The translations under genes and the position numbers were made by a program. DNA of 64,000 nucleotides from Methylacidiphilum infernorum V4 (lineage in GTDB: Bacteria > Verrucomicrobiota > Verrucomicrobiia > Methylacidiphilales > Methylacidiphilaceae): the NCBI RefSeq assembly GCF_000019665.1, contig NC_010794.1, positions 310,001-374,000 of the forward strand, read 5' to 3'. Under the pieces are notes generated by a model that saw only the letters and a program-made list of their open reading frames with translations, had not been told where the DNA came from and ran no database searches. This document shows positions 1-64,000 of the stretch, piece after piece (within the stretch, counting starts at the first letter, position 1; each line of letters starts with the position of its first letter).

Positions 1-1001
1 GTCCTCGGCACAGAGCTTCTCGAGCTCGCTGCGCGCCCGCTTCGGCTTCCCGAGCTCCTCGTAGACCAGGACCCGTTCGTACCGGAGTGTCCGGATCAGC
101 TCCTCGGTGAGGGCTTTCCTCCGGCGCAGGGCACCCGCCAGGGTCTCCCGCGCCGCGTACAGGATCCCGAGCCCGCGCATGGCCCTGGCCTTGTAGATCA
201 GCAGAGCGGCGTGGACCGGCTTCTTGTTCTCAATGCCTTTGGTCAACCGCACGATCTTCCGGCAGATGTTCTTGTCGCCTGGGCGGGCGGTGAGCATCAG
301 TTCAGCGAAGGACAGCTTCACAAGCACGTCGTCGGGTTCGAGACGCTTGAGCCTCTCCAGGCAGGCAATCGCATCATCCCAGTGCTCTTGACGCTGTTAG
401 ACCTCCACCAGGCTCAACAGCACGTCGCGGAGATCTGGGCCCACGTGTGCGGATACCTCGTCTGTGATGGGCGGTTCATGCTCGCGGAGATGCCGTACTT
501 GGAGAAGTAGCGGCCCAGAAGGCTGTGCTTATCGGAAGCCGTCGCAAGGTAGTTCGCGGCTTCTTCCATCTGATCCTGCTTGAGTGCCAGGAAACCGGCA
601 AGATACGCACCTTCGGCTAGGTGGACGGCTTTCTCGAGGTGTTCAAGGGCCTTCTCTTCGTTGCAAAGGACCAACTCTCGGCACCCGTCCACCAGGGCCT
701 CCTTGTCGTCCGGCGTGATGAGCCGCTTGAAGAGATCCAGTGTCAGCCGGTCTTCCGGACGGACCATTGGGACGACCGGAGTTGAGTAGGACGCGCTTCT
801 CCTGCCACCTGCCCTCCCGCTCGGAAGCATGGTCATGTAGAAAAGGCCTGTTCCTGGCATGCCCACCGGGGCCCGCTTGCCCCTCGGACCGATGGTAAAC
901 TTCGCTCCGCACGGCCCGAAGGAGAGAGAGCCGCCCGGCTTGCTCAGGTTTAGGGTTACGCCCGGTGCGATCCTGATTCGTTTCCAGAAGCGGAAGCTCA
1001 T
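1..1001 (-). pseudogene. DUF4236 plus TPR-like protein, broken
   Basis: The start at 1001 gives MSFRFWKRIRIAPGVTLNLS, a clear DUF4236 N-terminal domain (small Gly-rich beta domain of unknown function). The frame stays open to about 480 (C-terminal helical text DLFKRLITPDDKEALVDGC) and then runs into unrelated residues and a stop at 414. In the neighbouring frame, helical-repeat protein text resumes at EPPITDEVSAHVGPDLRDVL, meets one TAA at 399-397, and continues (EHWDDAIACLERLKRLEPDD, then LRYERVLVYEELGKPKRARS) to position 1. One missing base near 478 and one nonsense codon, probably from a Tyr codon, explain everything, so this is one gene with two lesions. The tail resembles TPR repeats, which suggests protein-protein contact. 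It is the last gene of the leftward operon and leaves the window. Sequencing error is the alternative explanation. Confidence 0.72.
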
Positions 1002-1015
1002 CCGGAACGTCCCTG

Positions 1016-1249
1016 TTACCCTTCTAGCGGATACGGATCCTTGCCGTATGGGTGTTCCGTCTGGATCGTGCTGTCCTGCTTGTGAATGATCACTTCTCCA
1101 AGCGCCTTCTTCTTCGCCGATTCCTTGGCATGGGCTATGGCCTCGGCCTTCGAATTGTGGCTGCTGGACAGCCTTGACGCATTTTCCACTTTGACGTTCC
1201 AGCCGCCGTCGGTTCGATGAGTCACATGGCAAGTCTTATGTCTTGGCAT
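1016..1249 (-). CDS. DUF2188 small protein
   Basis: This 77-residue protein matches the DUF2188 pattern: an N-terminal HVTHRTDGGWNVKVENA strand region, an Ala/Lys-rich helix (AEAIAHAKESAKKKALGEV), and a C-terminal HPYGKDPYP motif. The family is tiny, has no known enzymatic role, and is often found on mobile DNA. I chose ATG 1249 because GGAGGTG lies 6 nt upstream; a frame start at 1267 lacks this. It sits 19 nt after the helicase stop and 14 nt before the DUF4236 start, so it belongs to the operon tail. The family call is from recognition of the pattern and the function is unknown. Confidence 0.7.
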   Translation of the reverse strand: MPRHKTCHVTHRTDGGWNVKVENASRLSSSHNSKAEAIAHAKESAKKKALGEVIIHKQDSTIQTEHPYGKDPYPLEG

Positions 1250-1268
1250 TGTTTCACCTCCATGCATA

Positions 1269-2888
1269 TCATTCCCTCAAGGTGCATCCTGTCTTCCCCC
1301 GCAGCCGGCAGTGCATGGTCTTGAGTCGACCACCATCGAAATATGGGAGCTCGATCTTCTCGTCGATGGTCGTGCAGTAGTTCTCAGCAAACAGTTGCAA
1401 GTGTGCTGCATCCCGAGCCACATCAGCGTCGGCGGGGAGGTGCTGAAGAATGGCGTTACTCACAAACATGATGAATTTGCTGCGAGCTCGGGTTAAAGTC
1501 ACGTTAAATCGCCTCGGGTTCAGAATGAATGCCTCTTCTGCGGCGACGAAATCGCGGTCAGCGACGACATAACTTGCTATCATCATGTCCCTCTCCTGGC
1601 CTTGGAACCTGTCTACCGTATCCACGAATGGGGGTGGTTCCATGGGCATCCCAGCTGCGTCTACCAGGAGGTTTCTGATAGTGGACATCTGCGCCCGGTG
1701 AGGTGTCACTATGCCTAGATGCTTGGACCAGAAATCATGGTCACCGGGACCGTTGCCGTCCTGCTCAAGGATGCGCCGGAACAGCAGGGCAAGAGCCGCA
1801 ACCATCTGGGCTTCGAACGGATTTGAAAGCGTCGACGTGTGAACGCCGTAACTGAGGACGACCACCGGTATATCCGGGTCGAGGATCTTTAGAAACAGGT
1901 CACTCCATGGCAGGTTTTCCGGCCACCCATCCGGTGGGCTGCCTGTTGCAGGGGGTAGAGTAATGTCGAGCCTTCGTTCTGGAAAAAACGCCTCGTATCC
2001 TTCGCTGTAGAACCGTTCCTTGGGCCATCCAGAAATCTCCGTGTTTGTCCGGTAATTGCGATCTAGGGCAACAGGATCTTTGCCGTGGGTTTCCTGCATG
2101 TACGAGAAGATGCAATCGAAAAGCCCCTGAACGCTATCTCGCATTTCGAATCCGTAGATCGGACCAAGCTGCTTGTGATCTCCAGCGAGGATTACATGCC
2201 CATCTTCACGCAGAAGCAGGAAATAGGCTGCCGCGAACGCCACCGGAACCTGCGATGCTTCGTCGATCACGAGGAGATCGAACCATCTGGCGACTGGAGT
2301 CCCATCATTCGAAACATCCTTTGCAAGTTGCCCAAGCTGCATCCAGGTACCACCAACCACCACATATTCTGTCCGTTCATGCATGGCTCCAGCCAGAACG
2401 CGTGCCGCATGGTCCTTGCGAACAACATCTTCGATGCGTTTATCGAGAGGAGGCTTCGCCGAATCGCTGCGCAGGCGCACAATACGCACATTGCCGGGCG
2501 GCTCTCCCAAGACAGAGGCGCGTCGCCGGTCGATCAAGTCCGCGACTTCTCTCAGGACATTGTCGATAGCGTTGTAATTGCTCGCGCCGACTCCGATCGA
2601 GATTGGTTCACCGCTATGCCATGCGTTTTCTATCCACCCCAGAATGATACTAGCCAGCACGGTTGTCTTTCCGGTCCCCGGCGGACCCCACAGCAATGAC
2701 AACCGGTCTGTGAACGAGGTCCGAAAGGCATCCGCTTGGCGGGGATTGAAGGGATGCTTCTGGTACTTTGAGACTTGGTTCAGAAGATACTCGACCTCTG
2801 CGTGGCCACGGGTCACCTGCAACTGCCCGGGCTCATACAGGAAGCCGTGAGCGGGTTCTGTCCGAGGATGTTGCACACGCCTTGCCAT
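1269..2888 (-). CDS. SF1 (Upf1-like) DNA/RNA helicase
   Basis: This is a 539-residue superfamily 1 helicase. A Q-motif-like FNPRQADAF (about 47-55) precedes Walker A GPPGTGKT (about 68-75). Further motifs are Walker B DLLVIDEASQVP, motif III LAGDHKQLGP, motif IV region LDRNYRTNTEI, motif V DTVDRFQGQERD and motif VI RFNVTLTRARSK. These are the AAA_11/AAA_12 domains of Upf1/Dna2-type helicases. ATG 2888 follows GGAGGAGG at good spacing, 2 nt after the stop of the nuclease gene. Related proteins often carry the nuclease and helicase on one chain, so the two genes probably act as one machine that unwinds and cuts DNA. No N-terminal accessory domain is present, because that part lies in the nuclease subunit. 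Loss of motif function is not apparent. Confidence 0.9.
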   Translation of the reverse strand: MARRVQHPRTEPAHGFLYEPGQLQVTRGHAEVEYLLNQVSKYQKHPFNPRQADAFRTSFTDRLSLLWGPPGTGKTTVLASIILGWIENAWHSGEPISIGVGASNYNAIDNVLREVADLIDRRRASVLGEPPGNVRIVRLRSDSAKPPLDKRIEDVVRKDHAARVLAGAMHERTEYVVVGGTWMQLGQLAKDVSNDGTPVARWFDLLVIDEASQVPVAFAAAYFLLLREDGHVILAGDHKQLGPIYGFEMRDSVQGLFDCIFSYMQETHGKDPVALDRNYRTNTEISGWPKERFYSEGYEAFFPERRLDITLPPATGSPPDGWPENLPWSDLFLKILDPDIPVVVLSYGVHTSTLSNPFEAQMVAALALLFRRILEQDGNGPGDHDFWSKHLGIVTPHRAQMSTIRNLLVDAAGMPMEPPPFVDTVDRFQGQERDMMIASYVVADRDFVAAEEAFILNPRRFNVTLTRARSKFIMFVSNAILQHLPADADVARDAAHLQLFAENYCTTIDEKIELPYFDGGRLKTMHCRLRGKTGCTLRE

Positions 2889-2890
2889 GA

Positions 2891-5548
2891 TCAAAACCTC
2901 CTCCTTCGTCTCCTCTCTCTCGGGGAAGGGTTGCCACCAACGGCTTGCAGCACTTGCTCTATCCTTTGGCTGGAGAAATCCTGGAACATCGGATCGAGAA
3001 CCATCGGCTGATTCATATCAAGAATGCTCTTATCTTGAGCCAGCCTGAACAAACCACTATTAACCGGTCTTAGCACCAGAAATGGAGGTTCATGCATCGC
3101 CTCCAAGTGCACAACCTCAACCTGAAGCAACTTCCCCAACGGGGCATTCACCATCCATTCATCATTCAGTCCGCGAGAAACCAGCAGCGCCCGTGCATCA
3201 GGAAACGATAGGCCCAGGTATCTTCTCCAAGGGACATCGAGCTCGATATCGGCATCTTCGTTGGACAATGCCAACAGGAAGTCCCCTTCGTTTATCCTGG
3301 CATCTCTTGATGTGGGGGCAAACGTGAAGGTCAGGAGTTCGGCTCCAGCATAACGAGGATCCGATACGCGTACCTTGTCGATGCAGTTCTCGTAAACCCT
3401 CCCGCTTGCTGGCTGTATCCCGCGGATTGAGAAAAAGTGGGCCTCTCGTTCGTCAACGGGAAGCGACCGGCGCTGTCGGTTCTCAAGCTCCTGGCATGCC
3501 ACGTTCAGCTTCTCGAAGACGATGAGGCTGCGAGCACGCTCTGGGATCATCGTCTGCGTTGGCGGAGCTGTGCTGAACGGAGCCTTGCGAAGCGTAAGCC
3601 GGTCCCGGTAATGCTCCCGCAGTCGCCTCACGATATGCTGCAGCGCTCGGAGATGGACGCGTGTTGCGTGCTTGATCCCCTCATAGAGCTCGTCTCGTGT
3701 GTATAGCCGCCACCGCGATGGTTGATCCGGAAACCTTGGGTCAAAATGTCTCAGGAAAATCTTGTCCTGCCATAACTCGTAAGCCCGCTCAAAGGGGATC
3801 TGGTCGCTCATGGGGGTGCTGAAGCCGAACGGCAGTTGGAATCTGTAAAGGTCACCATTCTCGTTGCGAACGGGAAAGAGTGTATTGGCCGTCTCGAACA
3901 GGGAATAATCATGCGGAATTGGAAGGCCAAGAAGCAGTCGGACGACATCCTTCACGATAGTACCCGGCTGAGACTTGAACAGGTCTGGATCGGGCAAGAC
4001 CTGGTCGGGGGGAAAGAGACGAATCAGAAGTTCGATCAGGTCCACGACCTCCGGGTGGTTCATGTGTCTTTCGAACATCCGCCGCAGCTGGTGGACCTCG
4101 AGCATGTCCCAGAAAAAGATATGCGATGAGACGCGGTCTGTTGCTGGCAGTCGACTGTTTGTGTCCGAAACCTCCTCGAGCCACCGGGTGACAAGGGTGA
4201 CGAACTCCACCAGGCGGGCCCGCTCCGTATCCGGGTTCATCGCGTCGACGCGGTCCACGACAAACACATGTTCTTCCGTTTGGGGTGGATCCCCTTGGCT
4301 ACGGCCCGGTGGAAAGTACACTCGGGCGGCACCCATGGCGAATGTAATGCCGGAACCGGGATCGAAGTGGACCGTAATGAAGATGTTCTGGTCGCTCCAT
4401 GCGGGCATAAGTGAGCATCTGCGCCCCTCAATAACTACGGGCTTATTGGCGTGGATTGCTTCGGTTCTTGCCAACAGAGCTGGACGATCAGCGCGAAGCT
4501 GATGGCTTGACGCCTCTGCGGCCTGCCACTCCGTAGTGCTGCCTCTGATGGCCTCCATCAAGCTCTGCGTGGTCGCGATTCCTTTCTGGCGCAGAAGCTC
4601 GGCTTGTCCCTGATTGAGCCACGGTAGCCGGGAAAGATGGTCACATTTCTCCGCCTCCTGCTTGCAGTATCGGACATAGTCACATAGCTGGCACTTTGGC
4701 CCCACGTGCCAGGAGACCTCTTCCGGTCTCTGCTTGAGAACCCGGAGTAGTCGTTCCTCGAAGAACTGCTTGACATGGACCTGGTACACCTCGTAGGGGA
4801 CTGGCAAGAGGGTATCCTTTAGGGCTGAAGTAACAGGGTCACTATCTCCTCTTGCTTTGTATTTACGAACAAGATTCCGGAAAGCGTCAGCATTATGACT
4901 ACCCGGCCAAATGAACCCCTCTGCGCTCACAGCGTATCGATCCGATAGTCCCAGTTCCGCCAATGCCTTTGCCAGCGAGAGTGCGTAGTAGGTGACTTCC
5001 GTAAAATGGCGAAGGGACGGTTCGGCCGCCATTTTCACATCAATTACGTGTAGCTCGAACTCCGGCACAAGACCCGGATTGCCGATAAGCGGATACCCCG
5101 TGCCGCCGGGTCGAATCCATATGATGTCGGGACGGGCTGTAACGGTCTCCAAACCGTAGGTGTTGTATGCCTCTTGGAGACCCGGTGTGATATTTGACGG
5201 AACCTCGAACTCAGCTTCGATGATGGCAAATGGCGGGGTCTTACGCCGCAGGATTTCGAACAGGTTCTTGATCTTTCCGAATGGCTTCCGACCGACAAGC
5301 TCATTGACCTTTTCCTTCTCGACATACTCGACGGCACCCGGCGGTGAAACGTCGATAAGATCCTGGTACTTGTCAGCCTCCCATCGACACCCGGCCGCCT
5401 TGACCAGTTTGATACCGGGTCGCTTGTAGGTATCGGCTTCGATGCCGAGAGAGTCTTTTTCGGTGCTGGAAGCCAGCCGAAATCGAAGAAAGCGGTCACA
5501 ATCAAATTTGAATGTGAGTGCTAGCGTGCCTTTGTCCAGCCGGGGCAT
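2891..5548 (-). CDS. RecB-like PD-(D/E)XK nuclease with Fe-S cysteines
   Basis: This 885-residue protein has a TM0106/Cas4-like nuclease domain. The probable active site is Asp141 (ARPDIIWIRP) with Asp170-Val-Lys172 (FELHVIDVK) and a downstream Tyr-rich helix (HFTEVTYYALSLAKAL). Cys17 (FDCDRFLRF) pairs with Cys286, Cys289 and Cys295 (CQLCDYVRYC), the one-plus-three arrangement that holds a 4Fe-4S cluster in AddB and Cas4. A helix-hairpin-helix-like stretch (LNQGQAELLRQKGIATTQSL) follows. The C-terminal half (about 430-885) has no enzyme motif I recognise and probably docks the helicase. It starts 1 nt after the upstream methyltransferase stop, with GAGGAGG as ribosome binding site. The expected role is cutting foreign DNA together with the adjacent helicase. 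The cluster and active-site assignment are inferred from spacing. Confidence 0.82.
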   Translation of the reverse strand: MPRLDKGTLALTFKFDCDRFLRFRLASSTEKDSLGIEADTYKRPGIKLVKAAGCRWEADKYQDLIDVSPPGAVEYVEKEKVNELVGRKPFGKIKNLFEILRRKTPPFAIIEAEFEVPSNITPGLQEAYNTYGLETVTARPDIIWIRPGGTGYPLIGNPGLVPEFELHVIDVKMAAEPSLRHFTEVTYYALSLAKALAELGLSDRYAVSAEGFIWPGSHNADAFRNLVRKYKARGDSDPVTSALKDTLLPVPYEVYQVHVKQFFEERLLRVLKQRPEEVSWHVGPKCQLCDYVRYCKQEAEKCDHLSRLPWLNQGQAELLRQKGIATTQSLMEAIRGSTTEWQAAEASSHQLRADRPALLARTEAIHANKPVVIEGRRCSLMPAWSDQNIFITVHFDPGSGITFAMGAARVYFPPGRSQGDPPQTEEHVFVVDRVDAMNPDTERARLVEFVTLVTRWLEEVSDTNSRLPATDRVSSHIFFWDMLEVHQLRRMFERHMNHPEVVDLIELLIRLFPPDQVLPDPDLFKSQPGTIVKDVVRLLLGLPIPHDYSLFETANTLFPVRNENGDLYRFQLPFGFSTPMSDQIPFERAYELWQDKIFLRHFDPRFPDQPSRWRLYTRDELYEGIKHATRVHLRALQHIVRRLREHYRDRLTLRKAPFSTAPPTQTMIPERARSLIVFEKLNVACQELENRQRRSLPVDEREAHFFSIRGIQPASGRVYENCIDKVRVSDPRYAGAELLTFTFAPTSRDARINEGDFLLALSNEDADIELDVPWRRYLGLSFPDARALLVSRGLNDEWMVNAPLGKLLQVEVVHLEAMHEPPFLVLRPVNSGLFRLAQDKSILDMNQPMVLDPMFQDFSSQRIEQVLQAVGGNPSPRERRRRRRF

Positions 5549-5549
5549 G

Positions 5550-7736
5550 TCAGTTGCCTCCTCGTTCTCTTGTGCGATGGAGTGCCGTGTGAAGTGGCAT
5601 GGACTCGTCGTCTGCCTTTCCCAGGACCGCCGACGCTACAACCATGGCCCGTTCCAGGTTCAGGCGGTCTGGCTCTCGGAAGCCGATTCGTTTCTTATCA
5701 CCGAGCTCCTTGGCGTAGGCATCCGCACGGCGTCTAGCATCGGCTATGGCGCTCCGCGGAACGACCACTGGGCAGGATTCTCTATCGGGTGCCTGTGCAT
5801 CCTTGCGGCATACGAATACGGCATCCCACTTGATGGTTCCGTCGTAGGAATGGAGCCCCCCCTGTCCCTCACCGCGAAGGGGCAAGACGGCGGTACATCT
5901 GAAACCCGATCTGGCCAGCACCTCGCCTACAGCGTTCCACGCAGCAATGTGCTTGTGGTGATAGGTGAAGACAAAGACGCCATTCCGTTTGAGCACACGC
6001 TGGCATTCGGAGAAGATCCGCCGGAGCCTTTCACGATAAACCGCAATCGACTCATCGTCCCTGGAGGTCAACGCGAGGTTCTCTCCGATGGGAGCCGCAA
6101 GATGAGGATCATCGAATGGAGGTTCGGCCTCTCCAAGGGACTGGTGCCAGGCCAGGTAGAAGTCGGAGAGCTCCGAGTAGCTTAGATTATCGAAGTACGG
6201 AGGATCCGTGAGGATGAGGTCGATGGTTCCATCAGGGATCTCAGACAGATCCTCGGAAGTCTTTGTGCGTATGGAAGCTCTTGAGGAGCCGGTCAGGATC
6301 TGCCAGGGGTTGTCAGAAACCTTCGAGGCGTAAACGTGCTTTCCCGCCTTGGACGGAACGCGGCCGCCTTTCGGGTCCAACTCGGTCGGGGCCTTGGCAA
6401 ACGCAACCGCCTTCGTGATCTTGCTGAGAGTGTTCGGAAATGTGCCTCTCCCAATACAGTCGAGCCATGGATTGATTTCCACCGGCCTCGTGATGTGCCT
6501 GTAGGAATGGATTGAGAACATAGGGCTTAAGCGGCGGTAGCCGAAAGCATACGCCGTGTACATACAGTTCGTGGTGAGATGCTCGCTGAAGGCCATAGCA
6601 AGGACGCGCCGGACGCGAGGCTCATCCACCGCTGCGATGGCCTTGCCGAGCAGGGTCAGATGTAGCAGCTGCCGGTCATTAAAAAGGTCACGATACCTTC
6701 TGAAGCCGTGGATGATCGGTCGCTGGTCTGAGCGGCCATCTGTCGGGATCTCGCGTATCGGCGCAAACGGGCCTTCGGAGCTCTCAATCTCCTTGAGAAG
6801 GCGCGAGGCTTTTCCGTAGCGAATACGGTCTCCCTTCGTCGCCTTCTTGAAATGCCGCGTTACGCCACCTGGGTTTCGCTCGATGTATTCTTGGGCAAAC
6901 AAGTGCCACATCGGGGGCTTCGGACTATTTCCACGATAAGCGAGACCCGCTGTGTCGCCACATGCGGGACAGCGAACCTTTCCACGATTAAGGGTGCCCT
7001 GTGCGATGCGGGTCCGGGTCCCGCACCTACAGCGGATTTCTTTTCGCTCTATGGGAAGCTCGTGGATCTCGTGGCATTCCTTACAGAAGGCCCACTGGAG
7101 CCCCTTCTCCTTGCTGGAAGCCAACTGGAAATGCGGATGGATCTCGAAAGTGCTCCCGCAGGAACGACAGGTGCGACACTCCACCCAGAAGTGATGCAAG
7201 ACCTCGTGCTCCCGGCCATTGAATTTAGTCCTATGGAAAGGTGCTAGCTGGGCAGCAATGGAGACGCAGAGCTCGGCAATCTCTTCGCTCTCGGGATCGT
7301 AGGTAGCTGCTTCCAGTTCAAATCTCGTGATGAACGTGGCTATCGGGTCAATGTCGTATCCGATCACATGGGCGCCACAGCGCATGGCTTCCACTAGGCT
7401 GGTTCCCCCTCCGACGAAGGGATCCAGGACAACCGCGCCGTCCAGCGGCACCTCGCCCAGGAAGGTGTCCCAAAAGCGGTTTTCTTCATCAGCATCAAGC
7501 GAAAGGCCAGTCAAGATAGACCGAAACTGAGAACCGAGGCGTCGGGCGAACCAGCGGTGAACCCGATAGAGCGGATTCGTGCATTGACCTTCCCGCATGG
7601 CAAGTTCAGCAATTTCGGCAATCGGAAGTGCGCCCGACTCAAGCAGGGTCGTGTCTGGGAAACCGTGAAAGCGAGAGCATGCGACATCCTCTTGAACCAC
7701 CCGGTGCTTCTGGGATGCACATTGCACAAGCGTCAT
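5550..7736 (-). CDS. Zinc-ribbon DNA methyltransferase, DUF1156-like (second MTase)
   Basis: This is a 728-residue SAM-dependent DNA methyltransferase of the COG1743 type. An N-terminal segment resembles DUF1156 (LYRVHRWFARRLGSQFRSIL), followed by motif I DPFVGGGT (about 105-112), several CxxC pairs forming zinc ribbons (about 187-260: CRTCRSCGS, CKEC, CRCG, CPACG) and motif IV TDPPYFDNLSYSEL (about 510). It should methylate an amino group of adenine or cytosine, either to mark self DNA or as part of restriction. An earlier in-frame ATG at 7745 falls inside a -10 box, so I prefer ATG 7736. This gene heads the second module (methyltransferase, nuclease, helicase). It is not close in sequence to the PglX-type enzyme at 16,215-18,956. 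Target site and methylated base cannot be read from sequence. Confidence 0.85.
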   Translation of the reverse strand: MTLVQCASQKHRVVQEDVACSRFHGFPDTTLLESGALPIAEIAELAMREGQCTNPLYRVHRWFARRLGSQFRSILTGLSLDADEENRFWDTFLGEVPLDGAVVLDPFVGGGTSLVEAMRCGAHVIGYDIDPIATFITRFELEAATYDPESEEIAELCVSIAAQLAPFHRTKFNGREHEVLHHFWVECRTCRSCGSTFEIHPHFQLASSKEKGLQWAFCKECHEIHELPIERKEIRCRCGTRTRIAQGTLNRGKVRCPACGDTAGLAYRGNSPKPPMWHLFAQEYIERNPGGVTRHFKKATKGDRIRYGKASRLLKEIESSEGPFAPIREIPTDGRSDQRPIIHGFRRYRDLFNDRQLLHLTLLGKAIAAVDEPRVRRVLAMAFSEHLTTNCMYTAYAFGYRRLSPMFSIHSYRHITRPVEINPWLDCIGRGTFPNTLSKITKAVAFAKAPTELDPKGGRVPSKAGKHVYASKVSDNPWQILTGSSRASIRTKTSEDLSEIPDGTIDLILTDPPYFDNLSYSELSDFYLAWHQSLGEAEPPFDDPHLAAPIGENLALTSRDDESIAVYRERLRRIFSECQRVLKRNGVFVFTYHHKHIAAWNAVGEVLARSGFRCTAVLPLRGEGQGGLHSYDGTIKWDAVFVCRKDAQAPDRESCPVVVPRSAIADARRRADAYAKELGDKKRIGFREPDRLNLERAMVVASAVLGKADDESMPLHTALHRTRERGGN

Positions 7737-7809
7737 GATCCGCATATAATTGAATATGAAACGATGTCAACAACAAAATAATGCGGATTGCATGAGCGTC
7801 ATGATCCGC
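7721..7809. repeat. 23-nt direct repeats bracketing a 43-nt AT-rich insert
   Basis: Positions 7721-7743 and 7787-7809 are the same 23-nt sequence with two mismatches; both contain AGCGTCATGATCCGC on the plus strand. Each copy holds the TCATGA stop-start junction. The right copy ends the 264-residue gene and the left copy begins the methyltransferase. Removing one copy plus the insert restores an ATGA overlap like other junctions in the operon, so this looks like a 66-bp duplication-insertion. Confidence 0.8.
7743..7770 (-). promoter_or_regulatory. Candidate sigma70 promoter of the second module
   Basis: Reading leftward, a perfect -35 TTGACA (7770-7765), a 16-nt spacer and TATATG (7748-7743) form a good vegetative promoter in an AT-rich 43-nt insert. 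The expected start point, about 7 nt past the -10, coincides with ATG 7736, so the transcript may be leaderless. No experimental support is available here. Confidence 0.55.
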
Positions 7810-8593
7810 TTCCTTTCGCCGCTGGCTGGCTTTTCGTGCGGAGCATGATCAAGTCCTGGTCAAGGCCGTGTCGCAGTACATCGAGCCGTCCGGATACCGC
7901 GACCAGGTGATCTGCGGATATTGGGCTGAGACGGAACGGGAACAGGCTCGTGGAATCGAGAACCGTTCTCAGAGCCACCGAACCGTTGGGATGAGCGTGC
8001 AAGAAGGCCTCGGCCAACCAGGCGATAACCTCCACCTGAGCTATGGCGAGTGAAAGCCCTGCGGTATAGATGCCTTTTTTCGATGTTTCTTTCAGGACCT
8101 CCCAATCGATGAAACTCCGCAGCACCCGTTGTGCCGCCCTGGATACCGTGTCGCGTTCCCCATATTGCTCCCGCACACGGCGCTGTACCTGGCTGGCTAC
8201 GGCCGTTCCCTGGAGCCTGAGCAGTCGCCCCACATGGGCCGCAATATTTCCCCAGAAAGGATAAACCGCCATGGCCATGCCCCAGTGAACTGCGATATGG
8301 TCCTTGCGCGGAAGGTGTGAGAGAAGCTTGAGGCCTTCCCGGTGAAGGGGATGGAGGTCGTGCGGTGGGCGGACCCAGATCTTCATCAGGATGGTGATCG
8401 TCTTGTCAAGCGAGCCGCGTATCTTCGTGTTATTGGAACGAAACATTTTCTGGAGATCTTCTTGTAGTGCTGTCTTCACAGCGGGTGCCTCGTTTCCCGC
8501 CAAAAAGAGATATGCAGTCCGTTCCAGCCACTTGAGGCGAACAAGACGATCGAGTCCGATTTGGTTGTATCGTCGGTTGGGCCGTGCACTCAT
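7799..8593 (-). CDS. Hypothetical protein in the BrxA position of BREX
   Basis: This 264-residue, mostly helical, basic protein has no motif I can name with certainty. It starts by ATGA overlap with the stop of pglZ and is the last gene of the BREX core, the place where type 3 loci carry BrxA (DUF1819, a small winged-helix DNA-binding protein). Some text fits a BrxA-like pattern, such as the stretch HIAVHWGMAMAVYPFWGNI followed by VSRAAQRVLRSFIDWEVLKE, which looks like a winged-helix segment. No signal peptide or membrane segment is evident. I infer a BrxA-equivalent DNA-binding role mainly from position. A lineage-specific accessory protein is the alternative. Confidence 0.5.
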   Translation of the reverse strand: MSARPNRRYNQIGLDRLVRLKWLERTAYLFLAGNEAPAVKTALQEDLQKMFRSNNTKIRGSLDKTITILMKIWVRPPHDLHPLHREGLKLLSHLPRKDHIAVHWGMAMAVYPFWGNIAAHVGRLLRLQGTAVASQVQRRVREQYGERDTVSRAAQRVLRSFIDWEVLKETSKKGIYTAGLSLAIAQVEVIAWLAEAFLHAHPNGSVALRTVLDSTSLFPFRLSPISADHLVAVSGRLDVLRHGLDQDLIMLRTKSQPAAKGSGS

Positions 8594-10596
8594 CCGTCCC
8601 TCCTATAGATCTGGACAAAAGGGACGAGTAGCTCCTCGACACTAATGCCACCATGACCGACTAGGGTTTTACCCGCCGGTACGAAAGCAGCCCGGTTCGG
8701 AGCGATGAGGGCGAGGTAGTCCTCTGGGAGGCCCACCGAGGACCACTCCAGGGACTTCGGGAATCGCTCCTTGACTTGATCCCTGAGCCTGGGATCGGAG
8801 TAGATACGAACACGCACGCCACGATGGTCCGCAATCGCCCCTTCGGAAGGCCGTCCCACGCCTTTCGACTCGATATTGCCGTGGTCCGAGGCAAGGTAGA
8901 TCTGGAAACCTTGGGTCTGAAGCAGGCCGAGAAGTTTCCACATGAATCCCTGCCTGGCCCATTGCCGAACTTGGTTGTGCATCCCCGCTGCACCCAGCTC
9001 CATGCCGTGCATGATCCTGTCGACCTTGCCAATGACCAGTCCGATGACACGTAGCCTGGGCCGGGCGAGACACTCGGAGACCTTGTCCAGGTCCCCGTCA
9101 CCCAGTCCCTTGGCGTAGGTCACCTCGTGCTGCGTCAACCCCTGATCGATCCAGAACTGTGTCCAAAGTTCCTGCTCCTTCTCTGTGGTATGGATACTTG
9201 CCGGAAAGTAGATCGGCGCTTTTCCGGCAAAGGCGGCCTGCCGGGAAACCGAGGTGATGGTGGGAATCCAAGCAAAAACGGCCTTCTCGTCGAACAGCAG
9301 CTTCGAGTCCAGCTCTTTGAGCACCTCGCGTAAGGCGATCCATTGGTCCAGGGCGAGACCGTCCATCAGCAGAAAAGCGATCTTCGAGTTCCGGTCATCC
9401 GCGAGCCTTCGGGCGAGGAACCGCGGGATGTGATGCAGCATCACCGGCGGCACGGGCGGAAGGTTGACCAGGCTAGCGTAGTGCTTCAGCACCCAATCCT
9501 TGAGTGCAGAATCGATCCGGGATCTCAATCCTTCCAGACGCTCCCGGTATTCTTCCTGCAGGGTGGTGTCCGGCTGCATCTCTAAGGATACGAGTTCCGC
9601 CCACGGGTAGGCAAATTGGAGCCACTCCTCATGACGCGCCTCCACCGTGGGGATCTTCTTCTCGATGGAATCCAGCAGCCCCTCCATGCGGCGGCGACGG
9701 TTCTCCTCGGGTGAGACTTTGATGCCGTAAGCCACCCATGTCTTGGCGAGCGCTTGTGATTGCTCGTGAGGTACGGGCTGGAGCAAGCCCTCGAGGAAAA
9801 GGTTGTTGATGTAAATGCGGACGTCGTCGTGGCCGAAAGGCAAAAGCGGCGGTCCTGGGAACTTGAAGCCGTAGTCCGCAGCGTCCTCGTGGACGGCATC
9901 GTCCTTCGGCTTTGCATACGAGTCCAGGAACACCGGCCAGCGCTCCTGCAGGAACGCAAAAAATGCTTTCGCTTCCGGAATGATGTCTTCCAGAGGCCAA
10001 TCCTCGAACAGGCTGTTTTGACGAAGCACCTGGATAAAGCGCTCATCGAGTATGGCCGGGATTCGTTGTCCGCGGTAATGACGGCGCAACAAGACCTGGA
10101 GCAGGTCCTGAGGCTCTTTGATGAGTTCCGGCGCGATCCCGAACACATGACGAAGGACGAAGTCCTTCGTAGCGTTGACGCCGAGCTGCCCCGGTGCGTG
10201 CTTCGTCTGCGCATCGAACAAGGCGTCGAGATCAGCCCGATCGAGTGCCGCGACCACGGAAGAGTCGAGAGTCGGGAAGAGATCGCTTAAGGAAAACGAG
10301 AGCTTGCGGCCAGCCTGCAGCAAGTCGTAGGGCAACTCATTGAGATCGTGTGATTCCAATCTCAGCACGACCACCAGATCGGTTTCCTCGCCACGGTCCC
10401 AGCGGGAACGGAACTTGGATTCGTAGGCATAGCGAAAGGCGACATGATCCTCGAACGGTATCAGCTCAAAGCCCCGTTCCCGGATCCCTGCAAGGATACC
10501 TTCTTCAAGGAGCAAGCGATCCGGATCCGCGATCAGGGTAAGCCGGGCGACCTGGGGTGTGAACTCACTCAGGATTTGGTCACGCCAACTACTCAT
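8590..10596 (-). CDS. pglZ: BREX phosphatase-fold protein PglZ
   Basis: This 668-residue protein has a C-terminal PglZ domain of the alkaline phosphatase superfamily. Evidence includes the metal-site strand AFLLMDGLALDQW (about 412), the second metal motif YLASDHGNIESKGVG (about 562) and the C-terminal VGHGGISVEELLVPF, which is characteristic of the family. The N-terminal half (IADPDRLLLEEGILAGIRER; VVVLRLESHDLNELPYDLL) is the usual PglZ nucleotide-fold-like region. PglZ is the hallmark of BREX and is required for phage resistance in characterised systems, though its substrate is not settled. ATG 10596 follows GGAGG and overlaps the helicase stop by 8 nt. The stop overlaps the next gene by ATGA. 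Length and motifs are complete, so the protein is probably functional. Confidence 0.92.
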   Translation of the reverse strand: MSSWRDQILSEFTPQVARLTLIADPDRLLLEEGILAGIRERGFELIPFEDHVAFRYAYESKFRSRWDRGEETDLVVVLRLESHDLNELPYDLLQAGRKLSFSLSDLFPTLDSSVVAALDRADLDALFDAQTKHAPGQLGVNATKDFVLRHVFGIAPELIKEPQDLLQVLLRRHYRGQRIPAILDERFIQVLRQNSLFEDWPLEDIIPEAKAFFAFLQERWPVFLDSYAKPKDDAVHEDAADYGFKFPGPPLLPFGHDDVRIYINNLFLEGLLQPVPHEQSQALAKTWVAYGIKVSPEENRRRRMEGLLDSIEKKIPTVEARHEEWLQFAYPWAELVSLEMQPDTTLQEEYRERLEGLRSRIDSALKDWVLKHYASLVNLPPVPPVMLHHIPRFLARRLADDRNSKIAFLLMDGLALDQWIALREVLKELDSKLLFDEKAVFAWIPTITSVSRQAAFAGKAPIYFPASIHTTEKEQELWTQFWIDQGLTQHEVTYAKGLGDGDLDKVSECLARPRLRVIGLVIGKVDRIMHGMELGAAGMHNQVRQWARQGFMWKLLGLLQTQGFQIYLASDHGNIESKGVGRPSEGAIADHRGVRVRIYSDPRLRDQVKERFPKSLEWSSVGLPEDYLALIAPNRAAFVPAGKTLVGHGGISVEELLVPFVQIYRRDG

Positions 10597-13411
10597 GGGT
10601 GCCTCCCTCCACGCGGACGAGAAGCAAGGGCACCATTTCCGGCAAGATCTGGGCCCTGCGCTCGAGTTGTTCCCTGAAGCGTTCTTCCTCCTGTTTCAAG
10701 AGACTCAGGCGATGGTTGCGGACCTGGGGCAGTCCGATGAGCTCGATGGCTCTGTGTCGTGCAGCGAGGGCGTACTCGCTCTTCTCACGCTCCCGATCAA
10801 GACGCTCCCGGTGAGCCTGCACCAACTCATCGTAGATCGTCTTCCCCTGTCGTTCTGCCGCCTCCCGGAGTCGCTGGAAGGCTTTATGAGAGGTCTCGAT
10901 GTCCAAATGCCGGAGGATCGTGGGTGGAGTTGTCAGGAGTTGATCCCAGATGTGCCGGGCAGTCGGGGCAAACACCCGACCGTCGTCGGCCAGGAACAAG
11001 GGCATGATCCGTCGACGATTCCAGTCGGCTGTCGAGATTGAGATTCGCCAGAGCGACCAGAAACCCATGATCTCTGGGGAAAGGCCAGGAAGCGTGATGA
11101 CAGGGACTGGTTGTCTCGGGGCAAGGGGAGGTAGGCACATGGCCAGCCCACGCACCTTGGGATCTTCCAGTGTCAAGTGGTAGCTCAAAGGCTTCTCTTC
11201 AGCCTCCTTGCTGGTGAAGACGACATTGGTCAGTCGCTCGCCGCTCGGCCAAGTGAGATCCCAGGCACCGTTCTTCCTCTCAGCCTTGCCGCCGTGAGCC
11301 TGCAGGTAGCTTACTGTCATGCACTCCACCCAATGCGGGAGCGGGTGGGCCAGCAGCCGCTGGGCCTCGCGAGGGTCCAGGTCTTCGGTAGAACCAAGCA
11401 TGGAAGCACTCTGTCGGGACTCCCGTGCCTGCTCCTGGATGCTTTTCAGTACCTCGTCGACCTTCGTCTCCACTACATCGGGATTGAGGATGGCCTCCAT
11501 GTACAGATCATCGAAGATCTGGCCTGCCTGGGCAGAGTCGAGCACGTCACCGGTCTTGTCGATGCCGAACTCTTCGAGGATGACCGCTAGTTTCTCCTCC
11601 AGGACCTCGCGGACGCGGTGTTCGACCGAGTCCTCGAACACGAAGTTGATGGCGTGCACCGTATGGGTCTGGCCGATGCGGTCCACCCGGCCGATGCGTT
11701 GTTCCAGGCGCATCGGGTTCCAAGGGATGTCGTAGTTGATGACCACATGGCAGAACTGGAGGTTGAGACCCTCACCACCAGCGTCCGTCGAGATGAGGAT
11801 GCGGGCATCCTTGGCGAATGCGTTCTGGACCCGCTTGCGCTCCTCCATGTCCATGGATCCGTTGAGGCATACTACCTTGAAGCCGCGCTCGGTCAGGAAC
11901 TCGTACAGCATCTCTTGGGTCGGCACGAACTCGGTGAACACCAGTACCTTGAGGTCCGGGTCGCCTTCCTCGACTTGGAGGCGGTATATCCAGTCCAGGA
12001 GCGCTTCGGCCTTGGCGTCCGGGCCTTGGGCTTCGCAGCGCTTGGCCGCTTCCAGGAGTAGCTTCACCTCGGCCCGTTCATTCTTCAGGGCCTTGAGCCT
12101 GGTCTTGAGCAGCGTGTCGATCTGCTCCTGGCCGTCCAGGTCGGCCCAGTCCTCCTCGGAGACCATGGTAAAGAGTGTGGGCTGTTCCTGCGCCTGCGGG
12201 GCCTCGAGCACTTCGAGGCGCCGCTGCAGGGTTGTGCGGATGGCACGGGTGCTGGAAACCACCAGGCGCTGCATCAGGATCATGAGGAATCCGATGTAGC
12301 TGTGCTTCTCGTGCATGGCCTGGTTGTAGCCTTCGCGCACATATTCGGTGACCTCCTCGTAGAGCAGCCGTTGATCCCGGTGGCGATCCTCCCAGGAAAC
12401 CGGTACCAGCTCCGTGCACCTGGGTTTGAAAAGCGGCTTGCCTTGTGCGTCGATGGCCCGGCGCTTCTCCGTGCGGATCACGTAGGGCTGTACCCGCTCC
12501 TTTGTCACGCTGGTCACATCGGGGAAGGCCTTGGCGTCGACCAGGGAAATCAGCCGGTGGAAGGCATCTGTCTTGCCCTGGTGCGGGGTGGCGGATAGCA
12601 GGAGCAGGTAGGGCACGGCCTCGGCCAGCCCCTGGCCGAGCTTGTAACGGGCCACCTGGTCCCTGCTCCCACCCAGGCGATGGGCCTCGTCCACGATCAC
12701 CAGGTCCCAGCCGGCGGAGATCAGGTCCTCGAAGCGCTCCCGGTTGTACTCGGCCACCTGTTCCCTCGACCAGCCGCGCCGTCCCTCCAAAGGCTTCACA
12801 GAGTCCATGGGGCAGACCACCTGTGGATGGCTCTGCCAGAGATTGCCTTCTTGGGCGATGCGGCGGTAGGCGGAGAAGTCGCTCGGGATGAGCAGGCGGA
12901 ACTCCTCTCCGAAGTGGGTGCGCATCTCCGCTACCCATTGGGTAACCAGGCCCTTCGGGGCGATCACCAGAGTTCGTCTCACCAGGCCCCGGAGCTTGAG
13001 CTCCCGCATGATTAGACCTGCCTCGATAGTCTTGCCGAGGCCCACCTCGTCCGCCAGGAGATAGCGCACGCGGTCATTGGAAATGGCCCTGGAGAGAGCC
13101 CGAATCTGATGGGGCAACGGGATGACGGACGATTCGATGGGAGCAAGCAGGATGTTCTGGGACAGCGCATCGGCCACCCGCGCCGCGGCGGCGAGATAAG
13201 CGATCTTTTCCACAGTGCCGACACTTGCTTCATGCATGGGCCGAAGGCGCGCGGCGGGCAATCGCACGACGGTATCCTTGCCCGGCAGCCAGACACGGCA
13301 GAAGGTCTCGCCCCAGAGCGTCTGGGACTCGATGATCCTGCAGGGCTCCCTGTGTTCGGGGCTCCATGCCCACTGATCGGGAGTGAACATGCTCTCAGCT
13401 ATCCACCTCAT
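10589..13411 (-). CDS. brxHII: SNF2-family helicase, BrxH type
   Basis: This is a 940-residue RapA/SNF2-like ATPase. Walker A is DEVGLGKT (121-128), followed by motif Ia VIAPKGLVTQW, motif II DLVIVDEAHRLGG, motif III LLLSATPHQGK, and in the C-terminal RecA lobe ISTDAGGEGLNLQF and motif VI QRIGRVDRIGQTH. The C-terminal third is charged and helical (ERLDREREKSEYALAARHR). Type 3 BREX loci carry a SNF2 helicase between the methyltransferase and PglZ, exactly as here. GC is among the highest in the window (about 60-70%), unlike the TrlF gene upstream. An alternative start is ATG 13390. It probably translocates on duplex DNA for the BREX complex. Confidence 0.88.
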   Translation of the reverse strand: MRWIAESMFTPDQWAWSPEHREPCRIIESQTLWGETFCRVWLPGKDTVVRLPAARLRPMHEASVGTVEKIAYLAAAARVADALSQNILLAPIESSVIPLPHQIRALSRAISNDRVRYLLADEVGLGKTIEAGLIMRELKLRGLVRRTLVIAPKGLVTQWVAEMRTHFGEEFRLLIPSDFSAYRRIAQEGNLWQSHPQVVCPMDSVKPLEGRRGWSREQVAEYNRERFEDLISAGWDLVIVDEAHRLGGSRDQVARYKLGQGLAEAVPYLLLLSATPHQGKTDAFHRLISLVDAKAFPDVTSVTKERVQPYVIRTEKRRAIDAQGKPLFKPRCTELVPVSWEDRHRDQRLLYEEVTEYVREGYNQAMHEKHSYIGFLMILMQRLVVSSTRAIRTTLQRRLEVLEAPQAQEQPTLFTMVSEEDWADLDGQEQIDTLLKTRLKALKNERAEVKLLLEAAKRCEAQGPDAKAEALLDWIYRLQVEEGDPDLKVLVFTEFVPTQEMLYEFLTERGFKVVCLNGSMDMEERKRVQNAFAKDARILISTDAGGEGLNLQFCHVVINYDIPWNPMRLEQRIGRVDRIGQTHTVHAINFVFEDSVEHRVREVLEEKLAVILEEFGIDKTGDVLDSAQAGQIFDDLYMEAILNPDVVETKVDEVLKSIQEQARESRQSASMLGSTEDLDPREAQRLLAHPLPHWVECMTVSYLQAHGGKAERKNGAWDLTWPSGERLTNVVFTSKEAEEKPLSYHLTLEDPKVRGLAMCLPPLAPRQPVPVITLPGLSPEIMGFWSLWRISISTADWNRRRIMPLFLADDGRVFAPTARHIWDQLLTTPPTILRHLDIETSHKAFQRLREAAERQGKTIYDELVQAHRERLDREREKSEYALAARHRAIELIGLPQVRNHRLSLLKQEEERFREQLERRAQILPEMVPLLLVRVEGGTHE

Positions 13412-13464
13412 ATTCTACCCGAAAAGGTAAAGCCAAATGATCTCCCAGCGGCACATTGCAACTA

Positions 13465-16218
13465 TCACACATGGCACCCCTCCAACGCGATTCGGCGGTA
13501 CCGTTGTTCGAAAGCTTCACGTCCACCCTCCATGATTGCGCAGATCGTGTCCCGTACAGCCTTTTGCTGGAGGCAGCCAACGATGTCTTGATGTGTCTCG
13601 CCCCCACGTGTGGCTAGTGCGACTACGATTTCGGCGTCCCCATTCACGACGATGTTGGCATTGTGAGTAACCACTATCACCTGTCGTTTACGCTTGATAG
13701 TTCGAAGCTGCTGAACGATGAGCTCATAAATAAGGCGATTGTCCAGATCATCCTCGGGCTGATCGAGTATGATTGGCTCTTCCCCATAGGAAAAGAGGAA
13801 AGCTAGGAGTGCTGCCGTCTTTTGCCCCGGCGATCCTTCGCGAATGGCCCGAAAGCCGGAACCTTCGGCCGATGTACTGTACTCAACCTTGAGCAAATCC
13901 TCCGGAAACCAGAGATCCAACCGGTCGATGACCTCAGGCGGAAGCTTGCGCAGATGACCTTCGAACCTCCGGTCCGCCAATTCCCCCTGGTAAGAGCCAT
14001 TTGCTATGTCGCGAAGCTTTGCTTTAATGGCCACAAGACGCTGCTCGATGTCCTCTGCGCTGCCCCCGTTTGGGTAGAGTTCTTCAACCAGTACACCGAT
14101 GTCCTTTTCGAAACCGCCCGACTCTCGTTGCAGCAGTTGCCGGAGCTCGAGTTCCACACCATCCCGTGCGCCATACGGAATGACATCGATCCGCACATAG
14201 GTGTTGCCACGAAGGATGTTGATCAGGAAGTCCTTGCGCCGCCGCGTGAGATCGCGGCGAAGTTCCGTTATCCGCTTGAGACTTTCGTCGGCCTGCTGTC
14301 GAATTTTCTGGAGGTCGATGCACCTGGATTCCAGATCCTTAAGTTTCCCCTCCAAGGCTTGTCGTCGCTGGACAAGTTCGCCGTATGCCGATGGGTCCCC
14401 CACCTTTTCCTCTTTTAGACGCTGGATGAGTTCCTTGTACTTCTGGATCGCACCGTCTACTGCCTGTTTCCATGGAGACCCGTCACGAGCCTGACGCCAT
14501 CGCCTTGCGATGTCATCAACCTGATTGGGGAGTTCCTCAAGCCTCTCTTTCACCGACTTGAGCTCATTCAGGGTATTCTCAGCTTTCCCTAGGATATCTA
14601 GATCCTCATCTACACCCGCTTCAAAGAATGAGACATCCAGATGATCTGGAAGCAATTCACGCGCCACCTTGCACAAGCGGTCGCTGGCATCGGTCCACGC
14701 ATTTTCCCAACTCTGCACCGCGCTCTGCTGGTGCTGGCGCTTCTGGTACTCTTTGAGCACATCCGCGTAACTCGCTTGTTCGAAAACGGAAAGCTTGCGC
14801 TTGATGTCCTCAAGCTCCCCGAGGAGTCGCTGCTGGTCCTCAAGTCTTGCTTTGATTTCGCGTGCCTTGGCCCGAAGCGAAAGGTAATGCGTTTCATTTG
14901 CATTCCAATCCTCCTTCCAGGACGGGCGACCAACCTCGCGGGCCTCATCCACGATTCGGAGGAGCTCCTGAGGATCTTTTGCCACTTCGAAGATCTGTTT
15001 CTGGCTATAAATGCGCACTGGGAATCGCTGAGCCACATCTCCTGGGTCCGATTGCCAATCGCCGTTTTCGTTCTGCACCTCAATGGGCACTGCGGTTTGG
15101 TTAGGGCTCCAATGGATGCGGAATCGAGTGCGATCCTTGCGGTAGTAGACCGTTAAATCTGCTTGATCGGTGAGCAACCCATTATCGTCCCGGCTCTGGT
15201 AGACATTTCTGTATTTCTGGAAGTCATTGGCCAATGCGGCTGGAAGCTCATCCTCGCGCTGCAGTGCAATCCTAAGAAATTCGACCAAGGTGGACTTCCC
15301 TGTCCCCCGGCCCCCGATGATCGCGTTGAACCATGGATTGAACTCCACCTTGAAGGTTTGGGATCGCCCCATGAAACGAGCGCTGCGTACCTCAATCGAC
15401 TCGACGGCCATGTCGCCGTGTCGGTTAGGGTCCTCCGAAGCTTGATCAGAACGCAATACCGAGAGGGGTCCGTCGAGCAGTGCAAGACGCAGCCCCTCCA
15501 GACTTGGCTTCTCCATCTTTACCCATGTGAAGTGGCTTCCCGGGTAACGCTGTGCGGCGTTACCACAAGGATGATGCGAATCCGAGCCCAGCAGCTCGGT
15601 CCAATGTAGCTTCTTGTCGTGATAGACCTGCGGCTTTTTCGATGATGGGTCCACGATTTCCATGGCGAGGACCGATTCGCAGCCTAGTGCTCCCGCGAGT
15701 GTTGTCCCGGTCAACTTGAAAAGTCCGTTGACGCCGTCCACGTGGGCCGGGATTGCAATACCACCGGCTTGTTCGATCTTCTGGCACACTTCAAGAAACG
15801 ATTTCCTCGTAACATCATCACTCCTCCCCTTCTTTCCCTCGTATTCGACGGCACCAAGGAGTGTGTCAACATCGGAAGTCGCTTTTGATGGATCGAGGAT
15901 CGCGAGGAGATGGACGCCGCCGTTTACGGAAATCTCGACACCAGGAAAAAGATAAAGGGGCCGAAAATCCGAGTGTTTTTGAAGCTCGGGGTTTTCCAAA
16001 GCCTCCTTCAGTTTGTCAATCCAGACACCAGTGTTATGGTCTGTGATGGCAATGCAATCAATGCCAGCTCGCATATAGTCAAGTAGCCACTCTGCTGGTG
16101 TGCGGCTCTTAAACTTCGCCTGATCGGGGCCTTTGCCGTAGTCATACGAGGCTGGGGTATGTGTGTGAAAGTCAAACTTCCACCAACGAGCACCTGGCCA
16201 ATTCCATTCAGTATTCAT
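13465..16218 (-). CDS. PHP-phosphoesterase plus SMC-like ATPase (TrlF type)
   Basis: This 917-residue two-part protein starts with a PHP metallo-phosphoesterase domain: FDFHTHTPASYDYG, IAITDHNTGVW, GVEISVNGGVHLLAI, IPAHVDG and LLGSDSHHP supply the metal ligands. An SMC/RecN-like ATPase follows, with Walker A IGGRGTGKSTLVEF, long charged coiled coils (about 430-700), the signature-like GSPGQKTAALLAFL and Walker B PIILDQPEDDLDN, ending in a switch-like VVTHNANIVVNGDAE. This is the TrlF layout. I chose ATG 16218, which overlaps the methyltransferase stop (ATGA) after GGGAGGAG. An ABC-ATPase-gated nuclease or phosphodiesterase is the likely activity, as in other PHP-SMC defence proteins. It is not a standard BREX gene, and its GC (about 50-55%) is lower than that of its neighbours. 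Confidence 0.86.
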   Translation of the reverse strand: MNTEWNWPGARWWKFDFHTHTPASYDYGKGPDQAKFKSRTPAEWLLDYMRAGIDCIAITDHNTGVWIDKLKEALENPELQKHSDFRPLYLFPGVEISVNGGVHLLAILDPSKATSDVDTLLGAVEYEGKKGRSDDVTRKSFLEVCQKIEQAGGIAIPAHVDGVNGLFKLTGTTLAGALGCESVLAMEIVDPSSKKPQVYHDKKLHWTELLGSDSHHPCGNAAQRYPGSHFTWVKMEKPSLEGLRLALLDGPLSVLRSDQASEDPNRHGDMAVESIEVRSARFMGRSQTFKVEFNPWFNAIIGGRGTGKSTLVEFLRIALQREDELPAALANDFQKYRNVYQSRDDNGLLTDQADLTVYYRKDRTRFRIHWSPNQTAVPIEVQNENGDWQSDPGDVAQRFPVRIYSQKQIFEVAKDPQELLRIVDEAREVGRPSWKEDWNANETHYLSLRAKAREIKARLEDQQRLLGELEDIKRKLSVFEQASYADVLKEYQKRQHQQSAVQSWENAWTDASDRLCKVARELLPDHLDVSFFEAGVDEDLDILGKAENTLNELKSVKERLEELPNQVDDIARRWRQARDGSPWKQAVDGAIQKYKELIQRLKEEKVGDPSAYGELVQRRQALEGKLKDLESRCIDLQKIRQQADESLKRITELRRDLTRRRKDFLINILRGNTYVRIDVIPYGARDGVELELRQLLQRESGGFEKDIGVLVEELYPNGGSAEDIEQRLVAIKAKLRDIANGSYQGELADRRFEGHLRKLPPEVIDRLDLWFPEDLLKVEYSTSAEGSGFRAIREGSPGQKTAALLAFLFSYGEEPIILDQPEDDLDNRLIYELIVQQLRTIKRKRQVIVVTHNANIVVNGDAEIVVALATRGGETHQDIVGCLQQKAVRDTICAIMEGGREAFEQRYRRIALEGCHV

Positions 16219-18956
16219 ACCTCTCCTCCCATCCTTGTCACCGCCTGGTCGTACCACATGAGGAGCTTGGTATCCTCCTGGAGGACATTATCGGGGATCT
16301 TGCGTGCCACGGCAATGATGGTGGCGTAGTCGTGCTCCTGCCATGCCTTCTTGAAGCCGGCACGGACGGCCTCGAGGCGGAACACCTTCAGGCACTTCTG
16401 CTTGGACTGGCGGTACTCCTCGAACTCGTGCAGTAGGGCCCGCTCGCGGAGCTTTTCCAGGTCGACGGCCTTGTTCGGATCCGGGATGTACCAGCGGTCC
16501 TTGGCCTTGGCCCGGAGGCGCTCGTGATCCTTGGGGAGGTTGCGCAGCTCCTTGAAGTTGCTGGAGAGGTAGCTGTGGATCTGGCTCGGCACCTCGCCCT
16601 TACCGTCGTAGCGAAGGAAGTTCTGCTCCAGCAGCTCGGAGAGCTCGAGCGGCTTCTCGTGCTTCTGCCAGCCGCCGATCTCCTTGAGGAACTGCGGATG
16701 AAGCTCCTGGAAGGTCTGCGGCTTCCTGGTGAGCTGCTGCTTGAGCCACTGTATGGCGGAGGCCTCGTCGGTGACGAAGAGCTGGAGATGCAGGACCTCC
16801 TTTACCTTCATCCGCTTCTTGTCGTACTCCGCCGCCTGCTCGGGCAGGAAGTACATCCCGTCGCGTTCCGGGAAGCACTTGGCGAGACCGGCGTAGAACT
16901 CCGCCACGGAGAGCGGCACCGTCACGCCACGCTGGACATGGAAGGCCACCATGCGGTCGAAGAGCAGGTAGTTCTGCCGCTCGGCGATGACCTCCGCCTT
17001 GCCGTCCTTTGAGACGAACACAGGCAGTTGCTTTAGGTGCATGCGGATGAAGTACCATACGCCTTCCTTGGTACCTGCGATCAGCTTGAACCTTTCCTCA
17101 AGGCCGCCGTTGGGTTTGTAAACTGTTATGGCTAAGTCTTTGTCTACCGCAGCTGCCTTGTGGTCTTGATGGAGTGTTGAGTGAACCTTGTCTAATACTG
17201 CTACGGTTGCGACAACAAACCCTGCCGCCTCAAGAGCTTGCTGTATGGCAGCCCATATCGCGTTGGATGAGTTGTGAAATACCATCACCATCCATCGACC
17301 TGGTTTTAGAACGCGGTAATACTCACAGAAACAACGCGTCATTATCTGTTGGTATTCGAATAGCCCCTTCTTCTGGGCGGGATTAGTGATGGCTTCGTTG
17401 ATCTTGTTTGTAAATACTCTCAACCACCACTCTGCCAAATAGTTTTGCTCTGAATAATTGATGTTCCCCCCGAAAGGCGGGTCGGTGAATATAAAATCTA
17501 CGGAGTTGTCGGGAATTTGGAAAAGCTGTGTAGCACTTTGCGTGGAAACAAAGGATCGCCCGATGACCCACTTGTTTCTCAATTTAGCTATTTGCTTCAG
17601 CATGGATAACAGCTTTATTCCGATATTTGTTTCGACCTGCAGTGTCGGAACATAGAGTGTATTTGACAATGGACCAACAGGGGATCCTTGGGGACGCCTT
17701 GCATCTACATAAAAACGATTGCGTCGAGTGGCATTATTCTCCAGTATCGTCAATACAGCAAACAGAGCAGCTCGTTTCAGGTCTTGATTCCCAATAGTTG
17801 CTACACGCGCGAGAGCGAGGTAGTTGCGTCTTGTGTAGAAATGATGTATGTGGGTGATCCCCCAGTATTCAGGAAGGTTGTTCCGCTCATGTGTCATGTG
17901 CGAGTAAGGAAGTTCTGTAGGCGTAATTAAGACATGATTTTCACCAACGGAAGCAGCTAATTGCGTATCGGCGTGTGTGGCTTCTCGTCGAATAGTGCGA
18001 TTTCCTATTTTCATAGAGACGAGAACCATTGTGGTTTTGGCTATCTTTGTGGGTCTGTTGAGCCAGGGATCAAACTCTGTTGTAAATGCCTTTTTTTGTC
18101 TATCCGACCGGATCGTAAATCCACAGTTGGGGCAGTTATACTCAGGCAACATTCTGTGATGCTTATAATCAATCACAATATCATATAGACGAAAGATATG
18201 CCCGCATTCCGGGCATTCTCCCCAATCGCTCCAAACTGCGTAGTTAAATGAAACTTCTTTTCCATCCCAATCGGTCAGATACAGGGGAATGATATCGCGT
18301 TGAATAATCTGGCCTAGATCTCCATCAGGTCCTTCTGCCAACTTTGGCGGCAAAGGCGCATTCATTACACTGGCTATGAACGTCGCGGCAGGAGACAGAT
18401 CTATGAGTATTGCATGACGCTTACCCCATTTGGAGTCGGTGTCCATCGTGGCGGCAAGTTCATGATCAGGGTGTTCAAGCAAGAGGCAGGCTACTCCCGT
18501 CATTCCGGTGCCGCAAAAAGCGTCCAGGACAATGTCACCAGGCTCCGTATAGTGGAGCAGGTAGTGTTGAATAGCCTTTGGAGGGACCTTTGTATGATAA
18601 GCTGGCAGACGATACAGGGGGTCATTCTTACCCTCCGTGACATCTACTGCTAAAGGTTCCTTGCTATAAGAACTGCCCGGTTCGTAGGGCTTACCATAGT
18701 GCCTTATAAAATCTTCGATAAAGGGGTTTGGGCATGCCGTATAATACGGCGGATCGGAAAGAGCTAATATGTCCTCGTCGCTAGCGTCAGGGAAACCTGG
18801 AAATTGACGAAACTTGGGATCCTGAAGCTTCTGGCGTAACTTGTCGAGAAAAAACTCGCGCCGCACCTTTTCGTTGGGAAAAGTCAGACCTAGGCACTCA
18901 ACCGGCTTCTCACCCTCGTCTATAGAGGGAAAGAGTTGCTGTTTAGAACATTTCAT
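16215..18956 (-). CDS. pglX: BREX adenine-type DNA methyltransferase (PglX type)
   Basis: This 913-residue DNA methyltransferase has motif I LDAFCGTGMTG (about 144-154), zinc-ribbon pairs CPECGH and CPNCGF in an inserted domain, and motif IV FTDPPFGGNINYSE (about 540). An additional N-terminal LSDPPYYTACPNPF is also present. It fits the methyltransferase slot of type 3 BREX, which marks host DNA and is also needed for defence. ATG 18956 overlaps the previous stop (ATGA); a frame extension to 19109 runs inside that gene and is not used. Composition is mosaic: codons 1 to about 630 are about 40-45% GC, while codons from about 635 on (below position 17,060) are about 58-62%. That suggests recombination within the gene, exchanging the catalytic and recognition part while keeping the native C-terminus. 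Confidence 0.87.
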   Translation of the reverse strand: MKCSKQQLFPSIDEGEKPVECLGLTFPNEKVRREFFLDKLRQKLQDPKFRQFPGFPDASDEDILALSDPPYYTACPNPFIEDFIRHYGKPYEPGSSYSKEPLAVDVTEGKNDPLYRLPAYHTKVPPKAIQHYLLHYTEPGDIVLDAFCGTGMTGVACLLLEHPDHELAATMDTDSKWGKRHAILIDLSPAATFIASVMNAPLPPKLAEGPDGDLGQIIQRDIIPLYLTDWDGKEVSFNYAVWSDWGECPECGHIFRLYDIVIDYKHHRMLPEYNCPNCGFTIRSDRQKKAFTTEFDPWLNRPTKIAKTTMVLVSMKIGNRTIRREATHADTQLAASVGENHVLITPTELPYSHMTHERNNLPEYWGITHIHHFYTRRNYLALARVATIGNQDLKRAALFAVLTILENNATRRNRFYVDARRPQGSPVGPLSNTLYVPTLQVETNIGIKLLSMLKQIAKLRNKWVIGRSFVSTQSATQLFQIPDNSVDFIFTDPPFGGNINYSEQNYLAEWWLRVFTNKINEAITNPAQKKGLFEYQQIMTRCFCEYYRVLKPGRWMVMVFHNSSNAIWAAIQQALEAAGFVVATVAVLDKVHSTLHQDHKAAAVDKDLAITVYKPNGGLEERFKLIAGTKEGVWYFIRMHLKQLPVFVSKDGKAEVIAERQNYLLFDRMVAFHVQRGVTVPLSVAEFYAGLAKCFPERDGMYFLPEQAAEYDKKRMKVKEVLHLQLFVTDEASAIQWLKQQLTRKPQTFQELHPQFLKEIGGWQKHEKPLELSELLEQNFLRYDGKGEVPSQIHSYLSSNFKELRNLPKDHERLRAKAKDRWYIPDPNKAVDLEKLRERALLHEFEEYRQSKQKCLKVFRLEAVRAGFKKAWQEHDYATIIAVARKIPDNVLQEDTKLLMWYDQAVTRMGGEV

Positions 18957-19555
18957 ACATTTTCTCCCTGTTCCCTGAGTATTTGGAGTAATGAATCGCA
19001 ATCTGTGTACGCGGCGTGGGGAATCGTATGGGCTGGTTTTCCAACTATGATCCGAATCTCCGATTCCATAATCTGGGCACGTACTACATAGCCTATGAGC
19101 CATGCACATGACACGGCTGGTGCAACGGCAACTTGAATGAGAAAGTCTGGATAGTCCAGAACCCGTAGTTTTTCGCCAGGATGTAATTTCGCAGGATAGA
19201 GAAATGTTTGATGCTGGAAGATATCGTCAGTCGTAACGATTTCCATGGTTTTGACGCCGATCTTTAGATGGCCGACGGTAATGTCTTGCTTTATGTCCTC
19301 GTGTCGGTGCACCAGCTTGGGGGCTGGCGTGAAACGGATAGCATTAGCAGTTAGCCATTTTTCTACAGCACTCTCACCCATATCACCTATCGCATGAGCA
19401 TCCTCACTTCGTTTTCCGTGATGCCGGTATTTCCAACCTAATACCTCTTCGTCCAAACGGGTGCGTTCAATGCCTAGCTGCCTGGAGCGTTCAATCTCGG
19501 CATCTGTAAGAGGAATCTCGATTACAAGATGTCCGTTCAGGCTAATAGTCTTCAT
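18953..19555 (-). CDS. Unknown protein coupled to PglX, possible PD-(D/E)XK fold
   Basis: This is a 200-residue cytoplasmic protein I do not recognise. A central stretch HEDIKQDITVGHLKIGVKTM has the Asp ... Gly-Val-Lys-Thr spacing common in restriction-like PD-(D/E)XK folds. It follows a helix with GDMGESAVEKWLTAN, resembling the Glu-containing first helix of such nucleases. The stop overlaps the methyltransferase start by ATGA and the gene begins 12 nt after the BrxC stop. Its GC (about 43-50%) matches the first two thirds of the methyltransferase and not BrxC, so the two were probably acquired together. It may be a cognate nuclease, a specificity factor or a modulator of that methyltransferase. 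The fold assignment is an inference. Confidence 0.55.
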   Translation of the reverse strand: MKTISLNGHLVIEIPLTDAEIERSRQLGIERTRLDEEVLGWKYRHHGKRSEDAHAIGDMGESAVEKWLTANAIRFTPAPKLVHRHEDIKQDITVGHLKIGVKTMEIVTTDDIFQHQTFLYPAKLHPGEKLRVLDYPDFLIQVAVAPAVSCAWLIGYVVRAQIMESEIRIIVGKPAHTIPHAAYTDCDSLLQILREQGENV

Positions 19556-19567
19556 AGACGCAATCTC

Positions 19568-22500
19568 CTACTCCAGTACGATTCTCACCTTGCCGGGCTC
19601 TTTGCCCTTGGTGAGTTCATCGAGGTATTCCTCGAAGCGTTTCTTCATCTCCGCCAGCGTCGCCGGTGAGCCGCCCTTGATAAGGGCTATGCGCAGATCC
19701 TCGGTCTTCACCGCAACCTTGACCAGCCCTGAGAGCACCTCCTTCAGGGCGTGAATGAAATCCTGGCCAATTTCGTCGGGCAGCTTCCGCTCCTTGAGGA
19801 AGACATCCACCAGCTTCCTGGGCTCGGGCTTGAGCAGGTTGAAGTTGACGCGGGTGGTCGGGTCCTCCAGGTTGTCCAGCAGCGTCTGGGTCCATTCCTC
19901 GAGGAGCTTGTCCAGCTCCGTGTCCATCTGCTCGAGCTCGGCCGCGGCATGTGCGGCAGGCGCCTCCGTGCCGGGCCGGAAGCCGCAATGCGGGCAGACC
20001 GGCGATGCGTCGAGGTCCTGCTCGGTGAGTGTAGAGCAGCTCTTCAGGCCGTCCAGGCGTTTCTGGAAATCGATCAGGTGCTGGCGCGGCATCAGGTCGA
20101 TGGTGGAGAGCTTCGAGAGGGTCTTGAGCCGTTCGTCGCCCATCAGCGTGCTCTTGCGTTTGTCCTCGTTCACGCCTAGCCGGGCCCGGGTGTGCATGGC
20201 AAGATAGGCTTGCACATAGGACTTCTTGAGGTCGGTGAGCTTGCACAGGGTCTGCTGGCGGAAAGTGCTGGACGTGTGCTGGGACGGGTCCGACACCTGC
20301 ACGAGCACCGCGTCCCGGGTCTTCTTCATCTGCTCCACCCATTCGTGGTCAATGGGCAGCACCGCCTCGGCGGTGGAGAGATAGGAGGCCACAGGGCCCA
20401 GCTCTCTCACCAGCTCCCTCAGGGACGCGATCTCCGAGAGAACCTTCAGGCCGTATTCGTGACGCTCCACATCCTGGACGTCGTAGCGGAAGTTCTTAAG
20501 CTTGCCGGGCGAGGAGTAGGCCTGGAGAGATTCCAGGAAGTTCTTGGTCTGGTCGAGCCGGTCGCGCTGCTGGGCTGCTTTCTCCTCGGCGAGCAGGTTC
20601 CTGCCCCAGAATGTCAGGCCGCTTTGCAGGCTCTGCTGGACCAGGACCAGCTTCTCCACAACCTCGGAGATAGTTTTCTGGAGCTGCTGGACCGGCTCTT
20701 CCTTGCCCTGGGTGACGAGTTGCACCATGCCCGGTGCTAGTCCGAAAAGTTCGAAGAGTGCCTTGAGCACGGGCAAGTTCCAGTCCTTGGGCCGTTCGAC
20801 GTGCTTGAAGCGGACCAGCTCGTCGATGCTCGTCGCGGCCAGTTGCGGCAGCCCGGTGGCGTCAAACTTCTTGCCGGGAATCGATAGCACCAGCTCACCG
20901 GAGTAGACCAGCGCAGCCAGGACCACGACAGCCCATTCGGGCTCCAGACGGTAGCCCTTGTCCGGTGCGAAGTACTCGACGCCGTAGACCTCCTGGATCA
21001 GCTCCGAGCGGTTGACCACCTGGCCATGCCCCTTCTTCTTGAGGATGTCCATGATGTGCCTCGCGTACTTGGAGCGGTTCGGATCGAGCCGCTCGCCATC
21101 GAGGAGCTCCAGGGCGTCGAGCACGGCGGTCGCCTGCTTTGTGCGATTCTGTCCAGCAATGGCGCGCAGGGCGTCCTCGGATGCCTGCTCGCGGTTTTGG
21201 CCCGTGATGAGCACCGAGAAGTAGGGATAGTCGGGAGCCTGGTCCCGAAAGTGTGTTTCCAGGACATCGCCGGCGATAGTGTTCACCAGGTCACGGAAGT
21301 TGATCCGCTCGAAGGAAGCAAGCCCGGAAAGCTCGCGGATGGATTTGCCCTTGGCCCGTTCTACCAGCGACTTGGTGCGTCCCTGGTAGGTTACCTCGAA
21401 GGCATCGGTCATGTGCTTCTGCAGCCAGCCCACCAGGTCCCGCAGGAATCCATTGGCCTTGGACTCGTAGGTGGCCTTGGCGTGGCCGCTCGAGGTGGAC
21501 GCGAGGTCCAGCGCCGCGGCGTAGTTCCTCAGCGCGGTGCGAAACTCTTCGTCCTTTTTGGTCAGGCGAAAGAACACTTCGTCGGCCTTCTTCTCGTCCT
21601 TGAAGTGCGGTGGATCGAACGGCTGGATGAAGTAGAGGTAAAAATCACGGGGCGGTACAGCCGTCGAGCGCTCGTTGGGAGCACCGAAGAAGAGATATCC
21701 TTGTCTTGCCGCCTTGCGCTCCAGCCATTGTAGCTCGTGCTGCCAGATCTTGTAGCCGGTGACGTAGGTCTGGTCGGTGCACTCCATGACCCGTTTCAGG
21801 GCCTCGTAGTAGTAGCGGTCGAGCTGGGAATCATCGATGCTCTCGGCGCGCTTCTCGATTAGTGCGTCGAAGTCGTCGGTCTTCTTGAGATCCAGGTAAT
21901 ACTGCCGGTTATCCGGGTTAGAGGAGATGAACTGGCCGCTGACTGTCTTGTGGATCTCGCGCAGGACCGTTTCCACCTGGGACAAGAGGTCGTCAGCCGG
22001 ATCTCCGCCCAGGCCCTCAATGCCGGGCTGGTAGAGACAGAGCGCGTCGCGCAGCTCTTCGGCCGTGGCACCCAGAGGTGCGTAGATGTCTGCGGTCGTC
22101 AGCCGGTGGACCGAGAGCGCGTGGATGATGCGGAGTGCCATGTCCTTATACGCCGGCCGGGTGAATGCCTGCTTGATTCGGGACTCGAGCACCTGGCTGC
22201 AATCGATCACCGCCTTGATATCCGGGTCGGTGCGAAAGGAGGGATTATCGAGCAGGTTCGCCCAGTAGCTGTCGTAGGCGATGAGACCGGGCCGGTCCTC
22301 CGGCAACTCCTGGTCGAGCAGATTCTCACAGGCCCTCGATAGGGTCTTGAGCACCTCGCGTTTCTCCGCCGTCCTGACGCGTTCGAAGGTGTCGATGTAG
22401 TCGGGATGGACCGGGAAGAGGCGGACGAACTCGTCCATCCGCTCGATCATTCGGCCGTAGAACTTGGCGAACGGTGTGAGATGCTCGCGAATCTTGGTCT

Positions 22501-23299
22501 GTTGCTCGCCGGTCTTCTTGAGCAGGCGCTCGGCGACGACGAACTTCACGTCCTTGCGGGCGATGAGGACCTGTTCGAAGCGGTCCTTGACCCGGCGGAT
22601 GCTGTCGGCCACGAAGGCGAAACGGGGGCTGTCGAATATGGCCTCCTGTACTCCCGCCATGAAGCGAAAGCGCAGATCCTTACAGACCTCGCCCACCTCG
22701 CGGAGGAAGTTGAGGTCGAGGATCAGCTCCTGGTCCTTGCGGGTGCGGAGATAGTCCAGCAGCTCATCCACGACCAGGAGCAGGCCATGGTCCGAATACT
22801 CCTGGTGGAACGCGGCCATCATCTCCTCGAAGGCCCGCTTGTTGCTCACGACCTGGCTGGCATCCGGGAAGGGGTAGGTCACGCCCATGGCGGCCAGGTG
22901 CTCCTCCAGCTCGCCGACGATGATGTCCCGCAGCGACATGGTGGTGGCCCCGATCTCGGTGCGGATCACCTTGAACTTGCCGGCGATCCGCTCCGCGGCT
23001 TGTGCCACCTGTGCGTTGCCCAGGGCAGAAAGCAGGTCCGCGTGCTCGGCGATGCTGGAGATCACCGACATCAGGTGTGACTTACCGGTGCCGTAGTTGC
23101 CCACGACAAGCAGCCCCTTGTTATCGACGGGCTGGTCGAACTGAAGCTGGGGGATCACAAGGCCGGTCAGCCTCTCGGCCATCTCGTTGGAGATGACATA
23201 GGTGCTGACCAGCTGCCTGGCCCTTGCGGCCTCATCCGCATCTCGTAGCTGGACTACGGACTCTATGGGCTCGAACTGGATCAATTCTCCATATCTCAT
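19568..23299 (-). CDS. brxC: BREX ATPase BrxC (DUF499/DUF6079-like)
   Basis: This 1243-residue large P-loop ATPase has Walker [11 protein letters not shown] (about 66-75) and Walker [13 protein letters not shown] (about 173-184), followed by long helical regions. There is one CPHCGF pair near residue 1110. The N-terminus [20 protein letters not shown] and overall size match BrxC/PglY of BREX, an AAA+ protein usually next to BrxF in type 3 loci. The start ATG 23299 is 37 nt after the BrxF stop. No stop or frameshift interrupts the 3.7-kb frame, in contrast to the decayed genes further right. It is expected to be a hexameric or scaffold ATPase of the defence complex in the cytoplasm. Confidence 0.9.
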
Positions 23300-23336
23300 T
23301 GCACATGCCCCCTTGCAGCTACGATTCTTGTTTCCT

Positions 23337-23813
23337 TCATGTCGTCATCTCCGGACAGGCCACCATAAAATCGCGAATCGGGTATCGACGGTATTCGCGG
23401 TGGTCTGGGACGGCGTAGTTCACATAACCATCCACGATGGATCCGTTCCAGGCGGCCACGATCGTCTTGTTCCGGGACAATCTCTGAAGCAGACGCAAAG
23501 GATCATGCTCCAGGTGGACATCGAAAAGGATCTCGATGTTGTCGAGCAAAACCAGCTCGCCTGTGGCTTCACCCATGATTTCGCCCAAGATCCGCTGTAG
23601 CTTCCGAGCCCGTTGGCTTTTGGCGAGGTCCAGCATCCGGCGAGACAGCTCGAGATTGACGTTGACGAGCGGTGCGGAGGTCGAGGCCGACACCTCCCAG
23701 AGGGCACCCGTCTTCCCGCTTCCCGCCGGGCACACCACCAGTATCAGGCGGTGATAGAGTTCGCGAGCCTCGCGGATCTTCCGCAGGACCTGATCCACCA
23801 ATGGCTCAGCCAT
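23337..23813 (-). CDS. brxF: BREX-3 P-loop protein BrxF
   Basis: This 158-residue ATPase has Walker A CPAGSGKT (28-35) and a Walker B-like strand [13 protein letters not shown] (about 86-98), followed by [20 protein letters not shown], which I recognise as typical of BrxF. BrxF is the small P-loop subunit specific to type 3 BREX and heads its operon. I place the start at ATG 23813 because it overlaps the TAA of the upstream helix-turn-helix gene (TAATG), and length then fits the family (about 150-160). A longer open frame to 23912 overlaps that regulator and adds unrelated residues. Its presence is the strongest single marker that this is a type 3 system. Confidence 0.88.
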
Positions 23814-24016
23814 TACTCGTTTCCTCCGTCTTTCGTATCGTCGTGTGTCTCTTCCAACCAGCGGTCGATGGCTTCCTTCCGAAAGCGTCAATGGGGGCAA
23901 ATCTTCTGGCACAGGACTTTGCCTTCCCGAACGAGCTTGTAGAGCATCGACTTCGGTATCTTCAGGTAGGCAGACAACCCGTCGATGGTCAGGACGGCAC
24001 CTGGTTTCTCATCCAT
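23813..24016 (-). pseudogene. Excisionase/MerR-like helix-turn-helix gene with internal TGA
   Basis: From ATG 24016 (AGAGGTG upstream) the protein reads MDEKPGAVLTIDGLSAYLKI and PKSMLYKLVREGKV, the typical HTH_17 excisionase/MerR-like DNA-binding domain. At 23890-23888 the frame meets TGA and then continues without a shift as RFRKEAIDRWLEETHDDTKD up to TAA 23815-23813. Family members have Trp at this point (...HWRF...), so a TGG to TGA change is the likely lesion. The truncated product would keep the recognition helices but lose the wing and last helix. The gene lies first in the BREX operon, its stop overlapping the BrxF start, so it is a natural autoregulator. UGA read as Trp or a sequencing error are less likely alternatives. 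Confidence 0.75.
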
Positions 24017-24060
24017 CGGAAGCACCTCTGGCCGCAAGGCATACCTCATACAAATTTCAT

Positions 24061-24089
24061 CGTTTACACTTGCTGACATTTGCTGTCAA
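24061..24089 (-). promoter_or_regulatory. Candidate BREX operon promoter and operator
   Basis: Leftward -35 TTGACA (24089-24084), 17-nt spacer, weak -10 TAAACG (24066-24061). The spacer is filled by two 10-bp direct repeats in phase, ACACTTGCTG and ACATTTGCTG on the plus strand (24066-24085), and a palindrome TGACA-5 nt-TGTCA overlaps them. Helical-phase direct repeats are typical targets of excisionase-like regulators such as the gene 50 nt downstream. Regulation is inferred. Confidence 0.5.
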
Positions 24090-24110
24090 GCGATTTTCTC
24101 AACATCGTCG

Positions 24111-24612
24111 TCAACCCATCCAAATACCGGTCGGCAGATACCGCATGGCATGCAACTGCTGGGCACCGCCGTGGTACAGCCAGGCCGGGAACATGCCTCG
24201 TTCAATACCTTCCGGAACGAGAACGCGTTCGTAGAGACAAAGTCCGCCGGGCAGGAAGGCCTCAAGGTCGTCAATGGCTGAGAGACGGGTCTTGAGAACG
24301 TCGAAGGTCAGGAGCCCGCCTTACAGGGGCTCCCAGCGGCCGCCCGGGACACCGTTCTCCCCTGGCTCGGGGTGCGTGGCACACGCGGCGAACTCCGCGG
24401 TCAGGCGCACCTGTGTAGCTACGTCGGCGAGCGGGTTGGCGGTGCCATGGGCAGGACATCCGTCTCAGGCATCTCCAGGAGCGGGATGCCGGAAGGAAGC
24501 TCGTACAGGAGGCCCCGGACGACCGCCTCCTCCACGGAGAGGACGCCCAGGCAGAACCGCTCGTGGTTCCAGCACCTCAGCTTGAGGGTCCCGTAGACGA
24601 ACAGTCTCAGGA
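24111..24612 (-). pseudogene. Gamma-glutamylcyclotransferase-like gene, decayed
   Basis: Translation of the minus strand from about 24,612 gives LFVYGTLKLRCWNHERFCLG and RGLLYELPSGIPLLEMPETD, the unmistakable start of an AIG2/GGCT-like protein (VYGTL binds the gamma-glutamyl group). Near 24,450 the frame shifts and continues GTANPLADVATQVRLTAEFA, meets TAA at 24,323-24,321 in place of a probable Gln codon, and resumes DDLEAFLPGGLCLYERVLVP up to PAWLYHGGAQQLHAMRYLPT and TGA 24,113. No ATG is seen at the N-terminus. At least one frameshift, one nonsense codon and a doubtful start mean no functional enzyme. It is close to full length (about 165 residues). Confidence 0.7.
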
Positions 24613-24759
24613 GTCCGGTTGTGTTATCCTTAGGGGGTTGACGCTCGCCCTCCGTGGCTCGCGCCCTTCAGGCGTTCCTTCGGCATATCCAATTCGGCTC
24701 TCCTGCCGAATTGTCATTGGGGTTCATGGTTGATTCTCTTCGGTTCATGCGGCTCTCTG

Positions 24760-25415
24760 TCACGGTGCCTTCCCCCGTTTCCCTTGGGCGATGAAGGTGA
24801 GCGACTTCATGGAGAACTCCACGAGGCTCTCGTGCCTGAACACAAGCCTAGTCATGGGCTCCAGCGGGAGAGGCCGCCACCCGTGCTCGTCGGCCAGAAC
24901 GGCTGTGATCTGCTCCCGGCACAGAGCCAGGTCGTGCTTGAAACGCTCGAGGTCCGGCGTCTTGTCCCAGAAGGCACGGTCCGCCAGGCGGAAGAGGAGC
25001 TCGTTGTCCACCTCGACGAAGTGCTGTAGCCGGAGCCTCCGGAAGAGGTGGTCGGCGTTGTAGATGGTGCCGTTGTGAATGCCGATGACATCTCCCGTGC
25101 GGATCGGGGAGTTGTTTCGGTTGATGCACTCGCGGCCGCGGGTGTGCCAGTGGGTGTGGCCGACGAGGAGGGTTCCCTGTTGTCCATCCCGGCCAGTATC
25201 TCCTGGAATGACTTGTCGGTGACGAACTGCCCGGCCGATACGGATCGCTTGAAGAGCCGGTCCTCGCCGTCGCGGTTGAGCCAGGAGACGCCGGTGGGGT
25301 GATGGCCCCGGCTCTCGCTCAGGACCAGGAGCCGGGTGAATAGCCACGCCAGGTGGTCTCGTTCCTCGGTGTGCCGCCGGGCCCACTCGGAAATGTCTCA
25401 TTCGGTGAGGGCCTG
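24760..25415 (-). pseudogene. Class II glutamine amidotransferase-like gene, decayed
   Basis: The C-terminal part reads LLVGHTHWHTRGRECINRNN, IHNGTIYNADHLFRRL and VEVDNELLFRLADRA, the conserved core of class II (Ntn) glutamine amidotransferases. Upstream, text continues in another frame: ISEWARRHTEERDHLAWLFT and LLVLSESRGHHPTGVSWLNR, joined by a one-base shift near 25,176. A further shift lies near 25,400. The N-terminal MCG that would give the nucleophile Cys is not found, so this is a pseudogene. The long continuous frame that starts at 25,434 is partly an artefact of these shifts. The neighbouring GGCT remnant handles gamma-glutamyl groups too, but whether they formed a pathway is unknown. 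Confidence 0.7.
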
Positions 25416-25469
25416 GAGACGCTTTCTTTTCCACGATGCGGTCTGGTGATCTCCGCGGCTTCTCGGGGG

Positions 25470-25691
25470 CTAACCCCTTGTGGAATGAAGACTTCGGTGG
25501 CCCGAACTATCAAGGCGATTCTTGGTAAGCTCTTGAGATTCTTCGGGTTGGCCCACATCGGCCGGGAGCGGGCCGCCTTCGTCCATGAACCGCCGCGCAT
25601 TGACATGACGCAGGAAGCCATTGACCAGGAGAGAGGCGAGCTCCGAGACGATCTCCCAGGGCGTCATCTGGCGAGGGTCGCACTGCTACAT
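25470..25691 (-). pseudogene. Small uncharacterised remnant
   Basis: A minus-strand frame begins ATG TAG at 25,691-25,686, preceded by an AAGAGGA ribosome-binding-like sequence, and then reads QCDPRQMTPWEIVSELASLL and VNGFLRHVNARRFMDEGGPL to a stop at 25,470. The helical WEIVSELASLL...FLRHV pattern resembles small proteins often found beside recombinases on mobile DNA. The second codon is a stop, so either a nonsense mutation removed it or translation starts at the internal Met (25,667). No function can be given. Confidence 0.35.
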
Positions 25692-25899
25692 GCGGTTCCT
25701 CTTCCGCGGGAGCCGCGGGGGAGGATCTGCGTGGGCGTCGCCGGCGGAAGCGGGACTTACTCCGCGGTAAGGACTTATGCAGGACGCTTGCGGACCTGCC
25801 CACAGGCAGGTCGGCCGACACCCACAAAGGTCTCCGCTTCGCGGCCTTCCCGCATCTGGTGGTTAACGTCACGCTGGGCCGCCTGTCACGTTGCCGGCC

Positions 25900-26147
25900 T
25901 TCGCTGGGTTACCTACCGGAGAGGAGTTCGAAAAGTCGGGTGAGTACCCTGCTTGCAATCTGGCTGTTGAACAAGACGGGCTGTGAAACGGAGATTCGGA
26001 GAGTTCCAGAAGGATATGCGTGGGTTGCTCCTGCAACCGTGGCGGTTGCGCTTGGACCCCATGCGCTTCATCTCGAACCGGAGAATCAAGGAGGATGTAC
26101 GAAGGGCCGTAACTCCGCGTGAATCAAGGAGAAAAGCAAAGACCTAG
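25900..26147 (+). pseudogene. Possible C-terminal gene fragment at island edge
   Basis: On the plus strand a basic protein-like stretch VKRRFGEFQKDMRGLLLQPW then RLRLDPMRFISNRRIKEDVR ends at TAG 26,147. Before about 25,970 the frame closes, and the neighbouring frame reads EEFEKSGEYPACNLAVEQDG. This looks like one gene with a frameshift and no intact start. I do not recognise the family. It lies between the remnants above and the tRNA, where an integrase or other mobility gene would normally sit, but no recombinase motif is visible. Confidence 0.3.
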
Positions 26148-26171
26148 AGGGGATCTCGCGTTAACTAAGAA

Positions 26172-26187
26172 CCGCCAGAGTTGGCGG
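26172..26187 (-). terminator. Hairpin downstream of tRNA-Asn
   Basis: CCGCCA-GAGT-TGGCGG forms a perfect 6-bp GC-rich stem 10 nt beyond the 3' end of tRNA-Asn. The following T tract on the transcribed strand is weak (TTCTTAG), so it may be a processing or termination hairpin. Confidence 0.45.
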
Positions 26188-26196
26188 ATTGAAATC

Positions 26197-26271
26197 TGGC
26201 TCCGGAGGTAGGATTCGAACCTACGACCAAACGGTTAACAGCCGTCCGCTCTACCACTGAGCTACTCCGGA
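26197..26271 (-). tRNA. tRNA-Asn (GUU)
   Basis: The minus strand folds as a tRNA: acceptor TCCGGAG/CTCCGGA, D-loop AGTGGTAGA, anticodon loop CTGTTAA giving GUU, T loop TTCGAAT, discriminator G, and an encoded CCA. The 3' end faces the GC-rich island, and composition changes immediately beyond it. tRNA-Phe in this window has no encoded CCA, so the CCA here may have been brought in by the integrated element that rebuilt the 3' end. Confidence 0.95.
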
Positions 26272-26496
26272 TTGACTTTGTTTTCCTTTTTTATTTATAG
26301 GGCTTCTTGTGCCAAAGAAAAGTAAGATTATTTTTTAATTTAAAACCGTAAAGAAAAAAGGAAAGTCCCAAGAGTACTTTTCCTTTGGGTCCGTTATACT
26401 ATTCGCTGGTCTTCCTTTGCGTTTTTCACTTTTTCAACAGGAGAACTGATAATTAAATTAAAAAGAGAAGAAATGGCAATTTAAATTTGTTTTTAA

Positions 26497-27249
26497 GTGA
26501 AAAAAGAAAGGCTAGATTTATTGCTAGTAAAAAAAAATTTGGTTTCTTCCAGGGAAGAAGCAAAAAGGCTCATCCTGGCAGGAAAAGTGTCGGCAATTGG
26601 GAAGCCGGGGCTTGTCCTGAAACCCAGCCAGCTTTTTGGGCTGGACCAGGATTTTGAACTGACCGAAAAGGAAAAATACGTGAGCCGTGGAGGCTACAAG
26701 TTGGAAGCCTTGTTTCAAGCGGTTCCCTTGAAGCTCGAAGGGAAGGTTTGCCTCGATGTTGGCTCTTCGACAGGAGGATTTAGCGATTGCCTGCTTCAGC
26801 AGGGAGCACGGACCGTTTACTGCGTGGACGTGGGAAAAGGCCTACTGCATTGGAAACTGAGATCTGATCCCAGGATTAAAGTTAAGGAAGGCATCAATGC
26901 CCGGTATTTAAAAAAAGAGGATTTCGATACGCTTTTTGATTTTATCAGTGTTGATGTCTCCTTTATATCGCTTAAATTGATTCTTCCCCCTCTTTTCCCC
27001 TTGCTTAGCCCTCAAGGCAAGGTTTGTGCCTTGATTAAACCCCAATTTGAAGTGGGCAGGCATCTGGTCGGTAAAAAGGGGATTGTCCGGGATGAAAAGC
27101 TGAGAGAAAAGCTGATCGGAGAGCTTGAACTTTGGCTTGAAAGCCATTACCCAATGCAAACGCTGGCGGTTATTCCTTCTCCGATCCTTGGCCAGGAAGG
27201 AAACCAGGAATACTTGTGGCTGTTAGAAAGAAAACTTTCCGGGCATTGA
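26497..27249 (+). CDS. tlyA: TlyA-family rRNA 2'-O-methyltransferase
   Basis: This 250-residue protein starts with an S4 RNA-binding domain (RLDLLLVKKNLVSSREEAKR), followed by an FtsJ-like methyltransferase: SRGGYKLEALF, motif I CLDVGSSTGGFSDCLLQQGA, DVSFISLKLILPPLF and LIKPQFEVGR. TlyA proteins methylate ribose 2'-OH in 16S and 23S rRNA and were once called hemolysins. Length is normal. It is the first chromosomal gene beyond the tRNA and runs toward uvrA, 28 nt apart, so they may share a transcript. Confidence 0.9.
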   Translation: MKKERLDLLLVKKNLVSSREEAKRLILAGKVSAIGKPGLVLKPSQLFGLDQDFELTEKEKYVSRGGYKLEALFQAVPLKLEGKVCLDVGSSTGGFSDCLLQQGARTVYCVDVGKGLLHWKLRSDPRIKVKEGINARYLKKEDFDTLFDFISVDVSFISLKLILPPLFPLLSPQGKVCALIKPQFEVGRHLVGKKGIVRDEKLREKLIGELELWLESHYPMQTLAVIPSPILGQEGNQEYLWLLERKLSGH

Positions 27250-27277
27250 GCAATAGAGAAAGATTGGGGTATCGAGA

Positions 27278-30121
27278 ATGGGAAACGGATTCATCTCCAT
27301 CAAGGGAGCCAAAGAACATAATTTAAAGAATATCTCTTTAAGGATTCCCAAGAACTCTTTTACGGTTATTACCGGGGTCAGTGGATCGGGGAAATCTTCC
27401 CTGGCTTTTGATACTCTCCATGCTGAAGCCCAGAGGAGATACATGGAAAGTCTTTCGGTCTATTCTCGGCAATTTTTGGAACAGTTTGAAAAACCTCAAC
27501 TGGATGCCCTTGAAGGAATAATCCCCAGTATCGCCATTGAACAAAAAACCTCGAAAGGTTCTCCTCGCTCTACTGTGGCTACACTCACCAATATTTACGA
27601 GTATCTGAAACTTCTCTTTGCCCACTTGGGGGAGCCCCACCACCCCATTACGGGAAAAAAACTCAAAAGATACACGATTGAAGAGATGGCTACCGAGCTT
27701 CTGTCCTTGGCTCCCCAGAGTTCCGTCATGCTTTTGGCATCCTTGGTTAAGAATGAAAAGCAAAAGCTTAACCATCTATTGGAGCAGGTTCAAAAGGAAG
27801 GCTTTTTAAGAGTGAGGATCGCAGGCAAAGTGATGGAAATCGAGCAGGCCCTAGAGCTTCCTTCAGAAGAGCCCCCCTCGGTAGAGATCGTCATCGATAG
27901 AATTCGGATTGAGCCTGATATCAAAAGTCGGCTTTATGATTCTTTGGAGCTTGCTTTAAGGGTAGGCAAAGGAGTGGTTCGAGCGGTTGTCCAGGAGAAG
28001 GATTCGGGAAAAGAGGTTGAACTGGTGATGAGCAACCTCCACTACGATCCTGAAACAGGCTATCTTTTTGAAGATCTCAGCCCAAAACACTTTTCCTACA
28101 ATTCTCCTTGGGGAGCTTGTCCCCACTGCCACGGCCTGGGTACGGAACTCGACTTTGACCCCGCCCTGATCGTTCCTGATCCCTCTGTCCCTTTGGGAGA
28201 AAACCCTTTTGCTCCCTGGGAGAAGATGGGAAGGGGATTAAAGGAGCTGTTGGTTGAAGAGTTGCTTGAACAAGCTTCTTTTTATGGAGAGTCTTTTGAT
28301 AAGAGCTGGGAAGATTGTTCCGAGGAATTTAAAAAGGTCATTCTTTACGGTTCTTCTGCTTCAAATATAAAGAAAAAGAAAGGAAGCTTGCCGAAACCTT
28401 ATGAAGGAGTCATTCCCTCCTTAAGGAGAATGTTTAAGGAAAGCAGCTCGGCACTGATCCGGTCCCGGCTCAAGGAGTTTTTGTTTGCGGTTCCCTGCGA
28501 GGTTTGCCAAGGCCAAAGGCTCAACCCCGATGCCTTGGCGGTAACCATAGAAATTGAAGGTTGGCCGCCGATGAATATCGCCCAGACGATGAATTTGACC
28601 GTGACGGAAGCCTTGGGCTGGACTCTCAGTTTGTTGAGTAGGCATAAAGAAAACAAAGGAGCAACGGAAATCCTTTCCGGGCTCGTGAGTCGGCTTGAAA
28701 ACCTCGTAGAACTCGGATTGGGCTACCTCGAGTTAAACCGGCAAGCTTCTACCCTTTCAGGAGGGGAATCCCAAAGGGTAAGACTCGCTTCCCAACTTTC
28801 GGGGGAACTCACCGGTTTGCTTTACGTCTTGGATGAGCCCAGCATCGGTCTTCATCCCAGGGATACGGCCAAGTTGGTCAAGTTGATTAAGAAACTCAAG
28901 CAATTAGGAAATACCGTCATCGTGGTCGAGCATGACGAGTACACCATAAGGGAGGCCGATACGATTGTAGAACTGGGACCGGGGGCGGGACCAAAAGGAG
29001 GCAATGTCGTTGCATGGGGATCGATTGAAGAGGTGTTGAAAACGAAGGAGTCTTTAACCGGGGCCTACTTGAGGGGGGAACGTTCTATTCCGGTTCCTTC
29101 AAGGCGAAGAAAGCCGGGAAAAAAGTTCATTCGACTTTACGGGGTGAGGGAACATAACCTCAAAAACATCGATGTGGCTTTCCCTGTTGGGCTATTGAGT
29201 TGTGTTACGGGGGTGAGTGGCTCGGGAAAAAGCACGCTTGTGAACGACGTGTTGGCTAAGATTTTTTTAAACCGGTTGCAGGATCCTCGAGTTGAACCCG
29301 GAGCTTTTGATAAAATCGAGGGACTTTCTTGGATAAAAAGAGTCGTCATCGTCGACCAATCCCCTATAGGCCGATCGATGCGGTCCAATCCTGCCAGTTT
29401 TATCGGGGCTTTAGCTCATATTAGGGAGCTTTTTGCAAAGTTGCCAAAGTCCAAGGTATTGGGCTTTTCAGCTTCCCGTTTCAGTTTTAACATCCCCGGG
29501 GGAAGATGCGAGCGATGCAAGGGCGAAGGGGTCATTGAGCTGGAAATGGCTTTTCTTCCCCCCGTATATGAAACCTGTGAAGCTTGCCAAGGGAAAAGGT
29601 TTAACCGAGAGACCCTTGAAGTCACTTACCGGGGGAAGAATATAGCCGATATCCTGGAGATGACGATCGAGGAAGGATCAGTTTTTTTTAAAAACATTCC
29701 ACCTCTGTTTGAAAAGCTTCAAATCATGGAAGAAGTGGGGCTTGGATACCTAAAACTGGGCCAACCCGCTTCTACCCTTTCGGGGGGAGAGGCCCAGAGA
29801 ATCAAATTGGCGACGGAGTTGCTGAAAGGATCGGAGGGAAATACCCTTTACATCCTTGATGAACCAACCACCGGCCTTCATTTTGCGGATATAGAGCTCT
29901 TGTTGAACCTCTTGCATCGTCTCGTGGACAAGGGCAACACGGTTATCGTGATCGAACATAATCTTGAGGTGGTCAAGTCGGCCGATTATGTTATAGACTT
30001 AGGACCGGAAGGGGGAACCGGAGGGGGAAAAATTATCGCCGCAGGGACTCCCGAAGAGGTGGCAAAAACAAAAGCGAGTTGGACTGGTCAATATCTCAGG
30101 TCATTACTGGACGGAAAATGA
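27278..30121 (+). CDS. uvrA: UvrABC excinuclease subunit A
   Basis: This 947-residue protein is full length for UvrA. It has two ABC ATPase modules: Walker A GVSGSGKSSLAFD (about 32) and GVSGSGKSTLVND (about 645), and signatures LSGGESQRVRLAS and LSGGEAQRIKLAT. Zinc sites are CPHCHG...CEVC and CERCKGEG...CEAC. It recognises damaged DNA and loads UvrB for nucleotide excision repair. The stop overlaps the start of the following TPR gene by ATGA. Nothing appears missing. Confidence 0.97.
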   Translation: MGNGFISIKGAKEHNLKNISLRIPKNSFTVITGVSGSGKSSLAFDTLHAEAQRRYMESLSVYSRQFLEQFEKPQLDALEGIIPSIAIEQKTSKGSPRSTVATLTNIYEYLKLLFAHLGEPHHPITGKKLKRYTIEEMATELLSLAPQSSVMLLASLVKNEKQKLNHLLEQVQKEGFLRVRIAGKVMEIEQALELPSEEPPSVEIVIDRIRIEPDIKSRLYDSLELALRVGKGVVRAVVQEKDSGKEVELVMSNLHYDPETGYLFEDLSPKHFSYNSPWGACPHCHGLGTELDFDPALIVPDPSVPLGENPFAPWEKMGRGLKELLVEELLEQASFYGESFDKSWEDCSEEFKKVILYGSSASNIKKKKGSLPKPYEGVIPSLRRMFKESSSALIRSRLKEFLFAVPCEVCQGQRLNPDALAVTIEIEGWPPMNIAQTMNLTVTEALGWTLSLLSRHKENKGATEILSGLVSRLENLVELGLGYLELNRQASTLSGGESQRVRLASQLSGELTGLLYVLDEPSIGLHPRDTAKLVKLIKKLKQLGNTVIVVEHDEYTIREADTIVELGPGAGPKGGNVVAWGSIEEVLKTKESLTGAYLRGERSIPVPSRRRKPGKKFIRLYGVREHNLKNIDVAFPVGLLSCVTGVSGSGKSTLVNDVLAKIFLNRLQDPRVEPGAFDKIEGLSWIKRVVIVDQSPIGRSMRSNPASFIGALAHIRELFAKLPKSKVLGFSASRFSFNIPGGRCERCKGEGVIELEMAFLPPVYETCEACQGKRFNRETLEVTYRGKNIADILEMTIEEGSVFFKNIPPLFEKLQIMEEVGLGYLKLGQPASTLSGGEAQRIKLATELLKGSEGNTLYILDEPTTGLHFADIELLLNLLHRLVDKGNTVIVIEHNLEVVKSADYVIDLGPEGGTGGGKIIAAGTPEEVAKTKASWTGQYLRSLLDGK

Positions 30122-32646
30122 GAAAAAGGACTTTAAAAATTTTTCTTTTCTTTTGTTCTTTCATCGGCTGTTGCTTGGGCAGCACGGTAGGAAGTCCGGA
30201 AGAAGCTCTATTCGAACAGATCAAGGAAGCCATGGATGATAGCCTATTGAGCCGGACTATCGATTTGTCCAGGGAATTTGAAAATAGTTATCCCCATTCG
30301 GTCTATCTTCCTTCGGTTTGCATTCTCCATGCCGAAGCCTTGTATTTTCAGGCCAAATACGAGGAATTGATCGCTTTTTTATCCCAGAAAACGGTTTCTC
30401 AATTTTCTTTTGAAGAGCTGGGGAAGGAAGCTTTTTGGAAAGCCGAGGCCTACCGGGCACTGGAAAAGTGGCCGGAGGCCGTCACCGAGTATGAAATCGC
30501 CGAAAAACACCTTCTGGATAGCTCTCTTCTTGAGAAAGTTTGGCTGCGGAAAGGATTTTGTCTGTGGCAGGAGGGAAAGGTCCAGCTGGCTAAAGAGGTG
30601 CTCAATCAGCTGCTCCATTCCAAGAATCCCGCCTTTTGTGCCGAAGCCTTGTTGATCCTGGGCAAGATCGCTTTAAACCTGGGCAAGGAAGAGGAAGCCA
30701 AGGAATATTTTCAATCTGTCATAGCTCAAGGGGCCTACTTGGCTCAGGCTGTCGAGGCTAAGTATTGGATTGGGTTGTTGTTGGAGCGGAGCCATCCTCA
30801 AGAGGCGGTTCCCTACTTTGAGTTTGTCGTGGATAACGCCAGTTTTTCCAGGGATCTGACCGTTCTGGGTTTTCTTGAATTGGGGAAAACCTATCTTGCC
30901 TTGGACGAATCGGGAAAGGCGATGCTCTCTTTTGAAAAGGGTTTAAGTATGTGTCTAAAAGAAAATTATCAGCTTCTTTTCGTAAAGTATTACCTGGGTG
31001 CGGCTATTTTGCAGAACCGACTTAACGAAGCCAGGCAGAAGCTATTTTCTATGTTCCCCTTTGAAAAAGAATCCCGGATGGGAGCGTGGGTCAGGTTCAT
31101 TGAAGCCGAGGAAGAAGCCAGGAATGAACAGTATGATTTTGCTCTGCTTCTGCTCGATCAACTGCTCGTTGACGAGTCCTTGTTAGGGAAGAGTAAACAG
31201 GTGGAATACACCCTGGGCAGAATTTATTATAACATGGGCTCAAAGGATGCTGCGGAGAAAAATTTCTTAAAGGCTTTGGCTTCTACCGACCCGGATGTTA
31301 GCGAACATGCGTCATTTTATCTCGGGCTGATCGAATATGACAAATCCAAGTATGCAGAAAGCGCGGACAGGTTTGCCGAGGCATTCCAAAAGCAGGGCAA
31401 ACTCGAAGAGGAGGCCTTGTTCAACGTGCTGCTTTCGAAAGCAAAAATGCACAAGGTAGATGACTTTCTTAAAGCTAAAGAAGCCTTTATTTTAAAGTAT
31501 CCTTCCAGCCGTTTTATCCCGGAAATTTACCTTGCAGAAGCTGATCTTTGGGAAGAACTCGGTCAAGTTGACAATGCGATCGGGATCGTTGAAAAATCGC
31601 TTTCCGATCCCTTTGTAAATCGGGGTAAGCCTGTCTTGCTTTTGAAACTGGGAAGACTCTTTTTAAAACAGGGGAAATATCCCGAGGCTACAGAAGCCTT
31701 TTTGAAGCTTTCCCATGACTATCCTACTGATAGGCTAGTTCCCGAGGCACTCTACCTTGCTGCCTTTTCTGATTACCTGGCTGGAAAGATAGGCTTGCAT
31801 ACGGCAAGGGAAAAAATGTTGGATTTATTGAAAAAATACCCTTCGGAGCCCATCGCTCCAAAAGCCCTGTTCTCGGCTGCCGAGTATGCTTACAACGAGG
31901 CGGATTTTTATGGGGCAAGATGGCTTTTTGAAGAAGTGCCCAAGGAATATCCAAGCAGTGAACTCGCAGACCAAGCCTATTATTGGGCCGCCAAGTCGGC
32001 TATCGAGTGCAAAGATCTTTCGGGGGCCCTGCTGCTTCTTGAAAAAATACCGGAAAATTCTCCTATAAAATCCGAAGCCCGGCTTTTGCAGGGTAAAATC
32101 TATTTTGACCAGAGCCAATATGCAGCGGCCATTTCCCTTTTTGATGGTGTTTTGGACAAAGAAAAGGGGGGAAAACTCCACGTTTTGGCTTTGTTGAGAA
32201 AGGCCGATTCGCTTTTTGCCCAGGCAGCAAAAGAAAAGAAATACTTCCTTGATGCCTGCACGATTTATGCTTCTATCCTCAAGGACGATTCGGCCGATCC
32301 TGAAGAAAGGGATGAAGCTGCGTTTAAATGTGCCGTCTGCCTCCAAAAATCCGGAAGGATAGATGATGCTTTAGCCTCTTACTTGGCCGTTTTAGACGGG
32401 AGAATAGGTCGTCTCAAGGAAGAAACCGAAAAACAAAAGGATGTGCAGCGAAACGATTTTCCCGAGTTTTATTGGAGAATTAAGGCGGGCGTTGAAGCTG
32501 CCCTCATCAAGGAAGATCAAAAAGATTGGTTGGGGGCCATAGCCATTTACCGCAAGTTAGAATCCCTGGGGGGACCAACCCAGCAGGAGTTTCGGGATAC
32601 GGTAGCCAGGCTAAAAAAAGATCATTTCATAAGCGAAGGGCTTTAG
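30118..32646 (+). CDS. Exported TPR-repeat protein
   Basis: This 842-residue protein begins MRKRTLKIFLFFCSFIGCCL, a signal peptide, possibly of lipoprotein type because of the Cys pair. More than ten degenerate tetratricopeptide helices follow (for example KAEAYRALEKWPEAVTEYEI and GKYPEATEAFLKLSHDYPTD). The repeat pattern with Tyr-Pro loops is like YbgF/BamD-type periplasmic adaptors. I chose ATG 30118, which overlaps the uvrA stop; a frame start at 30079 lies inside uvrA. The partner is unknown. Coupling to uvrA is positional only and need not imply a shared role. Confidence 0.82.
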   Translation: MRKRTLKIFLFFCSFIGCCLGSTVGSPEEALFEQIKEAMDDSLLSRTIDLSREFENSYPHSVYLPSVCILHAEALYFQAKYEELIAFLSQKTVSQFSFEELGKEAFWKAEAYRALEKWPEAVTEYEIAEKHLLDSSLLEKVWLRKGFCLWQEGKVQLAKEVLNQLLHSKNPAFCAEALLILGKIALNLGKEEEAKEYFQSVIAQGAYLAQAVEAKYWIGLLLERSHPQEAVPYFEFVVDNASFSRDLTVLGFLELGKTYLALDESGKAMLSFEKGLSMCLKENYQLLFVKYYLGAAILQNRLNEARQKLFSMFPFEKESRMGAWVRFIEAEEEARNEQYDFALLLLDQLLVDESLLGKSKQVEYTLGRIYYNMGSKDAAEKNFLKALASTDPDVSEHASFYLGLIEYDKSKYAESADRFAEAFQKQGKLEEEALFNVLLSKAKMHKVDDFLKAKEAFILKYPSSRFIPEIYLAEADLWEELGQVDNAIGIVEKSLSDPFVNRGKPVLLLKLGRLFLKQGKYPEATEAFLKLSHDYPTDRLVPEALYLAAFSDYLAGKIGLHTAREKMLDLLKKYPSEPIAPKALFSAAEYAYNEADFYGARWLFEEVPKEYPSSELADQAYYWAAKSAIECKDLSGALLLLEKIPENSPIKSEARLLQGKIYFDQSQYAAAISLFDGVLDKEKGGKLHVLALLRKADSLFAQAAKEKKYFLDACTIYASILKDDSADPEERDEAAFKCAVCLQKSGRIDDALASYLAVLDGRIGRLKEETEKQKDVQRNDFPEFYWRIKAGVEAALIKEDQKDWLGAIAIYRKLESLGGPTQQEFRDTVARLKKDHFISEGL

Positions 32647-33045
32647 CTGGTCTTTACGTTGGTGGTGGGCTAACAGGCTTCGGGTTAAATGGCATGGGCC
32701 TTTACTTTTCATCTTCATGCTTAATTAAAAGATTGCATTGCCATGGTTAGGCTATACTTAGCCACCCTTCATGGAAAGGGAAAAAAAACTTGCCTGGCAA
32801 CCCATCATCTCGTGAACGAGGGGAGAGACGTCCCCCTGGACAGACCTAACTTTGGTCTATCAGCTTTGCGTTGGCATGGACCCCAAGGAATTCCTGTTTC
32901 CGAAAGAGAAGGAGGGAAAAACAGGAAAGTTGGGCCTCTGCGTTCTTTTGAATTCAATTTTTGCCAAGGAGCTTGGGCGGTCCCCCTCTTTGAGTGGCAG
33001 AGAACCTTCTCTAAGCTTCGATTTATCCACTAGCCTTGATTTTTC
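32647..33045. other. Intergenic stretch, no supported gene
   Basis: Between the TPR gene and the convergent ATPase gene lie 399 nt. A plus-strand frame at 32,852-33,178 runs into the ATPase 3' end and has low-complexity Ser/Lys-rich text, so I do not call it. No clear hairpin with a T tract or known riboswitch core is visible. Confidence 0.4.
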
Positions 33046-35004
33046 TTACTCTGTCCATAAGAAATGGGGTTCCCCGGAAAGGGAGGGGACGACGAGAATT
33101 TCGGGTGAAAAACCTGCCGCCCGAAGCAGTTCTTTTTGGGGAAGCCTTACAGGAAGGCTTGCTGACAAGGAAGAATAACTTACCGATTTTTTGTCTTTGA
33201 CCGTATCGCGCACGATTTCGTAGTAAGTTTGGGGAACTTCGGAGGAAGAAGGAGGCTGTTGCTGCCGTTTTGGACGGGTCATGAATAAATGGGCTAAGGC
33301 TTCGATTTTTTCTTTAACCGCCGGTTGTTCCAAAAGATCGGGAAAGGTTGTAATGAAAAGAAGGTAAAGGGAAGCGATCTCGTTATACTTTTCCCTGTCG
33401 ATGTAAAGGAAATCGGCCCCGGAATCTTCCCTTAGGCTTTTGGGTTGACGGTAGGAAGGGTGATCGAGTGGGGGCAGCAGGTAAAGAAAACATTCTTCCT
33501 TTGCTGCTGTCCCCTTGGAAGGGGATTGGTTCCTAGCAGAAAAGCTATCTTCGGTTAATGCCCCGGAAGGAGGATCAAGACTCAACACGTAGCGTTGCAA
33601 ACCCACTTTCCAGCGGACACAAAAATAAGGGGATTGCTCGATCCTTTCTACGTTGATCCACGAAAGGGAGCCGACCGCATGGGTCAAGAACCAGCTTAGA
33701 GGAGAACGAAAAGGCAGCAAGCCTGGATTCAGCTCCAGGGCTAATTTCATCTCGACGAAAGTGGCCTCGAAATAAGAAAGCAGGGAAGAACGGGGATCTT
33801 TAAGGAGGGGTAAAATTCTTTCATAGCCGTATCTCAAAAAAGAACTAAAGGATAAAGGACCATTGTAGCCGTGGATCAGCTTTGTCAATTCCGCTTTCTT
33901 TTCTTTGTGAAGTCCTTTGATTTTATTGAGCCGGCTGTTTGCCAGTTCTTCAAGATCCTCTTTTTTTGGTTCTTCGACATAAAAAGGATGCAATAGGGGA
34001 GAGAGCCGAGGGTTAGCCCTTAGACGATTCCAAAGCTGATCGCTGCCCACGCTCAGGGTTAATGTCCCGGGTAACGAAGAGAGTTCCAAGAGATTTTCTG
34101 CCCAGCGGTCAAAAGAAAGACTATCGGTAAGGGCCTTTTCCCAGTGATCGAAAACGATTAGAAAAGGGCGGATCTTTGAAGCCAGTTTAAAGAAGTCTCT
34201 TATTTTTGTTTTTGCCAACTGTTCCCGGTCCCCAGGAACGGTTTTACAGGGGATGTCGAAAAACGAGGGGTCGGGACTGCTAAAAGGTTCTCCAAAGAAC
34301 CAGTTTTTACACATCCCTGTTATCCGTTTGTCCTGTCCAAGGATGGAAAATCCGTAAATGATTTTGATCCAGTCCCTAGGATCCTCTTCCAATGTTCCCC
34401 AACCGCTGATTTCCTTTTCCAAGTAAGGAAGGACAAACAGGAAATCTCTTTTGAGCCATTCCACCCATTCGGGAACGACTTCTTCAGGGAGAAGAGAAGT
34501 GGGGTTTTTTTTAAGAAACGCCAGAGCCGACCGGATTTTTCTAAACAGAGATTTATTTTTTTGGGCCGCTCGGCTAACCAGCTCTAGCAAAAGCCCGTAT
34601 GCCAAGGCATCGAGTTGGGTCGCTTGCCCGGGCCAACAACCCGTTGCCCCGGCCTTTTCGGGAAAAAGGAGCTCGGAGTAAAGACATTCCTGAAAGTACT
34701 GAAAAAAGCCCCTGGAGTCGAAAAGGGGAGGGAGGGAAACCAAGAAGAACTTTTGAGAAAAGTACTGGAATAAGCGGCCTACAAGGTGGCTTTTCCCCGA
34801 ACCCGCAGAAGAAGAATAGAGGACATAAATCTTTTTTTGTTCCCCTTTCATTGGAGGGGAGAAAATAGAGAGAAGCCGGGATAAGTTTTTTTTTCCTATT
34901 CCTTCAACAGGAGGGGCGATTTTTCGAGGATCCACGGCATGGGATCCAAAAAAGAGATTCCAGCCAACCGTTCGTTCTTTTCCTTTATCGAAAAAGCCGA
35001 TCAT
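33046..35004 (-). CDS. Orphan P-loop ATPase, AAA-like
   Basis: This 652-residue protein has Walker A SSSAGSGKSHLVGRLF (about 64) and a Walker B-like strand PFLIVFDHWEKAL (about 285), with LTLSVGSDQLWNRL as a possible sensor strand. The N-terminus GFFDKGKERTVGWNLFFGSH suggests a cytoplasmic protein, and the C-terminus is basic and Pro/Gln-rich. It resembles STAND or KAP-like ATPases in layout, but I cannot assign a family. It is monocistronic, convergent with the TPR gene and upstream of citrate synthase on the same strand. Function is unknown. Confidence 0.65.
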   Translation of the reverse strand: MIGFFDKGKERTVGWNLFFGSHAVDPRKIAPPVEGIGKKNLSRLLSIFSPPMKGEQKKIYVLYSSSAGSGKSHLVGRLFQYFSQKFFLVSLPPLFDSRGFFQYFQECLYSELLFPEKAGATGCWPGQATQLDALAYGLLLELVSRAAQKNKSLFRKIRSALAFLKKNPTSLLPEEVVPEWVEWLKRDFLFVLPYLEKEISGWGTLEEDPRDWIKIIYGFSILGQDKRITGMCKNWFFGEPFSSPDPSFFDIPCKTVPGDREQLAKTKIRDFFKLASKIRPFLIVFDHWEKALTDSLSFDRWAENLLELSSLPGTLTLSVGSDQLWNRLRANPRLSPLLHPFYVEEPKKEDLEELANSRLNKIKGLHKEKKAELTKLIHGYNGPLSFSSFLRYGYERILPLLKDPRSSLLSYFEATFVEMKLALELNPGLLPFRSPLSWFLTHAVGSLSWINVERIEQSPYFCVRWKVGLQRYVLSLDPPSGALTEDSFSARNQSPSKGTAAKEECFLYLLPPLDHPSYRQPKSLREDSGADFLYIDREKYNEIASLYLLFITTFPDLLEQPAVKEKIEALAHLFMTRPKRQQQPPSSSEVPQTYYEIVRDTVKDKKSVSYSSLSASLPVRLPQKELLRAAGFSPEILVVPSLSGEPHFLWTE

Positions 35005-35081
35005 TTTTCATTTTTCGTCCACTGTTTGAAGATCACAACCTTTTTTTAATTCAACGGGGACAAAAGCGGCTTTCAGTAGGT

Positions 35082-36212
35082 TCATAAGCCAGTTCTTTGC
35101 TCTATGGGAATATAAGGCATAGGCAGGGGGCCGACATACTCGGCAATGGGTCTAATCAGTCGATTGTTTGCCCTCTGTTCAAATATATGAGCACACCATC
35201 CGGCCGTTCTAGAAATCACAAAAAGAGGAGTAAATAAAAGGGTGGGAATACCAAGGAAATGATAGGTCAGTGCACTGTAAAAGTCGACATTGGGATAGAG
35301 ATGTTTTTCTTTGAACATGACTTCTTCGATCTTTTCGGCAATAGAAAATAAAACTTGGGAGCCGGTTTTAGAGGATAAATTTTTGGCCCACTGCTTGATA
35401 ATCTCCGAGCGGGGATCGCCATATTTATATACCCTGTGACCAAAGCCCATAACTTTTTCTTTCTTGGAAAGCATGGCTTTTATACCCTCTTCGGCTTCTT
35501 CAACAGAGTGAAATTTGCTTATCTGTTCCATGGCTGCTTCATCCGCTCCTCCATGCAACGGTCCTCGGAGTGCACAAATGCCTCCGGTAATGGCGGAATA
35601 AAAGTCGGAAAGGGTAGAGGTAATAACCCTGCAGGTGAATGTCGAAGCATTAAATTCATGTTCGGCGTGAAGGATTAAGGCTACGTCCAAGGCTCGTATC
35701 TGGTCTGCCGTAGCGGGATGACCGTACAAAAGATGCAAGAGGTGAGAGGCTATTGTTTTTTCGCTTTCCGAAGTGGTTTCGATTGATCCTTTCCCTTGAT
35801 GATATTGGTACCAAAACAAAAGCATGGAAGGAAGAATGGCAAGTAGCCTTTTAGCGATATGTTCCTGGGTTCTATGTCCGTCTTCGGGTTCAAGAGTTCC
35901 TAGCATGGAGCAACCCGTTCTTAAAACATCCATCGGATTGGTGTCCTGGGGAATCAACTTGAGAACGGATTGAAGGGCTGCAGGCAGTTCTCTCAAGGAG
36001 TTGAGCTGATCGATAAAGCCGCTCAGTTGGTTTCGCGTAGGGAGTCGGTTGTAGAGCAAAAGAAAAACAACTTCCTCAAAGGTCGCATTTTGAGCCAGGT
36101 CATGAATAGAATAACCTCTATAAGTCAAATCCAATCCTTCTTTGCCTACTGTACTGATAGCGGTTTTACCGGCTATGATCCCTTCAAGCCCTTCTTTAAT
36201 TGATTCGGTCAT
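35082..36212 (-). CDS. Citrate synthase (or 2-methylcitrate synthase)
   Basis: This 376-residue type II short-form enzyme condenses acetyl-CoA (or propionyl-CoA) with oxaloacetate. Catalytic motifs are visible: LHAEHEFNASTFTCR, GPLHGGADEAAM with the first catalytic His, GFGHRVYKYGDPR with the second, and YPNVDFYSALTYHFLGIP with the catalytic Asp. The length and N-terminus (GLEGIIAGKTAISTVGKEGL) fit the gltA/prpC family. With no prpB or prpD nearby, citrate synthase of the TCA cycle is more likely. It is monocistronic with a long AT-rich upstream region (36,213-36,420). Confidence 0.92.
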   Translation of the reverse strand: MTESIKEGLEGIIAGKTAISTVGKEGLDLTYRGYSIHDLAQNATFEEVVFLLLYNRLPTRNQLSGFIDQLNSLRELPAALQSVLKLIPQDTNPMDVLRTGCSMLGTLEPEDGHRTQEHIAKRLLAILPSMLLFWYQYHQGKGSIETTSESEKTIASHLLHLLYGHPATADQIRALDVALILHAEHEFNASTFTCRVITSTLSDFYSAITGGICALRGPLHGGADEAAMEQISKFHSVEEAEEGIKAMLSKKEKVMGFGHRVYKYGDPRSEIIKQWAKNLSSKTGSQVLFSIAEKIEEVMFKEKHLYPNVDFYSALTYHFLGIPTLLFTPLFVISRTAGWCAHIFEQRANNRLIRPIAEYVGPLPMPYIPIEQRTGL

Positions 36213-36420
36213 ATCCTTGTTCCTTTCTTTAAAGCTGGTTTTTTTAAAAAATAAAACAGGCTGATTATATTAAATAATAAATTTTAATAATAAAATAAAA
36301 TAATAAATATCGTTTTTCCCCTATGCAGAGGAAAGGAATTATTTTTTATGAATTGACGTTCTTTTCAAGGAAGAAAGAATTGATTTTAGTTTTTAAAACA
36401 GTTATTAAAATGCCTTGTTA

Positions 36421-37200
36421 ATGAAAAGAAGGGATTTTTTTAAAAAAGTTGCTCTTTCCATTCCCGGTTTTGCAATGGGGATGTCTTTAAAAAATGTTTT
36501 CGCCCAGTCGACACAGCCGGTTAAAAACCAAGCGGTTTCTCCTTCTTTAAACACCACCAAAAATCCCTTGGATATCGAGGTGCCTTTTGTTCATAACGGT
36601 CCGGGATTTGGCCGAAGGATTGCCGTTACTTTTGATGATGGTCCGGCACCCATTTGCACCGAAATGGTTTTAAAGGCCTTAGAGAGCCGAAAGATTCCTG
36701 CCACTTTTTTCATGTTGGGAGAGCATGTTAAAACTTATCCCTCCCTTGTTCGGGAAGTTCATGCCGCGGGTCATGAAATCGGCAATCATACTTTTAATCA
36801 TCCCCAACTTTCTAAATTGCCTGATGCCCAGGTTGAACAGCAAATTCGGGTTACCCAGGATTTGATCGTGGATGCCATTGGAAACAGACCCGTCTGGTTA
36901 AGACCTCCCTATGGCTCTTTTAGAAGATCTCAAGCGCATATCGCTTACAAGTTCAAGCTGGGAATTGCCCTATGGAATGTGGATACGAGGGATTGGACGA
37001 AGCCCGGCATTCAAAAAATTCTTGAAATCATAGAAAAAGAAACCCGTCCAGGATCTATTATCCTGATGCATGACATACATAGGGAAACGGCCCAAAATGT
37101 GGGACGCATTCTTGATTTTCTTTTGGAAAAGGAGTATGAATTCTCTACCCTTACAGGGTTTATAGGCGAGCCGTATACTCACCAAGCCGTTCCTTCATAA
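36421..37200 (+). CDS. Tat-exported polysaccharide deacetylase
   Basis: This 259-residue protein starts MKRRDFFKKVALSIPGFAMG, a twin-arginine signal. The NodB homology domain follows with all motifs: VTFDDGPAPICTEMVL (metal Asp), GHEIGNHTFNHPQL (His-x3-His) and LRPPYGSFRRSQ. It should remove N-acetyl groups from peptidoglycan or another envelope glycan in the periplasm. I chose ATG 36421 over TTG 36415 because the Tat motif then follows directly. It ends 62 nt before tRNA-Phe. Confidence 0.9.
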   Translation: MKRRDFFKKVALSIPGFAMGMSLKNVFAQSTQPVKNQAVSPSLNTTKNPLDIEVPFVHNGPGFGRRIAVTFDDGPAPICTEMVLKALESRKIPATFFMLGEHVKTYPSLVREVHAAGHEIGNHTFNHPQLSKLPDAQVEQQIRVTQDLIVDAIGNRPVWLRPPYGSFRRSQAHIAYKFKLGIALWNVDTRDWTKPGIQKILEIIEKETRPGSIILMHDIHRETAQNVGRILDFLLEKEYEFSTLTGFIGEPYTHQAVPS

Positions 37201-37262
37201 AAACCTTTGGCATTGACTTTCCTTTGTAAGCACTTTTTAATCGTATAGTTGGTTTTTGTCTT

Positions 37263-37335
<73 letters not shown>

Positions 37336-37454
37336 CTTTTTTTGGGCTTGGAGAAAAGGGGCACAAGACTCTGTTGGCCTTGCTTCTAAAAAAAAAGAGC
37401 GCCCTTATTTTTAGCCGAAGCATAAAAACCGTTCCGATATTCTGCATAGCCGAC

Positions 37455-38022
37455 CTGCTATCAAAAACGTGCGCAAAGGTGCGCACTGTTCTCTTCCTGC
37501 CCCGATTCCTCAACGGAATCGTCTCTGACAGGCGTAACTTTCCCGACTACGGCAGAGACCATCTCTGCCGCAGTGCCGCTGTTACCAGACGGACTCGCCA
37601 CGGGTAGGGCAGTTGCGGTTGCCAGCCGTTTGAGGTTGAGCGCCGCGTTGAAGTCGCGGTCGTGGTGCGTGCCGCACTCGGGACACGTCCAGCTCCGATC
37701 CTTGAGCGTCAGCGCCTCGTTCTTCCACCCGCAAACCGAACACAGGCGACTGCTCGGATACCAGCGATCGGCGATGATGAGCCGCGTCGGCTCGGACACC
37801 GCATGGCGCAGGCCGAGAAAATCACGAAGCTGTGATTCGGTGTAAAGCCTTCGGTTGCTGTCGGTCCGCACCGCAGGAATTAGTCGGCCTTCACGCTCCC
37901 ATCGCTGCATGGTCTTGACCAAGACCCCCAGCAGCTTGGCCGCCCGGCCCGTGCTCATAGTGCTTTCCATGCCCTACATAATACACCATTACGCACTATT
38001 TGCAATACTAGAGTTTAGCTCC
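37455..38022 (-). mobile_element. Internally deleted IS607-like element, copy A
   Basis: The element reads leftward. Its left end GGAGCTAAACTCTAGTATTG (from 38,022) and right end GCGCACGTTTTTGATAGCAG (at 37,455) recur in copy C at 56,406-56,662; the left end also recurs in copy B at 46,223. Inside is a single frame joining the start of a TnpA serine recombinase to the end of a TnpB protein. A full IS607 element is about 2 kb, so about 1.4 kb is missing. It cannot move by itself but keeps both ends. It lies 120 nt beyond tRNA-Phe. Confidence 0.75.
37461..37970 (-). CDS. TnpA helix-turn-helix fused to TnpB zinc ribbon
   Basis: This is a 169-residue chimera. Residues 5-52 ([20 protein letters not shown] and [15 protein letters not shown]) are the MerR-like DNA-binding domain of an IS607 TnpA. 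From about residue 66 the text is the TnpB C-terminus: [40 protein letters not shown] (zinc ribbon plus the last RuvC Asp in DRDFNAALN) and a long tail. The join is in frame, produced by deletion of the recombinase catalytic domain and most of TnpB. No catalytic activity is expected, but the protein could bind the element ends and act as a repressor of related elements. Expression is unknown. Confidence 0.8.
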
Positions 38023-38336
38023 ATCAAGAAGAACCATTTCCCTCAAGGGGATATTCCATGGATCCAGGGGGGGCGAGGCCCTCCCCAAAGTTTGAGGAAA
38101 AAAAGAACCGCGGTGAGAAGTCTTCCCAGGACGGGGCATTTCCTGGAGCAGGTTATTTTCTCTTTTGAACGTTGCGGGCTAAAGAAAGCCCATGTTTATC
38201 CCCAAGAAGCCATAGGCTAAAAAAGAACGAACAAAAAAACTCTTCTTCTTTTTTTTGAAGGGAGCGGTGAAGCCCAATCCAGAGGGAGAGGCTTGTTAAC
38301 TTTTTGGTTTTCAAAGAATTTTTTTGAGCGGGAAAC

Positions 38337-38852
38337 CTAGGAGGCGGGAGCTAAAAAAAGATAGACCGCCTTGTAGGGTACTTTTATGGTTTGATTTTCC
38401 TTGCGAGGAGGAGTACGGGGAGGGAGTCCCCCTAGAGTATCTGTCCGAATCACGTAATGAACCTGGCTTAAAATCCCTTTTCCTTCATGAGTTTTTACCT
38501 TTAAAAGAAGCCAAGCAATGGCCTCTTTTTGCTCTACCTTCTGCTCGGGGGGAAGAAAAGCGATAATTTTGCTCCCATCGACTGATTGCCATGTTGGACC
38601 TGAATAATGGGAACCTATTTTTTCTCCGGATTGATTCAGGAGGGTTGCTTCAGGGGATAAAAGGGTCCATTCAAAAACATTTTTTCCTCCCTTTTTGGGT
38701 TTACTGACATAGACCTGGACACCTTTTGCTTGAGCCACCCATACGAGCCTGCTATGGGTTGGAAGAATCACTCCCGAATGGTGTTGAGAAAAGGAAACGG
38801 CCGGTTGAAATAAGCAGAGGAGACCGAGGAGTCCATAAAAAAAATTCTTCAT
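38337..38852 (-). CDS. Secreted DUF3455-like protein
   Basis: This 171-residue protein begins MKNFFYGLLGLLCLFQPAVS with cleavage likely after SFS. The mature part has VWVAQAKGVQVYVSKPKK, EKIGSHYSGPTWQSVDGSKI and a conserved ending LSQVHYVIRTDTLGGLPPRT, the DUF3455 pattern of small secreted proteins in bacteria and fungi. Function is unknown; a stable beta domain is expected in the periplasm. It is divergent from the methyltransferase at 38,925. Confidence 0.72.
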   Translation of the reverse strand: MKNFFYGLLGLLCLFQPAVSFSQHHSGVILPTHSRLVWVAQAKGVQVYVSKPKKGGKNVFEWTLLSPEATLLNQSGEKIGSHYSGPTWQSVDGSKIIAFLPPEQKVEQKEAIAWLLLKVKTHEGKGILSQVHYVIRTDTLGGLPPRTPPRKENQTIKVPYKAVYLFLAPAS

Positions 38853-38924
38853 AGAAATAACCTGTTTTTCTCTTTTTTAAAGGAGAAAAGCTTTATGGTT
38901 CAATGAAAAAAAAGAGGGGCCTAT

Positions 38925-39890
38925 ATGTCGTCGAGCAAGTTAAGCTGTAGAATTTGCGGCTGCGTAGCGGATCATCCCCGGTACATGGCCAAAGAAACGA
39001 TCATGGGAAGCTTTGAACGGTTTTCTTATTTTAAGTGCCTGGATTGCGGCTGTTTGCAAATTGAATCTATTCCTAAGGATCTGGAAAGGTACTACGCTTT
39101 TCATTATCATGCCCAAATATTAGAAGTGGGAAGGCTTGAAAGAAAAGGCACTATCCCTCTAAAACAGGGGCTTGCGAAGCTTGTTCTCCTTTCAGCGAGA
39201 CGGGCAAAAAGAGCCCGAGTTTTTTTAGAAAAGCTTTTCCCGGGGTTTCTTTGTGATCTTGGAGAGCTAGGAATCGATCAAGAATCGAGGATTCTTGATT
39301 ATGGTTGTGGAAGGGGAAGTTTTCTTTTCAGGTTGCATGGCTGGGGATTTAAAAACCTGATGGGTTTAGATCCCTACATTGAGGCCCAACAGCAAATACC
39401 TGCTAAGGGCTTGGTTATAAAAAAGGGAGATTACACCCAGCTGACCGGCATTTTTGACCTGGTTATTTTAAATCACGTAATTGAGCACCTCGAAAACCCC
39501 CTTTTGGTTTTGAAAGCCTTGAGGGAACACCTCAGTGAAGCAGGGACCATGATTATAAGTACACCCCTGGCGGACAGCTATGGATGGAGAAAGTTTGGAA
39601 ATTGTTGGGCCATGTGGGATCCTCCAAGACATCTTCATCTCTTTACGGTAAAATCCATGGCAGTGGCGGCACAAAAAAGCGGACTTAAGATAGCCAAGAT
39701 TCAGTATGATTCAGGACAAAATAATTGGACGACTTCCCAGCTTTTTTCTCTCAGTCCCGAATCTGGAAGAATATCCACCCTTTCCCAGGAAGAGCTGAGC
39801 TGGCGCCAAAAAAAAATAAAGAAATATTTAAAAATGATCGATGCCCTGGGGGATAGTGAGATGGCTTCTTTTTGGTTAAAAATCGGCTGA
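38925..39890 (+). CDS. SAM-dependent methyltransferase with N-terminal zinc site
   Basis: This 321-residue protein has an N-terminal zinc-binding region with CRICGC and CLDCGC pairs, then a class I methyltransferase: motif I RILDYGCGRGSFLFRLHGWG, motif IV LVILNHVIEHLENPLLVL and the Methyltransf_11-like DPPRHLHLFTVKSM. This layout (C-methyltransferase-like with zinc finger) is common in genes for sugar or lipid modification of the cell surface. The substrate cannot be told. It precedes folK by 61 nt. Confidence 0.82.
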   Translation: MSSSKLSCRICGCVADHPRYMAKETIMGSFERFSYFKCLDCGCLQIESIPKDLERYYAFHYHAQILEVGRLERKGTIPLKQGLAKLVLLSARRAKRARVFLEKLFPGFLCDLGELGIDQESRILDYGCGRGSFLFRLHGWGFKNLMGLDPYIEAQQQIPAKGLVIKKGDYTQLTGIFDLVILNHVIEHLENPLLVLKALREHLSEAGTMIISTPLADSYGWRKFGNCWAMWDPPRHLHLFTVKSMAVAAQKSGLKIAKIQYDSGQNNWTTSQLFSLSPESGRISTLSQEELSWRQKKIKKYLKMIDALGDSEMASFWLKIG

Positions 39891-39951
39891 CTTTCTTCGG
39901 AATATTGCCAAATGGCATTTTAAAAAAGAGTTTTTGTGTTTATTTTTTCCT

Positions 39952-40431
39952 ATGTACGTTGGGATAGCTTTGGGTTCTAACGAAGGGCAGAAGAACAAGC
40001 ATATTGAAGAGGCCCTGTCCTTTTTAAGAAACCTGACAATAAACAATCATTTTCTCTGTTCTTCAATCTGGGAAACCCGGCCTGTAGATTGTCCTGAAGG
40101 ATCGCCCGATTTTCTGAATTGCGTAGCCGAGATTGAAACGGATCTCCCTGCAAGAACGTTACTTGCTTTTCTCCAGGACTTTGAGCTTTCCCGTGGGAGG
40201 TTGCCTTTGGGGAGCCGGGAAAAAAACGGGCCACGGCCGATCGACTTGGACATTTTATATTATGGCGGGGAACGGGTTACTGAAAATGATCTGATTATTC
40301 CTCATCCCCGGATTGCCCAGAGGCTCTTTGTCCTGGGTCCTCTTGCAGAAATAAGAGCCGAGTTGATTCTTCCGGGCTATTCCAAGACCGTAAAAGAGTT
40401 GCTTTATGAACTCGACAAAAATCACTCCTGA
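39952..40431 (+). CDS. folK: HPPK, folate biosynthesis
   Basis: This 159-residue 2-amino-4-hydroxy-6-hydroxymethyldihydropteridine pyrophosphokinase is recognised by YVGIALGSNEGQKNKHIEEA at the N-terminus, IWETRPVDCPEGSPDFLNCV, and the signature RGRLPLGSREKNGPRPIDLD with DIDILYYG-like ending. It transfers pyrophosphate from ATP to the pterin before condensation with p-aminobenzoate. ATG 39952 is preferred to the frame start at 39934 because it begins the conserved strand. It overlaps panB by 26 nt, so two vitamin pathways (folate and pantothenate) are coupled here. Confidence 0.92.
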   Translation: MYVGIALGSNEGQKNKHIEEALSFLRNLTINNHFLCSSIWETRPVDCPEGSPDFLNCVAEIETDLPARTLLAFLQDFELSRGRLPLGSREKNGPRPIDLDILYYGGERVTENDLIIPHPRIAQRLFVLGPLAEIRAELILPGYSKTVKELLYELDKNHS

Positions 40432-41185
40432 TTGGATCAGGCTAAGAAAGGGTGCAGGGGAAAAAATCGCCGCTTTGACTGTGGTCGATTATCCCACGGC
40501 GAAAATCCTGGACGAGGCGGGTATTCCCCTCCTTCTCGTGGGGGATTCGCTGGGCATGGTTGCCTTGGGCTACGAAGATACGACCAAGGTGAGTTTGGAC
40601 GATATGCTGCATCATCTCCGGGCTGTCGCTCGAGCAAAGGTGAGGTCCTTGGTGGTTGCGGATATGCCCTTTGGATGGAACAGGGAAGAGGGTAAAGCTC
40701 TCTACTGTGCACGGAAACTCTGCGAAGCGGGAGCACAAGCCGTAAAGGTTGAAGGGGGAACCGAGGTGGAACGGATAGTTCGGCTGCTTGTTTCCCAGGG
40801 GATTGCCGTGATGGGCCATATCGGTTTAATGCCTCAATTCCTCGGCCAGCCTCCGAAATACAGGAAGTATGGGCTTGAAGACAAGGAAAGAAAGAAGATT
40901 ATCGATGATGCTCTTTGTTTAAGCAAGGCGGGGGTATTCTCGATTGTTCTCGAGGCTTTGGACGAAGAGCTTGCTGCTGAAGTAACACGGTTGGTCGATG
41001 TGCCGACGATCGGGATTGGATCAGGAAAATGTTGTGATGGTCAAATTCTTGTTTTTCATGATCTTGTTGGGCTTTTCCCCTGGTTTCGACCGAAATTCGT
41101 TCAGCCCAAGCTAGACTTGGTCTCTCTCATTAAAGAGGCGGTTAGAGCTTACAAGGAAGAAGTTCAAAAAGGTCCCCAAAAATAG
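40406..41185 (+). CDS. panB: Ketopantoate hydroxymethyltransferase
   Basis: This 259-residue TIM-barrel enzyme makes ketopantoate from 2-ketoisovalerate and methylene-tetrahydrofolate, the first step of pantothenate and CoA synthesis. Motifs are LTVVDYPTAKILDEAGIPLL, GDSLGMVALGYEDTTKVSLD (metal Asp), VKVEGG, GHIGLMPQ and the catalytic Glu in SIVLEALDEELA, ending PTIGIGSGKCCDGQILVFHD. Length is normal. It uses a folate cofactor, and folK lies directly upstream with overlap, which makes functional sense. It is convergent with the gene at 41,199, 13 nt apart. Confidence 0.95.
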   Translation: MNSTKITPDWIRLRKGAGEKIAALTVVDYPTAKILDEAGIPLLLVGDSLGMVALGYEDTTKVSLDDMLHHLRAVARAKVRSLVVADMPFGWNREEGKALYCARKLCEAGAQAVKVEGGTEVERIVRLLVSQGIAVMGHIGLMPQFLGQPPKYRKYGLEDKERKKIIDDALCLSKAGVFSIVLEALDEELAAEVTRLVDVPTIGIGSGKCCDGQILVFHDLVGLFPWFRPKFVQPKLDLVSLIKEAVRAYKEEVQKGPQK

Positions 41186-41198
41186 GGAGCAGCATTCC

Positions 41199-42257
41199 TT
41201 AGTTGTGTAAAAATTCGGAAAGGAAAGCTTGATCGGCATTCTTTGTCCCTTGGAGTAGGGCAATCCCGTAAGCCACGCGGTTGACATCTTCGAGTAACCC
41301 GCCCAAGGGAACGGCAAGCATGTGGGCCTTCCAGACAAGAGTTACGGTCTTGCCGCCTGATTCTATGGGCCACATTTCCACGATTTCCATGCCGTTGTAA
41401 TAGACGGAGCTGACGTAAAATTCGCAGTTAATCTGTTGCCAGCTTTGTTCGGTCTTGAAGCCATAGCTTGAACCTAGAGAGAGGGTAGCCATTCCATTGG
41501 CATCAAAAAAATTACAATAGTAATTTTGAGGAGGTTGTTGGCTTGTCCAATTACTCAGCAGAGAATCAATGAGAGGTTGGTAGCGGGCATAAATTTTGGG
41601 ATTAGCTTTCGCCATCTTTGAAATTTCTTCAATGGGCTTAATCGGGCTACCCCCGTTTTCGTAGGGGGGAAGGTTGGATAAGCCGGATTGGGAGTAGTTT
41701 AAAAGCTTGGCTTGCAAATCCGCCGTAAAAAAGCTGTGGAGGGCTTCTATCGAGCCTTCGTCCATTTTTCCCTTAAGTGGAGAAAGGGTTGCTTGGAGTT
41801 GCTTGATTTCATCGGTGCTGAGGTTCAGTGCGCTTTTCCCCGGCTTGGCGCGAAAGGCTTCTTGAAGGAGTTTCCTGACGGGGGACTTCTTTAAATCGAA
41901 AACCAGGGAATTAAAAGGGAACGAGTTGGGGAAGGCGTTTTCCAAATGTCCCATGACTTTGAGCGAGGGATGTTTGCTCGGATCCCAGTGAAGAAAGGCC
42001 GTGGAAACAGCCTGCGGTTTATCCGGAACGATAAAACAAGTTTCGATCAATATCGCATGGCCTTTGCTGTTTTTGTCGTCGAAACTTCCCAGTATTTCCC
42101 CGCTTGATAAAGTCGAGGGCGAAATATTGGGAATGGAACTAAAAGAAGCAAGCTCCTCGAAAGGAGAAGAAAAGAGGGGGAAAGGACAAAAAACAAGATA
42201 AATAGAAAAGAGCAGCCCAAAAGGAGAAATTTTTGTTAGGATTGTTCGGTCTTTCAT
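41199..42257 (-). CDS. Secreted hypothetical protein
   Basis: This 352-residue protein begins MKDRTILTKISPFGLLFSIY LVFCPFPLFSS, a signal peptide. The mature protein has no cysteine-rich or enzymatic motif I know. It includes NLSTDEIKQLQATLSPLKGK, NYSQSGLSNLPPYENGGSPI and a C-terminal beta-rich part (SSVYYNGMEIVEMWPIESGG). ATG 42257 is chosen over 42311 because the signal peptide then starts correctly. It could be a lineage-specific periplasmic protein. Confidence 0.7.
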   Translation of the reverse strand: MKDRTILTKISPFGLLFSIYLVFCPFPLFSSPFEELASFSSIPNISPSTLSSGEILGSFDDKNSKGHAILIETCFIVPDKPQAVSTAFLHWDPSKHPSLKVMGHLENAFPNSFPFNSLVFDLKKSPVRKLLQEAFRAKPGKSALNLSTDEIKQLQATLSPLKGKMDEGSIEALHSFFTADLQAKLLNYSQSGLSNLPPYENGGSPIKPIEEISKMAKANPKIYARYQPLIDSLLSNWTSQQPPQNYYCNFFDANGMATLSLGSSYGFKTEQSWQQINCEFYVSSVYYNGMEIVEMWPIESGGKTVTLVWKAHMLAVPLGGLLEDVNRVAYGIALLQGTKNADQAFLSEFLHN

Positions 42258-42343
42258 GAGCTTTGAGAGGAGTTCATTGTTTCGAGTTTGACCTTGGGGA
42301 TACAGGCCCATTCCTCGTTAATATCCGCTTTTATTAATTTTTT

Positions 42344-43504
42344 CTAGCTCTCAGTATTTCCCATGATTAGCTGATTATAAAGCTCTAACATATTTTTAGC
42401 CATAACTTTGTAGGAAAAGCTCGATTCTATTTTTTTATGACATTGCCATTTTTTTTCTTCGGAGAGGGGACCTGCTTTAGCTACATCCGCCAAGGCTTGG
42501 CATAGGTCAGGGATAGACCAGGGTGGGATCAGTTTGCCGACTTGGCAAGCTTGAAAAGCTTCTGGAATACCGTCTAGGGATGTGGCAATGACCGGTTTGC
42601 CGCAAGCGAAAGCTTCCAAAATAACCAGGCCGAAAGCTTCGGTAGCTATAGCCGGATGGACAAGGCAATCGAGAGCATTCAACCAACCGTCTATTTCAGG
42701 AGTGTGGGGAATGAGAAAGACCCGATCTTCAAGGGATAAACTTTTTATCTTCTCTTCCAGCAGCTCTCTCATGTTCCCTCTGCCGATAATGAGAAACCGA
42801 CCCTGGGGAAGAAAGTTTCGTGTTTTGTGAGCGGCCTCAAGGAAGTCTAACTGCCCTTTGCCCAGGGGATAATCATAGCTGCCTACCATGCCAAAGAGAA
42901 AATGGCGGCCGTCAACGGATATTTTTTCTCTTAAATAGGAGGCGTTTCGGGGATAAAAACGCCCTGTGTCAATACCCCCGTAGATAACCTTGATTTTCCC
43001 ATGATCCCCCCCTATGGGCTTCCTTTTGTGCCTTTCTTTGATGGGACAGTGGGGATCGAAATGACCCTCTGTAAGAATTTTCCTTGTGAATTGAGATACG
43101 GCGACCAGGCAGTCGCAATGCTTTAAAAGGTAATTCTGGCTTATCCAGGATCCAGGGCTTTTAGCCATGTGGCGCGAAAGAACAACTTTTGGCTTGGGGT
43201 AGGATAGAGAAGCGCCCATGATGGCCGGCCAATAGTCCCTGCCGTGATGGGCGTGCAAAAGCGTAATGTTCCGCCTGCTTATGATTTCCTTAAGCTTGTA
43301 AAGGCCGGAGATATTTTTTCCCCAATGCACGCTTTCTATCCCGTAACTTTGAAGCTGGTAGAACAGTTCATTGGTTTGGGGACAGGCTACGAGAACCCTA
43401 ACTCCTAGTTCTAGCAATCCCCGAGCAAGAAGAATGACCTGGTTGTCTGTTCCCCCGCCTTGGAGAACGGAATTGATCAAAAGCACATTTAATCTTTCTT
43501 GCAT
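42344..43504 (-). CDS. GT4-family glycosyltransferase
   Basis: This 386-residue GT-B fold enzyme has the N-terminal domain INSVLQGGGTDNQVILLARG and the nucleotide-sugar domain with VIYGGIDTGRFYPRN, GMVGSYDYPLGKGQLDFLEA and EAFGLVILEAFACGKPVIAT (the E-x7-E motif of retaining GT4 enzymes). It transfers a sugar to a lipid or polysaccharide acceptor on the cytoplasmic face. Its start overlaps the end of the next upstream gene (43,489-44,454) by 16 nt, so the two are cotranscribed. Confidence 0.88.
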   Translation of the reverse strand: MQERLNVLLINSVLQGGGTDNQVILLARGLLELGVRVLVACPQTNELFYQLQSYGIESVHWGKNISGLYKLKEIISRRNITLLHAHHGRDYWPAIMGASLSYPKPKVVLSRHMAKSPGSWISQNYLLKHCDCLVAVSQFTRKILTEGHFDPHCPIKERHKRKPIGGDHGKIKVIYGGIDTGRFYPRNASYLREKISVDGRHFLFGMVGSYDYPLGKGQLDFLEAAHKTRNFLPQGRFLIIGRGNMRELLEEKIKSLSLEDRVFLIPHTPEIDGWLNALDCLVHPAIATEAFGLVILEAFACGKPVIATSLDGIPEAFQACQVGKLIPPWSIPDLCQALADVAKAGPLSEEKKWQCHKKIESSFSYKVMAKNMLELYNQLIMGNTES

Positions 43505-44454
43505 TTTATTTCTTGGTGGCTGGATAATCCCATCTGATCAGGCATCCCCTTGAGATGCCACAGGGCGATTTTATAGGCTGTTTTCAGCCTTGTAGTCGGG
43601 CTCTTCCCAAAGGTAACCAAATAAAGGAGGCTTTCCAGGAAAAGGGATAAAAAAAGCCGAATAAGAAGGCCTATTCTTAAAATCAGGTACTTGTATAAAG
43701 GATGATGGGTTTTGAAATAGCGGTACCTGGATTTCCAATATTCGATTCGGGCCTCGGATAGGAGCGTTTTTGCCGTTTTACCTTGGCCATGCCAAACTTT
43801 CACTTGGGGTAAATAGTAGACGAGATAACCCCTTTGCGTAGCCCGGAGACAAAAGTCGGTTTCTTCAAAAAAGAAAAAATACCTTTCATCGAATCCTCCT
43901 AGTTCATCCCAAATTGTTTTTCGAATGAGAAAAAAGGCCCCTATCACCGATTCAACAGCTTGAGGGCGGCCTGATTGGTATTCTTTACCCGGAAATTTTT
44001 TGGGGAAAAGTCTTCGCAGGATAGACTTGTTGGCAAGTTCCGTTAAAAGCGTAGGGAAATTGGCTATGGAATTCTGCAGTGTCCCATCTTCGTTGAGGAG
44101 CTGGGCTCCACAGACGGCGCACCTTGGATTTTGTTCCATCCATTCTACGGCTTTTTGGATGGAATCTTCCTGTAGCCTGGCATCCGAATTAAGCAGCAAA
44201 AGGTAATCCCCTTGGGCCTGATGGGCCGCCCGGTTGACAGCCTTTGAAAAACCAAGATTGGTTTCCGAACGGAGGTAAACTACCCAAGGAAATTTTTTTT
44301 TTATCATTTCCTGCGTCCCATCTTTTGATCCGTTATCAAAGACAATAAGCAGCTTCTTGAAAGGATCGCCGCTTTTTTCAATCGAATTTAAGGCTTTTTC
44401 AAGGAGCAGTTGGGTGTTGCAACTGACGATAATTATCGATAAATTCGCATTCAT
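43489..44454 (-). CDS. GT2-family glycosyltransferase (rhamnosyltransferase-like)
   Basis: This 321-residue GT-A enzyme has LSIIIVSCNTQLLLEKALNS, DNGSKDGTQEMIKKKFPWVV, LLLLNSDARLQEDSIQKAVE (DxD-like), and GGFDERYFFFFEETDFCLRA (the ED motif), as in WbbL-type transferases. A C-terminal hydrophobic segment (about 265-290) may anchor it to the membrane. Its ATG shares the tetranucleotide CATG with the divergent deacetylase gene. It is probably part of an envelope-glycan cluster. Confidence 0.88.
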   Translation of the reverse strand: MNANLSIIIVSCNTQLLLEKALNSIEKSGDPFKKLLIVFDNGSKDGTQEMIKKKFPWVVYLRSETNLGFSKAVNRAAHQAQGDYLLLLNSDARLQEDSIQKAVEWMEQNPRCAVCGAQLLNEDGTLQNSIANFPTLLTELANKSILRRLFPKKFPGKEYQSGRPQAVESVIGAFFLIRKTIWDELGGFDERYFFFFEETDFCLRATQRGYLVYYLPQVKVWHGQGKTAKTLLSEARIEYWKSRYRYFKTHHPLYKYLILRIGLLIRLFLSLFLESLLYLVTFGKSPTTRLKTAYKIALWHLKGMPDQMGLSSHQEIKCKKD

Positions 44455-45238
44455 GGCAGGATTGCCTCAACTCCCATCCAAACAAGATAATTCCTTTACC
44501 CATTTGTCCCATTACCGAAAAATTTACGGAGATAAAACCCCCATACTCATGTATCATCATATAGGCAAAAGTCCAAAAGAATCCAAGTTCCCTTCTTTGT
44601 GGGTTCCAAGCTTGCTTTTTGAAAGACAGCTTGGAGAATTTTGGTCCTTGGAATGGCCCGCAATTACCCTGGGAGAATTTGTCGCCGCAAGTTGTTCGGT
44701 TTGCAGGGGGGTAATCTTGAGTTTTGACGATGGTTACCAATCGGTTTTTACCCGTGCCCTACCCCTCCTTACCCGGTTTAAAATGCGCGCCATCCTTTTT
44801 ATCGTGGTCGACTACATAGGAAAGTCTAACGAATGGGATAGGCCACTAGGAGAACCTTCGCATAAGCTGATGAGCAAAGAAGAAATCCGGGAATGGATCG
44901 CTTCTGGACAGGAAATCGGCAGTCATAGTCTTACCCATCCCCATCTTCCCAGGCTTTCCTTTCGTGAGGCCCAGAGAGAGATCGAGGATTCAAAAAAAAG
45001 GCTTGAAGATATTTTTTCCTTTCCCGTTCGCCATTTTTCTTATCCATACGGGGAATGGAATGAGCAATGCATGGAAATTGTAGAGAAGGCGGGTTATGAA
45101 TCCGCATGTCAAATTGCAGAAGGGGTTAATCTTCCCGGAGAAAATCCCTTTTGTTTAAAGAGGTTGACGGCCCGCAGGCCCAAACGCAATTTAAAAACCC
45201 TCTTCCACATGCTTCTTCCTTACCGCCATACGGCTTGA
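44453..45238 (+). CDS. Polysaccharide deacetylase (NodB)
   Basis: This 261-residue protein has NodB motifs: ILMYHHIGKSPKES, GVILSFDDGYQSVFTRALPL (metal Asp pair), GQEIGSHSLTHPHLPRLSFR (His-x3-His) and VRHFSYPYGEWNEQCMEIV. No signal peptide is evident, so it may act in the cytoplasm or be exported otherwise. The first in-frame ATG after the divergent gene is 44453; the frame start at 44357 lies inside that gene. A later start is possible, because the conserved part begins near residue 30. It is followed after 11 nt by a glycosyltransferase, suggesting coupled glycan modification. Confidence 0.85.
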   Translation: MAGLPQLPSKQDNSFTHLSHYRKIYGDKTPILMYHHIGKSPKESKFPSLWVPSLLFERQLGEFWSLEWPAITLGEFVAASCSVCRGVILSFDDGYQSVFTRALPLLTRFKMRAILFIVVDYIGKSNEWDRPLGEPSHKLMSKEEIREWIASGQEIGSHSLTHPHLPRLSFREAQREIEDSKKRLEDIFSFPVRHFSYPYGEWNEQCMEIVEKAGYESACQIAEGVNLPGENPFCLKRLTARRPKRNLKTLFHMLLPYRHTA

Positions 45239-45249
45239 TTGTCTTGGAA

Positions 45250-46035
45250 ATGGATAAACTACCTCTAAGCCTGACGATGATAGCTAGGAACCAGGCTCAT
45301 AACCTGCCTAAAAGCTTAGGGAGCGTGGCCGGTTGGGTTAGTGAGATAGTAGTCGTGATTAATGATTGTACGGATGACACCGAAGCAGTAGCCAAGAGTT
45401 TTGGAGCACGAGTGGAAAAGAGGTCCTGGAGCTGTCGAAGGGATCAAAAAAATGTCGCTCTTGATCTTGCCTCTTATGATTGGGTCTTGGGATTGGATGC
45501 GGACGAGGTTGTTTCCGAGGAGTTACGCCGTGATATTTTCAGCTTTTTTTTGAAAGATCATCTGAGTTATGTGGGAGCTTTTTTCCCAAGGAAAACATGG
45601 TTGATCGATCGTTGGATTACCCACGGGGATTTTTATCCCGATTATAATTTAAGACTTTTTCGCAAAGATAAAGGTCGTTGGGGAGGGAGTCGCGAACATG
45701 ACCGGGTCATAGTTCAAGGGAAAGTCAAAAAATTAAAAGGTGAACTTCTCCATTATTCTTTTCCAACGATCGATTACACCTTGACCAAATTACCCGAGTA
45801 TGCCACTTCCTTTGCCAAGGAAGCCCTAAGCCAGGGAAAATGTTGGAGTTGGGTGGATGTGCTTTTGAGGCCTCCCTGGAGATTTTTTCGAAGTTATATC
45901 TTAAAATTAGGATTTCTTGATGGGTTCCCGGGTTTTTACGTCGCTTCGATGGCGGCTTTTTCTAACTTTTTCAGGTATAGCAAACTTTTCGAACTGTCCC
46001 AAAACAAGGAAGTTTTAAAAAATATCAAGGAGTAA
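45250..46035 (+). CDS. GT2-family glycosyltransferase, WaaE/KdtX-like
   Basis: This 261-residue enzyme has LSLTMIARNQAHNLPKSLGS, VVVINDCTDDTEAVAKSFGA, NVALDLASYDWVLGLDADEV (DxD) and RLFRKDKGRWGGSREHDRVI. This matches the WaaE/KdtX group, which adds glucose to the LPS inner core. The C-terminal RPPWRFFRSYILKLGFLDGF is a conserved family end with membrane-facing helices. ATG 45250 is preferred to 45151, which overlaps the deacetylase. The gene probably acts in lipopolysaccharide assembly. Confidence 0.87.
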   Translation: MDKLPLSLTMIARNQAHNLPKSLGSVAGWVSEIVVVINDCTDDTEAVAKSFGARVEKRSWSCRRDQKNVALDLASYDWVLGLDADEVVSEELRRDIFSFFLKDHLSYVGAFFPRKTWLIDRWITHGDFYPDYNLRLFRKDKGRWGGSREHDRVIVQGKVKKLKGELLHYSFPTIDYTLTKLPEYATSFAKEALSQGKCWSWVDVLLRPPWRFFRSYILKLGFLDGFPGFYVASMAAFSNFFRYSKLFELSQNKEVLKNIKE

Positions 46036-46222
46036 TTTCTTGATCGATTTTAAGTGTATCAGCCTTTCAATGTAAGAAAAGGAGCCGGCACCCACGGGGA
46101 GGAGTCCATTCCTCGTGCCCGGGTCGGTAACGGCAAATACACGGTGCCAAAGAAAAGCAGGCGGCGGCGGACTGCCGGAGAGCATTCTTTGTTTTTTGGG
46201 CGTTAGATTGTTTTGCCAGCAA

Positions 46223-46505
46223 GGAGCTAGACTCTGGTATTGCATGCGCATTAATGTATAATGGTGATCATGGAAAGTGCGATGAGCAAGGGACGGCCGA
46301 CAACCGCAACTTTCCTACCCGTGGCAAGTCCGTAGCAAGCCATTGTAGAGCTGCGACAGAGAGGTTCTCCACCGTAGCCGGGAAAGGCGGGCTTGCTGAG
46401 GGGAAAGGCTCTGGCCGCTGATGCAATGTGGTGTTGCATCCCCCTCTTTGACGCGGCAACTCAGCTTTGTTCCTGTTTGAGCGGGAATGAATGAGCTTGG
46501 CGGAT
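46223..46505 (+). mobile_element. IS607-like deletion derivative, copy B
   Basis: The left end GGAGCTAGACTCTGGTATTG (46,223) and the following ATGGAAAGTGCGATGAGCAA match copies A and C. A start of TnpA (MESAMSKGRP) is joined after about ten codons to a TnpB tail (TATFLPVASP) and a stop. From about 46,393 it differs from A and C and carries repeat D1, a TnpB C-terminus of another type. No complete gene is present. The right end of the A/C family is absent, so this copy may be a recombinant of two element types. Confidence 0.65.
46407..46505 (+). repeat. Direct repeat D1, TnpB C-terminal remnant
   Basis: GCTCTGGCCGCTGATGCAAT and about 80 following bases recur at 47,450-47,546 with few differences. 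The frame reads ALAADAMWCCIP and is then disturbed by one base, while the other copy keeps it open. It is a degraded 3' end of an IS605/IS607-type tnpB. Confidence 0.7.
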
Positions 46506-46641
46506 CGGTTAGCGCAGGTCCAAAAGCGATTCGGATTTTCCTCCGGCTGTTTTTCCTTGTTTGCCGCCGGTAGTGGAAACGGCCAACCATATAGCCGAGA
46601 ATTCTTTTGCAATGCGGATTTTTTCTTGCTAAGGTCAATTC

Positions 46642-47316
46642 ATGGACTGGGCTCAAACTATAACAATTATCGTTTCTTTGGGAGGCTTTTTTTTCTATCT
46701 TTTTAGGGATCTCAAGGCGGACATGAGCAAGAGCTTAGAGGACATGAGCAAGAGGATAGAGGACTTAAGGGACGATGTGAACGTGCGGTTTACCGAGCAG
46801 GGCAAGAGGATAGAGGACTTGAAGGAAGATGTGAACAGGCGGTTTACCGAGCAGGGCAAGAGGATAGAGGACTTGAAGGAAGATGTGAACACGCTGTTTG
46901 CCGAGCAGGGCAAGAGGATAGAGGACTTGAAGGAAGATGTGAACACGCGGTTTGCCGAGCAAGGCAAGAGGATAGGGGACTTGAAGGAAGATGTGAACAC
47001 GCGGTTTGCCGAGCAAGGCAAGAGGATAGGGGACTTGAAGGACGATGTGAACGTGCGGTTTGTCGAGCTGAGCAAGAGGATAGAGGACTTGAAGGAAGAT
47101 GTGAACACGCGGTTTGCCGAGTTGAGAGCGGACGTGAACTCGCGGTTTGTCGAGCTGAGCAAGAGGATAGAGGACTTGAGGGACGATGTGAACGTGCGGT
47201 TTGCCGAGTTGAGAGCGGACATGAACTTGCGGTTCAACGAGCAGGGCAAGAGGATCGAGCTGGTGGAAAACATCCTGGCCAAGGCGGTTCGTATCGATCT
47301 GCAGTCCTCCTCCTGA
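46642..47316 (+). CDS. Membrane-anchored coiled-coil protein with 18-residue repeats
   Basis: This 224-residue protein has an N-terminal membrane helix (WAQTITIIVSLGGFFFYLFR) followed by tandem 18-residue units of the type RFAEQGKRIEDLKEDVNT, about seven times, with two shortened 11-residue units (RFAELRADVNS and RFAELRADMNL). The DNA repeats every 54 bp with high identity, so the number of units can change by slippage. The pattern gives a long parallel coiled coil. Similar proteins are annotated as hypothetical or as phage/hemagglutinin-like coiled coils. It is flanked on both sides by the TnpB-remnant repeats D1 and D2. Function is unknown. Confidence 0.78.
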   Translation: MDWAQTITIIVSLGGFFFYLFRDLKADMSKSLEDMSKRIEDLRDDVNVRFTEQGKRIEDLKEDVNRRFTEQGKRIEDLKEDVNTLFAEQGKRIEDLKEDVNTRFAEQGKRIGDLKEDVNTRFAEQGKRIGDLKDDVNVRFVELSKRIEDLKEDVNTRFAELRADVNSRFVELSKRIEDLRDDVNVRFAELRADMNLRFNEQGKRIELVENILAKAVRIDLQSSS

Positions 47317-47449
47317 TTTTTCTCCGCTAGGAAAGCGGGGCTTGAACAGTTGATCCATTGGTTGTTATTTCTTGATCTTTCCTGTTCGCTTTACATTGTG
47401 TTAGCCGAAATAAACGGCGCTGCGGCGAGTTCCGCCGGAAGGCGGGGAG

Positions 47450-47546
47450 GGCTCTGGCCGCTGATGCAATGTGGCGTTGCATCCCCTCTATGAAGCAGCA
47501 ACTCAGCTTTGTTCCTGTTTGAGCGTGAATGAGTAAGTTTGACGGA
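47450..47546 (+). repeat. Direct repeat D2, TnpB C-terminal remnant
   Basis: This is the partner of D1. Here the frame is intact for 23 codons, ALAADAMWRCIPSMKQQLSF then VPV and TGA at 47,520-47,522, the typical C-terminus of a TnpB. The rest of the gene is absent: the region 47,317-47,449 contains no recognisable TnpB domain. Confidence 0.7.
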
Positions 47547-47581
47547 ACGGAAATGTACGGAAGGAGGAGATGGGATCGCTG

Positions 47582-48459
47582 CTAAATCTGCATTTTTCGG
47601 ACCTCAAGGGATGGATGCGTGATCCAAGTTTTGCCTTCTTTTACTGCTACGAACTGTCCTCTTCTGATGAGTGCCCTCATGCTGTCCAAGGAGTAGCCCA
47701 AAAGCTCTGCTGCCTTGTAAGATGGAACGAGCCCAAGTCCGCGCTTTTCCTTGATCAGTCCCGTAAGGATTTCGTTAAGGCTATCTATCAAGGCTTTCGC
47801 TATTATTTCCTCGAGCAGCCTGCAGTTGAGTTTCTACATGGCAGCTCTAAAGAGAAGGATCTGGAGAATTGCTCAAGACTTCTTTGAGAAGCTCTTCCGC
47901 CTGCTCTAGAGCCGTGAGGTAAAGATTCCTGTCTTCTTTTTTTCATGCCCTTACCACCACGGGGAGGGCAAGCCGCTGCTTATCAAAAGGTAGTTGAAGA
48001 GCACTCTTCCTGTCCTGCCGTTTCCCTCTTCGAAAGGATGAACGCATGCGAATAAAAGGTGTTGTTTTGCCACCGCCGATGCCAGTTCTCCTTCCCTAAT
48101 CGCGTCCATAATCCAGGCCATGAAAGCGTCCATCCATTCCCTGCCGAATACTCCGCTTGGAGGAGTTATCCTTGCTCCCGCTATTGTCAGCTCCTTTTTC
48201 CTGTAATCGCCTCAAGCCGCCTGTTATGCTTTTGTTCAGCTGCCTTACGAGGGCATGATTGAACGTAAACTCTCCCATCTTGTAGTTTTGATACGCAAGG
48301 CCGAATACGAAGCTTGCGGTCCTGTAACAAACAAGAGCTATTTCTTGATCCCCGCTCTGCGCCTTGCCTTGCAAGACGGATTCAAGCTCTGCCTCGTCTA
48401 CGAAGAACACTTCGATAGCGATTGAGTTTCTCTACTCTTGGGTTAGTATGAACAGCCAT
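47582..48459 (-). pseudogene. Fic/DOC-family protein, frameshifted
   Basis: Pieces of one Fic protein lie in three frames. MAVHTNPRVEKLNRY starts at 48,459, and VFFVDEAELESVLQGKAQSG continues in another frame to about 48,200. After a shift, ELTIAGARITPPSGVFGREW leads to the catalytic motif HPFEEGNGRTGR. Further shifts give KKEDRNLYLTALEQAEELLK and a C-terminal helix-turn-helix-like part SYKAAELLGYSLDSMRALIR ending at 47,582. Fic enzymes AMP-ylate proteins, and the motif is complete here, but at least three frameshifts prevent a single product. The gene is probably an old mobile-element passenger. Confidence 0.75.
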
Positions 48460-48698
48460 TGCTTGTTGCTCAAAAGAGGTTCGGGCAGTCCGCCTAGGCT
48501 CTCGAGTGACAGTTATCTTTTCAAAAGTGTGTTTCGCCTGATCGGTACCCTATTCGCAAACTAAGGTAAAAAAGCAATTAAAGGTGTTTCTTTGTAGGAG
48601 AAGCGTGAATGCGCAACACTTTCTTTGGGGTTTTCAGGTAGAAAAGGGTCTTGATTCCTCTCCTATTGGAATGAGGATCGGGAGTTTTGCTGGAAGTT

Positions 48699-49640
48699 TT
48701 ATCTTTGCTTTTTCTTTCTAAAAAACTCCTGGATTTTTTCGGTCGTTGGAAAACCAAAAAGGGAATAAAGACAATGGTATATCCAAGAATCATCAACGCA
48801 GAAAAGATCCATTGCTTTTTGTTTTCTTTCCAAAGCAGCCGCTTCTTCAATTCTGCCTTCCTTGGCAAGCCACCGGGCAATAACAAAATAGGCTTTCCCG
48901 ATTTCCCTTTTAAGAGAAAGATCCATTGAACCCTGTTGCTTCAGCCACCGGACCATGTTGTCCATGCACTTTTTTTTCTGGTAGATAAACTCTAAAGCTT
49001 GCAGATGGTCCATCGGTTTATCTTTATAATGCCAGTAAGCTCCGGGAATAGGCGTAAAAGCAAAATTAAGGTTTGCCCGAATGGCTCTTCCCACCAGTTC
49101 ATAGTCGTCAAATAAAGAAGCCTCGTCTGACCAGCCTCCTATTTTTTTGACCGCTTCTGTTTTCCAAAGATAACCCCCCGTTTGGGGAAGTTCAGATGAA
49201 AACCATAAAATCAAAGGAGTCCTGTTCATGGATGGAGCCGGGGGAACGGTTTTTTTTTCACCCGTGGGCGACACGGCAATAATTGGAGAGTAGTAAACAT
49301 CGACTCTCTCGGTGTCGCAGGCGTTCGAAAAATGGTTCTTTATTTTATCTTGTATTAAAGTGTCGTCTTGATCCAACCATTGGATCCAACTTCCCCTCGC
49401 TCTTTGGAGTGCCTCGTTCCTTGCTTTTGCTCTCCCTAATTTTTCTTTAAAAAAATGGCAATAGAGGCCCTGGCCGAACTTTTTTAGAATTTCAGTCGTT
49501 TTATCCGTTGATCCGTTATCGATGACGATGATTTCTTTGTTGGGCCAGGATAGGTTGAGAGCGCTGAGAACAGCTTTTTCGATCGTTTTTTCCCCGTTGC
49601 ATGCGGCAATGGCAATAGTCACAAGGGGTTGGTATTGCAT
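48699..49640 (-). CDS. GT2-family glycosyltransferase
   Basis: This 313-residue GT-A enzyme has LVTIAIAACNGEKTIEKAVL, IIVIDNGSTDKTTEILKKFG, ARGSWIQWLDQDDTLIQDKI (the DxD region) and GGWSDEASLFDDYELVGRAI. The C-terminus (about 260-313) is basic, with a possible amphipathic helix. It is alone on its strand, 43 nt from the next gene, and could glycosylate a surface lipid or protein. Confidence 0.87.
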   Translation of the reverse strand: MQYQPLVTIAIAACNGEKTIEKAVLSALNLSWPNKEIIVIDNGSTDKTTEILKKFGQGLYCHFFKEKLGRAKARNEALQRARGSWIQWLDQDDTLIQDKIKNHFSNACDTERVDVYYSPIIAVSPTGEKKTVPPAPSMNRTPLILWFSSELPQTGGYLWKTEAVKKIGGWSDEASLFDDYELVGRAIRANLNFAFTPIPGAYWHYKDKPMDHLQALEFIYQKKKCMDNMVRWLKQQGSMDLSLKREIGKAYFVIARWLAKEGRIEEAAALERKQKAMDLFCVDDSWIYHCLYSLFGFPTTEKIQEFFRKKKQR

Positions 49641-49683
49641 TTTTCAAAAAAATGAAGAAAAAACCCATTCTCGATCAAGATGA

Positions 49684-50229
49684 CTAGTGGGGGGTCTCAT
49701 TGCCGGAGGAAGTCTCCGAAGTTGATTCACTGGGAGAAGAAGCGGCTGCTGAAGGATCAGACGATAATTCTTGGGAGGGACGGTGTCGAATGTTATTTGT
49801 CGGGGAAAGAGACTTGAGCTCGCGCATCCGGGTGCGCATGGCGTCCATCTCCTGGTGCATTTCTTTTCTTTGTTCAATCAGTCGGGTAACGATGAGTGTC
49901 AAATAATCAATTTTTTTTTCTTTTGGAGCTTTTTTGAGTTCTTTTAAGAGCCCATCCAGTTCTTTATCCTGTTTATCGAGCATCCTTCTAAAACTTTCCT
50001 GCATTTCAGAAAGGAGAGCTTGTTGGTCTGAATCCAAGGACTTTTCAGCAGGAAGGCTCCTGGGAGAATTGGGAGAGAAAGAAGTCTGCCCGATTAAAGG
50101 GAAAAGGGCTCCCCACAGAAAAAAGAGGGCAAGTCCATAAAAGAACCGGTTTTTTTTGTCCCTAGGGAATGATAAGGGAAAGAGTTTCATGCAGCCATTT
50201 CGAGGAGCCTCTTTGTTTTCTTTATTCAT
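49684..50229 (-). CDS. Envelope protein, paralogue of the His/Met-rich protein upstream
   Basis: This 181-residue protein has a membrane segment FFYGLALFFLWGALFPLIGQ near the N-terminus and a helical domain MLDKQDKELDGLLKELKKAP with QRKEMHQEMDAMRTRMRELK. The C-terminus is Ser/Glu-rich and disordered (DPSAAASSPSESTSETSSGN). The helical part aligns with the gene just upstream (LDKQDEELKKLANEMNKAPK), so they are tandem duplicates; the starts and stops overlap by 8 nt. The Met-His-Gln pattern resembles CpxP/Spy-like or metal-sensing periplasmic helices. Function is unknown. Confidence 0.72.
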   Translation of the reverse strand: MNKENKEAPRNGCMKLFPLSFPRDKKNRFFYGLALFFLWGALFPLIGQTSFSPNSPRSLPAEKSLDSDQQALLSEMQESFRRMLDKQDKELDGLLKELKKAPKEKKIDYLTLIVTRLIEQRKEMHQEMDAMRTRMRELKSLSPTNNIRHRPSQELSSDPSAAASSPSESTSETSSGNETPH

Positions 50230-50596
50230 GATGTTCTTTGAGATTCATCATGTGGCGGTGCATCGACTTCATCTCTTCATGCATCTGGATACGTTGGTTG
50301 ACCAACGTGTTTAATAGCTCAACGGCTTTATCTAATTTTTGATCTTTTGGGGCCTTGTTCATTTCATTGGCCAGTTTCTTTAACTCCTCATCCTGTTTGT
50401 CCATAAGCCGTTGCATTTTTTCGTGCATCTGCTTGGCCATCTTATGCCTATAGGCCCTGTCATGATGATGGGGGGTTGCCGTAGAAGAGGGCTGATCCTG
50501 GGACTCGGGAGCATTTTGGGCGAACATAGGACCGCTGAATAGAATGCTTCCCAAAGCAACTACAAGGCCTGTATTTCTTAAGCTATTCTTTTTCAT
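50222..50596 (-). CDS. Periplasmic His/Met-rich helical protein
   Basis: This 124-residue protein has a signal peptide MKKNSLRNTGLVVALGSILF with probable cleavage near MFAQ. The mature part is short and rich in His and Met (PHHHDRAYRHKMAKQMHEKM and MHEEMKSMHRHMMNLKEHHE), suggesting binding of copper or another soft metal, or a chaperone of Spy type. It lies directly upstream of its paralogue, with overlap. Confidence 0.75.
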   Translation of the reverse strand: MKKNSLRNTGLVVALGSILFSGPMFAQNAPESQDQPSSTATPHHHDRAYRHKMAKQMHEKMQRLMDKQDEELKKLANEMNKAPKDQKLDKAVELLNTLVNQRIQMHEEMKSMHRHMMNLKEHHE

Positions 50597-50730
50597 TTAC
50601 TTCCTCCGTTTTGTTCTCTTTTTGCCAAGTTAAAACAAGATTACTAGGAGAGTTTCTTTTTTTTAGAAAAAAAACAATCAATCTGTCAAGTTTATCGGTC
50701 CGGAGCCAGTCAAGTAGGCGATAGATCGGC

Positions 50731-51240
50731 CTAGTTTTTAGAAATCGCCTTTTGGCGTAATTTTTCTATTTTTTCAATGAACGGTTGAGGACCGCCGGGA
50801 ATGTATCCAAAACTGGAAACTTCTTCCCCTTGGGGAGAGAGAAGAACGAGGGTCGGAAAAGAATCGACGTTGTATTGGTTGGCTAAATCCTCGTTTTGTT
50901 TTTTTAATTCAGCGGGCTGGCTTTTGTGTTGAGGAAAATCCACTTCGAGCAGGACAAGGTTTTTTTGAGCATAATTTTTAAACTCCGGAGTAGAAAAGAC
51001 TTCTTTATCCAACTTTTGACACCAGGGACACCAATCGGATCCCGTAAAGTTCATCAACACCATCTTGTTTTCCCTTTTTGCTTCGGCTAAGGCTTGGGTG
51101 TAGTTAGTGAGCCATCTCAGATTTTCCGAAGCGAGGAGATAACGTAAGGGAAAAAAGGCAAAAAAGAACAGTAGGAAGTAATAAAAAAGAGAAAAAAATC
51201 TCTTCGATCTCTTATTAAGAAAAAACGGGTTAGAACTCAT
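50731..51240 (-). CDS. Exported thioredoxin-like protein
   Basis: This 169-residue protein has an N-terminal membrane helix (FFSLFYYFLLFFFAFFPLRY) and a thioredoxin fold with active site GSDWCPWCQKLDKEVFSTPE and cis-Pro VDSFPTLVLLSPQGEEVSSF. It is of the DsbD-gamma/Thioredoxin_7 type, acting in periplasmic disulfide exchange or metal-centre assembly. ATG 51240 is chosen rather than 51339, because the extra N-terminus has no family match. Confidence 0.83.
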   Translation of the reverse strand: MSSNPFFLNKRSKRFFSLFYYFLLFFFAFFPLRYLLASENLRWLTNYTQALAEAKRENKMVLMNFTGSDWCPWCQKLDKEVFSTPEFKNYAQKNLVLLEVDFPQHKSQPAELKKQNEDLANQYNVDSFPTLVLLSPQGEEVSSFGYIPGGPQPFIEKIEKLRQKAISKN

Positions 51241-51358
51241 ATCATACAAATTGTAAAAGCCTGGCGAGGAAAAATCAATTGCTCTTTCTTTTAAAAACTT
51301 GATTTTTCCTACCCCGCGGGCATTTTCATAAAAGAACATAGCGGATAGACAAAAACAG

Positions 51359-52819
51359 ATGACAAAAGAAAAAACAGCCGATTCTCCTCTTCCCCAGGAC
51401 CAGGAAGAACCTGTTCTTCAATCCATTCTCATTGTCGATGATGAAGAGGATGTTTTTTATTCTTTTCAAAGATTCCTTGAGGAGTTTCCCGTAAGGACGT
51501 TTAGTGCGAAATCAGGGGAAGAAGCTTTGAAGTTACTCAAGACCCAAGCTGTTGACGTCATCATTATGGATATCCGGATGGGGAAAAAAAGCGGTCTTGA
51601 AACCTTAAAAGAGATCAGGAAACTCTTTCCCCAGCAAGTCGTAGTTATCATGACGGCTTATGGAACTTGTCAAACGGCCATTGAAGCCATGAAAATGGGT
51701 GCCTACGACTACATATTAAAACCTTTCAACATGATCGAATTAAAATCGGTCATCACCAAGGCATTGGAAGCTTCAAAGCTGACCAAGGAAGTTTCTTCCC
51801 AAGCCTTCCCTGCGAACGCCTTCGACAGCCGCAGCCTGCATATCATAGGGAAAAGCGCTCCCATGCAGCAAGTTTACAAACTGATCGGGCAGGTAGCTCC
51901 CACCAATGCGACCGTGTTGATCGTCGGGGAAAGCGGTTCCGGTAAAGAGCTTGTTGCCCGAGCTATTTATCAATATAGTCTTAGGGCTAATAAGCCTTTT
52001 ATAGCCATCAATTGTGCAGCGATTCCTGAAAATCTTCTTGAAAGTGAGCTTTTTGGCCACGAGAGAGGATCGTTTACAGGGGCCATGGCTCAGCGCATCG
52101 GCAAATTTGAACAGGGAGATGGAGGAACGGTATTCCTGGATGAAATAGGAGAAATGCCGATTTCCACTCAAGCTAAAATTTTAAGGGTACTCCAAGAAGG
52201 GGAATTCTCCAGGTTAGGGAGTAACGAACCCATCAAAACGGATGTGCGGATTATAGCGGCGACCAACAAGGATCTTGCTGCCGCGGTAGCGAAAAGGGAA
52301 TTTAGAGCGGATCTCTTTTACCGGCTCAACGTGGTCAAAATTTCCCTTCCTCCCTTAAGAGAAAGGGTTGAAGATATTCCCGATCTCATAGATCATTTTC
52401 TGGCTAAACATCGCCGTTATCTTCCCAATGCTCCTACTTGTATTTCTTCGCAGGCCATGAGGAGCCTGTTGGCTTATCATTGGCCGGGAAACATAAGGGA
52501 GCTGGAAAACGTTATCCAGAGAGCGATGGTTCTTGCGACCAGTGCCACGATCCAGAATTGTCATCTTCCAGAAGAAATCCAAGCGGCTGAAAAGAAAAAG
52601 TATTTTAAAGAGAAGTCCGGCAAAGGAGGTCCGGCTGGAGGATTAGATTTCCTCGTCCAGGAAATTGTGGGTTCAGATCTAAGAGATCATCGACTCGAAA
52701 CTCTGAAAAGTTTATTGCATAGGATTTATACTCAGGTTCTCGAAGAATGTGAAGGAGACGAATCCAAGGCAAAGAGAATCTTAGGGTTTCATTCCGCTTG
52801 GGTAAATACTTTAAAGTAG
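51359..52819 (+). CDS. NtrC-family sigma54-dependent response regulator
   Basis: This 486-residue protein has a receiver domain (ILIVDDEEDVFYSF; phospho-acceptor Asp in VDVIIMDIRMGKKSG; Lys in YDYILKPFN), followed by an AAA+ sigma54-activation domain (Walker A GESGSGKELVARAIYQ, ELFGHERGSFTGAMAQR with the GAFTGA-type loop as GSFTGA, Walker B GGTVFLDEIGEM) and a short Fis-like helix-turn-helix (ECEGDESKAKRILGFHSAWV). The C-terminus ends quickly after the recognition helix. A cognate histidine kinase is not in the window. It activates sigma54 promoters on phosphorylation. Confidence 0.92.
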   Translation: MTKEKTADSPLPQDQEEPVLQSILIVDDEEDVFYSFQRFLEEFPVRTFSAKSGEEALKLLKTQAVDVIIMDIRMGKKSGLETLKEIRKLFPQQVVVIMTAYGTCQTAIEAMKMGAYDYILKPFNMIELKSVITKALEASKLTKEVSSQAFPANAFDSRSLHIIGKSAPMQQVYKLIGQVAPTNATVLIVGESGSGKELVARAIYQYSLRANKPFIAINCAAIPENLLESELFGHERGSFTGAMAQRIGKFEQGDGGTVFLDEIGEMPISTQAKILRVLQEGEFSRLGSNEPIKTDVRIIAATNKDLAAAVAKREFRADLFYRLNVVKISLPPLRERVEDIPDLIDHFLAKHRRYLPNAPTCISSQAMRSLLAYHWPGNIRELENVIQRAMVLATSATIQNCHLPEEIQAAEKKKYFKEKSGKGGPAGGLDFLVQEIVGSDLRDHRLETLKSLLHRIYTQVLEECEGDESKAKRILGFHSAWVNTLK

Positions 52820-52873
52820 GGTTGGATTTACTTCTCTTTTTGTTTTTTCAAGGAAAGAAAAATAGATTTTTGC

Positions 52874-53617
52874 CTATTTTATTACCGGGTCTTTGGTCCT
52901 CCCTATGCGTTGGCTTGCAGGAGTTGCTTCTTGAAGCTTACGCAGGACAACAAAGTTGGGTTGGAAATCGATAATGCTTATATAGGGCTTAAAAGCGGCA
53001 ATAAACCTGTCAATGGCTTCCCTGGGGCCGGGATCGCCCGAATGCAGTCCAAAAACTCTTCTTAAATGCGGGGTTAGCCGATACCGATTACATAGGATTA
53101 TTCCACCGACTTTTACCCTATCCCAGGCATTTTTAAGATCCTCGAACATAACGTTGCCGTCGGCTGATCCATCGATATAGGCAAAATCTATGGAATGGAG
53201 GGGTACTTCCTTGATTTTTTCCGTGGAGTAACCCGCTAAGATCTTAAACCTGGCTGACTGTCCTGAAAGGTTCACGTTGTGCAGAAAAGTTTTATAGTAA
53301 GGGCCATCAAAGGTATCGATTACGGTAAGGGAAGAGGTGGGATCGGTTAAAATATTTTCCAAAACCCAGAGTGCAGACCTTCCTTCAAAAGTCCCGATTT
53401 CGAGAAATTGTATCGCCGGTTTACCCTTGAACTCTTCCAAGTCCTTGGTCCAAAAAGGGATCCTGTCCGTAAAGGTGTTGCTCGTAAAGACGTAGGGCTT
53501 GGCGTAGACATTTGACCATCCTTTCTCATTGCGGAATGAAAAGGCCGCCCATAGGCATGCGGATAAAAGCAAGATCAAGGTGGGTTCTTTTACCAAGGTA
53601 TCCTTGGTGTTTTTCAT
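52874..53617 (-). CDS. Class I methyltransferase (Methyltransf_24-like)
   Basis: This 247-residue protein has an N-terminal hydrophobic segment (PTLILLLSACLWAAFSF), then motif I IQFLEIGTFEGRSALWVLEN, VIDTFDGPYYKTFLHNVN and motif IV SIDFAYIDGSADGNVMFEDL with Asp ligand. It resembles the Methyltransf_24/CmcI group, often used in glycan or secondary metabolite methylation. The N-terminal helix suggests membrane attachment. Substrate is unknown. Confidence 0.78.
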   Translation of the reverse strand: MKNTKDTLVKEPTLILLLSACLWAAFSFRNEKGWSNVYAKPYVFTSNTFTDRIPFWTKDLEEFKGKPAIQFLEIGTFEGRSALWVLENILTDPTSSLTVIDTFDGPYYKTFLHNVNLSGQSARFKILAGYSTEKIKEVPLHSIDFAYIDGSADGNVMFEDLKNAWDRVKVGGIILCNRYRLTPHLRRVFGLHSGDPGPREAIDRFIAAFKPYISIIDFQPNFVVLRKLQEATPASQRIGRTKDPVIK

Positions 53618-53981
53618 AAGTTAGCCCTATGCTTAAAAAGTTGTTAATTTAACATTAAGGATTTGAGAGGAAAAAAAAAGTAGGCACAATGAAGAACAAT
53701 AGTTACTTTTGAGTACAATTTGTTGATGAGCAATGGAATATTGTATGGCCTCCCTAGGATTACCTTAAATGAGCAGGGCTAAACTGTTAAAGAATGAGTC
53801 AAGCGGTGTTGGGCATTCATGAATAATATGCTGCAGATGGGGCCCTGGATACGGTATAGAGGCTAGAGAAAGAACTGCAGGGATTGTTTTGAACGAGCAT
53901 GCCAGCTTTGTAGCCTTGGGTTAGCTACAAAAAGAAAAGCTTGTGCAATGATGTTTGAATATTTGGATTGGCTCGATGAGC
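53618..53981. other. Intergenic stretch, no supported gene
   Basis: The 364 nt between the methyltransferase start and the Fur-family stop contain no frame with family-like text. No strong hairpin is seen. The first 100 nt next to 53,617 are AT-rich and should hold the methyltransferase promoter. Confidence 0.4.
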
Positions 53982-54353
53982 TTATGGAGCACAAGAAGGA
54001 CACCTTCCGTAGAGGATGATTTCGTGTTCTTGGACTAAAAAACCCTTAGGTGCAAGATCTTCAATCCGCTCATCGCATTTTCCCAGTTCAAAGATTTGAT
54101 GGCATTTCCGACAATAGAAATGGTGATGGTGGGCCCTTCCTGAAATTTCGTAGCGGGGAGATTCCCCGGGAATTTCCACGGTAACAACTTGTTTCATTTC
54201 TTTAAGGGTTTTCAAGAGACGATACACGGTAGCGATACCCAAGGAAGGAACCAACAAGGAAGCTCGATTTTGGATCTCTGCCGGAGATAAAGGACTTTCT
54301 GCACTACTCAACACCCGGAATATCGCTTCTTTTTGCTTGGTTTTACGTACCAT
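53982..54353 (-). CDS. Fur-family metalloregulator (PerR/Zur-like)
   Basis: This 123-residue regulator has a winged helix (TKQKEAIFRVLSSAESPLSP with LGIATVYRLLKTLKEMKQVV) and the Fur metal core HHHHFYCRKCHQIFELGKCD with the structural zinc pairs CRKC and CPSC. The HHHHFxCxxC motif is typical of Fur, Zur and PerR. The binding metal cannot be decided. It represses genes for metal uptake or oxidative stress. The targets are not in this window. Confidence 0.9.
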   Translation of the reverse strand: MVRKTKQKEAIFRVLSSAESPLSPAEIQNRASLLVPSLGIATVYRLLKTLKEMKQVVTVEIPGESPRYEISGRAHHHHFYCRKCHQIFELGKCDERIEDLAPKGFLVQEHEIILYGRCPSCAP

Positions 54354-54428
54354 GGTTGGAATCCAGTCTGTTTAAGCTTCGGTCACAAGTCAAGAAAGAA
54401 TATCTTCCGTCCCCATCATCCCAAGGCC

Positions 54429-54983
54429 TTAAATAATCTGCCAGTTTACGGGAATCGATTCCTTGACTCCCCCTTCGCCGGTATAATACACCTTGCCATA
54501 TTTTACACCATATTCATGGATCAGCTTGGTTATTTTTACGTCGTAGCAGCAGTATTCAGCAATTTCGAGCAATTTTCCTTCTTTCCACCACTGCAAGGCT
54601 TGCAAACCGTGGGCCGTTTTACCAATACCCAGGGTGGCTTTGGCGATTTGTTCAAGCTTGATGCGCCTGGAGATCTTTTTTTCAATATCGACGAGAAGAT
54701 CCAAGCAGCGAAGCTCTGAAAGATTAAAAATCGAATAGGATTCCAGGACGGGAATGTCGAAACCCAGAATGTTAAAACCCACGATGCAATCGGCTTCTCT
54801 CAGCATCGTTAAAAGCTGGTCAACGTCTTTTTCGCTAAATATGAAATACTTATTGTAAAGACTACTATAGATAACCGCTATGGATAACCCCATGAGATGC
54901 TTTTTCTGCCAGCCGCCAACCTCATAGGCACTTTTTTGGGTTTCGATATCGAGATAAAGGATATTTTTTTGAGCCGTATTCAC
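54429..54983 (-). CDS. RNase H-fold 3'-5' exonuclease-like protein
   Basis: This 184-residue protein has the DEDD exonuclease motifs: ILYLDIETQKSAYEVGGW (D-x-E), VGFNILGFDIPVLESYSIFN (Asp) and the third motif YCCYDVKITKLIHEYG (Y-x3-D). It resembles YprB-like RNase_H_2 proteins. It probably trims DNA or RNA 3' ends in the cytoplasm. It is the same strand as the Fur gene, 75 nt away. Confidence 0.83.
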   Translation of the reverse strand: MNTAQKNILYLDIETQKSAYEVGGWQKKHLMGLSIAVIYSSLYNKYFIFSEKDVDQLLTMLREADCIVGFNILGFDIPVLESYSIFNLSELRCLDLLVDIEKKISRRIKLEQIAKATLGIGKTAHGLQALQWWKEGKLLEIAEYCCYDVKITKLIHEYGVKYGKVYYTGEGGVKESIPVNWQII

Positions 54984-55087
54984 CTATGAACTAAAAATGA
55001 ACTTCAAAAACCTCTGCCCGTAAAAAAATCTAAAAAGGAAACACCCCTTTGTTAAGTAAAGAGATTAAAAAGATTGAAATGAGAAAA

Positions 55088-55852
55088 CTACTGCATGGGG
55101 AAATCAACGGTTTTCCACCGGGAAGAGGCTTCCCTTTCTCTGGCTTTTATTGCTGAATAGATGATGGCTTGCTCTCCATATTTTATCCAGGGACCTGGAG
55201 GGACCAGGCAGTCATCGACGATTCTCCAGTCGGTTAAGTTCATTCCCGATAGCCCTAAATAATCTCTGACCGCGGGAGATACATCCAATCCCGCTTGGTT
55301 ATAATCATGGGGCCTGTCTGGTCCGAAAACATAAGAGGCATGGTCACTTCTCAAGGGACCTACATCTTCCCATTGAGCATAGGCCACTTTACCGCTTTTA
55401 GTTCTTATCTCTACCCATTTCCCCTTGCATTGCGAAATAAAGCGGTTTTCAGGAGAGGGTATTTTATACCATGGTACCCATTTACGGGCTAAATCGGGAT
55501 AAGCGACATCATTGAAGGGAAGGGCGACGTAGAAAGGATTCAGAGTGGCGGCAAAACGACGGGGTAGAAATCCGATCCTTTTAATGGGATCATCAGGCCC
55601 TCCATAATTTTTTGTCCAGTGCACATCCCAGGCACTCATTGAACCATTGGCCGCACTGATTGGCGTGCGACCTTCACCGATCCAAAAAACGGTCGTAACA
55701 ATGTTTCTATGCCAAGGATAGGCATGATCGCGATTTTCTGTTTTAAGAAAGTCCTTGTAAGAATAACCAAAGAGAGAAGAGCAAACAAAAAAGAGAAAAG
55801 CCATAAAAAAGGAACTTTTTTGACAAAAGAGTTGTCTTTCTCTCCAATTCAC
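55088..55852 (-). CDS. Exported hypothetical protein
   Basis: This 254-residue protein has a signal peptide (KSSFFMAFLFFVCSSLFGYS). The mature part contains AWDVHWTKNYGGPDDPIKRI, NPFYVALPFNDVAYPDLARK, CKGKWVEIRTKSGKVAYAQW and GLDVSPAVRDYLGLSGMNLT. The fold looks like a double-psi beta barrel of RlpA type, but I am not sure. I chose GTG 55852, since AGGAGG is 5 nt upstream; GTG 55858 overlaps this ribosome binding site. Confidence 0.7.
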   Translation of the reverse strand: MNWRERQLFCQKSSFFMAFLFFVCSSLFGYSYKDFLKTENRDHAYPWHRNIVTTVFWIGEGRTPISAANGSMSAWDVHWTKNYGGPDDPIKRIGFLPRRFAATLNPFYVALPFNDVAYPDLARKWVPWYKIPSPENRFISQCKGKWVEIRTKSGKVAYAQWEDVGPLRSDHASYVFGPDRPHDYNQAGLDVSPAVRDYLGLSGMNLTDWRIVDDCLVPPGPWIKYGEQAIIYSAIKAREREASSRWKTVDFPMQ

Positions 55853-56119
55853 GATCACCTCCTTTCAGAATTAGCTTTTAAAGTCGACCGAGACTATGTT
55901 TTTAAAAATTTTATGAAAAAGAGTCAATAATTATTTCTCTATAGAGAAATTTTTTCTTTGGTCCGGATGCCTTTCTGGATATTTTTCATCGAGGTTTTTC
56001 TCGTACTCCTTTTTCATTTAAAAAAGAGGGTTATTCCCTGTCTCATCCTGGAAAGAAAAGCTTGGATGGATTCTGATCGGCTATTTTCTTGACAGGACCC
56101 TCTCCTGCTCCTATCTTTT

Positions 56120-56338
56120 GCAGTATTTGATACGACATTCCGGTGCGAGAGCTGGGGGTCCGAGGGTAATGCCGACACGGTGGGAGCGATAAACATATTA
56201 AGGGTTGGACTGGCCGGGATCGCCTGTTTTCCGGCACAGCGCCAGGGGAGTCGGTTGTTCGACAGATCCAAGGGGTGCGGAAAAGACCCTGGTGGCAGGA
56301 AGGAACCTCCGCTTTCTACCGAGGGAGGAGCTCAATGA
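56120..56338 (+). pseudogene. TnpB C-terminal remnant
   Basis: The plus strand reads FRCESWGSEGNADTVGAINI and LRVGLAGIACFPAQRQGSRL, clearly the end of a TnpB zinc ribbon and last RuvC motif (NADxxxAINILR), with the second Cys pair broken (CESW in place of CESC). It ends at TGA 56,338. No TnpB text is visible further left, so only about 65 codons remain. This is older than copy C, which lies 68 nt beyond. Confidence 0.7.
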
Positions 56339-56405
56339 GGGAGGCTCTCTCCTGCCTGGTCTCGCTTAAGCTTATTAAAAACGAGCGGGTAGGGGCTGGA
56401 TGACA

Positions 56406-56662
56406 GGAGCTGGACCCTAGCATTGCCGCCATGTGCATTAATGTATAATGATGATCATGGAAAGTGCGAGGAGCACGGAACGGCCGGCAACCGCAACGGC
56501 TCTACCCGCGGCGAGTCCGTAGCAAGCAATGGCGGTGCAGCATCAGGAATCGCTCCGGGTGTAGCCGGGAAAGGCAGGCCTGTCCGATACGGTTGTGGCC
56601 GGCAAGACCCATCGGGGCAGGAAGAAAAGGGTGTGTATATGTGCGCACGTTTTTGATAGCAG
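56406..56662 (+). mobile_element. IS607-like deletion derivative, copy C
   Basis: This 257-bp element has the left end GGAGCTGGACCCTAGCATTG and right end GCGCACGTTTTTGATAGCAG. Inside, a TnpA start (MESARSTERP) runs directly into a TnpB tail (ATATALPAASP) and a stop, so nearly everything between is deleted. It is the shortest copy and has the shape of a miniature element. It ends 108 nt before the rpsB ATG, so it sits in the promoter region of ribosomal protein S2. Confidence 0.75.
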
Positions 56663-56769
56663 AAAAATAATCGCAGGGAATCGAGAAAAAAGTTCTATAA
56701 AAATAAATTATTGTTGTCAAAAAAAAAGTTTTCTATAGAATTTAAATTTTAACTTTAACTTAAAAAAAC

Positions 56770-57510
56770 ATGGTAGAATTAGAAGATCTTATCAAATCGG
56801 GTACCCATTTTGGGCATAAAAAGGACAGGTGGAACCCTAAAATGGCCCCCTTTCTTCTTGGTCTTAAGGGGGGAATTCATTTGATCGACCCTAAAAAGAC
56901 AATGGATTATTTAAAAGGGGCTTGTGATTTTCTTAAAAAAGTTTCCTTTGAAGGGGGTAAGGTTCTTTTTGTGGGTTGCAAACGGCAGGCGCAAAGAATC
57001 GTAGAGGAGGTTGCCCGCAAAAGCGGTTCATTCTACGTCAATTACCGGTGGCTTGGGGGCACTCTGACCAACTTGGTAACTATTCGGAAGTCTATTGCAC
57101 GCATGAAATGGATAGATCAGCTTGAAGAAAACGGGACGATGGAGAGGCTTCCGAAGAAAGAAGTATCGAAACTAAGAAGAGAAAATATAAAGCTTCACCG
57201 GAGCCTGGATGGAATAAAAGACATGGAAAAGCTTCCTTCGGCGATCGTCGTGATCGATGTTGTCAGGGAAGAAATCGCGGTATCGGAAGCCCAAAAATTA
57301 AACATCCCTATCGTTGCCCTTGTAGATACCAATGGCAACCCTGAAAATATCGACTATCCTATTCCGGCGAATGACGATTCGATAAGGTCTATAAGAACAA
57401 TTCTTGAAGAAATTAATGCGGCTATAATAGAAGGAAAAAAAGAAGCTGGGTTGTCTTTACCTGAGGAAAATACTCCTCTTCTTTCTGAAAAAGAATCTTT
57501 GACTTCCTAG
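56770..57510 (+). CDS. rpsB: 30S ribosomal protein S2
   Basis: This 246-residue protein is full length for S2, with LEDLIKSGTHFGHKKDRWNP, LFVGCKRQAQRIVEEVARKS, YVNYRWLGGTLTNLVTIRKS and PIVALVDTNGNPENIDYPIP. It is needed for 30S assembly and mRNA binding. It is followed by tsf after 108 nt, the standard rpsB-tsf order. No canonical ribosome binding site is clear upstream (ACTTTAACTTAAAAAAAC). Confidence 0.97.
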   Translation: MVELEDLIKSGTHFGHKKDRWNPKMAPFLLGLKGGIHLIDPKKTMDYLKGACDFLKKVSFEGGKVLFVGCKRQAQRIVEEVARKSGSFYVNYRWLGGTLTNLVTIRKSIARMKWIDQLEENGTMERLPKKEVSKLRRENIKLHRSLDGIKDMEKLPSAIVVIDVVREEIAVSEAQKLNIPIVALVDTNGNPENIDYPIPANDDSIRSIRTILEEINAAIIEGKKEAGLSLPEENTPLLSEKESLTS

Positions 57511-57618
57511 TGATTTTTCATGATGCATTAAAGAAAGCCGTCGGAGTGGATTACAAGCTTGCCCCTTTTCTTTTTGCTCTACCTAAAACTTTGAGAAAGA
57601 AATGATCTAAGGAGGAAT

Positions 57619-58224
57619 ATGGCGAACTCTCTATCTGTACATCTTGTCAAAGAACTGCGGGAGAAAACGGGAGCAGCAATCATGGATTGTAAAAAAGCTT
57701 TAGAAGTTTCCAAAGGCGACATCGATGAAGCTGAAAAGTGGCTAAGACAGCAGGGGATAGCCAAAGCCAAGAAAAAATCCGAGAGGCTGACGCCCGAAGG
57801 GGTCATTGCTTCTTATATTCATGCTGGAGATAAAATTGGTGTCCTTGTCGAAGTAAACTGTGAAACCGATTTTGTCGCCAGGACACCCACATTCAAGGAG
57901 TTAGCTAAAGAAGTAGCGATCCAGATTGCAGCGGCAAGCCCCAGGTTCCTTTCCAAGGAGGATATCCCCAAGGAGGTACTCGACGAGGAAAGGCAAAAGA
58001 TTATCGAATCATTAAAGGGACAAAACAAGGAGGACCTGGATAAGGTCGTGCAGGAGAAACTCGAAAAATTCATCGTGGACAGTTGCCTGCTTGAACAACC
58101 CTTTGTAAAAGATCAAAGCATAACTGTTCGCGATCTGATCTGCCAGCGCATAGCCCAAATTGGCGAAAATATTGTTGTTCGCAGGTTCGTGAGATTTCAG
58201 TTGGGGGAGGAGATAGAAAATTAA
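57619..58224 (+). CDS. tsf: Elongation factor Ts, short form
   Basis: This 201-residue protein has the UBA-like N-terminus LVKELREKTGAAIMDCKKAL, GDIDEAEKWLRQQGIAKAKK and the core GVLVEVNCETDFVARTPTFK. The usual length is 280-300; this is the short form also found in Thermus and cyanobacteria, with one core subdomain. It recycles EF-Tu by nucleotide exchange. AAGGAGG lies 6 nt before ATG 57619. Confidence 0.96.
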   Translation: MANSLSVHLVKELREKTGAAIMDCKKALEVSKGDIDEAEKWLRQQGIAKAKKKSERLTPEGVIASYIHAGDKIGVLVEVNCETDFVARTPTFKELAKEVAIQIAAASPRFLSKEDIPKEVLDEERQKIIESLKGQNKEDLDKVVQEKLEKFIVDSCLLEQPFVKDQSITVRDLICQRIAQIGENIVVRRFVRFQLGEEIEN

Positions 58225-58391
58225 AATGGATCTTTGCTCCCTGGTCCAAAATCCACTGGCGGTTTTATCCCTTCGGGAAGGAAAAATCTTGTTTTGAAAT
58301 CTTGATTTTCGTTTTTCTTTCTATAGGATTAGCATTTGCTTAAAAAAAGAGTTATTTATTTTGTGCTTCTCTATAGATTTTGGGCCTGGAC

Positions 58392-59756
58392 ATGTTCAAT
58401 AAGATCTTAATCGCTAATCGAGGTGAAATCGCACTAAGAATAATTCGAGCATGCCGGGATCTGGGGGTTAAAACTCTTGCCGTCTATTCCGATGTGGATG
58501 AAAAATCTCTTCATGTTCAACTTGCCGATGAAGCGATATGTATTGGCAAGGGGCCGGCTACGGAAAGCTATCTGCGGATGGATAGGATAATCAGCGCCGC
58601 AGAAATTGGGGATGTGGATGCGATTCACCCCGGTTACGGTTTTTTAGCCGAAAATCCCCATTTTGCTGAAATCTGTGCCAACTGTAACATCAAGTTTATT
58701 GGGCCTAAAGCGGCTACCTTGAAAAAAATGGGTAATAAAGTCATGGCCCGCTTCCACGCTCGCAAGGCAGGAGTTCCCGTGGTTCCCGGAAGCGAGGGGG
58801 TGGTGGAATCTGAAAAGGAAGCTTTGAAAATCAGCCACCAGATTGGATATCCGGTTATTATAAAGGCTGTGGCCGGAGGGGGAGGAAGGGGAATGAGGAT
58901 TGCTCACAACGATGTAAGCTTGGTCCAGGGATTTGTTGCGGCGAGGCTTGAGGCTGAAAAGTCTTTTGGAGATGGCAGCATATACATTGAAAAACTCATT
59001 GAGGATCCTCGACACGTGGAATTCCAGATTATTGCCGATACCAAGGGTAAAATTTTTCATGTCGGTGAAAGGGATTGTTCTGTGCAACGCAGAAATCAAA
59101 AACTTGTTGAAGAATCCCCTTCCCCCGTGGTTGACCCGATCTTAAGAAAAAAAATGGGCAAGATAAGTGTTCGACTTGCCGAATCGGTTGATTATGAGGG
59201 GGTGGGAACCATTGAATATCTTGTCGATAAATTTGGCAACTTTTATTTCATTGAAATGAATTGCCGGATTCAAGTCGAACACCCCGTCACCGAGGAAGTT
59301 TATGGCGTTGATCTTGTCAAGGAACAGATTCTTGTGGCTGCTGGTTACCCCTTGGGAAAGGAATGGGAGGAACTGGAGCCTAAGAAACATGCTATAGAGT
59401 TTCGGATCAATGCGGAGGACGGTCTCCAAGATTTTCGACCTTGTGCAGGCAAAATTGATTTTCTCCATTTTCCCGGTGGACCGGGAATACGGATCGATTC
59501 TCATCTTTACCAAGGCTTGGAAATTTCCCCCTACTATGATTCGATGCTTGTAAAGTTAATTGCCGTGGGCAATACCCGGGGAGAAGCTATAATCCGGATG
59601 AGAAGGGCATTGGAGGAAATAACGATTGAAGGAGTAAAAACAACCGTGCCGATTGGAAAATCCGTTTTTCAGCACTCCGATTTCCAACGGGGTGAATACA
59701 CGGTCAATCTTTTAAATAAAATTCTTGCAGCTAAAAAATCCCTGGATGAATTTTAA
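58392..59756 (+). CDS. accC: Acetyl-CoA carboxylase biotin carboxylase subunit
   Basis: This 454-residue protein has FNKILIANRGEIALRIIRAC, ATP-grasp motifs GGGGRGMRIAHN and EFQIIADTKGKIFHVGERDC, and the active-site stretch FGNFYFIEMNCRIQVEHPVT. Length is normal. It carboxylates biotin on AccB in fatty acid synthesis. ATG 58392 is preferred to the TTG frame start 58380. accB, normally upstream, is absent here and must lie elsewhere. thiE follows by 8 nt. Confidence 0.95.
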   Translation: MFNKILIANRGEIALRIIRACRDLGVKTLAVYSDVDEKSLHVQLADEAICIGKGPATESYLRMDRIISAAEIGDVDAIHPGYGFLAENPHFAEICANCNIKFIGPKAATLKKMGNKVMARFHARKAGVPVVPGSEGVVESEKEALKISHQIGYPVIIKAVAGGGGRGMRIAHNDVSLVQGFVAARLEAEKSFGDGSIYIEKLIEDPRHVEFQIIADTKGKIFHVGERDCSVQRRNQKLVEESPSPVVDPILRKKMGKISVRLAESVDYEGVGTIEYLVDKFGNFYFIEMNCRIQVEHPVTEEVYGVDLVKEQILVAAGYPLGKEWEELEPKKHAIEFRINAEDGLQDFRPCAGKIDFLHFPGGPGIRIDSHLYQGLEISPYYDSMLVKLIAVGNTRGEAIIRMRRALEEITIEGVKTTVPIGKSVFQHSDFQRGEYTVNLLNKILAAKKSLDEF

Positions 59757-59764
59757 AACAAAGG

Positions 59765-60430
59765 ATGATTCAAGGTTATCTGAGGAAAAAATACCTTTTA
59801 AGCCAGGCTAGATTTTATGGGATTTTAGATTTGGGTTATGTCCCTCCATCCCAGGCGGCAAGCTTTGCCCGTAAACTTGTAGAAGGGAAGGTCGATATTT
59901 TGCAATTGCGGGCAAAGAAGGAGGATAAAAAGGAGATATTAAGGATTTCGCTGGAAATAAAGCCCCTTTTGGGGGGAGCGGATATCCTTTTTATTATCAA
60001 TGACCATCCCGATGTTGCCTTGGAAAGTGGGGCCGATGGAGTTCATTTAGGCCAAGAGGATATGCCCATTTCAGAAGCGAGAAGCTATTTAGGCGATAAC
60101 TTTTTGATTGGAAAGTCTACCCATTCCCTTGAGCAGGCATTGAGAGCTGCTTCCGAGCAAACCGATTATATCGGTTGTGGCCCGATTTTTAAAACCCCTA
60201 CCAAACCGGATTATCTTCCCTTGGGTCTTGAAGCTATACCTAGGGTAAAGCAGCAGATTAAAAAGCCGGTATTTTTTATCGGAGGTATCAACCAGGAAAA
60301 TATTCATGAGGTCCTGGACGCCGGCGCGGATAGGGTTGTCATGGTTTCAGCCCTTTTAAAGGCTGCCGATATTCCCCTTTTTTGCAGGCAAATGAAAAAC
60401 CTTTTGTCCCTAAAAGGGCTTTGGGCTTGA
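59765..60430 (+). CDS. thiE: Thiamine phosphate synthase
   Basis: This 221-residue TIM-barrel enzyme joins the pyrimidine and thiazole parts of thiamine. Motifs are GKVDILQLRAKKEDKKEILR, LFIINDHPDVALESGADGVH, GVHLGQEDMPISEARSYLGD, IGKSTHSLEQ and YIGCGPIFKTPTKPDYLPLG. No TPP riboswitch is visible upstream; the gene follows accC after 8 nt and is probably cotranscribed with it. Confidence 0.92.
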   Translation: MIQGYLRKKYLLSQARFYGILDLGYVPPSQAASFARKLVEGKVDILQLRAKKEDKKEILRISLEIKPLLGGADILFIINDHPDVALESGADGVHLGQEDMPISEARSYLGDNFLIGKSTHSLEQALRAASEQTDYIGCGPIFKTPTKPDYLPLGLEAIPRVKQQIKKPVFFIGGINQENIHEVLDAGADRVVMVSALLKAADIPLFCRQMKNLLSLKGLWA

Positions 60431-60472
60431 CTCTTTTTTCATGCCGATCTTTAGAAGAATAATCATAGATTG

Positions 60473-61432
60473 ATGAAAGCCATTGTTGTATCCCGATTTG
60501 GTGGACCCGAGGTTCTTGAATACAAAGAGATTGCCAAACCTGAAGTTCAAAAGGATTCGGTCCTGATAGCGGTCAAAGCCGCGGGGGTCAACCCCGTAGA
60601 TACCTACATAAGGGCGGGTAGTTTTGGTTATCAAAAAAGCCTTCCTTTTGTTCCTGGGATTGATGGAGCGGGCATAGTTGAAGAAGCAGGAGAAGGAGTG
60701 TCGAAGTTTCCTAAAGGACAAAGGGTATTTTTTCAAGGTGTTATGGGCAGTTATGCTGAATATGTCGTCTGCCCGGAAAGCCATGTATTTGCACTTCCCC
60801 CAAGTCTTTCTTTCTCTCAAGGGGCGGCAATAGGCAGTCCTTATGCTACCGCCTATCACGGCTTGTTTCAATGTGCCGAAGCCCAGGCGGGACAGTCGGT
60901 TCTCGTTCACGGCGCAAGTGGAGGAGTGGGGATCGCCGCCGTGCAATGGGCTAAAAGCCATGGGTTAAGCATACTGGCTACGGCCGGGACCCCGCAGGGT
61001 AGGGAATTGGTCTTAGGCATGGGAGCGGAAAAGGTTTTTAACCATTATGAGGAAGGATACGTTGAGCAAATCTTGGACTATACGAAAAACCAAGGTGTGG
61101 AAATTATTCTTGAAATGTTGGCGAATAAAAACCTGGAAAAGGATTTATCCCTGGTGGCCGATCGGGGGAAAATCGTTGTCATTGGCAGCCGAGGAAGAAT
61201 AGAAATCGACCCTAGAAATATATTGAGGAAGGAAGCTAGGCTTATCGGGGTCAATCTTTTTCTAGCCACCCCTACCCAGAGGAAATCCATTTTTTCGGCT
61301 ATCGAAGCCGGGCTGATGAATAATACTCTCAGGCCTGTTATTCGAGCCGAGATTCCCCTGGAAAAAGCTTCTTTAGCCCACGAGATGATCCTAAAGCCCG
61401 GAGCAGCCGGAAAAATCATCCTCGTTACCTGA
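60473..61432 (+). CDS. NADPH:quinone oxidoreductase-like (zeta-crystallin type)
   Basis: This 319-residue medium-chain dehydrogenase/reductase has MKAIVVSRFGGPEVLEYKEI, AAGVNPVDTYIRAGSFGYQK, GIDGAGIVEEAGEGVSKFPK and the nucleotide motif VHGASGGVGIAAVQWAKSHG. Zinc ligands are lacking, as in the quinone oxidoreductase branch. It reduces quinones or related enones with NADPH. ATG 60473 starts the family N-terminus. Confidence 0.9.
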   Translation: MKAIVVSRFGGPEVLEYKEIAKPEVQKDSVLIAVKAAGVNPVDTYIRAGSFGYQKSLPFVPGIDGAGIVEEAGEGVSKFPKGQRVFFQGVMGSYAEYVVCPESHVFALPPSLSFSQGAAIGSPYATAYHGLFQCAEAQAGQSVLVHGASGGVGIAAVQWAKSHGLSILATAGTPQGRELVLGMGAEKVFNHYEEGYVEQILDYTKNQGVEIILEMLANKNLEKDLSLVADRGKIVVIGSRGRIEIDPRNILRKEARLIGVNLFLATPTQRKSIFSAIEAGLMNNTLRPVIRAEIPLEKASLAHEMILKPGAAGKIILVT

Positions 61433-61538
61433 TTCAAATTCTTCTCCCTTGTCCTGTTTGCCCTCCTCGATGATCAAGCAGCAGTGAACGCAAAAGTCAC
61501 GGAGAAGCATCTTTTCTAAAAAAATCCAAGTTATAGGC

Positions 61539-61566
61539 AAAAAAAAGGGCTTCCCGAAGGAAGCCC
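61539..61566 (-). terminator. Rho-independent terminator of the beta-barrel gene
   Basis: GGGCTTCC-CGAA-GGAAGCCC forms a perfect 8-bp stem with a tetraloop, followed on the minus strand by eight Ts. It lies 20 nt after the stop of the outer-membrane gene. Confidence 0.92.
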
Positions 61567-61586
61567 TTGATATAAAACTTCAAATT

Positions 61587-62492
61587 TTACCAGAATACAT
61601 ACTTAGCACCGAGCACCCCGATGTAATTGAGCATTTGTCCAAAGTGCATGGACTCATTGCCAATTGCCGTTCCGTAATTCAGAATGGGATTGTTCATGTA
61701 AAGGAACTTAAATTCCACGAACACGCTCAGTTCTTTGGTTAAGTAGTATTCAGAACCGGCTATCGGAGTAAACACAAACCCGCCATCGGTTGTGCTCGCC
61801 CCGTTAACAATACCATGGCCAGCAACACTTTGGCTGATGTTGCTTGCCGACAAATAATAACCACCGACACCCATACCGATGTACGGAACAAATTTCCACG
61901 GGGTCACCAGCTTGATTAACCCGTTGATGGTCATTATCCCCATGTTCAGCTGCATGCCGGTATTGGTTGAAGCTGCTGCGATGGTCATTGGACCTGTGGC
62001 AACACCGGTAAATCCTGAACCCGACTGCGAATTACCGATGTAAAAGCCATCAAATTCTGCGGCGGGCATCAAGTACCATCCTTTACCGGAAAGATTGTCT
62101 CCAAGCTCCCATCCTTTCCACTGGTATCCTACTTTAACACCCCCAACCCACTGCCAATTTCCTCCTAACTGGCCGTTACCGAATAAACCGGAGCTGAAAT
62201 TCGAATTGTAGTTATTCGTATCCATGTAGCCCGCACCCCCATAGAGACCGGCATAAAGACCTTCTTTTGGCCTAAAAGCTTCTTCCTTGGATACTTCCTT
62301 TTGCTCCTTCATTTCTTTGCTGGCTTCCTTCATTTCCTTATCGCCGCCGGAGCTCGTAAGATCTGCAGAAGCATTCGATGGGGAAGCCGAATTATCTCCC
62401 TCTTCGATTCCCGCTCGCAAGGGTTGTGTAATTGCAAAGGCACATACGCTCATTGCAGCTATCAAGTAACGGAGAGTTTTCCTCCTCTTCAT
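61587..62492 (-). CDS. Outer-membrane beta-barrel protein
   Basis: This 301-residue protein has a signal peptide (KTLRYLIAAMSVCAFAITQP), a charged linker with repeats EMKEASKEMKEQKEVSKEE, and an eight-to-ten-strand barrel of OmpA/OmpW size with alternating hydrophobic strands (GLYAGLYGGAGYMDTNNY; WQWVGGVKVGYQWKGWELGD) and terminal aromatic GAKYVFW, the sorting signal for BAM. A strong terminator follows. The linker is unusual and may contact peptidoglycan. The gene is downstream of ileS on the same strand but 220 nt away. Confidence 0.82.
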   Translation of the reverse strand: MKRRKTLRYLIAAMSVCAFAITQPLRAGIEEGDNSASPSNASADLTSSGGDKEMKEASKEMKEQKEVSKEEAFRPKEGLYAGLYGGAGYMDTNNYNSNFSSGLFGNGQLGGNWQWVGGVKVGYQWKGWELGDNLSGKGWYLMPAAEFDGFYIGNSQSGSGFTGVATGPMTIAAASTNTGMQLNMGIMTINGLIKLVTPWKFVPYIGMGVGGYYLSASNISQSVAGHGIVNGASTTDGGFVFTPIAGSEYYLTKELSVFVEFKFLYMNNPILNYGTAIGNESMHFGQMLNYIGVLGAKYVFW

Positions 62493-62713
62493 AGTTTTTC
62501 CTCCTTCTTTTTCATGATTTGAATAACACTTTTAGTCATGCTATCCTGTTCTGTAAGTTTTCTTTTTTTCAAAAAATCCGTTAATTGTCAAACAAATTTC
62601 AAAAATATTTCACCAAATTTTTATTTTTTTTCACCCGTTGAAAGCAAATACTTACTTAGCTTATTTTTTATCCATTAATCAACACTTTTTTGTAAAAGTT
62701 TCTTTTTTATTTT

Positions 62714-64000
62714 TTAATCGGAAACCAAGAAGGATTCAGGCAGTCCTTTAAGGACTTTTAAACACCTGGGACAAACATGGGGGTATTGGGGATCGCTGTT
62801 GGATTGGGCAAAGAGGCTAAACTTCCAGCACCGGGGACATTTTTTTCCCAAGGCTTTTTCCACGAGGATTTCCGTTTTAGAAGACCTGATAATTTCAAGC
62901 TGGGAAACCAAGAAAACTTCGGTTAAAAGGGCGGTGTCTTCCGCCTCAAAGTCATCCGTGAAGAGGATTAATTTTGCCTCGAGGTTTTTCCCGATCATTT
63001 TTTGCTTCCGGGCTTTTTCCAGTTCGCGATTGGCAAGGTCCCGGAGTTGTAATATTTTTTCCCAGCGCTTGAGCAGTTTTTCCTCCTCTTTGATTTCCCT
63101 CTCTTCTGGAAAGAGCTCCAAATGGATGGAGGAGGTTTTCCCTGAAGCCCGCCATGCTTCTTCGGTGGTAAAGGGAAGAATCGGCGCAAGAAGTTTGACG
63201 AGGCATTCAAAAGTTCTATACAAGACGGTCTGGGCGGATCTTCTCGAAAGCCAATTTTGTCCATCGCAGTAGAGCCTGTCCTTGAGAATATCGATGTAAA
63301 AACTGGATAATTCCACTGAACAAAAACGGGTTAAAGCTTGGTAAACTTGTGAAAATTCGTAGTTTTCATAAAAAGCTTTTGTTTTTTTGACGAGTTTATT
63401 GACGCAAAGTTCGAAATACCGATCGATTTCCCGAAGTCGGTCATCTGGAAGCGACTGCTCTTGAGGATTGAAATCATGAAGGTTCCCAAGAAGGATCCTT
63501 AAGGAGTTCCTGATCAACCGGTAAGAGTCAGACAACCGGCTAAATATTTCCTTTGAGAAGGGAACATCTTCGGCGTACTCTTCACTGGCAACCCAAAGTC
63601 TTAATAGATCGGCTCCGTAAGTTTGGATCTGTTCGGAAAGATCCCTTGCTCCCGAAGACTTGGAAAGTTTCTTCCCATCGAGATCAACGACAAAACCATG
63701 GGTAAGGACAGATTTATAAGGAGCTTTTCCCTTCGAGGCGACGCTTAAAAGAAGAGAAGATTGAAACCAGCCCCGATGTTGATCGCTTCCTTCCAGGTAG
63801 AGATCGGCGGGATCTTCTCCTCTCGGTTTTAGGACCGAGTAATGACTCGAACCGGAATCTATCCAGACATCGAGCGTATCCAAGCCTTTGACGAGATCTT
63901 CTGAGGGAGCAAGACCGAGAAGTTGGCAGAGTTCTTTACTCTCTAACCGGAACCATAGGTCAGTTCCCTCTTCTTCTACCTTATCGGCAAACCGTCTTAT
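62714..64000 (-). CDS. ileS: Isoleucyl-tRNA synthetase, 3' part
   Basis: The frame is open to the right edge of the window; the visible 428 residues are the C-terminal half. Evidence is LDVWIDSGSSHYSVL, DLYLEGSDQHRGWFQSSLLL, the class I signature GKKLSKSSG (KMSKS variant), the anticodon-binding domain, and the C-terminal zinc finger GKKCPRCWKFSLF with HVCPRCLKVL. The editing domain and HIGH motif lie outside the window. An internal ATG at 63,883 is not the real start. It charges tRNA-Ile. Confidence 0.95.
   Translation of the reverse strand: MRRFADKVEEEGTDLWFRLESKELCQLLGLAPSEDLVKGLDTLDVWIDSGSSHYSVLKPRGEDPADLYLEGSDQHRGWFQSSLLLSVASKGKAPYKSVLTHGFVVDLDGKKLSKSSGARDLSEQIQTYGADLLRLWVASEEYAEDVPFSKEIFSRLSDSYRLIRNSLRILLGNLHDFNPQEQSLPDDRLREIDRYFELCVNKLVKKTKAFYENYEFSQVYQALTRFCSVELSSFYIDILKDRLYCDGQNWLSRRSAQTVLYRTFECLVKLLAPILPFTTEEAWRASGKTSSIHLELFPEEREIKEEEKLLKRWEKILQLRDLANRELEKARKQKMIGKNLEAKLILFTDDFEAEDTALLTEVFLVSQLEIIRSSKTEILVEKALGKKCPRCWKFSLFAQSNSDPQYPHVCPRCLKVLKGLPESFLVSD

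Follow-up and report, generated by a model that had tools for sequence, protein, structure and literature searches.

The stretch of DNA analysed here, called the window, comprises 64,000 nucleotides of the Methylacidiphilum infernorum V4 genome (contig NC_010794.1, positions 310,001 to 374,000). It carries all six core genes of a type 3 BREX system, those for BrxF, a DUF6079-type BrxC, PglXI, BrxHII, a BREX-3 PglZ and BrxA, in one single-strand operon; the 2026 survey of Rakesh and Krishnan (PMC12839542) names the same six as the core of type 3 BREX. The order of the operon is brxF, brxC, a 200-aa ORF, pglXI, trlF, brxHII, pglZ and brxA, and its features in window coordinates are as follows.

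23337..23912, minus strand: brxF (NF033453, 191 bits, cut-off 50)
19568..23299, minus strand: brxC, DUF6079 ATPase (PF19557, 2015 bits; PADLOC BrxC, 2159 bits)
18953..19555, minus strand: 200-aa ORF in a second cargo slot (brxC-pglX), no family match in profile searches; its stop overlaps the pglX start as ATGA
16215..18956, minus strand: pglXI, N6-adenine methyltransferase of 913 aa, left border of the slot (PADLOC PglXI, 1397 bits)
16215..16230, minus strand: pglX 3' end GGGAGGAGAGGT-ATGA, with a Shine-Dalgarno-like sequence in the last codons and overlapping stop and start, a layout common to most BREX-3 loci
13465..16218, minus strand: trlF, Ppl-like, clade A, PHP plus SMC/Rad50-like ATPase (NF045780, PADLOC Ppl, motifs, Foldseek)
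13412..13464, minus strand: gap of 53 nt from the trlF stop to the brxHII ATG, right border of the slot
10589..13411, minus strand: brxHII, SNF2-type helicase (PADLOC BrxHI/BrxHII, 1670 bits), the type 3 helicase according to PMC12839542
8590..10596, minus strand: pglZ, BREX-3 type (NF033449, 930.6 bits, cut-off 250)
7799..8593, minus strand: brxA (PADLOC BrxA, 400 bits)

The trlF gene therefore lies between the methyltransferase gene and the helicase gene on the same strand, as a preliminary description of this DNA had stated. For the 200-aa ORF, an impression of a PD-(D/E)XK fold is not claimed, the AlphaFold model having a pLDDT of 35. Beyond brxA, closely packed genes on the minus strand (1269-7745) look like a second defence operon, containing a second N6 methyltransferase (5550-7745, minus strand), a protein weakly similar to TM0106 RecB-like nucleases (2891-5548, minus strand) and a DNA2/IGHMBP2-like SF1 helicase (1269-2894, minus strand).

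The trlF product has 917 aa, begins with ATG and is intact without an internal stop. The proposal that it is a TrlF-type fusion of a PHP phosphoesterase with an SMC-like ATPase is well supported: the TrlF family NF045780 is matched over the full length (residues 9-910) with 636.7 bits against a cut-off of 350, and the PADLOC Ppl model gives 491.6 bits. The protein misses the cut-off of the Ppl equivalog NF042955 (581.7 bits against 1000) and is 31% identical over 99% to a plasmid Ppl, and judged by such scores it is Ppl-like but not Ppl in the strict sense. A PHP metallohydrolase-type domain at the N-terminus is combined with an ABC/SMC-type ATPase with a coiled coil at about residues 270-880, where the Pfam matches are AAA_21/SMC_N. 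Foldseek placed JetC, MukB, Smc and Rad50 chains, which have the SMC/Rad50 head, at the top of the list for an AlphaFold model; because this model was built from 6 sequences, with a pLDDT of 66 and of less than 50 in the C-terminal half of the PHP domain, we used it for the similarity of the ATPase head alone. The PDB search by sequence returned weak Rad50/SMC matches and nothing else. All the PHP metal ligands (HxH, DH, E, H, H, DxH), whose alignment had been suggested as a check, are present as D16, H18, H20, D60, H61, E95, H103, H159, D213 and H215, and they are identical in the TrlF proteins of two other BREX-3 loci, L068 and L101. The ATPase motifs are likewise intact: Walker A GGRGTGKS (302-309), SPGQ in the signature region (796-799), Walker B DQPEDD (819-824) and the H-loop histidine H852.

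We searched 84,980 species genomes for BrxC of this type and kept 80 loci of the 452 stretches encoding a BrxC relative, to which 6 loci from a survey of the host phylum were added. The preliminary description had asked whether other type 3 BREX loci carry TrlF at this position, and at least five others have the gene, at least four of them exactly at the pglX-brxHII junction; all five proteins pass the NF045780 cut-off. With these loci and the conserved PHP ligands, both conditions named beforehand as refuting the proposal went the other way. The TrlF proteins of L068 (Deltaproteobacteria) and L101 (Acidobacteriota) are 57% identical to that of the window and start at the pglX stop, while divergent TrlF proteins are found at the same junction in L095 and L097 and between brxC and pglX in L052. 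In the host phylum, 12 of 289 genomes have a TrlF above the NF045780 cut-off, or by a rough estimate about one per 80 Mb, the loose matches below the cut-off being mostly SMC-type ATPases or stand-alone PHP proteins. Because TrlF is so infrequent there, its presence in 4 of 43 slots greatly exceeds what random placement would give, although defence genes do cluster.

These 43 slots belong to the loci that are fully visible, and they support the earlier statement that TrlF is not a BREX core gene, since the loci other than the four with TrlF between pglX and brxHII have other cargo or none. The gap between pglX and the next core gene exceeds 300 nt in 39 of the 43 (median 2.8 kb), and it is shorter than 100 nt, without cargo, in L061, L070 and L092. 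Sixteen loci have an OLD-like ATPase there, five a Schlafen AlbA_2 protein, four TrlF and two IetA-IetS, and among the several other kinds of cargo is an Mrr-NACHT-like protein; a motif search found a P-loop protein in 26 of the 43 slots. Partners of the OLD-like ATPase are a protein of 349-381 aa in one set of loci, and a small HEC-03A-like protein with an RNA ligase in 6. The latter three-gene cargo (L024, L048, L060, L086, L090 and L091) is possibly a module of RNA cut-and-seal type. CRISPR type III-like proteins were also observed right after pglX, Cmr1 in L047 (19466-21850) and Csx11 in L054 (7522-12860). The gap between brxC and pglX is a second variable position, which often contains a Schlafen AlbA_2 protein.

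Direct evidence of cassette exchange at the pglX-brxHII slot comes from three loci (L023, L091 and L093) in which near-identical cores flank unrelated genes: brxC and brxH are about 90-95% identical at the DNA level, homology breaks off at the pglX stop, to within a few bases, and from the brxH start onwards the DNA again matches at 93-94% identity. Rather than inserted in the operon, trlF is better described as occupying a variable slot. We rejected the idea that TrlF replaces a missing BrxHII, because the window has both, and the loci without a BrxH match hold various cargo; a BrxH match is absent from L101, which has TrlF, and equally from loci with other cargo.

The GC content is 45% in the far part of the window but mostly 55-63% in the operon, where pglX and the 200-aa ORF have lower values, and this BrxC is absent from all four congeners searched; on these two grounds the whole BREX island was probably acquired. 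It had been noted that the composition of trlF differs from that of brxC and brxH, and this difference is real (GC3 of 0.60 for TrlF, 0.79 for BrxH and 0.84 for BrxC), but it is not a sign of foreign origin of trlF, since PglX (0.61) and BrxA (0.63) have similar values. Composition was therefore rejected as evidence of a recent insertion of trlF; the genes that deviate are brxC and brxH, and those located past brxA resemble trlF. Within pglX itself, the GC content rises from 46-49% over the first two thirds of the gene to 57-62% over the final third, and DNA homology between near-identical loci is lost in the middle of pglX; these two observations suggest that the target-recognition part of pglX has been exchanged.

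The border between pglX and its cargo has a characteristic form. In the window, the pglX stop and the trlF start overlap as ATGA with GGGAGGAGAGG immediately upstream, the final pglX codons being ATG GGA GGA GAG GTA TGA, and the translational coupling of trlF to pglX claimed previously is supported by this layout of overlap and upstream Shine-Dalgarno-like sequence. Across BREX-3 loci the C-terminus of PglX reads LMWYDQAxTRxGG. As raw counts without a shuffled control, a Shine-Dalgarno-like tetramer is present in 48 of 55 pglX tails, and tetramer and nearby ORF start occur together in 39 of the 55; an ORF of at least 100 codons begins within 12 nt of the pglX stop in 44. To call the pglX tail a plug-in ribosome site would be the reading of a pattern, not proof, and the G-rich codons could be retained for the sake of the protein.

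Two phylogenetic trees give information on the origin of the TrlF genes in BREX-3. The TrlF proteins of the window, L068 and L101 form one clade in both (100/99; 98/98), and this clade adjoins stand-alone TrlF of plasmids and viral contigs with about 50% identity; the proteins of L095, L097 and L052 belong to a second clade, where they are mixed with TrlF from outside BREX. At least three changes of the BREX-3 label are needed on the trees. BREX-3 has thus taken up TrlF repeatedly, from a Ppl-like clade A and from a clade B that is accompanied by TrlG. The PHP ligands and the ATPase residues are intact in clade A, and in every aligned member of clade B, D60 is replaced by N and H215 by K or Q. 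TrlF of viral contigs was found in 17 loci with an alignment as query and in none by a single-sequence scan.

In L095, L097 and L052, the gene after trlF overlaps it by 13 nt. The L097 product combines SLFN_AlbA_2 with HATPase_c_4, which is the published layout of TrlG in the Photorhabdus temperature-restricting locus (TRL, a TrlR-TrlF-TrlG operon; PMC7554251), and the L095 and L052 products are its homologues. The same paper names plasmid pYR3 as a TRL carrier, and the TrlF and TrlG of pYR3 are 47-53% and 52-57% identical to those of the three BREX-3 pairs. L068 has a remote TrlG with about 29% identity. TrlG is not directly downstream of trlF in the window, where brxHII follows after 53 nt, and a search of the whole host genome, which was run without a positive control, did not find it. 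The TrlF-TrlG pair is also located within type I restriction-modification (RM) operons of plasmids, with overlapping genes in the order hsdR-trlF-trlG-hsdS-AAA-hsdM, and with type I RM genes in a viral contig, as follows.

L171, 8992-12776, and L172, 8989-12776: TrlF-TrlG in type I RM operons of Klebsiella plasmids
L163, 8001-11701: TrlF-TrlG with type I RM genes in a viral contig

A further pair (L146) is accompanied by HmaA- and HmaB-like genes, and an E. coli plasmid has TrlF without TrlG after a type I-like methylase. TrlF modules, being present in BREX-3, type I RM and Hma-like loci, are thus repeatedly associated with operons in which methylation marks the DNA as self.

We consider it probable, with considerable room for doubt, that the trlF of the window is an anti-phage gene of TrlF/Ppl type that occupies the pglX-brxHII slot as one of several interchangeable cargoes and provides a second, later layer of defence. 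The biochemical basis for this view is E. coli Ppl, reported in a 2026 review (PMC12904381) to be a 3'-5' exonuclease of single-stranded DNA that is kept off by nucleotides on its PHP and NTPase domains, and that is activated when depletion of the nucleotide pool coincides with 3'-OH ends. The TrlF of the window is expected to act like Ppl because it has the same layout and intact sites, and is most likely a nucleotide-gated 3'-5' single-stranded DNA exonuclease serving as a second layer; this mechanism would be carried over by family, not by close orthology, the identity being 31% and the score below the NF042955 cut-off. In the proposed course of events, the constant end of pglX, with its Shine-Dalgarno-like sequence, would start translation of the adjoining cargo, whose dose would thereby be tied to the BREX methyltransferase. 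Bound nucleotides would hold the ATPase head and the PHP site inactive, as in E. coli Ppl, until a phage that had passed BREX drained the nucleotide pool and exposed 3'-OH DNA ends, whereupon the PHP domain would degrade DNA in the 3'-5' direction. TrlF coupled in this way would act as the second layer because, in the order of events that we infer, the nucleotide drain is late and the phage is already past BREX. That TrlF could be a back-up called upon once BREX has failed is a plausible suggestion, drawn from the pattern of the cargo slot, the published biochemistry of E. coli Ppl and the growth arrest by the TrlF-TrlG operon (PMC7554251).

The main rival to this reading is that TrlF is an independent passenger, a self-sufficient anti-phage protein that shares the promoter and mobility of BREX but neither senses nor backs it up, so that the slot is simply a safe landing place. 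Ppl of E. coli consists of a single gene (PMC12904381), close relatives with 50% identity occur as solitary genes on conjugative plasmids and in viral contigs, and GmrSD inside the BREX locus of E. coli ECOR21 blocks T2 without PglX (PMC12373910). However, clade A TrlF from BREX-3 hosts of different phyla forms a clade of its own, as is expected of long residence in BREX, trlF is laid out coupled to pglX, and the slot favours modules of a P-loop ATPase with a putative effector; we therefore regard a mere passenger as unlikely, though deserving serious attention. The coupling to pglX may also be taken to mean that BREX and TrlF are one machine, in which TrlF takes part directly in restriction, for example by resecting 3' ends that arise from nicking by PglZ. 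Ppl works on 3'-OH ends (PMC12904381), and PglZ of type I BREX is a metal-dependent nuclease according to the title of PMC11974810. Most BREX-3 loci nevertheless have other cargo or none, so that TrlF is dispensable for BREX-3, and its presence does not track the loss of BrxHII, which makes this idea improbable.

It might also be supposed that the gene belongs to a module whose main effect is abortive growth arrest, as in the Photorhabdus TRL operon, which stops growth on a temperature upshift and in which the arresting part would be TrlG, not TrlF, the mutations mapping to TrlG (PMC7554251). The pair shared by L095, L097 and L052 with the TRL plasmid pYR3 fits such a device, but the window has no TrlG, and its TrlF belongs to the other clade and has an intact PHP site; we give this explanation hardly any weight for the window. 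Beyond the window, a broader generalization of the second-layer reading may be tentatively offered, although we lean against it at present: BREX-3, type I RM and Hma-like systems would serve as chassis, each with a standard socket; in BREX-3, the ribosome-binding site for an interchangeable second-line module would lie in the 3' codons of the methyltransferase gene, and the TrlF(-TrlG) TRL would be one such module, an anti-phage growth-arrest device that has so far been read as a temperature switch.

TrlF/Ppl and back-up nucleases embedded in BREX are already known kinds of systems, and our literature search found no paper joining TrlF with BREX. The present locus would add a PHP-ATPase class to the BREX back-up effectors and suggests that BREX operons combine an unchanging chassis with a second line of defence that can be exchanged. 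A fixed slot with exchangeable cargo, usually laid out coupled to the methyltransferase gene, gives the testable rule that the second line is encoded by whichever gene follows pglX, and the uncharacterised modules in the same slot of other loci are good candidates for new anti-phage effectors. Three lines that were not connected in the literature found, namely the BREX accessories, Ppl and the Photorhabdus temperature-restricting locus, are hereby linked.

Compared with known systems, the TrlF of the window shares with E. coli Ppl the domain order, the length and the intact PHP ligands, and the two align end to end; Ppl stands alone, whereas this TrlF lies inside BREX and below the Ppl equivalog cut-off. 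With the TrlF-TrlG of Photorhabdus and pYR3 it has the TrlF family in common, but it belongs to the other clade and lacks TrlG. The type I RM operons with TrlF-TrlG on plasmids and in a viral contig differ in having type I RM in place of BREX as host system and a TrlF of clade B. From type 3 BREX as described, the window shares the six core genes and adds the 200-aa ORF between brxC and pglX and trlF between pglX and brxHII. A parallel in arrangement is the group of embedded back-up effectors in the main text of PMC12839542 (GmrSD/BrxU, PARIS-like OLD+TOPRIM, Schlafen, HEPN and PIN). The catalogue there lists HNH, HKD, PD-(D/E)XK, TOPRIM/OLD, HEPN, PIN and Schlafen, and that main text names neither PHP, TrlF nor Ppl, while the sections consulted describe no fixed slot or pglX-encoded ribosome site; its embedded effectors are, like trlF, nuclease or ATPase genes flanked by core genes, and a back-up role has been proposed for them.
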